Shown here one piece after another: positions 1-34,966 of a DNA stretch of 34,966 bases. Each line of letters starts with the position of its first letter. Position 1 is the stretch's first letter. This stretch comes from Desulfobacteraceae bacterium (GTDB lineage Bacteria > Desulfobacterota > DSM-4660 > Desulfatiglandales > Desulfatiglandaceae): positions 1-34,966 of the forward strand of contig JADHXI010000015.1 of the NCBI GenBank assembly GCA_016783065.1, given 5' to 3'. Both the position numbers and the translations under genes were made by a program. The notes below the pieces were generated by a model. That model saw only the letters and a program-made list of their open reading frames with translations. It made no database searches and was not told where the DNA came from.

Positions 1-785
1 CCCCCCAGACAGCCACGGGTCACGGCATCCAAACCATGGGTGTCAAAACGCACCTCCTCCCCTTTGGCTCGGGCCTCTTGTCGTAAAATTCTGTAATAAT
101 GTGGGGCGCATGTGGCCTTTAATTGAATAGGGACCTTACCCCTCATTTGATTAAACCAATGCAGCAGTTCCTCATATTCCTGGGCCTCAATCTCCTGGCT
201 TACCATCTCTTTGGCCCGACCGGTTGGGACCAGCAGAAAAATATGATGGGCGGCCGCGCCCAGACGGACCGCCAGTTCTAAGATATCCTTGATTTCTCCT
301 GCATTCTGCCTTGTTATGGTGGTATTGATCTGAAACTCCAGACCCGCCTCTCTGAGCAGACGAATCCCCGCCATAGCCCCTATGAAGGCCCCCGGGACCT
401 TCCTGAGATGATCGTGCTGATCCTTATGGGCCCCGTCAATGGAAATGCTCACCCTCTTTATTCCACACGTCTTCACCCTCTCAATGAGTTCGGGCGTCAA
501 AAGGGTTCCATTGGTCGCCATGACCATTCGGAGCCCCAGTTGAGTACCCTTTTCAGCCAGGTCAAAGATATCCTCTCTCAGTAAGGGTTCGCCGCCTGTG
601 AGAATAACGATCGGATTTCCCACCAGGCTGATCTGTTCCAAGATCTCGACACATTTGGCCCTATCCATTTCTCCCGGGTAGGGTCCTCTCTCTGATCCGG
701 CCCTACAATGGGCGCAGTTCAGATTGCATCTTCTCGTGACCTCCCAGGCAACCAGCCTCAGCAGGTTATTCGTTGTATCCTTCAT
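1..785 (-). CDS. ahbD: AhbD-like radical SAM heme synthase (partial, C-terminus outside window)
   Basis: The reading frame opens at an ATG at 785 and runs off the left edge without a stop, giving about 261 residues. The N-terminus has the radical SAM motif CNLNCAHC (Cys20, Cys24, Cys27), followed by TGGEPLL and a TNGTLL segment, so it binds a [4Fe-4S] cluster and S-adenosylmethionine. In the alternative heme pathway AhbD oxidatively decarboxylates Fe-coproporphyrin III to heme b in the cytoplasm. The call rests on the fold plus position: it follows hemB and ahbC in the order known from Desulfovibrio. The C-terminal auxiliary-cluster cysteines lie outside the window. Other SPASM or heme d1-type radical SAM enzymes (NirJ) are close relatives and cannot be fully excluded. 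Confidence 0.82.
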   Translation of the reverse strand, partial: MKDTTNNLLRLVAWEVTRRCNLNCAHCRAGSERGPYPGEMDRAKCVEILEQISLVGNPIVILTGGEPLLREDIFDLAEKGTQLGLRMVMATNGTLLTPELIERVKTCGIKRVSISIDGAHKDQHDHLRKVPGAFIGAMAGIRLLREAGLEFQINTTITRQNAGEIKDILELAVRLGAAAHHIFLLVPTGRAKEMVSQEIEAQEYEELLHWFNQMRGKVPIQLKATCAPHYYRILRQEARAKGEEVRFDTHGLDAVTRGCLG

Positions 786-828
786 CCTTGAAGAGCCTTT
801 AGTTTCAATGGGTTCTGGCAGCCAGATT

Positions 829-930
829 GTAACTTTTCAATAAGTCGGGAGAAATAATAGGATTATTGGAGTGGGGTTTGGGTGTTTCTTGAAGGCGCTC
901 TCTCAAAGTGAATTTACTTCTCCCTTTCGC
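829..930. repeat. Solo arm of a MITE-like palindromic repeat
   Basis: This 102-bp stretch matches, in inverted orientation, the right half of the palindromic element at 9151-9411 (positions 9310-9411). Positions 881-916 are identical over 36 nt to the reverse complement of 9323-9358, and the outer 22 nt differ at two positions. The second arm is missing. It fills most of the hemB-ahbD gap and ends six bases from the hemB stop. Confidence 0.8.
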
Positions 931-935
931 CAAAT

Positions 936-1901
936 TCACCTTTCCAAAAGAGTAGCTGCATCTTTGGCAAAATAGGTCAGGATCAAATCTGCCCCTGCCC
1001 TTTTTATTGAGGTAAGCATCTCCATCATGGCCCTCTCCCCGTCGATCCATCCCCTGGCTTCTGCCGCCTTTACCATGGCAAACTCGCCGCTCACATTATA
1101 GGCAGCTACGGGAACGAGGCTTATTTCACGGACCTGGTTGATAATGTCCAGGTAGGGTGTGGCAGGTTTTACCATGACCATGTCTGCGCCTTCTTCCATA
1201 TCCAACTGGACCTCTTTCTGGGCCTCTATCGCGTTGGCGGGGTCCATTTGGTAGCCGGCCCGATCCCCGAATTGGGGGGTCGATTCCGCGGCATCCCTAA
1301 AAGGCCCATAAAACGCCGATGCATACTTTACCGCATACGCGAGAATCGCGGTATCCTGGTACCCCTGTGCGTCCAGGGCCTCTCGAATGGCTGCCACCCG
1401 TCCATCCATCATATCAGAAGGTGCAACAATATCTGCACCGGCCCTGGCATGGGATAATGCCTGCCGGGCCAGTAGTTCGAGCGTGTCATCGTTGTCAACC
1501 TGACCATTTTTGATCACCCCGCAGTGGCCATGATCCGTATACTCACAGAGACACACATCGGTGATCACCACCATGTCCGGCAATCGATCTTTGATGGCGG
1601 CGACCGCCCGCTGGACAACGCCATCTTCGGCCCACGACCGGCTTCCCTTTTCATCCTTTTTGTCCGGCAGTCCAAAGAGGATTACCGAGGGGATCCCGAG
1701 CGACCATAGCGCTTCGCATTCCTTCACGATGGTGTCAACCGAAAATTGATACTGACCAGGCATCGAGAGGATCGGATCCTTCTTGTCTTGGCCGTGCTTG
1801 ACAAAAAGAGGAGAGATGAAATCTTTCACAGAAAGTTTGGTCTCCCTCACCATCTCCCGTAATGTGGCCGTCCTTCTAAGCCTGCGTGGTCGAATAATCA
1901 T
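936..1901 (-). CDS. hemB: Delta-aminolevulinic acid dehydratase (porphobilinogen synthase)
   Basis: The 321-residue protein has the usual HemB length and condenses two 5-aminolevulinate molecules to porphobilinogen. The zinc-type metal site is visible as Cys117, Cys119 and Cys127 in [14 protein letters not shown]. The two active-site lysines are Lys192 ([16 protein letters not shown]) and the Schiff-base Lys245 (VMVKPATPY). The start at 1901 is preceded by a GAGGAGGG ribosome binding site eleven bases upstream. It lies 44 bp after ahbC and before ahbD, so tetrapyrrole precursor supply and siroheme-dependent heme synthesis appear co-transcribed. Nothing looks truncated. Confidence 0.97.
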
Positions 1902-1945
1902 GGTCTATGTTCCCTCCTCACAGTTCTTTCCCCTTTGATCCGCTT

Positions 1946-3124
1946 TCAACTTATTTCCCCATCGGTCAGGTAACAGGCGGGATCGGATGCCCAGAGGTCG
2001 CCTGTCACGGCCTCTGGTCTGACACGGAAATTTCCCGCACAAATATCCAGCCACCGGCACGTGGTACAACGGCCCTTAACATACGCCTTTTTCTGCTTTA
2101 ACATTTTCATCAAAGGATTCGAAAGATCTGACCAAATCTCACTAAAAGGTCTTTCAAGTACATTGCCAAAGCTATAATGCCGCCAGAATTGATCCGCGTG
2201 CACAGACCCGTCCCAGCTGATACATCCGATTCCGCGTCCCGAGCTGTTCCCCTCATTCATCTTCAAAAGCTGGAGGACTTCATCCGCCCTTGGATTATTT
2301 TCCCTTATCATACGCAAATAGAGATAGGGTCCATCGGCATGGTTATCCACGGTAAGGACCTCTTTGGGTATGCCACGCTCGTGCAAATCCTTTGTCCGGT
2401 CAACGATAAGATCTATTGCTTCTCGAGTCCCCTCGTGATCCAGGTCCTGTTCCACAAGGTTTGAACCACGCCCTGAATAGACGAGGTGGTAAAAGCAGAT
2501 CCTGGGGATATCATGCTCTTCCAGGAGGTCAAAGATACGTGGAATCTCCACCACATTCAACCGGTTAATGGTAAACCTGAGCCCCACCTTGAGCCCCACT
2601 TCCTGGCAATTCTTTATGCCGTTCATGGCATCTCGAAAGGCTCCCCTTTTCCCCCGGAAGCGGTCATTAACCGTCTCCATCCCGTCCAGACTCACGCCCA
2701 CGTAGGATAGGCCGATCTCCTTCAGCTCCCGGGCCAAGTTTCTTGTAATCAGGGTCCCATTGGTTGATACGACCGCCCGCATTCCCTTATCCACGGCGTA
2801 TCTGGCTAGCCTTGGCAGGTCGGGCCGCATGAGGGGCTCACCTCCCGAAAAGAGGATAACGGGCACACCGAACAGGGCCAGGTCATCTATCAGGGCAAGG
2901 CCATTTTCATGGTCAACCTCCCGTTCATCAGCATTCTCAGACGCCCGGGCATAGCAGTGGATGCATTTCAAATTGCAGGCGCGGGTCACATTCCAGACCA
3001 CCACCGGCTTTTTGTCCTCGGAAAACTGGAGCAGATGTGAAGGCAGGTCCTTTGAATGTCTTCCATAACGAAGGGGGTCTGACGGTTCTACGGTGCCACA
3101 GTAGAGTTTTGATATGCCGATCAT
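1946..3124 (-). CDS. ahbC: AhbC-like radical SAM 12,18-didecarboxysiroheme deacetylase
   Basis: The 392-residue protein begins MIGISKLYCGTVEPSDPLRY, which I recognise as characteristic of AhbC of sulfate reducers. The radical SAM motif is Cys50-x3-Cys54-x2-Cys57 (CNLKCIHC), with SGGEPLMRPD near residue 95. A C-terminal SPASM-like segment (GIGCISWDG, then CTTCRWLDIC and a late Cys) should hold a second [4Fe-4S] cluster. AhbC removes the acetate side chains of 12,18-didecarboxysiroheme to give Fe-coproporphyrin III. It starts 36 bp after the ClpX-like gene stop and precedes hemB, so the four genes probably form one minus-strand operon. The family call is firm; the exact step relies on homology. 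Confidence 0.9.
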   Translation of the reverse strand: MIGISKLYCGTVEPSDPLRYGRHSKDLPSHLLQFSEDKKPVVVWNVTRACNLKCIHCYARASENADEREVDHENGLALIDDLALFGVPVILFSGGEPLMRPDLPRLARYAVDKGMRAVVSTNGTLITRNLARELKEIGLSYVGVSLDGMETVNDRFRGKRGAFRDAMNGIKNCQEVGLKVGLRFTINRLNVVEIPRIFDLLEEHDIPRICFYHLVYSGRGSNLVEQDLDHEGTREAIDLIVDRTKDLHERGIPKEVLTVDNHADGPYLYLRMIRENNPRADEVLQLLKMNEGNSSGRGIGCISWDGSVHADQFWRHYSFGNVLERPFSEIWSDLSNPLMKMLKQKKAYVKGRCTTCRWLDICAGNFRVRPEAVTGDLWASDPACYLTDGEIS

Positions 3125-3160
3125 ATAGTGTTTAAGAAAAAGTTTTCCAGAAACCCTGAC

Positions 3161-4996
3161 TCACTCTAAGTATTTGTCACTTGGCGTCTCGCTCGAATAT
3201 TCCTGACGATGAGACTCCTTGATGAGGTCATTTACAAAATCCTCCATATTCCTGATAGCCTCCCCATTTATGGTAAAATTCTCGATACCGGAGCGATTCT
3301 TTATCAGCTTGAGTCCATATTCCAGTCTCACGGCCAGCTGAAGCGCCAACGGCCCGGCCTCTTGCCCGGTTTCAAATGCCTGAGCGATTATTTCATCTAT
3401 TGCACTATCCTCAAATGAGATACTCATTTCAAGCTTCTCAACCAATGCGGCTTCCTGGACCTTCACTTGATCGTACATGTTTTTGAACTCGTCAAAGGCC
3501 CAATTGATGTCGGTAATGGTGCTCAAATAAACCTGTGCAATCAGTTCGGCTCTCCTTTCATAGATCTCAAGTCCCGATTTTTCATGGAAATTGCCGGCCT
3601 TTTCCTTGATGTAGGCCTTAATGGATTCAAATTCTTGGATCCTGGCCTTTTCAAATCTTTCTCCGCGCTTAGGATCATCCGGATTCTTTAATAGCAGTTC
3701 CAGTTGGTCCTCGGGGTTCTCCACCACCTCCCGTGTTACCAGCATTTGTTTTATCTCTGTTGAGGGGAGTGTTTTCTCAAAGGGTATCAGGACCTTCTCG
3801 ATGGCACTGACAAGACCCCTGGCCCCGGTCTTTTCTGCTGCCGCCATTTCCGCTATCTTCAATAAGGCCGGCTCCTCGAATTTTATATCGATCCCGTACG
3901 ATCCAAAATCCAGCCGTTTGCTCAGGATGACGGGATTGTTGGGGTTCTTGAGGATCTCCATCAGATCCTCCTTTGTAAGCTCATCAAACACCACCACCAC
4001 AGGGAGCCTACCCACGAATTCGGATTCAAAACCAAACTCTATCAAATCCTGGGCAACGACCTCCTTCAGGATCTCCCAGGGGACTTCGGTGGGTCTTACA
4101 TCCGCTTCAAACCCGATGCCCTGGCTCTGAAGCCGCTTCTTTATGATTTCGGCAAGTTCACCAAAGGCACCACTCATGATAAAGAGTATATTCTTTGTGT
4201 TGACAACTTTCTTTTCCCTTTTCCCGGTCCTCCTGTATTGCTCAATGGCCTGTATCTGGGATATGGGATCGTGAGGGACCTTCAAATCCACCTCTGTCTC
4301 CTCCATAGGTTTCAGAAGTGCCCTCTGAACCCCCGTACGGGAGACATCATGCCCGATAATATTCCTGGATGAAGAGATCTTGTCGATCTCATCGATGTAG
4401 ATAATTCCGCTCTCTGCCAGTTCGATGTTGTCATCAGCCTCATTTACCAGGTCCCGGACCAGATCCTCCACATCACCTCCCACATAACCGGTTTCGCTGA
4501 ACTTTGTGGCATCCCCTTTGACAAAGGGGACCCCCAGCTTCTGGGCAATGAGCTTGATTACGTAAGTCTTCCCTACTCCGGTGGGACCGATCATCAGCAC
4601 ATTATTCTTGATCATGCCTACGCTGGTGGCCTTGCTCTTATCGCCAGTGTCCTTTGAATCCCTGCTTCGAGTATAGGTTACTCTGTTAAAGTGGGTGCAG
4701 ACTTTGGTGGATATGACCGCCTTTGCCTGATCTTGCTTGATGACAAAGCTATTCAGATAAGACTCGAGCTCTTGGGGCAACATTTCAAAAGCAGGTAAAC
4801 CCTTGGATTCCTTATGCCTCGCTGAACCATCGGTAGGCGCCTCCTCCTTCTTTGGAAAAACAAAAGGGGAGATGATCTTTACCCGGTTACCATATTTTTT
4901 GGAAAGATAGTCGCTCAACTCCTTCTCAAGCTCTTTTTGATCGGGGATCTTCGCAGTATCACCCTTTTCACTTAGGATCTTTTCTTTTTTTACCAT
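3161..4996 (-). CDS. ClpX-like AAA+ ATPase without zinc finger, with C-terminal extension
   Basis: The 611-residue protein has a full ClpX-type core: Walker A GPTGVGKT (137-144), pore loop GYVG (170-173), Walker B IIYIDEID (198-205), an IGF tripeptide (294-296), and sensor-2 GARGL (391-395). In ClpX the IGF loop docks on ClpP, so a role as protease unfoldase is plausible. Two things differ from standard ClpX. The N-terminal Cys4 zinc-binding domain is absent, replaced by a charged, lysine- and glutamate-rich segment. About 190 residues (425-611), rich in helix-forming residues, are added at the C-terminus. It is first in the predicted ahb operon and divergent from purSL. Substrates are unknown; HslU is less likely because it lacks the IGF loop. 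Confidence 0.85.
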   Translation of the reverse strand: MVKKEKILSEKGDTAKIPDQKELEKELSDYLSKKYGNRVKIISPFVFPKKEEAPTDGSARHKESKGLPAFEMLPQELESYLNSFVIKQDQAKAVISTKVCTHFNRVTYTRSRDSKDTGDKSKATSVGMIKNNVLMIGPTGVGKTYVIKLIAQKLGVPFVKGDATKFSETGYVGGDVEDLVRDLVNEADDNIELAESGIIYIDEIDKISSSRNIIGHDVSRTGVQRALLKPMEETEVDLKVPHDPISQIQAIEQYRRTGKREKKVVNTKNILFIMSGAFGELAEIIKKRLQSQGIGFEADVRPTEVPWEILKEVVAQDLIEFGFESEFVGRLPVVVVFDELTKEDLMEILKNPNNPVILSKRLDFGSYGIDIKFEEPALLKIAEMAAAEKTGARGLVSAIEKVLIPFEKTLPSTEIKQMLVTREVVENPEDQLELLLKNPDDPKRGERFEKARIQEFESIKAYIKEKAGNFHEKSGLEIYERRAELIAQVYLSTITDINWAFDEFKNMYDQVKVQEAALVEKLEMSISFEDSAIDEIIAQAFETGQEAGPLALQLAVRLEYGLKLIKNRSGIENFTINGEAIRNMEDFVNDLIKESHRQEYSSETPSDKYLE

Positions 4997-5072
4997 CTTT
5001 TCGACTCCTTTTATGTCAATTAAATACCGCTATCTCGCGGAATCCTTTTCTTTTTTTAGCCGACATTTTTCA

Positions 5073-5101
5073 AATATATTAATTTTCCTTCGAAATTGCA
5101 A
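5073..5101 (-). promoter_or_regulatory. Candidate sigma-70 promoter for the clpX-like/ahb operon
   Basis: On the minus strand TTGCAA (5096-5101), a 17-bp spacer and TATATT (5073-5078) resemble -35 and -10 boxes at 4/6 and 5/6 matches. They lie about 75 bp upstream of the ClpX-like start. No transcript data; AT-rich intergenic DNA can give such matches by chance. Confidence 0.4.
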
Positions 5102-5246
5102 CCCTCCGATCCCTATAAACTAATGTATTGACTCACCCTTCCATTTTTTAATAGAGTCACGATGCTTGTTTCAAACACCTCCTGACACATCCTTTTTCCT
5201 TCAAACGGTCAGCAATTGGGCGGAGGAAAGGTACAGGTAAGATGAG

Positions 5247-8240
5247 ATGCCCTCCAGACTGGAAATCAAACTGAAACAGGACCTGTTTGATGCGGAAGGT
5301 GCCGGGATCCGACGAAAGGCAAGGGAATATTTTGGCTTTAAAGTTGAAGAGATCCGGGTAATAAGGGTTCTGACCCTGGATGCCGACTTTTCCCCTGCCC
5401 AATTGGAACAGATTCAAACCGAAATATTCACCAATCCTGTCACAGAAGAATCCTCCTATTCCCCCATTGCAGAGGCCTTTGATTGGCTGATATGGGTCGG
5501 ATTCCGCCCCGGCGTAAGAGATACAGGCGGGAGCACGGCGGCTGAGGCTGTGGAGGACCTTCTGGGGATGAGGCTCGGACCGGACCAGGCCATCTATACG
5601 TCAAAGCTTTATGAAATCAGAGGTGATCTGTCTGAAAATGAGGTCCGCAAGATCGCCACTCACCTGTTCGCCAATGAACTCATACAACAATGGAGGATAT
5701 ATTCAAGGGATGACTGGAACATCCAGGAAGGGATCGGGTTCCTGGTACCAAAAGTGGTCCTTGACCACAAACCCAAAGTTCATACCCTCCCCATCAGGAG
5801 TGATGAAGAACTGACACGGATTTCCACGGAGCGCAATCTTGCCTTGCAGCAACGAGACATACCCGTTATTCGTCAATACTTTCTGAGGGAAGATGTGCGG
5901 AAAGAGAGACAGGCGGTGGGCCTGGACCTCCCCACTGACGTTGAGCTGGAATACATCTCCCAGGCCCGTAGCGACCACTGCAATCACAACACGTTCAGGG
6001 GCCTTTTCAGATATCATGACATTTCCACCGGCCACAAGGAAATCGTGGACAACCTCTTTAAGACCTGTATTGAAGCGCCTACCTTAGAGATCAAGGCAGA
6101 AAAGGAGTGGGTCATATCTGTCTTATGGGATAACGCGGGTGTGGCACGGTTTGACGATGATCACTACTATGTGATTACCGGCGAGACCCACAACAGCCCC
6201 TCCAACATGGAGGCCTATGGGGGCGCCATAACCGGCATCGTGGGCATCTACCGGGACCCCATGGGTACCGGTAAGGGCTCAAAGTTGATCCTCGGGCTCT
6301 ATGGCTACTGCGTGGGCCATCGGGATTATGGAGGCGAATTGATGCCTCACCTTCACCCCCGTCGTCTGCTTGACGGGATCATTGAGGGTGTAAGGGACGG
6401 GGGCAATAAGAGCGGCATCCCCACACCTTACGGGTTGGTCCTGTTTGATCAAAGTTATCTGGGTAAATGCCTTGTTTTTGTGACCGCATTGGGAATAATG
6501 CCAGCCCGGGTTGGGAATGAATCTTCCCACCGGAAAACCACATTCCCCGGCGATCTCATCATTATGTCGGGGGGCAAGGTAGGCAAAGACGGCATCCACG
6601 GGGTGACCGCAGCCTCCGAGACATACAGCGAACATACCCCTGCGGGGCACGTACAGATCGGTGACCCGTATACCCAGAAAAAGATGCATGACTTTCTGCT
6701 GGAGGCAAGGGACGAGGAGCTGATCTCCTTTATTACCGACAATGGAGGCGGGGGGCTTTCCTCCTCAATCGGCGAGTCTGCCAGGTTCAGCAACGGCTGC
6801 CGGGTTGACCTGGATAAAGTACCCTTGAAATATGATGGGCTTGATCAGTGGGAGATCTGGGTCTCTGAGTCCCAGGAAAGAATGACCATAGCCATAAGGC
6901 CTGAGCACCTGGAACGCTTCATGGAACTTTCGGCCAAACACGCCGTGGAAAGCACCTTCATCGGGGAATACAACGATTCCGGTTATCTGAAACTGGATTA
7001 CAGGGGGAAGACCTGTGCCTATATTAAGATGGACCTCCTGGAATCAGATTTTCCCCAATGGGAGTTCGATGCGGAATGGACCAGCCCCAGTTTACGGGGT
7101 CTGACAGAACCGGTACTGAGCGAACCAGTCGACCATGGCGCACTCCTGAGGGCCATTCTCTCTCGACCCAACATCTGCGCCCGCAATTGGATCGCAAGAC
7201 AATACGACCACGAGGTCCAGGGAGGGAGCGTCATAAAACCTCTGGTGGGAAAGAGGCGGGATATCCCCTCCGACGCATCGGTGGTAAGACCCATACTTGA
7301 CTCCAAGAAGGGGCTTGCCGTTTCCCAGGCCATGAATCCCTTCTATTCCGTGATCGATACCTACCACATGGCCGCCGCCACCATTGACGAGGCCGTCAGA
7401 AAAACCCTGGCGGTCGGGGGGGACCCGCATCATCTGGCCGGGGTGGACAACTTCTGTTGGCCCACCATCGAGTATGATCCGGAAAAAAATCCCGATGGGA
7501 AGTACAAGGCCGCCCAATTGGTCAGGGCCAACTGGGCACTGAGGGACTGCTGTCTCGACTATGGGATACCCCTCCTTTCAGGGAAGGACAGCATGTATAT
7601 TGATGGAAACCTGGAGGGCCCGTTTGGTGAGAGACGAAAGGTATCTGGCCTGCCTACCCTGCTTTTCACCGTCACAAGCCTCATAAATGACATCGCCAGG
7701 TGCGTAACCCTCGATGCCAAGTTCCCCGGTGACCTGGTCTATGTCCTGGGTGAGACCCGGAATGAACTGGGGGGGAGTGAATACTACCAGTTGATGGAAT
7801 CGCTCGGCCTGCACGTCCCGGAGGTAGATCCGGAAAAATTGTGGCCTCACTATGTGGCCCTCCATCGGGCCATACAAGAAGGGCTTGTCTCATCTTGCCA
7901 TGCCGTATCCAGGGGAGGACTGGCCGTGCATCTGGCCCTGGTATCAATGGCAGGCGAACTCGGGCTGGATATCCGCCTGCCCCTGATCCCCGGTGCTCAT
8001 GGTCTTACTGTAAGCCAAATCCTTTACTCTGAATCGTGCGGCAGATTTGTGGTAACAGTACCACCTGAGAGAAGAGAGGGTTTTGACAAGATTTTTTCCG
8101 GTCTAAACATAGAACAGGTTGGCATCGTAACCGAATCGCCTTCCCTCTCCATCAGAGACGAAAATGGGCATGCGATAATTGAAGAAGACCTGTTCGAGCT
8201 AAAGGAAGCCTGGAAAAGACCCTTTGAGGGGCTGACATGA
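5247..8240 (+). CDS. purL: Phosphoribosylformylglycinamidine synthase, PurS-PurL fusion
   Basis: The 997-residue protein converts FGAR to FGAM in purine synthesis, using ATP and ammonia from PurQ. Residues 1-155 look like two tandem PurS-like units: one ends at FTNPVTEE, the second has the PurS consensus GFRPGVRDTGG...HLFANELIQQW. The PurL catalytic part follows, with DVELEYISQARSDHCNHNTF (about 231-250), GETHNSPSNMEAYGGA and DPMGTGKGSK. No glutaminase domain is present, so it needs the separate PurQ, whose start overlaps this stop by ATGA. Classical systems encode PurS separately (about 80 residues) or carry a C-terminal amidotransferase domain, so this is an intermediate architecture. The start follows a GGAGGAAAGG tract at somewhat long spacing. 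Confidence 0.95.
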   Translation: MPSRLEIKLKQDLFDAEGAGIRRKAREYFGFKVEEIRVIRVLTLDADFSPAQLEQIQTEIFTNPVTEESSYSPIAEAFDWLIWVGFRPGVRDTGGSTAAEAVEDLLGMRLGPDQAIYTSKLYEIRGDLSENEVRKIATHLFANELIQQWRIYSRDDWNIQEGIGFLVPKVVLDHKPKVHTLPIRSDEELTRISTERNLALQQRDIPVIRQYFLREDVRKERQAVGLDLPTDVELEYISQARSDHCNHNTFRGLFRYHDISTGHKEIVDNLFKTCIEAPTLEIKAEKEWVISVLWDNAGVARFDDDHYYVITGETHNSPSNMEAYGGAITGIVGIYRDPMGTGKGSKLILGLYGYCVGHRDYGGELMPHLHPRRLLDGIIEGVRDGGNKSGIPTPYGLVLFDQSYLGKCLVFVTALGIMPARVGNESSHRKTTFPGDLIIMSGGKVGKDGIHGVTAASETYSEHTPAGHVQIGDPYTQKKMHDFLLEARDEELISFITDNGGGGLSSSIGESARFSNGCRVDLDKVPLKYDGLDQWEIWVSESQERMTIAIRPEHLERFMELSAKHAVESTFIGEYNDSGYLKLDYRGKTCAYIKMDLLESDFPQWEFDAEWTSPSLRGLTEPVLSEPVDHGALLRAILSRPNICARNWIARQYDHEVQGGSVIKPLVGKRRDIPSDASVVRPILDSKKGLAVSQAMNPFYSVIDTYHMAAATIDEAVRKTLAVGGDPHHLAGVDNFCWPTIEYDPEKNPDGKYKAAQLVRANWALRDCCLDYGIPLLSGKDSMYIDGNLEGPFGERRKVSGLPTLLFTVTSLINDIARCVTLDAKFPGDLVYVLGETRNELGGSEYYQLMESLGLHVPEVDPEKLWPHYVALHRAIQEGLVSSCHAVSRGGLAVHLALVSMAGELGLDIRLPLIPGAHGLTVSQILYSESCGRFVVTVPPERREGFDKIFSGLNIEQVGIVTESPSLSIRDENGHAIIEEDLFELKEAWKRPFEGLT

Positions 8241-9067
8241 GACAGGTAAAGGCGCTTGTCCTTACCGGTTATGGATTGAATTGCGACTATGAAACCGATT
8301 ATTCCCTGAGATTGGCGGGGGCACAATCCCGCAGGATCCATATCAACCAGTTTATCACGGGTAAAGAGAACTCTTTCAAGGCAAGACTTCAAGACTACCA
8401 CATCCTGGTCTTGGGGGGCGGCTTCAGCTGGGCCGACGATCATGGGGCGGGGGTCCTGATGGCATCAAAGATGAAACACCATCTTGGTGAGGAGATAGAT
8501 CGCTTTATCCGAGAAGGTAAGCTGATCATAGGAATATGCAATGGGTTCCAGGCCTTGATCAACCTGGGGCTCCTTCCGGGTTTTGAAAACAGATACAGAG
8601 AGAGACACGCGGCCATCACCTATAACGACTCGGGCAACTTTATTGATGCGTGGGTGAACCTCAAAGTAAATGAAAATTCGCCGTGTGTTTTTACAAAGGG
8701 ACTTTCGACTCTGGAACTCCCGGTGAGACATGGGGAAGGAAAGGTATATGGGGCAGATCATGTCATCCGGCAGCTCACGGCGAATCATCAGGTGGTCTTG
8801 CAATATGCTGCAGAAGATGGGAACCTCGCGCGTGGTCAATGGCCCTTCAACCCCAATGGGTCCCTTGAGGATATCGCCGGCATTTGTGACCCCAGCGGCC
8901 GGATCTTCGGCCTCATGCCCCACCCGGAGGCATATAACCACTATACCAACCACCCCGACTGGACCCTGAGAAAAGAGGCCCTGATCCGGCAGGGGAAACA
9001 GTTTACGTCTGAAGAAGGGGAAGGTATCAAGATATTCAGGAATGCGGTTGCGTATTTCAGGAATTGA
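8237..9067 (+). CDS. purQ: FGAM synthase glutaminase subunit PurQ
   Basis: The 276-residue class I glutamine amidotransferase overlaps purL by four bases, indicating translational coupling. The nucleophile is Cys101 in GICNGFQAL, and the His-Glu pair is at 229 and 231 in GLMPHPEAY. An oxyanion-type glycine stretch (LVLGGGFSWADD) lies near 57-68. It hydrolyses glutamine and feeds ammonia to the PurL partner. At 276 residues it is longer than the about 225-residue PurQ of Gram-positive bacteria, closer to the form paired with single-chain PurSL proteins. No other purine genes are in the window. Confidence 0.94.
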   Translation: MRQVKALVLTGYGLNCDYETDYSLRLAGAQSRRIHINQFITGKENSFKARLQDYHILVLGGGFSWADDHGAGVLMASKMKHHLGEEIDRFIREGKLIIGICNGFQALINLGLLPGFENRYRERHAAITYNDSGNFIDAWVNLKVNENSPCVFTKGLSTLELPVRHGEGKVYGADHVIRQLTANHQVVLQYAAEDGNLARGQWPFNPNGSLEDIAGICDPSGRIFGLMPHPEAYNHYTNHPDWTLRKEALIRQGKQFTSEEGEGIKIFRNAVAYFRN

Positions 9068-9150
9068 AGTTTCCTGCAACCGCCAAATCGGTCCACTGGT
9101 TCACACTTTGGGACGGGGAGCGGAAGAACGGCTGTCATCACCCCCGGACT

Positions 9151-9411
9151 GTAACTTCTCAATAAGTCCGGACACCGTGGGGTTCAGCTGTTTCTTGAAG
9201 GCGCTCTCTAAACCTGTCGTGGTAGCGTGGCTGATATTTGGGGTTTTGACAAAAGCACGGAGAAGCCAATAAGGGTCCATTGGGAGAAAACCCCAAATAT
9301 CATCCACTGCGAAAGGGAAGGGTAAATTCACTTTGAGAGAGCGCCTTCAAGAAACACCCGAACCCCACTCCAGAAATGTTATTATTTGTTCCGGACTTAT
9401 TGAGAAGTTAC
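9151..9411. repeat. MITE-like element with three nested inverted-repeat blocks
   Basis: The 261-bp element has perfect 22-bp terminal inverted repeats (9151-9172 and 9390-9411), a second perfect 21-bp pair (9189-9209 and 9336-9356) and a third perfect 16-bp pair (9232-9247 and 9287-9302). It has no credible gene, so it resembles a miniature inverted-repeat element. A single arm recurs at 829-930. It lies between purQ and the methyltransferase-corrinoid gene and could also fold in RNA as a terminator. No parent transposase is in the window. Confidence 0.82.
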
Positions 9412-9476
9412 GGAAAAGCAACTGTTACGCCACGGATTGATTGAGGAATTCAGTTTAGCGCGAGGAGATATTTGAA

Positions 9477-11306
9477 ATGATTAACGAAACAATGACAAAA
9501 CAGGAGAGGCTACAGGCTGCCATCTCCCTTGAGCCCGTGGACCGGAACCCGGTCTTTCCCATCCTGATCACGACCGCCCCCAGGTTATACGGAATTACCC
9601 AGGCAGAGGCGTGGCTTGATCACAGCGTGGCCCGAGAGGCCCTGATCAGATGCTTTGAGGAATTTGGATACGATTACGGGAGCAAACCCAATTATTACTA
9701 CCCCATGCTACCGGGAAAATTGTGCGGTGCACCCGTACGCAACCTGATCCCCGGAAAACAGTTGGAAGAGGATGCCCTCTATCAAATAGACGAGAGGGTC
9801 CTCTTTGCCCGGGAGGACTACGACAAGATCGTAGCCCTTGGGTGGAACGGCTTCTGGGGTGAGCATTATGGGAAGATCAGCAAAAAGACATTGGAAGAAT
9901 TCAAGATAATGCAGTCCATCAGCAACCAGCTCTATGTCGACGACACGAAGATCTGTGAGGAAAGGGGGATGCCCATCTTCCTGGGGGTGGCTGTGGACTC
10001 TGTGCTGATGGCCTTCTCACTTTGCCGGACCCTGACCGAATTCACAAGAGACCTCTATGAAGTCCCGGACAAAGTGGAGACCGCCATGGAGGCATCCTGC
10101 GACGATTTGATCTCCAATGCCATACAGGTCTGCAAGAACAATGGAAAGGACGTGGCATTTATTGTTCTTGAGAGAGGTTCTGGCTTTTACTACCGGCTCC
10201 CCCTGTTTGAGCGTTTCGAGTGGCCCTTTCTCCAGCGTTATGTGGAGGCCTTCCTGTCAGAGGGAATCACGCCATGGCTGCACTTTGACACCGACTGGGG
10301 AATAAATCTCCCCTATCTGAAAGAGCTTCCCAGGGCAAAATGTGTCTGCGACCTGGACGGCACCACAGATATCTTCAAGGCCAAAGAGATACTCGGGGGT
10401 CACATGTGCATCAGCGGTGACGTCCCCGCAAGTCTCCTGACCTTGGGAAAACCGGAAGAGGTTGTGGACTACTGCAAAAGGCTTATCGATGGGGTGGGTC
10501 AAGACGGTGGTTTCATGTTGACCTCCGGGTGCGAATGCCCCATAGACGCAAGACCTGAAAATATCAGGGCCATGGTGGAAACAGGAAAAACATACCGGGG
10601 CAAGAAGCGTGACGTCAGGATAAAACGCCCTGAACCCCTTAAGGAAAAGGCGGTCGAAGAAATTGAGCTCACAGGGGAAATCGCCCAGGCGGTGGCTCGA
10701 CTCCAATACAAAGATGTGATGGGTCTGGTGGAAAAGGCCACCGGAGAAGGCATGGGTCCCCTGGCGATCCTAAATGAATGCCGTGCCGGCATGGACCAGG
10801 TCGGAGAATTATACAGCAGCGGAGACTATTTTCTCTCTGAACTGATTATGTCGGCCAACATCTTCAAAAAGGTAGTAGGGATACTGGAACCCCTTCTCAT
10901 AAAAGATCAGCAGGATCTTTCCCTGGGCGCAGTGGTCCTTTCAACACCCAAAGGCGACATCCACGATATCGGGAAAGACATTGTGGCCACCCTTTTTAAG
11001 GTGTCCGGGTTTGAGGTTATGGACCTGGGTGTGGATGTGGCACCCGAAGCGATTGTGGATGCGGTTACCGAGTCGGGGGCAAAGATCATTGCCATGTCCG
11101 CCCTCATCACACCCACCTTTGAGTCCATGAAGCGAGCGGTGGAATTGTTGGAGGAGAGGCAGATGAGGAAGGGCCGTTATGTCATTATTGGGGGCGGTCC
11201 CACCACCCCCACGGTTCGCGACTATGTGCGTGCCGACGCCTGGACCCTCGATCCCAAGGAAGGCGTCAATTGGTGTAAGCGTTTTCTCGAAGATGGAGGG
11301 GAATGA
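9477..11306 (+). CDS. UroD/MtaA-type methyltransferase fused to corrinoid-binding domain
   Basis: The 609-residue protein has two parts. Residues 1-375 match the uroporphyrinogen decarboxylase/MtaA methyltransferase fold, with candidate metal ligands His269 (LHFDTDWG) and Cys352/Cys354 (TSGCECPIDARPENI). Residues 395-609 form a corrinoid protein: a helical cap, then the cobalamin motif GDIHDIG (493-499, His496 as lower cobalt ligand) and a late GGGP turn. MtaC-like and MtaA-like functions are usually separate proteins, so this could carry its own methyl carrier and move methyl groups between a donor and a folate, thiol or similar acceptor in the cytoplasm. The substrate cannot be read from sequence. 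The start is set by GAGGAG nine bases upstream. It is monocistronic and convergent with the receiver gene. Confidence 0.85.
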   Translation: MINETMTKQERLQAAISLEPVDRNPVFPILITTAPRLYGITQAEAWLDHSVAREALIRCFEEFGYDYGSKPNYYYPMLPGKLCGAPVRNLIPGKQLEEDALYQIDERVLFAREDYDKIVALGWNGFWGEHYGKISKKTLEEFKIMQSISNQLYVDDTKICEERGMPIFLGVAVDSVLMAFSLCRTLTEFTRDLYEVPDKVETAMEASCDDLISNAIQVCKNNGKDVAFIVLERGSGFYYRLPLFERFEWPFLQRYVEAFLSEGITPWLHFDTDWGINLPYLKELPRAKCVCDLDGTTDIFKAKEILGGHMCISGDVPASLLTLGKPEEVVDYCKRLIDGVGQDGGFMLTSGCECPIDARPENIRAMVETGKTYRGKKRDVRIKRPEPLKEKAVEEIELTGEIAQAVARLQYKDVMGLVEKATGEGMGPLAILNECRAGMDQVGELYSSGDYFLSELIMSANIFKKVVGILEPLLIKDQQDLSLGAVVLSTPKGDIHDIGKDIVATLFKVSGFEVMDLGVDVAPEAIVDAVTESGAKIIAMSALITPTFESMKRAVELLEERQMRKGRYVIIGGGPTTPTVRDYVRADAWTLDPKEGVNWCKRFLEDGGE

Positions 11307-11327
11307 TTGGGGTGAGGGGCAACCGAT

Positions 11328-11720
11328 TTACTTCAAGCAGTTTTGAATCACCTCAAGAAGTTCTTCAGGTTCCGGCGGCTTTTCAATATAGCCCTCGGGA
11401 TCCGGAATATTCTCTCCCTTATATTCATTCAGAACCCTCTGGGAATGGAAGAAGGTCTTCTTGGAGAGCGCAGAGAGCATTATGACGGGGATATCCTTTA
11501 GTTCCTGATCGATCTTTAGATCCCGGTACAGGCCTATCCCGCTCTCTTTCGGCATCATTACATCCAATATGATCAGAGATGGCCTATTCTTGCGCGCGAC
11601 CTCCAATCCCTCTTTTCCATCTACCGCAGAGAGGGGCTTATATCCGTTTGTTTCCAGCAGGGTCGATACATAAATTCTCATATCCAGTTCATCATCCACA
11701 ACCAGGATCCTCTTACGCAA
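11328..11720 (-). CDS. Single-domain response regulator (receiver paralogue A)
   Basis: The 130-residue protein is only a CheY-like receiver. The acidic pair is in LVVDDELDMR, the phospho-acceptor Asp in LIILDVMMPKESG, the conserved Ser in IMLSAL and the Lys in YIEKPPEPEE. It has no output domain, so it should act by protein contact or as a phosphate shuttle. A segment KKTFFHSQ after the Ser is shared with the receiver at 28956-29354. It follows the receiver-kinase at 11786-12946, and the two genes with the heme kinase form a minus-strand unit. Confidence 0.92.
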   Translation of the reverse strand: MRKRILVVDDELDMRIYVSTLLETNGYKPLSAVDGKEGLEVARKNRPSLIILDVMMPKESGIGLYRDLKIDQELKDIPVIMLSALSKKTFFHSQRVLNEYKGENIPDPEGYIEKPPEPEELLEVIQNCLK

Positions 11721-11785
11721 TTTATCCCTCCCTAACCCGGATAGACCGGAGAATTCAATAGTGAATCGTGTCCACTTGACGTTGA

Positions 11786-12946
11786 CTACGGGGTTTTGCC
11801 CGACCCAGACGCTTGCTCGTTTGAAGGCAGCCTTATGAAAAACTTTGTGCCCTTTCCCCTCCTTGATTCACACCCTATGTCCCCGTTGTGCTCGTCCACG
11901 ATCTTCTTGGTAATCATCAGACCCAAGCCTGTGCCTTGACTGCCCTTTGTGCTGAAAAACCGTTGAAATATCTTACCTCTGGTCTCTTTGTCCATACCGC
12001 AGCCCTTATCCGCCACCTGGTATTCCACGGCACAGTTTTTGCCCTTTGATGACCGCAAAAAGACCGCTCGGCCAGTCTCGGAACAGCTGATATCGTTACA
12101 GGCATCAATGGCGTTTGTCACCAGATTGAGCAGGCAGCGATGAATCCCCTCCGGGTCCAGCCATATCTCCGGAAGTCCCCTGTCCAGTTCAATGTGAAGG
12201 GTAACACCATTTTCACGGGCATGGGGAAGCATCAAATCATAGACCTCCTGAATAAGCCGGTTGGGGTCACACAATTGGTAGTCAGGTTCTCGCTCCTTGG
12301 CATAATTGAGGAGATCCATGGCCAGGCCCTTAATTTTGCTTACATTTCCCTTGACCATATCCCAGCCCTGGCAGAGGTACTTTTCATTTTTCAGCTCAAG
12401 CCCCTTTTCCAGGACAAAGGCGCCTCCGGTTAAACCACCGGTTATATTTTTTATTGCATGGGCTATGGCTGCCACGGTCTGGCCCACAACGGCCAGCCTT
12501 TCCGCCTCCATCAGCTTTTTTGTCTTTTCTTCAACAAGCCCCTCCAAATTCTCCGTGTATTCCCTTAGTTTCCTCCTGAGACGCATACTCTCCCCGGCCC
12601 TCTTGAGGGCGATCCCCAAGACGTCATCATTAATGGGTTTGGTGACAAAATCGGTTGCGTTGGCTTTTAGACTCTCAATGGCCAGCTTCATGTCTCCATG
12701 TCCCGTGATCATGATCACTTCCGTCTCAGGCCTCTCTTCCTTTATCCTCTGGAGCAGATCGATGCCATCCATCCCCGGCATCTTTATATCTGTCAGCACG
12801 ATGGGGGGGCGCTCCTTACGAAACAGACGCAGGGCCTCTTCCCCGCCTCCGGCCGTCAGCACCTCATACCCCCTGTCTTTCAAGGAGATGCCAAGGACCT
12901 TGCGAATACCCTCCTCATCATCCACTAGAAGAATCGTTTCACCCAT
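11786..12946 (-). CDS. Receiver-histidine kinase hybrid
   Basis: The 386-residue soluble protein has an N-terminal receiver (acidic pair 9-10, phospho-Asp53 in LTDIKMPGMDG, Thr81, Lys103), a coiled linker (about 118-150), a dimerisation domain with His163 in AIAHAIKN and an ATPase domain with NLVTNAIDA (N box) and GTGLGL (G2 box). The residue after His is Ala rather than the usual Glu, which may alter autokinase or phosphatase activity. It starts 6 bp after the stop of the membrane kinase, so it likely takes phosphate from that kinase. No membrane segment or DNA-binding domain is seen. Confidence 0.92.
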   Translation of the reverse strand: MGETILLVDDEEGIRKVLGISLKDRGYEVLTAGGGEEALRLFRKERPPIVLTDIKMPGMDGIDLLQRIKEERPETEVIMITGHGDMKLAIESLKANATDFVTKPINDDVLGIALKRAGESMRLRRKLREYTENLEGLVEEKTKKLMEAERLAVVGQTVAAIAHAIKNITGGLTGGAFVLEKGLELKNEKYLCQGWDMVKGNVSKIKGLAMDLLNYAKEREPDYQLCDPNRLIQEVYDLMLPHARENGVTLHIELDRGLPEIWLDPEGIHRCLLNLVTNAIDACNDISCSETGRAVFLRSSKGKNCAVEYQVADKGCGMDKETRGKIFQRFFSTKGSQGTGLGLMITKKIVDEHNGDIGCESRRGKGTKFFIRLPSNEQASGSGKTP

Positions 12947-12952
12947 CGGGCC

Positions 12953-15232
12953 TCACTTCGGAACAGGAAATTTGATAATAAACCTACTGCCCTCACCTTC
13001 CCGGGTCTCAACATCAACGGTTCCGTCATAATTCTGCACAATGCCGTAGCTGATGGAAAGTCCCAATCCGGTGCCCTTGCCCACTTCCTTGGTGGTGAAA
13101 AAGGGTTCAAAAACCTTGTCCAGGTTAGATTTCGAGATGCCGGCCCCCGTATCCTCTATCTCTATGATAACGAAACCGTCCAGGAGGCTGGTTCTGAGAA
13201 CTATCCGCTTCTTTCCCTTGTCACCACCCTGTTCCCACTTCTCTTCGATGGCATCCCTCGCATTGATCAGCAAATTGACAAAGACCTGCTCCAACCGATT
13301 CGAATCAGCCATGATGGGTGGGAGATCTTTTGCCAGATCCCTCACCACCTCTATCTCGCGAAGCTTTAATTGCTGAATGAAGATATCAAGAGACCTGTCC
13401 AGTGCCTCGTTGACCTGCACCTCCTCCTTTTTGACGTCTGATTTACGGCCGAATTCCCTCATATGGTTTATAATTCGTGAGGCCCGATCCACATGGCTAT
13501 CCATCTCTTGAGCCATTGTGTTGAGTATCTCATCCTTGATGGGTTCGTTAGCCTCGGCCTTTCTCCTCAGATAACTACTTGCGGTCTTGATAACGGAAAG
13601 GGGCTGATTCAACTCGTGGGCGACCCCGGTGGCCATTTCCCCGAGGGTCGCCATCTTACTGGCCTGTATGAGCTGCTGTTCTGCCATGAGCCTCGTGGTA
13701 ATATCGCTTGTGGTGACCAACAGGACCTTCCGTCCCAGGTAGTCAGAAGCCGAAACCCGGATGTTGACGTAAATGACATTGCCATCCTTTCGGGTCTGTC
13801 TCACCTGATTCAGGATATCAAACCCCTTTATCTTAGCTTCATACTGTTCCCGTTCCTCTTCTTCTTCAAAGAGATTGAGGAAGGATGTCATAAACAGCGA
13901 CTCCTTGTCGAATCCGTAGACAGTGGCCACAGCGTCATTAGAGTCCAGAATCTCAAGGGTCTTTTCATCAAGGACAAAAATCGGGTTGGGCATGGTATTG
14001 AAGATGGTTCGATATTTCTCCTCCGACTTCTCCACCTCCCATTCCAACCGCTTCATCTCAGTCACGTCAAGACACATCTCCATTGCCGCCGTAATCTCGC
14101 CTTTGGAATCCCTGATCGGGGAAGTCCTCACCAGCCAGAAAGAACGGGTGCCATCTTTGTTGATACCTTCTTCTTCACTATGATGCGACTTACCGTCTTC
14201 AAAGGTCTTCAAGACGGGACATATCTCGCATCTCTCAGAACGGCCTTTATAGGCCTTAAAGCAGTAATCCCCGAGTCTCGGGGCAAATGTCTCGGCAAAC
14301 TCGCGGTTGTATCTGATGAGTCTCAAATTCCTGTCCTGAACGGTGATATAACATGGGGCAATCTCAAAGATACGCTGGTATTCCTCCTTTTGTTTGTTTA
14401 GCTCCTCCTGTTTCTTCCCGATCTCTCTGCCCATTTGATCTATTGCGAGGGCCAACTGGCCTATTTCATCACCCCTGGCAATGTCTACGGAATAGTCATA
14501 TTCTCCATTGCCGATATGTCTGGTTCCCGCGATCAGTTTTTTGATGGGTCGATTTACAAATCTCATCAGAAAGAATCCCATAATGGCGGAAGTTCCCAAA
14601 AAAACAAGCAGGGCAAAGCCAACAATCCCCCTTTCATAGGAGGCGATGGAGCTGTCGGTATCCTTTAGGGAGACCTCCACATCCAGCCCGCCCAAAACCT
14701 TTTTCCCTTCAGGATGAACGTGGCACGCATTGGTTGAACAACCCGGTTCGTTATAGATGGGGCTGATGATCCCCAAGTGTCGGTCTCCATCGGGTGCAAC
14801 AAAGACACGCGTCCTTCCGGCCAGACCCACAGATCCCAAAGGAGGTTTTGTTCTATGGCAGATATCGCATGCCTCCGCCTTTATGTTTGTTACCTGATCT
14901 ATCTCTTCGGCCCTGTTGGAAAATTTGATTTGCCCCTTTTTATTGTAGATCCGAATACTTTTTATCTCTTTCTGCTGCGCGATATTATTGATGATCTGGT
15001 TTATATCGTCCCTTGAATTTAGCTTCATGGCGAAGTGGGTGCCCAGTCTTATGGTATTTCCCAACCTGTCAGCCCCCACCACGATGTTTTTGACCGTCCT
15101 TTCCTTAAACTGTTTGATGTTGTAGTAGGCCCAGGCGGATATAACCAGCAACAGGGTCAATCCGACATAGATAATCAGCCGGAAACCGAGGCTGCGGAAG
15201 ATATTCCGAAATCGAGAGGGTTTATTGGGCAT
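12953..15232 (-). CDS. Membrane histidine kinase with periplasmic diheme-type sensor domain
   Basis: The 759-residue protein (numbered from the ATG at 15232) has a transmembrane helix at 18-36, a periplasmic domain to about 202, a second helix at 203-222, HAMP (224-274), two PAS domains (about 284-394 and 404-514), His539 in VAHELNQP, and an ATPase domain ending near the C-terminus. The periplasmic domain has a heme c motif CDICH (122-126) and a longer CSTNACH (165-171, CX4CH). Covalent heme there could sense redox state, NO, CO or O2. The first PAS has a Cys cluster (CFKAYKGRSERCEICP). I prefer the ATG at 15232, which has GGAAGGGAAG upstream, over an in-frame ATG at 15280 without a clear ribosome site. 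Confidence 0.9.
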   Translation of the reverse strand: MPNKPSRFRNIFRSLGFRLIIYVGLTLLLVISAWAYYNIKQFKERTVKNIVVGADRLGNTIRLGTHFAMKLNSRDDINQIINNIAQQKEIKSIRIYNKKGQIKFSNRAEEIDQVTNIKAEACDICHRTKPPLGSVGLAGRTRVFVAPDGDRHLGIISPIYNEPGCSTNACHVHPEGKKVLGGLDVEVSLKDTDSSIASYERGIVGFALLVFLGTSAIMGFFLMRFVNRPIKKLIAGTRHIGNGEYDYSVDIARGDEIGQLALAIDQMGREIGKKQEELNKQKEEYQRIFEIAPCYITVQDRNLRLIRYNREFAETFAPRLGDYCFKAYKGRSERCEICPVLKTFEDGKSHHSEEEGINKDGTRSFWLVRTSPIRDSKGEITAAMEMCLDVTEMKRLEWEVEKSEEKYRTIFNTMPNPIFVLDEKTLEILDSNDAVATVYGFDKESLFMTSFLNLFEEEEEREQYEAKIKGFDILNQVRQTRKDGNVIYVNIRVSASDYLGRKVLLVTTSDITTRLMAEQQLIQASKMATLGEMATGVAHELNQPLSVIKTASSYLRRKAEANEPIKDEILNTMAQEMDSHVDRASRIINHMREFGRKSDVKKEEVQVNEALDRSLDIFIQQLKLREIEVVRDLAKDLPPIMADSNRLEQVFVNLLINARDAIEEKWEQGGDKGKKRIVLRTSLLDGFVIIEIEDTGAGISKSNLDKVFEPFFTTKEVGKGTGLGLSISYGIVQNYDGTVDVETREGEGSRFIIKFPVPK

Positions 15233-15280
15233 GAGACTTCCCTTCCAGGGAACTTCTGACCTGGCTTTACCTTTCCTCAT

Positions 15281-15594
15281 ATCTCATTATTTATACGCCG
15301 CTTAACATGTCAACATGAAAAACCTGCCCTCATTGTCCCCACAGATTTGCACAGGAAAAAAAGGGTGGACGAGGGGTGATATTTCTTCATCCACAGCAGG
15401 TGAGGCTTGCAATCCCTTGGCGTGTGTCATAATCTGTTAAAACGTCACATATCCTCTCCATTCCTACACCACGGTGCCCGAGTTTATGGAGAACTTACAA
15501 TTCCGCGGGTTTCCAAAATATCCACGGGGCCATTTGAAATTTCTATCTCCACGATGCCTTAATTTGCTTCGCTAACGCCTGCGTAAACATTGCT
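15281..15594. other. Divergent intergenic region, no feature recognised
   Basis: This roughly 314-bp gap separates the divergent kinases and must contain promoters for both. I see no sigma-54 site, RNA gene, repeat or strong terminator, and no convincing -35/-10 pair. Confidence 0.5.
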
Positions 15595-17217
15595 ATGGGA
15601 CCTGATAAAATGAGTACGGAACATTGGAAAGTGCTGATCATTGATGATGAAGAAGGTATCCGCAAGGTGATGTCTATCACCCTTTCGGATGCGGGCTATG
15701 AAGTACTGACTGCCGCTGACGGGGAGAGCGGGCTAAAATTGAGTGATGAAAAATCTCCGCAGATCATTCTCACAGATATTCGTATGCCCGGAATGGACGG
15801 TCTTGAGGTGCTCAAACAAATCAAAAAGGGGAATAGCAACAAAGAGGTAATCGTGGTGACGGCCTTTGGTGAAATGGAACTTGCTGTCCGCGCCTTACAG
15901 CTCGATGCCTCCGACTTCATCACCAAACCGATCCATGATGAGGCCCTATTTGTGGCCCTGGAGCGTGCCAAAGGGAGGTATAAAACCCGCAAAGAAATCG
16001 AGGATTATACCGAGATCTTGGAAGAAAGATGGATGGATACGGCCGAGGAACTGGCCAGGGCCTTTGATTTTCAGAATAACCTGATCGAGAGCTCCATTGA
16101 CGGGATTATGGCCTGGAAAAGAGACGGGAGAGTGATCACTTTTAACAAGGCCCTGCAACATATGTTGGGTTATTTCAAAGACGAAGTGATTGGAAAGATG
16201 TCATTTGACCAGTTTTTTCCCCCAGGGGGAGCCAAAGGGCTAAAGGAGAGCTTATATTCCGAGGCCTATGGAGGAAAAAATCAGCTCTTTCTCTTTGAGA
16301 CCAATCTCATTTCCAAGACTCAAAAAAAGCTCCCGGTCCAGCTTTCCGCACGGGTCCTCTTTGACGAGGGCAAAGAGATCGGAATCGTGGGATTTTTCAG
16401 GGACCTGAGAGAAATCAGGAGGCTTGAACAGCAGTTTACTGATCAGACACAGCTCCTTCACCAGGACAAAATGATCTCAATGGGCAGGCTGGCCGCAAGC
16501 ATGGTCCATGAGATCAACAACCCGCTTGCGGGTATCCTGAATTATATTCGGCTCATGATAAAGATCATAAAACGGGACACCCTGGAACCTGAAAAAATCA
16601 AGAAATTTCCACGTTACCTGGGTCTTGTGGAGAGTGAGACCAGCCGTTGCTCCAAAATCGTTTCCAACCTCCTCGCCTTCTCACGGAAGTCTGAAATGAA
16701 ATTTGCTGAAATCGATATGGCTGATCTCCTGCAAAGATGTGTTATGCTGAGCCAGCACAAACTCACCCTTCAGAACATTCAGATAAAGACCGAGTCTGAT
16801 CCTGCTGTTCCACCTATATGGGGCGACTTTAATCAGATCCAGCAATGCATCATAAATCTCATCTTCAATGCCATCGATGCAATGCCCGAGGGTGGTACCC
16901 TTGCCATAAGCAGTTCCTTTGAGGCAGGGGAAGGGGTTGTCCAGATAAAGGTCGAAGACACCGGATGCGGCATTGCCAAGGAAGACATCCCGTATATCTT
17001 CGACCGTTTTTTCACTACCAAAGAGGAGGGAAAAGGGATCGGACTTGGGCTTTCAACGGTTCAGGGCGTCATTGACCGGCATAAGGGCAGCATTGATGTC
17101 AGAAGTAAGCAGCGGGAAGGGACCACTGTCACCATCAAACTTCCTATCCCCACTCCTGATCCAGATCGACATCATCCCGTTCATACTGGGCATCTCTCAG
17201 TTTATTGGCTGCTTTGA
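15595..17217 (+). CDS. Receiver-PAS-histidine kinase hybrid
   Basis: The 540-residue soluble protein has an N-terminal receiver (acidic pair 17-18, phospho-Asp61 in LTDIRMPGMDG, Thr89, Lys111), a linker helix, a PAS domain (about 158-275), a dimerisation domain with His305 (SMVHEINNPLAG), and an ATPase domain with NLIFNAIDAMP and GIGLGLS. Its receiver resembles that of the kinase at 11786-12946, suggesting duplication. The last 17 residues (after IPTPDPD) go beyond the normal ATPase end and the gene overlaps the stop of the convergent selenoprotein gene by 74 bp. Start is uncertain: ATG at 15595 or at 15610 five codons later. It lacks an adjacent DNA-binding partner. Confidence 0.9.
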   Translation: MGPDKMSTEHWKVLIIDDEEGIRKVMSITLSDAGYEVLTAADGESGLKLSDEKSPQIILTDIRMPGMDGLEVLKQIKKGNSNKEVIVVTAFGEMELAVRALQLDASDFITKPIHDEALFVALERAKGRYKTRKEIEDYTEILEERWMDTAEELARAFDFQNNLIESSIDGIMAWKRDGRVITFNKALQHMLGYFKDEVIGKMSFDQFFPPGGAKGLKESLYSEAYGGKNQLFLFETNLISKTQKKLPVQLSARVLFDEGKEIGIVGFFRDLREIRRLEQQFTDQTQLLHQDKMISMGRLAASMVHEINNPLAGILNYIRLMIKIIKRDTLEPEKIKKFPRYLGLVESETSRCSKIVSNLLAFSRKSEMKFAEIDMADLLQRCVMLSQHKLTLQNIQIKTESDPAVPPIWGDFNQIQQCIINLIFNAIDAMPEGGTLAISSSFEAGEGVVQIKVEDTGCGIAKEDIPYIFDRFFTTKEEGKGIGLGLSTVQGVIDRHKGSIDVRSKQREGTTVTIKLPIPTPDPDRHHPVHTGHLSVYWLL

Positions 17218-18445
17218 TCTCTTCCTCGCTCCAGGGCTCCACAATCAGGGAATCCGCCACAAGTTCCCACAGGTATTTCACCTCTACCCCCAGGCCGTAT
17301 TCCTTGTCCAGGGACTTCATGATCTGGTCCCGGCAGTTGTGACAGGGGGCAACGACCATCTTGGCGCCCGTGTCCTTTATCTGTTTTGCCTTTACACGGC
17401 CGTAAAAGATCCTCTCCTGTTCATAGGGCATGGCCCAGGCACCGCCCCCGGCACCACAGCAGAAGTTGTTCATCTTGGCGGGATACATCTCCACATAGTT
17501 CTCGCAGCACTGCTGGGTGATCCACCGGGGCTCCTCGAAATAGCCGTGACCAAAGGTCTTAAACCCCTTGCGACCGTAGTTGCAGGGATCATGCATCGTG
17601 GTAAGCTCCTCATGGATGGATTTATCCAGCTTTATCCGCCCCGTCTCTATGTACTCCTTCAAAAGATCATGAACCGATATGACGTTGTATTTCTCAAAGA
17701 CCTCGGGAAACCAATTCTGCAGACCAAGCCTGGTCGCAAAGTAGGCGTGCCCTCATTCGGGCAACAGCAGCGTCTTACACTCCAATCGCTCCAGGTGCTC
17801 CACAATCCTCCCGACAAAGATCTTCATGGACTCATCATCACCGGAAAAAAGACCCCAGTTGACCCCCTCCCAGTTCTCAGAGGGCACGGTCCAGTCCTCT
17901 TTGGCCGCATAGAAAATGCGCCACCAGAACTTCATGTCATCAGGCTCCCCAAAGGGTTCCTTGGAATTGACGGTCAACAGGATATTGGCGCCCTTTTTGT
18001 CCACAGGGACATAAAACCCCGGAAACCCCTCATCCTCGTCCATCTCTTTGGCCAGATCCGCCAGTAGGAAGAGAAAATCATCCCTGGGTATGCCCAGGTT
18101 ATTTCCCCTCTCGAGATCCATCACCACACCCTTGTGGATGGGACCGGGCACCTTGTCCCTCTCACGAAGACCCCTTGCCTTGCGCATCATCTTGAGGATC
18201 TCAACCCCCTGGGGACAGGCATATTCACACCGGCCGCACAGGGTGCAGATCCAGGGGAATCGCGAATCAACCAATTCCTGATCAAGCCCAAGGGCCGCCA
18301 TACGCACGGCCTTCCTGGGGTCCATGCCATCCACACCAGTTACTGGACAGCCCCCAGCACAGGTCCCGCATGTAAAACATACATCGGCCCACTCAGGAGC
18401 AACCCGCAGTTTGCTCTCTTTTCGGTTTATGGCTAATGCCTCCAT
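17144..18445 (-). CDS. HdrD/TmcB-like iron-sulfur protein with in-frame TGA (predicted selenocysteine)
   Basis: Read through the TGA at 17753-17755, this is one 433-residue protein with selenocysteine at 231 (LLLPE-Sec-GHAYFATR). The N-terminal half has two [4Fe-4S] motifs, CFTCGTCAGGCP and CTLCGRCEYACP. The C-terminal half has a CCG domain: DPCNYG, NFCCGAGGG and APCHNC, the signature of heterodisulfide reductase-type catalytic subunits. Both halves are in the same frame, 30 codons lie between TGA and the next Met, and the paralogue at 33037-34299 has TGA at the same place. It is the last gene of the hdr cluster. The ATG at 18445 has GGAGGAGGT six bases upstream, so the TTG at 18460 is rejected. 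The substrate may be a disulfide such as the DsrC trisulfide; this is inference. Confidence 0.9.
17719..17737 (-). promoter_or_regulatory. Candidate bacterial SECIS hairpin
   Basis: On the minus strand GCGACCAGGCTTGGTCTGC folds into a 5-bp perfect stem (GACCA/TGGTC) extended by two pairs past a U bulge, with loop GGCT. The loop G is 23 nt after the TGA at 17755-17753, within the range known for bSECIS elements, and a G at the start of the loop is the known SelB contact feature. Confidence 0.7.
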
Positions 18446-18511
18446 CAACACCTCCTCCAAAAATTTACTTAGCGACTTATTTAGTTTTTTTCTATTTTTT
18501 AATGTTATTTT

Positions 18512-19381
18512 TTATATGCTTAGCCTCTGTTTAAAGGAATCTGCCAGGGCAAGATTGAGGTTTAGCTTTAGTTCTTTTTTGGAGAGACCCAACGCTAGGC
18601 CAATGAGTTGGGGGAGATAGAGCACCGGGATGCCCAAATCCTCACCCCTGGCCTTGGAAACTGGTTCCTGGAATGCCTCCAGGTTCATCTCGCACATGGG
18701 ACAGACCGTAACAATGCAGTCAGCCCCCTGGGCGGCCTTGAGGAGTGCTCCGGTCAGTTCCATGGCCACATCCTTTTTGGTCGTCATCAAGGCGGCTCCA
18801 CAACACTTGGCACCCATTTCCCAGGGATGTACGTCAGCCCCAAGTGCCTTTATCAGCGGTTCGAGGGATCGGGGCTGCTCGTGATCATCATAGGTGGCGT
18901 AAGGCCTGAGTGCCTGGCACCCATAATAAACGGCCACCCCTAAACCCGCAAGGTTTTTCTTCACCAGGGGCGCAATGGCCTCGGGATCGATGTCATTAAC
19001 CATGACATCAAGCAAATGACGCACCTTTACACCGCCATTGTACGCCAGGCCTTCCTCTTCAAGGGCCTCATTTATCTTGCCCATGAGTGTTCCGTCCTGT
19101 TGAACGTGGTCCTCCACCTTCCTCAGGTTCAGGTAACAGGCGCTGCACGGGATCATGATATCGGCATCCATATCCATCCCTTCGGCCAGGGCCAGGTTAC
19201 GGGCAGCCAGGACCATCGAGAGAAGATAACTGATTGCATCAGCCGCGCTGGCCCCGCAACAGGTCCAATCATTCAACTCCGTCAGTTCCGCCCCCAGTGC
19301 CCCCATTGCAGCCCGGGTGGATGCATCATATTCAAGCGCCGTACCCTCCAGCGAACACCCCGGATAGTAGATATATTTCAT
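18512..19381 (-). CDS. hdrB: Heterodisulfide reductase subunit B
   Basis: The 289-residue protein has two complete CCG modules: Cys9, Cys41-Cys42, Cys79 and Cys82, then Cys155, Cys193-Cys194, Cys227 and Cys230. In characterised HdrB these hold two non-cubane [4Fe-4S] clusters that cleave a disulfide. No selenocysteine or missing ligand is seen, unlike the next gene. Its ATG shares one base with the hdrC stop (TAATG), so the two are translationally coupled. It acts in the cytoplasm with HdrC and the HdrA-like flavoprotein just upstream. The physiological disulfide is unknown; sulfate reducers lack the methanogen CoM-CoB pair. Confidence 0.94.
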   Translation of the reverse strand: MKYIYYPGCSLEGTALEYDASTRAAMGALGAELTELNDWTCCGASAADAISYLLSMVLAARNLALAEGMDMDADIMIPCSACYLNLRKVEDHVQQDGTLMGKINEALEEEGLAYNGGVKVRHLLDVMVNDIDPEAIAPLVKKNLAGLGVAVYYGCQALRPYATYDDHEQPRSLEPLIKALGADVHPWEMGAKCCGAALMTTKKDVAMELTGALLKAAQGADCIVTVCPMCEMNLEAFQEPVSKARGEDLGIPVLYLPQLIGLALGLSKKELKLNLNLALADSFKQRLSI

Positions 19382-19983
19382 TATGATCTAGCCTCCAGTT
19401 CTTCAACCTTGCGGAAAAGCTTGTCGAACCTTCCCTCGAAATATTTCACCTTACCCTTGTCATCCTTTATGGGGACCAGTATGGGCAACTGTAAGGAAAT
19501 CTTCCCTTTTCTCATGAGTTTCAATCCCAGTGAGGTAAACCCCAGGGGCAGGAAAGGGTCTTTTAGGGAGAAGAAATAGCGGTTTATAAATTCAATCTCC
19601 CTTACCCGACCATAACGCTCAACGGTCTTGATAAAGGCATCGTAGAAATTGCTGCTTTGCTTGTGTTTCTTGATTCCCTGGTCCGCTGCCAACCGCTTGA
19701 GAGCACCCATGGTCTCGGTCAGTTTGAGCCCCCGGGGGCACCGCAGGGTGCAGTAATAGCAGGCAGAGCACAGATAGAAGGTCTTACTGTTGAAGATCTC
19801 CTCTGTCTCACCCAACTGGGCCAATCGCCACAAATGCCGCGGTGTGAGGTCCATTGCAAATGCATTGGCACAAGAACCGCTACAGGTCCCGCACTGCATG
19901 CATGCCCGGACTTTTTCCTGCACCGACTCCAAAAGATCGGATTCGCCAACGGGTATGCCAAGATCAGTCTGTTTTCGGGTCAT
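19381..19983 (-). CDS. hdrC: Heterodisulfide reductase subunit C
   Basis: The 200-residue protein has two [4Fe-4S] ferredoxin motifs: Cys28, Cys31, Cys34, Cys38 (CMQCGTCSGSC) and Cys72, Cys75, Cys78, Cys82 (CSACYYCTLRC). It passes electrons between HdrA and HdrB. The N-terminus and the about 100-residue tail are normal for bacterial HdrC. It lies 31 bp after the stop of the tandem HdrA gene and overlaps hdrB by one base. Order A-C-B with tight spacing supports a single complex. Confidence 0.94.
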   Translation of the reverse strand: MTRKQTDLGIPVGESDLLESVQEKVRACMQCGTCSGSCANAFAMDLTPRHLWRLAQLGETEEIFNSKTFYLCSACYYCTLRCPRGLKLTETMGALKRLAADQGIKKHKQSSNFYDAFIKTVERYGRVREIEFINRYFFSLKDPFLPLGFTSLGLKLMRKGKISLQLPILVPIKDDKGKVKYFEGRFDKLFRKVEELEARS

Positions 19984-20014
19984 CTCGTTCCATCTCCTAA
20001 TTTACTTCATCACG

Positions 20015-23000
20015 CTACACAACATTCTCCAGTGCCGCATCGATCACCTCAAACACCTGCTGATCCCTGTATCCCCGAAGCACTGAAGCACTGTTTGGAC
20101 AGACAGCGGCACATGAGCCGCACCCCTGGCACATGAGTTCATTTACCACAATCATCTCTTCGTCTTCGTCATGGTGACGAGCCTCATAGGGACAGAAGGC
20201 CACGCATCGCTCGCACAGGGCGCAGAGGCTATGACGCACCTCGGCCACAACACTCCCTGAGGCCAGCCTATCACTGTTCAAGATCCTCAAGGCACGCTGG
20301 GCTGCAGCTTCGGCCATGGCAACTGACTCGGCTATGGAGCGGGGAGAATGGGCCAGGCCGCACATGAATACCCCTTCCTTGATAAAATCCACAGGGCGCC
20401 ACTTGGATTCAGCCTCTTGATAAAAGCCGTCCTGGTTGACCTCCACACCGAATTGTTCCGCCACTTCTCTCCCCGCGTCAGGAACTACGCCGGTACTAAG
20501 GACCAACAGGTCCGGTTCCAGCAACCATTCCCTCCCCAGGATCGGATCAAGGGCGGAAAGCCTTGGCCGGCCGTCTTCCACACTCACCTCCGGCTTTTGG
20601 CCCACATCGTAGGGTACGAAAATTACCCCGGCCTTCCGGGCCTCGCTGTAATAGGTCTCCATGAAACCGTAAGACATCATGTCCCTGTAAAATATATAGA
20701 TATCGGTCTCAGGGTTTTGCTTCTTGAAAAACAGGGCATTCTTGAGGGCGGATTGACAGCATATCCTACTGCAATAGTTGCGCGGCTCTTCTCTGGAGTC
20801 CACACACTGTATCATGGCCACGGTTTTTAAATTGGCTGGCTCCACCCCCCCCTCTGCAAGCTTCTCTTCAAGATCGTGTTGGGTGAGGATCGCCTCGCTC
20901 TCTCCGTATGAATAACTCTCTGTCTTTGCCTCTATACCGCCGGTGGCCAGGACCGTCACCCCGTGATCCAGGGTTTCACCCTGCCCATCTTCCTTCTCGA
21001 TGGAGGTTGAGAAATTGCCCACGTGCCCCTGTGAATAAATAATCTTTGCACCCGTATGCGTCCGGATGAGGGGATGTTTTTCCACCTTGGATATGCTCTC
21101 CTCCAGGAGTTCCTGGGGAGAGTGTCCTTCGATGGTCCTGTGGAGGGTTCTTGCATTGCCACCCAGTTCCGCTGCCTTTTCAACCAGCGTCACCTCAAAG
21201 CCGTGATCCGCGATGGCCAGGCCGGCCGTCATCCCCGCAATGCCGCCGCCCACCACCAAGGCCTTTTGAACAATCCTGGAAGTTGCCACCGGTAACGGAT
21301 CCATGCCCTTCAATTTCCCTATGCCCATGGAGAGCACCGCTCGAACCTCCTGATGTACTGCCTCTTTTTCCGTGTCCCTGCCGGGGAAGGCAAGGGTGCG
21401 GATGTCCACCACCTCCATTAACTCCGGATTCAGTTCAGCGGACCGGCCCAGTTCCCTCAGTTTCCTGGCATAGACATAGGGCATACAGGATGCGATCAAG
21501 ATGCGGTTTGCCGAATTGCCCTGAAGGGTCTCTTTAAGCTCATCCCACCCCTCATGAGTGCAGAGGCTGTCAATGGCGTGGACCCCAGTGACGCTGCCCT
21601 GTGCCTCAAGCCAGGAGGATATTTCATCAAAATCGGCTGACTCCGATAAGGTGCCCCCACACTTGCACAGTACAGCCAAGACCTGAGGCATTTCCCGTGA
21701 GACATCCCGAAAGCCGGTCTCCGGTGAAACTTCTTCTGCAAGCCCACCCCCCTTGGAATGGATCAACCTTGAGGCCTCGAGGGAGGCTGAACTTGCCTGG
21801 ATGACCGATTCGGAGATGTCCCGCAGGCCGGAAAATGACCCTCCCACCAGGACACCCTCGCTGCTGGTGCGTGAAAGGGAAAAACCCTCCACCTGGCAGA
21901 ACCCCCAGGGATTTAACACCACCCCGCACGTTTCCGCCACTTCCTCGGCACCTGTCGGGGGTCTCTGACCCGCAGCCAGGACAACCAGGTCAAAATCCTC
22001 TTCATGCTTTGTACCGGTGGTGTCCGCGTAAGCTACCCTCAGCGTCCCGTCATCCTTTCCCGTGGTTTCAACGGAATGTACGCGGCTTCTCTCAAAGTGA
22101 ACCCCGGATTCCTTTTCCGCCCGATCCCGGTACCGCTGAAAATCCTTCCCAAAGGTACGCATGTCCATGTAGAAAATGGTCGTGTCAATCTGTCCTTCGC
22201 TCTTTTCTTTTGCCAGAAGCGCCTCTTTGATAGCAAACATGCAGCAGGCCGATGAACAAAAGTCTGCGTCTGCCTGTTGGTCCCGAGATCCCACGCACTG
22301 AAACCAGGCGATTTTCTTGACCTCTTTCCCGTCACTGGGTCTCAAAATTTTTCCTTGATTCGGGCCTGTGCCGCTGACCATCCGTTCAAACTGCAGGCTC
22401 GTCACCACATTGGGAAACAGGCCGTAACCATAAGTATCCTTGCCTGTGGAGGGATCGTAGGAATCAAACCCCCCTGCCAGGATCACAGATCCGACTTCCA
22501 TTTCCTTGACGCCGGCACTTTGAATATCGTGGTAGAGGTTGACGATTAAGGGGATGAGGTTATCCGGATCAAAGGGTTTCATCAGGTAGTCATGGGCCCC
22601 TATTTTCATGGCCTCCACCGCGGTCTCAACCGTGGCGTACGCGGTCATCATCACCACCGGCAGGTCGGGGCGGATCTCCTTGGCACGCTTGAGCACTTCC
22701 ACGCCATCCATGCCCGGCATCTTGATATCCAGAAGCTTCAAATGAAAATGCTCTTTGGACATCTTTTCGAGGGCCTCTGTCCCCGATTCTGCCATGTCCA
22801 CATCGAAGCCTTCATCCAGAAGCCATTCCTTGAGGGAATCGCGAACGATCAATTCATCATCCACCACAAGGATACGGAATTTTTTGCGTTCCTCTTTTCC
22901 GAAATCAATGGCATGGGTGGGGCAGATTTTTTCGCACTCACCGCAATGTGTGCAGGCGTCCAGGTCCACAACATACGCATTCGGGATGTTATGGGGAACC

Positions 23001-23446
23001 GGCAGGTATATTGCCTTTCGATCTGTCAGCCCCCCATTAAACGGGTCCGGGGCTTCCACCGGGCAGACCCTGGCGCATTCGCCACAACCGATACACCGTT
23101 CCTGGTCGACGATTGAAGACTTTTGACGCAGCGTGACCTGAAATTTTCCCGGCTCACCCTCCATGGCGACCAACTCGGTAGAGAGCATTATGTCAATATT
23201 TTCGTGAAACAGACCCTTGCGAAGGCAATACTGGGAGGAAGAATCTCTTTCCACCAGGGGAAGCATCTTGCACATTCCACAGTGATCGGTGGGAAACTGA
23301 TAATCCAGCTGCGTAAGGACGCCCCCCAGGTGAGGCTCCTTATCAATGAGCGTCACCTGGTAGCCTTGTTCTGCCATATCAAGGGCTGATCGAATACCGC
23401 TGATTCCGCTTCCCACTACCAACGTCGAGCCGATCTTTTTCTTCAT
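20015..23446 (-). CDS. hdrA: Tandem HdrA-like flavoprotein with embedded receiver domain
   Basis: The 1143-residue protein contains two HdrA-like units. Unit 1: FAD motif VVGSGISG (11-17), cluster ligands around Cys56 and Cys59, ferredoxin motifs CIGCGECARVCP (118-) and CTHCGECEKICP (165-), a receiver domain (190-310), then the rest of the HdrA flavin fold. Unit 2: an HdrA N-terminal cysteine set (CKCGG 594-598, Cys629, SCMPYVYARKLRE), FAD motif GGGIAG (733-738), and C-terminal motifs CALCERC (1075-) and CQGCGSC (1106-). The receiver has Asp196/Asp197, phospho-Asp240 (LLDIKMPGMDG), Thr268 and Lys290, all catalytic residues. HdrA is the flavin that bifurcates electrons in Hdr complexes. It lies before hdrC and hdrB. 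Receiver insertion in HdrA is unusual; the reading frame is intact, so it is not an assembly join within a broken ORF. Confidence 0.92.
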   Translation of the reverse strand: MKKKIGSTLVVGSGISGIRSALDMAEQGYQVTLIDKEPHLGGVLTQLDYQFPTDHCGMCKMLPLVERDSSSQYCLRKGLFHENIDIMLSTELVAMEGEPGKFQVTLRQKSSIVDQERCIGCGECARVCPVEAPDPFNGGLTDRKAIYLPVPHNIPNAYVVDLDACTHCGECEKICPTHAIDFGKEERKKFRILVVDDELIVRDSLKEWLLDEGFDVDMAESGTEALEKMSKEHFHLKLLDIKMPGMDGVEVLKRAKEIRPDLPVVMMTAYATVETAVEAMKIGAHDYLMKPFDPDNLIPLIVNLYHDIQSAGVKEMEVGSVILAGGFDSYDPSTGKDTYGYGLFPNVVTSLQFERMVSGTGPNQGKILRPSDGKEVKKIAWFQCVGSRDQQADADFCSSACCMFAIKEALLAKEKSEGQIDTTIFYMDMRTFGKDFQRYRDRAEKESGVHFERSRVHSVETTGKDDGTLRVAYADTTGTKHEEDFDLVVLAAGQRPPTGAEEVAETCGVVLNPWGFCQVEGFSLSRTSSEGVLVGGSFSGLRDISESVIQASSASLEASRLIHSKGGGLAEEVSPETGFRDVSREMPQVLAVLCKCGGTLSESADFDEISSWLEAQGSVTGVHAIDSLCTHEGWDELKETLQGNSANRILIASCMPYVYARKLRELGRSAELNPELMEVVDIRTLAFPGRDTEKEAVHQEVRAVLSMGIGKLKGMDPLPVATSRIVQKALVVGGGIAGMTAGLAIADHGFEVTLVEKAAELGGNARTLHRTIEGHSPQELLEESISKVEKHPLIRTHTGAKIIYSQGHVGNFSTSIEKEDGQGETLDHGVTVLATGGIEAKTESYSYGESEAILTQHDLEEKLAEGGVEPANLKTVAMIQCVDSREEPRNYCSRICCQSALKNALFFKKQNPETDIYIFYRDMMSYGFMETYYSEARKAGVIFVPYDVGQKPEVSVEDGRPRLSALDPILGREWLLEPDLLVLSTGVVPDAGREVAEQFGVEVNQDGFYQEAESKWRPVDFIKEGVFMCGLAHSPRSIAESVAMAEAAAQRALRILNSDRLASGSVVAEVRHSLCALCERCVAFCPYEARHHDEDEEMIVVNELMCQGCGSCAAVCPNSASVLRGYRDQQVFEVIDAALENVV

Positions 23447-23498
23447 ATCCTACCTCACTCGGGGTTGCCGATTGCGGGTTGAAAGGTGCCCCGAACCT

Positions 23499-23518
23499 GC
23501 AATCCAAAATCCAAAATC
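23499..23518. repeat. Short intergenic repeat, copy 1
   Basis: The 20-mer gcaatccaaaatccaaaatc lies four bases past the stop of the FrhB/FdhB-like gene and is identical to 24770-24789. Confidence 0.7.
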
Positions 23519-23521
23519 GCT

Positions 23522-24667
23522 CTAATCTTTTCCGCCAGTGACTTCGCTATACTCTGATTCCTTAAATACGGACAGGGGCGGCTCCTCCTCCAGGCTCCGG
23601 CCGGCCTCATAATCAAAGGCCCTCTGCGTGTAACTGGCGATCGTCCGGAATATTTCCATGACCGGGATATCATTGGGGCAGGCGTTGGAACACTGGCCGC
23701 AGCCGATGCAGGCCGTGCTCATGTGGGCCAACCGGGTCATGTGGTAAAAGACCGTGTCCGTGGGCATCTTGATAAGTCCCTTTCGTTTGGCCCACTTGAG
23801 GTATTGGGAAGGCTCGTGGTCAAAGACATCGGTCACGAATACACACTCCTTGCAGTAACAGACCGGGCAGGCCACACGGCAGTTGTAACAGTTGACACAA
23901 TTGCCAAGATAGGCCGTGAGTTTGTTAAGGTCCGAAGTTGCCTCGCTGGTTTCCTCAAACATCTTATCCCGATAGGCAACGCGGTCTGAAACCAGATCCT
24001 CTATGGCCTTTTTGCGGCCTTCGGGCTCCTCGCCCTCCGGCAGCCCCAGTTTTTCCAGGAGGTCCTCACCCGCCCCTGTCATGGCCTTTAACAAAAGGTG
24101 ATCCTTGGTATCTACACCCAGCATCCCGATCTGCAGGTCGGCACTTTCCGATACCGGGTGCTCACAGGCCTTGCACGCCGGAGAAATATCAATGTCCTCC
24201 CATGCAGTACCCTTTCCGGAGACAACGTTTTCGTAAAACCGCAGAGAGGCATCAGCGCCGTCATCACCTGCAAAGCGAGTATAGTCGACATTGCCGTAAG
24301 TACCGTAACAGTCCATACTCACCAGTATCACCTCATCCATGCTCCCCTGTTTCAGCTTTACCAATTCTATGAACGCCTTGATCTCACAAGGTCGCAATAC
24401 CACCGCTATCCGGCCGCCCACGGGTCTACGTGTGAGCCTGGAAACCATCTTGGCCGCATTCATAGGGAATACCGGCGCTAAGGGATCGGCAGTGTTGCTT
24501 TTCTCCGGATCGGTCACCAATGTGGGCATCACCACATTTTTCATGGGAAGATGCTGGGGAACCAAAAGGGCCTCCATATCCCCATCCTCAAGGAGTGCCT
24601 TAAAAAAGCCCCGTAAGGCAGTGAGGAGGTTTTGTTCTTTGACATCTATTTTCGCTGTTTTAGCCAT
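23522..24667 (-). CDS. FrhB/FdhB-like iron-sulfur flavoprotein
   Basis: The 381-residue protein resembles coenzyme F420-reducing hydrogenase or formate dehydrogenase beta subunits as found in Hdr clusters. Cysteine sets are LRPCEIKAFIELVKLKQ (Cys94), Cys120, SPACKACEHP (Cys165, Cys168), a dense run CVNCYNCRVACPVCYC (from Cys257), and CIGCGQCSNACP (from Cys320). These suggest several [4Fe-4S] clusters and possibly a flavin. It sits between mvhD and the tandem hdrA, so it probably feeds or drains electrons at HdrA. No NAD-binding glycine motif is evident; the partner could be F420, ferredoxin or a dehydrogenase. The start at 24667 fits the family N-terminus. Confidence 0.82.
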   Translation of the reverse strand: MAKTAKIDVKEQNLLTALRGFFKALLEDGDMEALLVPQHLPMKNVVMPTLVTDPEKSNTADPLAPVFPMNAAKMVSRLTRRPVGGRIAVVLRPCEIKAFIELVKLKQGSMDEVILVSMDCYGTYGNVDYTRFAGDDGADASLRFYENVVSGKGTAWEDIDISPACKACEHPVSESADLQIGMLGVDTKDHLLLKAMTGAGEDLLEKLGLPEGEEPEGRKKAIEDLVSDRVAYRDKMFEETSEATSDLNKLTAYLGNCVNCYNCRVACPVCYCKECVFVTDVFDHEPSQYLKWAKRKGLIKMPTDTVFYHMTRLAHMSTACIGCGQCSNACPNDIPVMEIFRTIASYTQRAFDYEAGRSLEEEPPLSVFKESEYSEVTGGKD

Positions 24668-24736
24668 TGGTTTCCTCCGTGATGCAAATCATAGTTAATA
24701 GCTCTTTTCAGCCTTGAGCTTTTCAGTCCGAAATCC

Positions 24737-24766
24737 CTCCGGGGCGTAGGCCCCTCTGGGCCGGAG
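24737..24766. repeat. Imperfect palindromic intergenic repeat, copy 1
   Basis: A ccg-g-ggcgtagg ... gccggag unit flanked by ctcc and ggag half-stems. A related unit is at 32228-32256. It lies downstream of the mvhD stop and could form a hairpin, but has no U tract. Confidence 0.55.
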
Positions 24767-24769
24767 GCC

Positions 24770-24789
24770 GCAATCCAAAATCCAAAATC
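24770..24789. repeat. Short intergenic repeat, copy 2
   Basis: Identical 20-mer to 23499-23518, overlapping the mvhD stop region at its 3' end on the minus strand. Same position relative to a gene end as the first copy. Confidence 0.7.
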
Positions 24790-25210
24790 ACAACACCATC
24801 TGTTCCCTGACGTCATTTGGGCCGAGTTCCTTGATCTCGGTCACCATCTCCTTGATGGTTTTGGCAAAATCCACGCCCTCGCTGGCACCGATCCAGGTCA
24901 GCTTCAACCTACGTTCGTCAAAACCGAACCGGGGAAGGATCTCTTTTAGCAATTTGACACGCCGGCGGGCCTTGTAATTCCCGTTGATGTAGTGGCAGTC
25001 CCCGGGGTGACAGCCACTGATGAGTATGGCGTCCGCGCCTTCTAACAGGGCCTTGATCACATACTTGGGATCCACCATCCCGGTGCACATCATCCGGATC
25101 ATTCGCACATTAGGAGGATAGGTCAACCTGGAGGTTCCTGCAAGATCAGCGGCAGTATAAGTGCACCAGTTACACACAAAAGCAATGATTGTCGGTTCGT
25201 ACTCTCCCAT
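24788..25210 (-). CDS. mvhD: MvhD/FlxD-type hydrogenase delta subunit
   Basis: The 140-residue protein has the MvhD pattern: FVCNWCTYTAADLAG (Cys13, Cys16), MMCTGMVDPKY (Cys42) and ISGCHPGDCHY (Cys67, Cys72). In methanogen and bacterial complexes MvhD carries a [2Fe-2S] cluster and joins an electron input module to HdrA. The length is normal. GGAGG lies six bases upstream of the ATG at 25210. It sits between the HdrA-GltD fusion and the FrhB/FdhB-like gene. No hydrogenase large subunit is in the window, so the input is probably NAD(P)H or another dehydrogenase instead of H2. Confidence 0.94.
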   Translation of the reverse strand: MGEYEPTIIAFVCNWCTYTAADLAGTSRLTYPPNVRMIRMMCTGMVDPKYVIKALLEGADAILISGCHPGDCHYINGNYKARRRVKLLKEILPRFGFDERRLKLTWIGASEGVDFAKTIKEMVTEIKELGPNDVREQMVL

Positions 25211-25334
25211 GCTTTGCCTCCAAACATATTTTCAGTATTGGCGTCCGGCCCTGCTTCCAGCCTGTAAGGCTTCCAGGCCGACGGAATTCCGCATTTCAAA
25301 CACATAAATCCGTTTCAACTTCCAATCTTCAATC

Positions 25335-28300
25335 CTAAGCCCCTACCGACGCAATGGCATCCATGATACCATGCAATTCGGCAAAAACCTGCCTCTCGTT
25401 GAAGTGCCTCACCTGCGCGGCACCGCTGGGGCAAAAGCCGGAGCAACTTCCACATCCTTTACATAGGGCCTCGTTGACAACCGAGACTTTCCTTCGTTCA
25501 TCAAAATCAATAGCCGAGTAAGCGCAAAGCTCGATACAGGTCTGGCAGCCGGCACATATATTCGGGTCAATCCAGGAAATTGTGGATGAAACCTCCACCT
25601 TTCCACGGGTAGCCAACTGCAACGCCTTGGCTGCAGCCCCTGATGCCTGAGCAACGGCATCCGGGATGTCCTTTGGTCCCTGACAAGCCCCCGCTATGAA
25701 CACACCGTCGGTAGCAGTATTTAAGGGCCCTAATTTGGGGTGTTCCTCTAAGAAAAAACCGTCCGCTCCCAGGCTGATCCCAAAAACCCTGCCCACCTCT
25801 GCAGCATCATCACGGGCCTCCATGGCAGCACACAGGATCACCATATCCACCGGTATGCGATACCGTCTGCCCACGAGGGTATCTTCGCCAATGACCACAA
25901 GCTTACCTTCTTCCTCGGGGGTAGTGGCCTCACTGGTAATTTCGCCAGGCTTGCCCCTTATAAAGATAATCCCTTCCTCCTGGCACCTCCGGTAGAACTC
26001 CTCATAACCCTTCCCAAAACAGCGCATGTCTATATAGTAATCATAGATCTTTGCGTGATGCCCCACCTTATCCTTGATCAAGTGGCCATACTTCAAGGCA
26101 TACATACAACAAACTCTTGAGCAATACTCATGATAGTTTTCGTCACGGCTGCCAATACAGTGGACAATAGCCACGCTCTCCGGCGGGCTCGTGAATTCTC
26201 CCTTTTCGTTTCTCAAAAGGATCTGGCCGCTGGTGGGCCCGGTAGCATTGTTGAGACGCTCAAACTCGAGGCTGGTAAGCACATTGGGGTAAGTGCCGTA
26301 GCCGAACTGTTTCATGGGGGTCGGGTCCAAGAGATCGTATCCGGTTGCTATGACTATACTACCAGCCTTTACCTCTATCTCTTCATCTTTCATTTTGTGA
26401 TCAATGGCCTTGGCCTCGCAGGCATTAACACAGGCCATACATTCTGAACAAAGCCCGCAGTTAAGGCAGCGCCAGGCCTCCCTTTGTGCTTCATCTTCTG
26501 AAAACCCAAGATCCACCTCTTGGAAGGAAGCAGAACTTTCCTTGGCATCCCGAAACCTGGGATGGGCCCGGACTGCCTTATCAAGGTCTTCAGGGATTTC
26601 ATTCCAATCCCGGCCCGGGGGCTCCTGGGACTTCACCTCCTCAGCATAGAGGTCAAGGTCATCCCCGTTGATAAATCGGTGGATCGCCTCTACGGCCTTA
26701 TGACCGGCGGCCACCGCTTCGATGACCGTAGCAGGACCGGTCACTCCATCACCAGCGGCAAAAACCTGTGGGATGTCTGTCTGCATAGTAAGGGGATTTA
26801 CTTCCAATGTGCCCCATGTAGAAACCTCCAGACCTGCCTCATCTACGGCCCAGTCCGCCTGGGGCCGCTGGCCTATGGCCGGAATCACTGCGTCACATTC
26901 AATCACGAACTCTGAGCCTTCAACCGGTATGGGGCGCCTTCGTCCACTTGCGTCCGGTGATCCTAATTCGGTCTTAATGCACTCCAGGCCTGTGACCTTC
27001 CCGTCGGCACCTAAGATGGCCACCGGTGCTGTCAGGTAATGGATCTTCACCTCCTCAGCCAAGGCCCCTTCGATCTCCTCCTCGTAGGCGGGCATCTCCT
27101 CACGGCTCCGGCGATAAACAACAGTGACATCCTTACAACCTAACCGCAGTGCTATGCGAACTGCATCAATGGCCACGTTGCCGCCGCCGATTACCACCGC
27201 CCGTTTTCCAGGGTGTTTGCGTTCTCCTAAATTGGTCTCTCTGAGGAAGTCTACTGCATCCAGCACACCTTCAAGCTCTTCCTCCCCTGGGACATTTACC
27301 TTAATACTGCCGTGAGCACCCGTTCCTAAGAAAACGGCCTTAAAACCCTCCTCTTCCAGGTCCTTAAGGGTAAAATCACTGCCCAGGGTTTGTCCGGTCC
27401 GGGTCTCGATTCCCAATCGCAAGATGTAGTTTATCTCATTGTCCAACACCTCTGGGGGTAAACGGTAATCCGGGATTCCAACCCGCAGCATCCCGCCAAG
27501 GACCGGAAGCGATTCAAAGATGGTAATCTGGTAGCCCTTAAGACCGAGATAGTATGCCGCAGTCAGCCCGGCCGGACCTGAACCGATTACGGCAACCTTT
27601 TCTGACCGCTTTTCAATCTCTGGCAGCGGTAATTCGTTCAAATCCACCTGATCAGCGGCAAAGCGCTTTAAATCCCTGATGCCAATGGCCTCATCCACTT
27701 CTAATCTCCGGCATTGAGCCTCACACGCATGAGGGCAAACTCGGCCCAACACACCGGGCAAAGGCAACCGCTCTAAAATCAATTGAACAGCCTCCCGGTA
27801 CTTGCCCTGGGCAATGAGTTGTACATAACCCTGCACATTAACGCCCGCCGGACAGGTTATAACACAAGGTGCCCTGTCCATTTTCTCAATGGCAAAGGTA
27901 ATGGGCACGGCCTGAGGAAAAGCCCTGTAAGCTGCCTTTCTGGTCCCGAGGCCTTCGTCCCACTCACTCAGGCTTGTAACTGGGCAGACATCGGCGCATT
28001 CGCCGCAGCCAGTACATGCATCTTCCCTTACGTATCTGGATTTGCGACGGATTTTTACGTCATAATTACCGATGAACCCCGATACCTCTTCCACCTCGCT
28101 GTAAGTGAGCAACTCGATGTTTGATTCTTGTACAACCGACACCATTTTCGGGGTCCCGATACAGGCAGCACAATCCAGGGTGGGAAATGTCTTGTCGAAC
28201 TGGAGCATGTGCCCGCCAATGGTCGGTTGCCTTTCCACCAAATAAACCTTATGGCCTGCACTTGCGATGTCTAAAGATGCCTGCATACCGGTAATGCCAC

Positions 28301-28748
28301 CCCCAACAACCAGGACATCAGGATGGATGCTCACTTCCCGGGCCTCAAGACTCTGATGAAAGCTGACCCGGTTTATGGCTGCCGCTGCCAAGATCTTTGC
28401 CTTTCTGGTGGCCTCATCCGGATCCTCTGTCACCCACGAAACCTGTTCGCGCACAGAGGCCATCTGGAAAAGGTAGGGATTGATCCCTCCCCGTTGACAG
28501 GCCCCCTGAAAGGTCTTCTCGTGTAACCTGGGGGTGCAGGAAGCCACGACGACCCGGTTGAGATCCAGTTCCCTTATGTCCTTTTCGATCATCTCCTGGC
28601 CGGGGTCTGAACACATGAATTTATAATCCCTGGCAACCACCACATTCTTCAGGCCCCGGACGAATTCGGTCACCTCTTCGACGCGGACTTTTCCGGCGAT
28701 ATTGACCCCGCAATGACAGATAAAAAACCCTATCCTCTTTGACATCAT
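25335..28748 (-). CDS. hdrA: HdrA with inserted GltD/NfnB-type NAD(P)H-binding flavoprotein domain
   Basis: The 1137-residue protein starts as HdrA: CHCGVNI (11-17), FMCSDPG, SCTPRLH (70-76), FAD motif GGGITG (149-154), LDCAACIGTPKM (191-202) and ferredoxin CTGCGECADVCP (245-). A GltD/NfnB-like module follows (about 290-700) with CP-rich start, FAD motif GSGPAG (390-395 region) and NAD(P) motif GGGNVA (521-526). A second ferredoxin (CLNCGLCSECMAC, from 761) leads back to HdrA, ending in two [4Fe-4S] motifs. The module should let the protein exchange hydride with NAD(P)H. It is the first gene of the cluster. Positions 28748 and 28745 both offer ATG starts. No in-frame TGA is seen. Confidence 0.92.
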   Translation of the reverse strand: MMSKRIGFFICHCGVNIAGKVRVEEVTEFVRGLKNVVVARDYKFMCSDPGQEMIEKDIRELDLNRVVVASCTPRLHEKTFQGACQRGGINPYLFQMASVREQVSWVTEDPDEATRKAKILAAAAINRVSFHQSLEAREVSIHPDVLVVGGGITGMQASLDIASAGHKVYLVERQPTIGGHMLQFDKTFPTLDCAACIGTPKMVSVVQESNIELLTYSEVEEVSGFIGNYDVKIRRKSRYVREDACTGCGECADVCPVTSLSEWDEGLGTRKAAYRAFPQAVPITFAIEKMDRAPCVITCPAGVNVQGYVQLIAQGKYREAVQLILERLPLPGVLGRVCPHACEAQCRRLEVDEAIGIRDLKRFAADQVDLNELPLPEIEKRSEKVAVIGSGPAGLTAAYYLGLKGYQITIFESLPVLGGMLRVGIPDYRLPPEVLDNEINYILRLGIETRTGQTLGSDFTLKDLEEEGFKAVFLGTGAHGSIKVNVPGEEELEGVLDAVDFLRETNLGERKHPGKRAVVIGGGNVAIDAVRIALRLGCKDVTVVYRRSREEMPAYEEEIEGALAEEVKIHYLTAPVAILGADGKVTGLECIKTELGSPDASGRRRPIPVEGSEFVIECDAVIPAIGQRPQADWAVDEAGLEVSTWGTLEVNPLTMQTDIPQVFAAGDGVTGPATVIEAVAAGHKAVEAIHRFINGDDLDLYAEEVKSQEPPGRDWNEIPEDLDKAVRAHPRFRDAKESSASFQEVDLGFSEDEAQREAWRCLNCGLCSECMACVNACEAKAIDHKMKDEEIEVKAGSIVIATGYDLLDPTPMKQFGYGTYPNVLTSLEFERLNNATGPTSGQILLRNEKGEFTSPPESVAIVHCIGSRDENYHEYCSRVCCMYALKYGHLIKDKVGHHAKIYDYYIDMRCFGKGYEEFYRRCQEEGIIFIRGKPGEITSEATTPEEEGKLVVIGEDTLVGRRYRIPVDMVILCAAMEARDDAAEVGRVFGISLGADGFFLEEHPKLGPLNTATDGVFIAGACQGPKDIPDAVAQASGAAAKALQLATRGKVEVSSTISWIDPNICAGCQTCIELCAYSAIDFDERRKVSVVNEALCKGCGSCSGFCPSGAAQVRHFNERQVFAELHGIMDAIASVGA

Positions 28749-28799
28749 TCAACCTCGTCTGGTTTCAGAATTGCACGAGATACACCGGGTATCTCACCT

Positions 28800-28943
28800 T
28801 GAGACCTTTGCAAAACGCCCCCTTTTGGCCAACCTCGGCGTCAGGCTCAAATTTCAATCCTCGAAATATTAAATATATTCCTGTGGTTGAAATTCTCGCC
28901 TTCCTTGATCTTGACCAAAATTGAACATTTTTCAAAGGTCTCA
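28800..28943. repeat. Second MITE-like inverted-repeat element
   Basis: TGAGACCTTTG (28800-28810) and its perfect complement CAAAGGTCTCA (28933-28943) bound a 144-bp AT-rich segment with further imperfect inner symmetry. CT flanks both ends as a possible 2-bp target duplication. It carries no gene and lies between the receiver gene stop and the HdrA-GltD start, so it may affect read-through. Confidence 0.65.
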
Positions 28944-28955
28944 CTTTGTACATGT

Positions 28956-29354
28956 TCACGTGTTTAATAACCCTTGAACGCTCTGAAGAAGTTCCTCCGC
29001 TTCCGGCGGCTTCTCGATGTACGCATCGGGTTCACGCACGGATTGACCCGTATAGGCATCCAGCACGCCTTGAGAGTGGAAAAAGGTTTTCTTGGCGATC
29101 CCGGACAGCATAATTACTGGGATATCCTTGAGTTCGCTATCCACCCTCAAATCGCGGTACATCTGAATGCCGGCCTCTTTTGGCATCATTACATCCAGGA
29201 CAATGAGATCCGGCTTGATCTGCCTTGCCTTGCGGATCCCTTCCAAACCGTCTGAGGCCACCACGGGTTTGTATCCGGTTGTCTCCAGCAGGGTGGAAAG
29301 AAAGGTCCTCATATCGAGTTCATCGTCTACTATCAGGATCTTTTTCTTTTTCAT
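28956..29354 (-). CDS. Single-domain response regulator (receiver paralogue B)
   Basis: The 132-residue receiver has LIVDDELDMRTF, the phospho-Asp in LIVLDVMMPKEAG, Ser in IMLSGI and Lys in YIEKPPEAEE. It shares KKTFFHSQ with the receiver at 11328-11720. It has no output domain. The start is the ATG at 29354, with GGAG seven bases upstream; an in-frame ATG at 29414 lies before the predicted sigma-54 transcript start and adds an unrelated tail. It precedes the hdr cluster on the same strand, separated by a MITE-like element. Confidence 0.92.
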   Translation of the reverse strand: MKKKKILIVDDELDMRTFLSTLLETTGYKPVVASDGLEGIRKARQIKPDLIVLDVMMPKEAGIQMYRDLRVDSELKDIPVIMLSGIAKKTFFHSQGVLDAYTGQSVREPDAYIEKPPEAEELLQSVQGLLNT

Positions 29355-29409
29355 TGAATTACTCCGCGCCTTTTGAGGCCATCCCTGTTTCTTCGTCACG
29401 GACTCCCTA

Positions 29410-29426
29410 AGCATTTATCGTGCCAA
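29410..29426 (-). promoter_or_regulatory. Sigma-54 promoter for the receiver gene
   Basis: The minus-strand sequence TTGGCACGATAAATGCT has the GG-N10-GC core of the -24/-12 consensus and matches TTGGCAC exactly. Transcription would begin near 29400, 45 nt before the ATG at 29354. Confidence 0.7.
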
Positions 29427-29492
29427 CAAAGCAAAAAGCTTGCGATTTCACCCTCTTAGCCCAAACACGGCCCGCGGCGCTCACTTATTATT

Positions 29493-29508
29493 GTTGCATT
29501 ACCGCAAC
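29493..29508. promoter_or_regulatory. Upstream activator palindrome, distal promoter side site 1
   Basis: GTTGCATTACCGCAAC is an inverted repeat GTTGC-N6-GCAAC, about 95-110 bp upstream of the predicted transcription start. It shares half-sites with the palindromes at 29584-29609. Confidence 0.6.
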
Positions 29509-29583
29509 ATCACACTCTTACAAAAAAGTGATATACTTAAAAAATTAGCATTAATCCATTAAGTTACATCATTTGCAACCTAT

Positions 29584-29609
29584 ATGCAACATATGTTGCA
29601 TAATGCAAC
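29584..29609. promoter_or_regulatory. Overlapping activator palindromes, site 2
   Basis: ATGCAACATATGTTGCAT (29584-29601) is a perfect 18-bp palindrome overlapping GTTGCATAATGCAAC (29595-29609). With a further TTGCAAC at 29573, it forms a cluster of GTTGC/GCAAC half-sites typical of enhancers bound by Fis-type activators. It is about 185-210 bp upstream of the start site. Confidence 0.65.
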
Positions 29610-29778
29610 GCGCCCTGGCACTCTTTGGGTAATTGGATCAGACGGCAGGGTCCTGGTAGTTGACGTATTGGAATTTCTACAACCAAATGAAATCAAAAGG
29701 AATTTTGGGGCGAAGCCCCTAAGTTCCATCGGATATGGCTCGATTCGTCTTGGAGGAAGTGTGGGGGATTAGAATGGT
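29610..29778. other. Remaining intergenic DNA
   Basis: This is the tail of a 424-bp gap between the receiver gene and the activator gene stop. I see no gene or repeat in it. Confidence 0.5.
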
Positions 29779-31536
29779 TTAGCGAAGGTCCTGGAAGGAC
29801 AGGTCATATTTCTTCATCTTACGCCACAGGGTAGATCGATTCATATTCAATACCCGGGCCGTGTTGCCCCGATGCCAGCCAGACCGTCTCAGGGCTTCAA
29901 GAATTCGGTGTCTTTCATTATTAGGGGTGATACGGGGGAGGTCTTCTCTGGAGTCTTCCGGTGATTCTGAGGGGGAGATGCCTTTTTGGAGGAAATGCGG
30001 CAGGTGTTTTCGCTCTATCGTATCATCCTGGCATATGATCAGGGCATGTTCCAGAATATTTTCAAGTTCCCTCACATTGCCCGGATAGCTGTAATTGAGC
30101 AGCACCTCCATTGCCCCTTCTGAGATCCCCTTGGCCGGGGCCCCCAGCATTGTGCTCCGCTGCTTCATGATATGATTAATGAGTAAGGGAATATCTTCTC
30201 GTCTCTCTCTCAGGGGGGGCAGTTCCAGCCGTATGACATTAAGGCGATAGAAGAGATCTTCCCGGAATCTCCTTTTTTCCACCTCCGTTTCCAGAGTTTG
30301 ATTCGTCGCCGCAACAATCCGCACATCCACTTTTGTGGTCTTGCGACTCCCCAGAGAATAGAATTCCTGATCTTCCAGGACACGGAGCAGTTTTGCCTGA
30401 AGCGATAGAGGAAGGTCCCCGATTTCATCCAAAAAGATTGTGCCGCCATCGGCCTCCTGAAACCGCCCCGGTTTATCCCGGTCAGCCCCGGTAAATGCCC
30501 CCCTGACATAACCGAACATCTCAGACTCCAGGAGGTTATCGGGGAGGGCCGCACAGTTTACTTTTACCAGAGGCCTTTTGACGCGTGCACTGCTGTTATG
30601 AATAACCTTGGCCAGGAGATCTTTGCCGGTACCCGTGGGGCCATCGATCAGCACCGTTGCCTCGCTGGCGGCCACCACAGGCACAATTTCAAATATCTTC
30701 TGCATGGAAGGGGCCTTCCCGATCATATCGGCAAAAACATAGCGGTTACTGATTGCCCGGTTCAATTGTTGAATCAAAGACAGGTCCTCCAGAGTGGCAA
30801 GGCCGCCCACAATGCGCGCCTGTTCATTAAAGAGGGCCATATAATTTGCTTGAACGGGTATGACTCCTCCGTTTTTGGTTGTCATGAGACCTTTCTTGTT
30901 TGATCGCGCTTTTCCATCTGAGATGGATTCCAGTAACAGGGCGGTATCCTCTCCATCATTCCCCCCCAAGATGACTGAGCAGGGTTTACCCAGCACCTCT
31001 TTCCGGTCGTAGCCGGAGATGGACTCGGCCCGGGTATTAAAGAAAGTAACGTGTCCTCCCCGTGTGGTGGTGAAAACGCCAATATTCAGGTTGTCCAAAA
31101 TGATCTTCAGGTTGCGCTCGTCGTATCGAATCCGGTTTATCAGTTCTTCAAAGGCAGAGTGGCTCTGGAAAATCTCCATGCAACCCTTGAGTTTCCGGTT
31201 CATATCGTAAAGGGGGGTGACGATTTTGGTAATCAGCTGCTTTTCATTTTGACGATCAATAAACTCGAGGCTGAAACGTAAAGACTTCTGACCTGCCTCA
31301 ACCGTTTCACGGAATTTGCAGTCACCATAACAAAGGTTGTTTTCGAAGACCTGGTAGCAATATTTACCCAAAACTTCCTCTTCAGCGTAACCGGTAAGCC
31401 GTTCAGCGGTTCGGTTAAAAGAGGTAAGCTTTCGATGGGAGTCTACGGTAAATACCCCGACCTTCAGATCATCAAAGGTGTTTTGCAGTTGGTCGTATAA
31501 CACGACCTTATCTTTCGTCGTGGGATGTTGCGCCAT
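29779..31536 (-). CDS. Sigma-54-dependent PAS-PAS-AAA+-Fis transcriptional activator
   Basis: The 585-residue protein has PAS domains (about 13-125, with a Cys trio CYQVFENNLCYGDC, and 140-250), a sigma-54 AAA+ domain (Walker A GPTGTGKD 299-306, GAFTGA 346-351, Walker B GGTIFLDEIGD 364-374) and a Fis helix-turn-helix (about 540-580). GAFTGA is the sigma-54 contact loop. It has no receiver, so it senses a ligand or redox cue through its PAS domains. Just downstream are a sigma-54 promoter and GTTGC/GCAAC palindromes, its likely target. The start has a GGAGGA tract rather far upstream; other starts are not clear. Confidence 0.93.
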   Translation of the reverse strand: MAQHPTTKDKVVLYDQLQNTFDDLKVGVFTVDSHRKLTSFNRTAERLTGYAEEEVLGKYCYQVFENNLCYGDCKFRETVEAGQKSLRFSLEFIDRQNEKQLITKIVTPLYDMNRKLKGCMEIFQSHSAFEELINRIRYDERNLKIILDNLNIGVFTTTRGGHVTFFNTRAESISGYDRKEVLGKPCSVILGGNDGEDTALLLESISDGKARSNKKGLMTTKNGGVIPVQANYMALFNEQARIVGGLATLEDLSLIQQLNRAISNRYVFADMIGKAPSMQKIFEIVPVVAASEATVLIDGPTGTGKDLLAKVIHNSSARVKRPLVKVNCAALPDNLLESEMFGYVRGAFTGADRDKPGRFQEADGGTIFLDEIGDLPLSLQAKLLRVLEDQEFYSLGSRKTTKVDVRIVAATNQTLETEVEKRRFREDLFYRLNVIRLELPPLRERREDIPLLINHIMKQRSTMLGAPAKGISEGAMEVLLNYSYPGNVRELENILEHALIICQDDTIERKHLPHFLQKGISPSESPEDSREDLPRITPNNERHRILEALRRSGWHRGNTARVLNMNRSTLWRKMKKYDLSFQDLR

Positions 31537-31645
31537 TTTATGGTCTCTTTTATCCTCCTCAAGCCATCAATGAATCATCTGGCGAAACTGAAAAAAACAG
31601 GTAACCGGGTGTCAAGGAGATATGGGAATGCCGAGGGGACCCGGA

Positions 31646-31837
31646 CTACCCCTCGTGCTCGAGGATGATCTTGCGGTCCACCAAAGAGAGCGATTTGATC
31701 CATGCCTTGACCCGCTTCTGCTCCCCAAAGATATTGCCCAGGGTGATCTCCCCATCCTCACTGTCAAGCGTATCAACGCTTTCAAGAATCAGTTTCTCTT
31801 TGCCGCCCTGTATCAAATATGCTGATACCTCACACAT
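31646..31837 (-). CDS. CooT family small nickel-binding protein
   Basis: The 63-residue protein has the CooT pattern: MCEVSAYL at the start, then DVDTL-like acidic turn, NIFGEQKRVKAWIKSLSLVDRKIILE. In characterised CooT, Cys2 ligates nickel and the protein helps mature CO dehydrogenase. I choose the ATG at 31837, which puts Cys at position 2; the ATG at 31843 is two codons upstream with AAGGAG closer. It is upstream of the sigma-54 activator gene. No CO dehydrogenase is in the window, so function here is uncertain. Confidence 0.78.
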   Translation of the reverse strand: MCEVSAYLIQGGKEKLILESVDTLDSEDGEITLGNIFGEQKRVKAWIKSLSLVDRKIILEHEG

Positions 31838-31985
31838 TGTCATTCTTCTCCTTTATCATCTCCACCACCTGATCCACCAGGTGGGGCAGCGGTTCTTTTT
31901 TTACACCTGCAATAACGATATTCTCCTGGGTGAGCGGTATCAGGATCTTTATGGCTCTGCTTGACTCTTTTGAACAAAAGCATAA
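31830..31985 (-). other. Open frame without normal start, overlapping cooT-like gene
   Basis: The minus-strand frame ending with TGA at 31830-31832 reads RAIKILIPLTQENIVIAG, then KEPLPHLVDQVVEMIKEK, which looks protein-like. It overlaps the start of the CooT-like gene as in coupled genes. No ATG, GTG or TTG opens it. An ATG with AGGA upstream near 31982 is in another frame, so it may be a frameshifted small gene. I do not recognise the family. Confidence 0.3.
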
Positions 31986-31995
31986 TTTATTTTCC

Positions 31996-32024
31996 TTGAC
32001 TTTTCAAAGGCTTTCTTGTTTAAA
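31996..32024 (+). promoter_or_regulatory. Candidate sigma-70 promoter
   Basis: TTGACT (31996-32001), a 17-bp spacer and TTTAAA (32019-32024). It would drive plus-strand transcription toward the cytochrome b-like gene with a long leader of more than 300 nt. Weak -10. Confidence 0.3.
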
Positions 32025-32347
32025 ATAGTTTTAGTAGACGTTAAAGAGGTATAATTTGCGTCCGGTCACCCCTGCTTTTCGGTCAAAAATTCAAAATCCC
32101 AGGCACGAAATTCTCCTTCGGACTCCCCACCCTATCGGGCGAGTCCTCAGTTTCGAAACAATGACCAAACACGGTATTTACGGTCTTATAGTTTGGATCA
32201 TTTTGTCATTTGATATTCGGTCTGGCTCTCCGAGGCGTAGGATTTATGAGCCGGAGACCTGAACATGGCTTTTCGTTCAGACATTATCTAGGCCAGACCC
32301 GGAGTGATGTTGTCACACAAATTATACTTCGATGAGAGGAGGAGGGT
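32025..32347. other. Long leader/intergenic region with hairpins
   Basis: About 320 bp before the cytochrome b-like gene. GGACTC (32120-32125) and GAGTCC (32141-32146) form a stem. No gene, RNA family or riboswitch is recognised. Confidence 0.4.
32228..32256. repeat. Imperfect palindromic intergenic repeat, copy 2
   Basis: Related to 24737-24766: both have ctccg, ggcgtagg, a variable middle and gccggag. Confidence 0.55.
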
Positions 32348-33013
32348 GTGGATTTTTTTTCATTTGTTGAAGGCCCCTTGTTGTGGATTGCCTTTCTGAT
32401 ATTTATCATAGGCAGCCTCATAAGGGTGGCCACATTCGTTTCTTTATCCACCAAAAAGGACAAGATCATTTACCAGCATTTTAGCTGGAAGTATGTTTTT
32501 GCCACTCTGGTCCGATGGATATTGCCCCTGAACAAGGATTTGGTCAAGAACCCTGTGTTTAGCATACTGGGGTATATCTTCCATATTTGTTTGATCGTTG
32601 TGCCCATATGGTACGCGGGTCATATCACGTTGTGGGAGGAGTCGCGGTTTGAATGGTCCTGGTCATCCATTCCCGATGGACTGGCCGACTGGATGACCCT
32701 CATCTTCCTGGCCATTGCCATCTTTTTCCTGCTGAGGCGCATCTTCTCGCCCGGCATTCGTCTCATCTCCGCCTTTTCCGATTATCTCTTGCTCATTGTG
32801 ACGGCCCTGCCCTTTCTTACGGGCTATTTCCTCACCCACGGGACATTGGACGGTATCGGGTTTTGGGGGGACAATATGCAGCTTTTTCACATGCTTTCAG
32901 CTGAGTTGATGCTCATACTGATTCCCTTTACCAAGCTTTCCCACTATATCCTCTTTTTCTTTTCAAGAGGGGCTTCCGGGGTTGAATTTGGGCGCAGGGG
33001 ATATTCTATCTGA
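32348..33013 (+). CDS. Cytochrome b-like membrane subunit (TmcC/DsrM/NarI-type)
   Basis: The 221-residue protein has about five transmembrane helices (8-32, 71-93, 113-131, 144-163, 180-203). Histidines at 79, 92, 181 and 199 near helix ends are candidate heme b ligands, as in NarI-type quinone-interacting subunits. It starts with GTG at 32348 after AGAGGAGGAGGG. The next gene begins 23 bp downstream and is an HdrD/TmcB-like iron-sulfur protein, the same pairing as TmcC-TmcB, DsrM-DsrK and HdrE-HdrD. It should move electrons between membrane quinol and the cytoplasmic partner. No periplasmic cytochrome c (TmcA) is nearby. Confidence 0.85.
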   Translation: MDFFSFVEGPLLWIAFLIFIIGSLIRVATFVSLSTKKDKIIYQHFSWKYVFATLVRWILPLNKDLVKNPVFSILGYIFHICLIVVPIWYAGHITLWEESRFEWSWSSIPDGLADWMTLIFLAIAIFFLLRRIFSPGIRLISAFSDYLLLIVTALPFLTGYFLTHGTLDGIGFWGDNMQLFHMLSAELMLILIPFTKLSHYILFFFSRGASGVEFGRRGYSI

Positions 33014-33036
33014 CAAGAGTGTGGGGGAGTTTGATT

Positions 33037-34299
33037 ATGAGTCAAGAGATTATGGAGTTCTTAAAGCCGCGGGTGGGTGCCCGCTTTAAGATGTGGCTGA
33101 ATATCTGCGCCCACTGCGGGCTGTGCGCCAATACATGCCATTATTACACTGCCAATGATAATGACCCCAAAATGATACCCTCCTACAAGATACGGTTCTT
33201 GAAAGAAATACTCAGGAAAAAGGGCAAGGTAGACAGGGACTATCTCCAGAGGGTCTATGAAACGGTCTACTACGAGTGCAATATGTGCCGGCGGTGCACC
33301 CTTTATTGTCCTTTCGCCATTGATATTGCGCTCATGATATCCCTTCTGAGGGCCCTACTCTTCTCCCAGGGGATTGCGCCCGAAGGTCTCGTCAGAGCCA
33401 TAGAGAACTACAAAAAGTTTGGCAACCAGATGGCGGTTACGGACGAAGACTGGGTTGAGACCATAGAGTGGTGCGAAGAGGAGACTGCTGAAGAGTTGGT
33501 GGGCCTCAAGATCCCCATTGACAAGAAGGGCGCCAAGCTGTTGTATACGGTCAATGCCAGGGAACCGATGTTTTATCCCCAGGACATGATGGAGGTGGCC
33601 AAGATTTTTCATGTGGCGGGTGAAGATTACACCTACTGCAGCAAGCCTGGTTGGGATGACACCAACCTGTCCATGTTCTGCGGCGATCTGAAGACCTCTA
33701 AGATGATCGTTGAAAACACATTTAAGAGGGCAGAGGAACTGGAGGTGAAGCAGGTAGCCATTACCGAATGAGGCCATGCCTACAGAGCGCTTCGGTTCGA
33801 AGCGCCCACCTGGCTGGGGTATACGCCAAAACAGGAAGTTGTTCATTCGGTTGAGCTTTTTCACGACTATATCCGGGACGGCCGGATAAAGCTGAAAGAG
33901 AAGATAAAGGAACCTACAACGCTTCAAGACCCCTGCAACGTGGTCCGAAGCGGAGGTCTGGCCGAGAAGAACAGGCGTCTGGCAGAGTATCTCTCCGAAG
34001 ACTTCCGTCCAATGAAATATCAGGGCAATTACAACTACTGCTGCACCGGCGGTGGTGGCGCCATGCCCATGGGCGGGGAGGTCAAGAAACACCGTCTGAA
34101 GGGGGGCAAGGTCAAGGCTGATCAGATCCGTGACACCGGAGCCAAGGTCATCTTTGTCCCTTGCCACAACTGCATTGATCAGATACGAGACCTTTCAAAG
34201 GAATATGACCTTGGCATCAGGGCGATCCACTTTAAAGAAGCCATAGGCGAGTGTATGGAGATCCCTGAAGAAATGATACCAAGGGAGGATGAGGAATAG
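33037..34299 (+). CDS. TmcB/HdrD-like iron-sulfur protein with in-frame TGA (predicted selenocysteine)
   Basis: Reading through the TGA at 33769-33771 gives one 420-residue protein with selenocysteine at 245 (VAITE-Sec-GHAYRALRF). The N-terminal half has two [4Fe-4S] motifs (CAHCGLCANTC, CNMCRRCTLYCP). The C-terminal half has the CCG domain: DPCNVVRSGG, YCCTGGGGA and VPCHNC. It is paralogous to the protein at 17144-18445, including the segments IP-DKKGA, -TVN-REP and E-Sec-GHAY. It partners the membrane subunit directly upstream. The ATG at 33037 has GGGGGAG seven bases upstream, so an in-frame GTG at 33019 is rejected. The acceptor may be a thiol/disulfide protein such as DsrC; this is inference. 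Confidence 0.9.
33787..33805 (+). promoter_or_regulatory. Candidate bacterial SECIS hairpin
   Basis: gcgcttcggttcgaagcgc forms a perfect 8-bp stem with a 3-nt loop GTT. The loop G is 24 nt after the TGA, almost the same as the 23 nt seen for the paralogue at 17719-17737. Confidence 0.78.
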
Positions 34300-34308
34300 G
34301 AGGTCGCC

Positions 34309-34806
34309 ATGGTAGAATACAAGAATATCCTTTTTTGCACCGATTTCTCCGAAGACGCCAACATCGCCTTTCTCCACGCCATCGATCTGGCCAAAAAATA
34401 TAATGCCAGGCTCCACATCCTGCATGTCCCCCACTCTTCTTATGCCTACCTGAGACATATCGTGGACGAGCATGTACCCGAGGGGTCACCCGGCGGCGAG
34501 GCCTTCTATGCCAAAGAGGTGGAGGAAAGGGCGAAGCAGGCACTCAAAGAGCAGTGTCTGGAGAGGCTGGGGGATTTCGACAATTATGTCTTTGTGGTGA
34601 AGAGCGGTTCCCCCGATGTGGAAATCATACGATACGCCAAAGGTAATGATATCGATCTAATCGTGATGGGTGCCTTGGGGAAATCTGAACAGGACCGGAT
34701 TGAACATGGAAGTACAGTGGCAAACGTATCCAAATATGCCCACTGTCACGTAGCCGCCATAAGAAACCCTGCCAAACGCTTTACCCTTCCAGGTAGCATG
34801 TACTAA
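34309..34806 (+). CDS. Universal stress protein (UspA family)
   Basis: The 165-residue protein has the UspA fold start KNILFCTDFSEDAN and the ATP-binding signature G-x2-G-x9-G-S in GALGKSEQDRIEHGS. It follows the selenoprotein gene by 9 bp with GGAGG before its ATG, so it is probably in the same operon. Usp proteins bind ATP and affect stress survival; a link to the redox complex is inferred only from location. Length is normal. Confidence 0.93.
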   Translation: MVEYKNILFCTDFSEDANIAFLHAIDLAKKYNARLHILHVPHSSYAYLRHIVDEHVPEGSPGGEAFYAKEVEERAKQALKEQCLERLGDFDNYVFVVKSGSPDVEIIRYAKGNDIDLIVMGALGKSEQDRIEHGSTVANVSKYAHCHVAAIRNPAKRFTLPGSMY

Positions 34807-34814
34807 GACCAAAA

Positions 34815-34843
34815 GATAAGGCAAGGGAGACCCTGTCCTTATC
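34815..34843 (+). other. Hairpin between usp and receiver gene
   Basis: GATAAGG (34815-34821) pairs with CCTTATC (34837-34843), with an inner GGG/CCC stem and an AGA loop. No T run follows, so it is not a standard terminator; it may be an mRNA stability element. Confidence 0.45.
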
Positions 34844-34853
34844 CGTGGAGGAG

Positions 34854-34966
34854 ATGAAAAATAGCAAAAAGAATCTTGGTGGTTGACGACGAGTTGGACA
34901 TGAGGACATTTATCACCACATTGTTGGAGACAAACGGGTATAAACCCCTTTCTGCCAAAGATGGGA
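34854..34966 (+). CDS. Single-domain response regulator (receiver paralogue C), partial with apparent frameshift
   Basis: The end of the window encodes RILVVDDELDMRTF, then TTLLETNGYKPLSAKDG, closely matching the receivers at 11328 and 28956. The ATG at 34854 follows GGAG but reads out of frame with it because of five A (34857-34861). Four A would give a clean start. Either the start is non-ATG, the sequence has an indel error, or the gene is broken. The rest lies outside the window. Confidence 0.75.

Follow-up and report, generated by a model that had tools for sequence, protein, structure and literature searches.

The stretch of DNA that we analysed (34,966 nucleotides, hereafter the window) carries an Hdr gene cluster on its reverse strand, accompanied by genes of receivers, histidine kinases and a sigma54 activator (Table 1). 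The cluster follows the conserved gene order hdrL(HdrA-NfnB)-flpD-frhB-hdrA(Rec)-hdrC-hdrB, and its hdrA gene encodes an HdrA chain in which a receiver domain is embedded.

Table 1. Coordinates of the hdrA gene with an embedded receiver, its parts and the surrounding genes in the window
Feature	Position	Strand	Basis
PAS-sigma54 activator upstream of Hdr cluster	29779..31536	(-)	Pfam
Single-domain receiver upstream of Hdr cluster	28956..29414	(-)	Pfam, synteny; paralogue at 11328-11720, also (-)
HdrL-type HdrA with NfnB/GltD-like insertion, first Hdr gene of cluster	25335..28748	(-)	Pfam, NCBIfam, synteny
FlpD/MvhD electron adaptor	24788..25210	(-)	PF02662 (E 8e-55); synteny
FrhB/FdhB-like iron-sulfur protein	23522..24667	(-)	PF04432; synteny
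Tandem double HdrA with embedded receiver, 1143 aa	20015..23446	(-)	single uninterrupted ORF; Pfam Response_reg, Fer4, FAD domains
HdrA module 1, first FAD segment, aa 1-109	23120..23446	(-)	alignment to 5odc_A
Inserted ferredoxin domain, aa 110-186	22889..23119	(-)	two 4Fe-4S motifs; aligns to 5odc_A as far as residue 313
CheY/NtrC-type receiver domain, aa 190-310	22517..22879	(-)	PF00072; residues D196/D197, D240, T268, Y287, K290
Codon of predicted phospho-acceptor Asp240	22727..22729	(-)	end of model strand 236-240; D in 32/32 intact homologues
HdrA module 1, return FAD segment, aa 312-585, opening with strand 312-318	21692..22513	(-)	aligns to 5odc_A from residue 315
HdrA module 2, aa 586-1125	20072..21691	(-)	Pfam, 5odc_A alignment, AlphaFold2
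HdrC	19381..19983	(-)	Pfam, NCBIfam, synteny
HdrB with two CCG domains	18512..19381	(-)	PF02754; TIGR03288 below cut-off
HdrD/HmcF-like protein, in-frame TGA 17753-17755 (probable selenocysteine)	17144..18445	(-)	tRNA-Sec and SelB in own genome
RecHK540, receiver-PAS-HisKA-HATPase hybrid kinase	15595..17217	(+)	convergent with Hdr cluster
HK775, candidate phospho-donor, membrane histidine kinase	12953..15280	(-)	HAMP, two PAS, HisKA, HATPase (Pfam); CDICH and CSTNACH motifs
RecHK386, receiver-kinase hybrid adjoining HK775	11786..12946	(-)	Pfam, synteny; often in same cluster elsewhere

The HdrD/HmcF-like gene, with which the Hdr cluster ends, probably encodes a selenoprotein; its TGA stands in the context LLLPE-U-GHAY, and ordinary ORF calling shortens the product to an HdrC-like piece. 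Another in-frame TGA (33769-33771) is present in an HmcF/TmcB-like gene on the forward strand (33019-34299). The homologue L047 has cysteine at this position (TECGHAYRALRFEAP), and with the codon read as selenocysteine the HmcF score rises to 450 bits, from 272 otherwise; tRNA-Sec and SelB are encoded in the same genome. A TmcC/HmcE-like membrane subunit (32348-33013, forward strand) adjoins this gene as well as a Usp gene, and the TmcC/HmcE-like and HmcF/TmcB-like genes represent a redox module of the membrane in the vicinity of the Hdr cluster, for which no cytochrome subunit was seen within the window. The two paralogous single-domain receivers lie at opposite ends of the region occupied by the Hdr and kinase genes.

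Tandem HdrA architecture and the site of the receiver

The protein had been described in an earlier note, made from the DNA sequence alone, as an HdrA flavoprotein. The assignment to HdrA held, but Pfam and the alignment to 5odc_A revealed a tandem double HdrA with two FAD modules in place of a plain single one. The best PDB match of the 1143-residue chain was HdrA 5odc_A (E 2.4e-127), which aligned in four stretches (aa 585-763 with chain residues 2-180, aa 14-185 with 152-313, aa 312-512 with 315-513, and aa 959-1137 with 467-648), and Foldseek ranks 1-12 for the modelled protein were all HdrA or HdrA-like chains (TMt up to 0.92). None of the NCBIfam HdrA models NF041778, NF041891 and NF040770 reached its curated cut-off (570, 566 and 707 bits versus 1400, 1300 and 1100, respectively). 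The hallmarks of HdrA were all present: a GxGxxG FAD domain, an inserted ferredoxin domain, C-terminal ferredoxins, an N-terminal-type domain and the HdrA fold.

Module 2 consists of an N-terminal-type domain (aa 586-725), an FAD domain (aa 726-1065) and C-terminal ferredoxins (aa 1066-1125). By alignment to 5odc_A, its FAD domain has neither an inserted ferredoxin domain nor an equivalent of Cys197 of the crystallised HdrA, whose counterpart in module 1 is Cys59. As the N-terminal-type domain precedes module 2 only, and the Cys197 equivalent is found in module 1 only, the two modules are complementary. All eight 4Fe-4S cysteines of the ferredoxin domain (C118/C121/C124/C128 and C165/C168/C171/C175) were invariant across 22 fused homologues, as were the GxGxxG glycines of module 1 (G12/G14/G17) and module 2 (G733/G735/G738).

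The FAD domain, the inserted ferredoxin domain, the N-terminal-type domain and the C-terminal ferredoxins are shared with HdrA of HdrABC-MvhAGD, Fdh-Hdr and Elp-Hdr (PDB 5ODC, 7BKB and 8RVU), as are the companions HdrB, HdrC and MvhD/FlpD; the window protein differs from these HdrA chains in having two HdrA modules per chain and a receiver, and in scoring below the NCBIfam HdrA cut-offs. Based on this homology, the Hdr complex encoded here is probably of the bifurcating type, and bifurcation itself, with ferredoxin and a high-potential acceptor reduced in a coupled reaction, would be expected. Tandem HdrA fusions, in which the Cys197 and the N-terminal domain are likewise distributed over two complementary modules of one chain, have been described as HdrA3/HdrA4 of ANME archaea and HdrA of the Moorella MetFV-HdrABC-MvhD complex (PMC9012536). 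However, as compared with ANME HdrA3/4, the order of modules in the window protein is reversed, and a receiver is added: the alignment to 5odc_A places the Cys197 module first, whereas the ANME-type order has the module with the N-terminal domain first and the Cys197 module second (PMC9012536).

The claim that residues 190-310 form a complete receiver with an acidic pair, Asp240, Thr268 and Lys290 was borne out: Pfam Response_reg (PF00072) matched aa 192-299 with an E-value of 8.2e-32 (110 bits versus a cut-off of 30), and all the residues are as stated, with Y287 as the counterpart of CheY Tyr106. The coordinates proposed earlier (22516-22877) located the receiver correctly, except for its ends, which were off by one or two bases. 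Also as claimed, the receiver follows the two 4Fe-4S motifs (C118-C128 and C165-C175) and precedes GSVILAGG (aa 318-325). Its flanks align with residues 313 and 315 of the crystallised HdrA (5ODC), and the segment inserted between these equivalent positions, receiver included, is 126 residues long. Thus, the receiver sits where the chain exits the inserted ferredoxin domain, and the insertion point corresponds to the return of the chain from this domain (the low-potential exit) to the FAD domain.

An AlphaFold2 model of the whole protein, built with 31 homologues (pLDDT 85.2, pTM 0.83), had been suggested in the earlier note as a check, and we read it for topology. The strands (aa 191-195, 215-219, 236-240, 264-268 and 286-289) and helices (aa 199-211, 222-231, 248-258, 270-282 and 294-309) of the receiver alternate in the order of CheY, giving a canonical (beta-alpha)5 fold, and helix alpha5 (aa 294-309) runs directly into the HdrA strand 312-318.

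In the HdrL-type protein of the same cluster, an inserted NfnB/GltD-like module separates the two cluster motifs of the inserted ferredoxin domain. As this insertion adjoins that of the receiver, the inserted ferredoxin region accepts foreign domains repeatedly. The term HdrL was used for an HdrA/glutamate synthase fusion of Desulfobacterium autotrophicum (PMC2702500), and HdrL and the HdrA-NfnB fusions HdrA9-11 of ANME-1 (PMC9012536) resemble the window HdrA in that a foreign domain lies within or beside the inserted ferredoxin domain. In these fusions, however, a flavin/NAD(P)H redox module has entered between the cluster motifs, whereas the window HdrA has a signalling domain after them.

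Distribution, constraint and decay of the fusion

Using a query that spanned both receiver/HdrA junctions, we found the fusion in 14/85 genomes of the class (junction at 60-100% identity), 15/395 genomes sampled across the phylum, 14/36 genomes of one family (f66) and 42/199 genomes of another (f45), these samples overlapping slightly. Named metagenome-assembled genomes (MAGs) with the fusion bear the labels Desulfobacterales, Desulfobacteraceae, Syntrophobacteraceae, Deltaproteobacteria and Pseudodesulfovibrio. One further protein (G043), encoded on a short contig, is nearly identical to the window protein and is not to be regarded as an independent case. The same insertion, which the earlier note had proposed to look for in other HdrA proteins, thus occurs across many Desulfobacterota genomes. 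Absence of the fusion from all close relatives, together with signs of an assembly chimera, would have spoken against it; instead, the junction is shared by independently assembled genomes, and the many independent relatives with the same junction rule out such a chimera.

Four homologues (L095, L097, L099 and L137, the last labelled Planctomycetota) have no receiver, and in this sister clade the site is exactly empty (e.g., CPTHAIDLEAKDR-DETVTVGAVVIS). The stand-alone receivers of L095 are not a split form of the fused one, as the window and L050 have both stand-alone and fused receivers.

In 32/32 homologues with intact receivers D196, D197, D240, T268, Y287 and K290 were invariant. The mean pairwise identity of these proteins was 0.69 in the receiver, 0.55 in the FAD segments and 0.35 in the N-terminal-type domain; in every one of the 496 pairs the receiver exceeded the remainder of the protein in identity, and the distances of the two parts correlated (r 0.77). 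The opposite was seen in five proteins with decayed receivers, each of which had lost at least two catalytic residues (5/5): the receiver was their least conserved part (0.42), less conserved than the rest of the protein in 10/10 pairs. Moreover, in 18 further f45 receivers the second acidic residue was absent from all and the threonine from nearly all. Because the Pseudodesulfovibrio sequence L092 groups with f45, this family probably represents the Desulfovibrionaceae; in the Desulfovibrionaceae-like genomes the catalytic set was broken in every receiver inspected. Catalytic residues were also lost in G054 (family f1), and in G482 the acidic pair is D/E, with the Asp, Thr and Lys retained. 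This pattern shows that most lineages are under strong selection to keep the receiver phosphorylatable, and that one family has lost this selection. Since f45 lacks residues needed for phosphorylation, the idea of control by phosphorylation fails for some members.

For the trees, the receiver was left out and the HdrA columns alone were used. The subfamily, with its receiver-less members, was separated from receiver-less outgroups with a support of 100/100; the receiver-less four formed a clade (UFBoot 98-100), as did the intact 32 (83-95) and the decayed five (100). The monophyly of all fused proteins was weakly supported (UFBoot 71 and 66), so that the tree does not prove a single gain, although the receivers group together: among 112 receivers, those of HdrA formed one clade (support 0.83) near NtrC-type regulators. 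One acquisition by a receiver-less ancestor is the simplest reading of the sequences; alternatively, the receiver may have been lost later in the receiver-less clade. The fusion is real, old and conserved.

Two Usp-receiver-Usp proteins (L070:13707-15020 and L086:13076-14395), whose receiver is ~60% identical to that of HdrA, nest within the HdrA-receiver clade. The L070 gene is located directly downstream of hdrB and the L086 gene near Hdr genes, as if one receiver had been copied between the enzyme and a universal stress protein.

Linked kinases and the proposed control of electron transfer

In many lineages HK775 and RecHK386 are encoded close downstream of hdrB on the same strand; in the window they also follow the Hdr genes, with RecHK540 in the opposite orientation in between. 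HK775 was found within ~12 kb of the junction in 23/33 genomes with intact receivers (22/33 by coordinates, and G078 by a kinase fragment), the ten without linkage including some at contig ends, and in 0/42 f45 genomes; the catalytic residues themselves were inspected in part of these genomes, and the contrast concerns mainly one clade and is phylogenetically non-independent. No HK775 was found in G054 and G482. As 32/42 f45 genomes keep a homologue elsewhere, the kinase probably has other targets too; homologues were also present in 3/14 sampled genomes without the fusion. An initial impression that HK775 is lost genome-wide alongside receiver decay was overturned, as 31/39 further f45 genomes have a homologue, and it is the local linkage alone that follows receiver integrity.

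In roughly half of the linked HK775 proteins, two hydrophobic segments enclose an extracytoplasmic-type segment in which CxxCH is accompanied by a second motif, C-x(3-4)-CH; this suggests covalent haem. In the window HK775, CDICH and CSTNACH occupy this position, and the protein may be an extracytoplasmic haem-c redox sensor. The haem-type input is swapped in other lineages for cytoplasmic PAS domains, which are the only input of the remaining linked kinases. Haem motifs are therefore not a universal feature of the kinase.

The fusion and its exact site, the constraint on the phosphorylation residues, the kinase linkage and the decay in one family can all be read from the sequences. They partly support the idea of the earlier note that the receiver would let a histidine kinase control flavin-based electron transfer post-translationally, and with moderate confidence we regard kinase-controlled post-translational tuning of HdrA as the most likely mechanism. 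In this mechanism, a soluble Hdr complex (HdrL-FlpD-FrhB-HdrA-HdrC-HdrB) has as its bifurcating-type flavoprotein an HdrA that would have acquired an NtrC-type receiver. Asp240 would accept the phosphate, with the co-encoded HK775, the hybrid kinase RecHK386 or both as the likeliest donors, and phosphorylation would reshape the alpha4-beta5-alpha5 face of the receiver. As alpha5 is continuous with the next HdrA strand, we propose that this change would displace either the inserted ferredoxin domain itself or its docking surface, and that ferredoxin reduction or oxidation in the low-potential branch would thereby be tuned against the HdrCB branch. Phosphorylation at Asp240 by HK775 or RecHK386 is what we infer from conservation and linkage, and gating of the low-potential exit through the continuity of alpha5 with the strand is what the topology of the model would allow.

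The flow of information could also be reversed, with HdrA as a redox reporter: the state of its flavin or ferredoxin would alter phosphorylation or dephosphorylation of the receiver, which would serve the kinases and the sigma54 activator as a sink for phosphate or as a feedback element, and metabolism would in this way inform signalling. The receiver does adjoin several kinases, stand-alone receivers and a PAS-sigma54 activator, and constrained catalytic residues are predicted here too; however, HdrA itself is the sole output domain, and a fusion in cis to an enzyme reads most simply as control of that enzyme, which makes this reversal rather unlikely. We also regard as unlikely, and somewhat more doubtful, that the receiver is a docking or dimerisation module for which phosphorylation is beside the point. 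That the decayed family retains the domain despite the loss of catalytic residues indicates that it can persist without phosphorylation, but every catalytic residue is invariant in the intact homologues, and the receiver-less sister clade persists without the domain at all. Phospho-dependent partner binding is a common output of receivers, RssB among them. The receiver could accordingly govern assembly or turnover by recruiting HdrCB, ferredoxin or a protease adaptor, instead of gating electrons, and its insertion on the ferredoxin-docking domain (5odc_A alignment; PMC12350162) would suit such a role; apart from Hdr subunits and signalling genes, however, the cluster has no conserved gene for a dedicated partner, and we consider this role improbable. 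Finally, an assembly chimera or a neutral passenger is hardly credible, since no support for either was found, although the window's genome is a draft of 208 contigs, and since the identical junction recurs in many independent assemblies, single-contig genomes among them, with strong purifying selection on the receiver.

Kinase-controlled tuning of HdrA remains the reading that we prefer. To our knowledge, response regulators composed of a receiver and thioredoxin reductase have no ferredoxin domains and no Hdr partners, and their receiver is terminal. In contrast, the receiver of the window protein is internal, between the ferredoxin and FAD segments of HdrA, and both alignment and model place the protein outside this class, in which a receiver is joined to a stand-alone thioredoxin reductase. 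Nevertheless, these regulators, which also combine a receiver and a thioredoxin-reductase-like flavoprotein in one chain, represent the closest known principle (PMC5847659). Locus VIII of D. autotrophicum HRM2 (hdrL-hdrA4-hdrBC) is similar in having hdrL, hdrA, hdrBC and an FdhB, and the figure of hdr loci of this strain also shows response regulator and kinase genes; in the paper's description, by which we compared the two, a receiver within HdrA4 is not mentioned (PMC2702500). As the earlier note had supposed, we found no published description of a receiver in HdrA, or of this mode of control for Hdr complexes, in 5.39 million open-access papers, as distinct from automatic database annotations. 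We class the window HdrA as a response regulator whose output is enzymatic, here within a multi-cluster flavoprotein of the bifurcating type.

More tentatively, a conserved family of bifurcating complexes might be under direct two-component control, in which a sensor kinase, with two extracytoplasmic haem-c-like motifs in many lineages, would phosphorylate a receiver built into the hinge at HdrA's low-potential exit and so set the balance between ferredoxin and disulfide branches; the switch-less Desulfovibrionaceae-like family would then be a natural control. The series of proteins with no receiver, with an intact receiver and a linked kinase, and with a decayed receiver without a linked kinase makes this idea testable by comparison and by single-residue mutants. 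The avoidance of wasteful bifurcation under acceptor scarcity has so far been debated as conformational gating within the complex. If the proposal is true, placing a phosphorylatable domain at the low-potential exit would give bifurcating enzymes a post-translational control of their own, tying a sensor kinase directly to the energy conservation of anaerobes. In many sulfate-reducer-type bacteria, the flavoprotein chain contains a signalling switch beside its ferredoxin exit, through which a sensor kinase could in principle set electron splitting.
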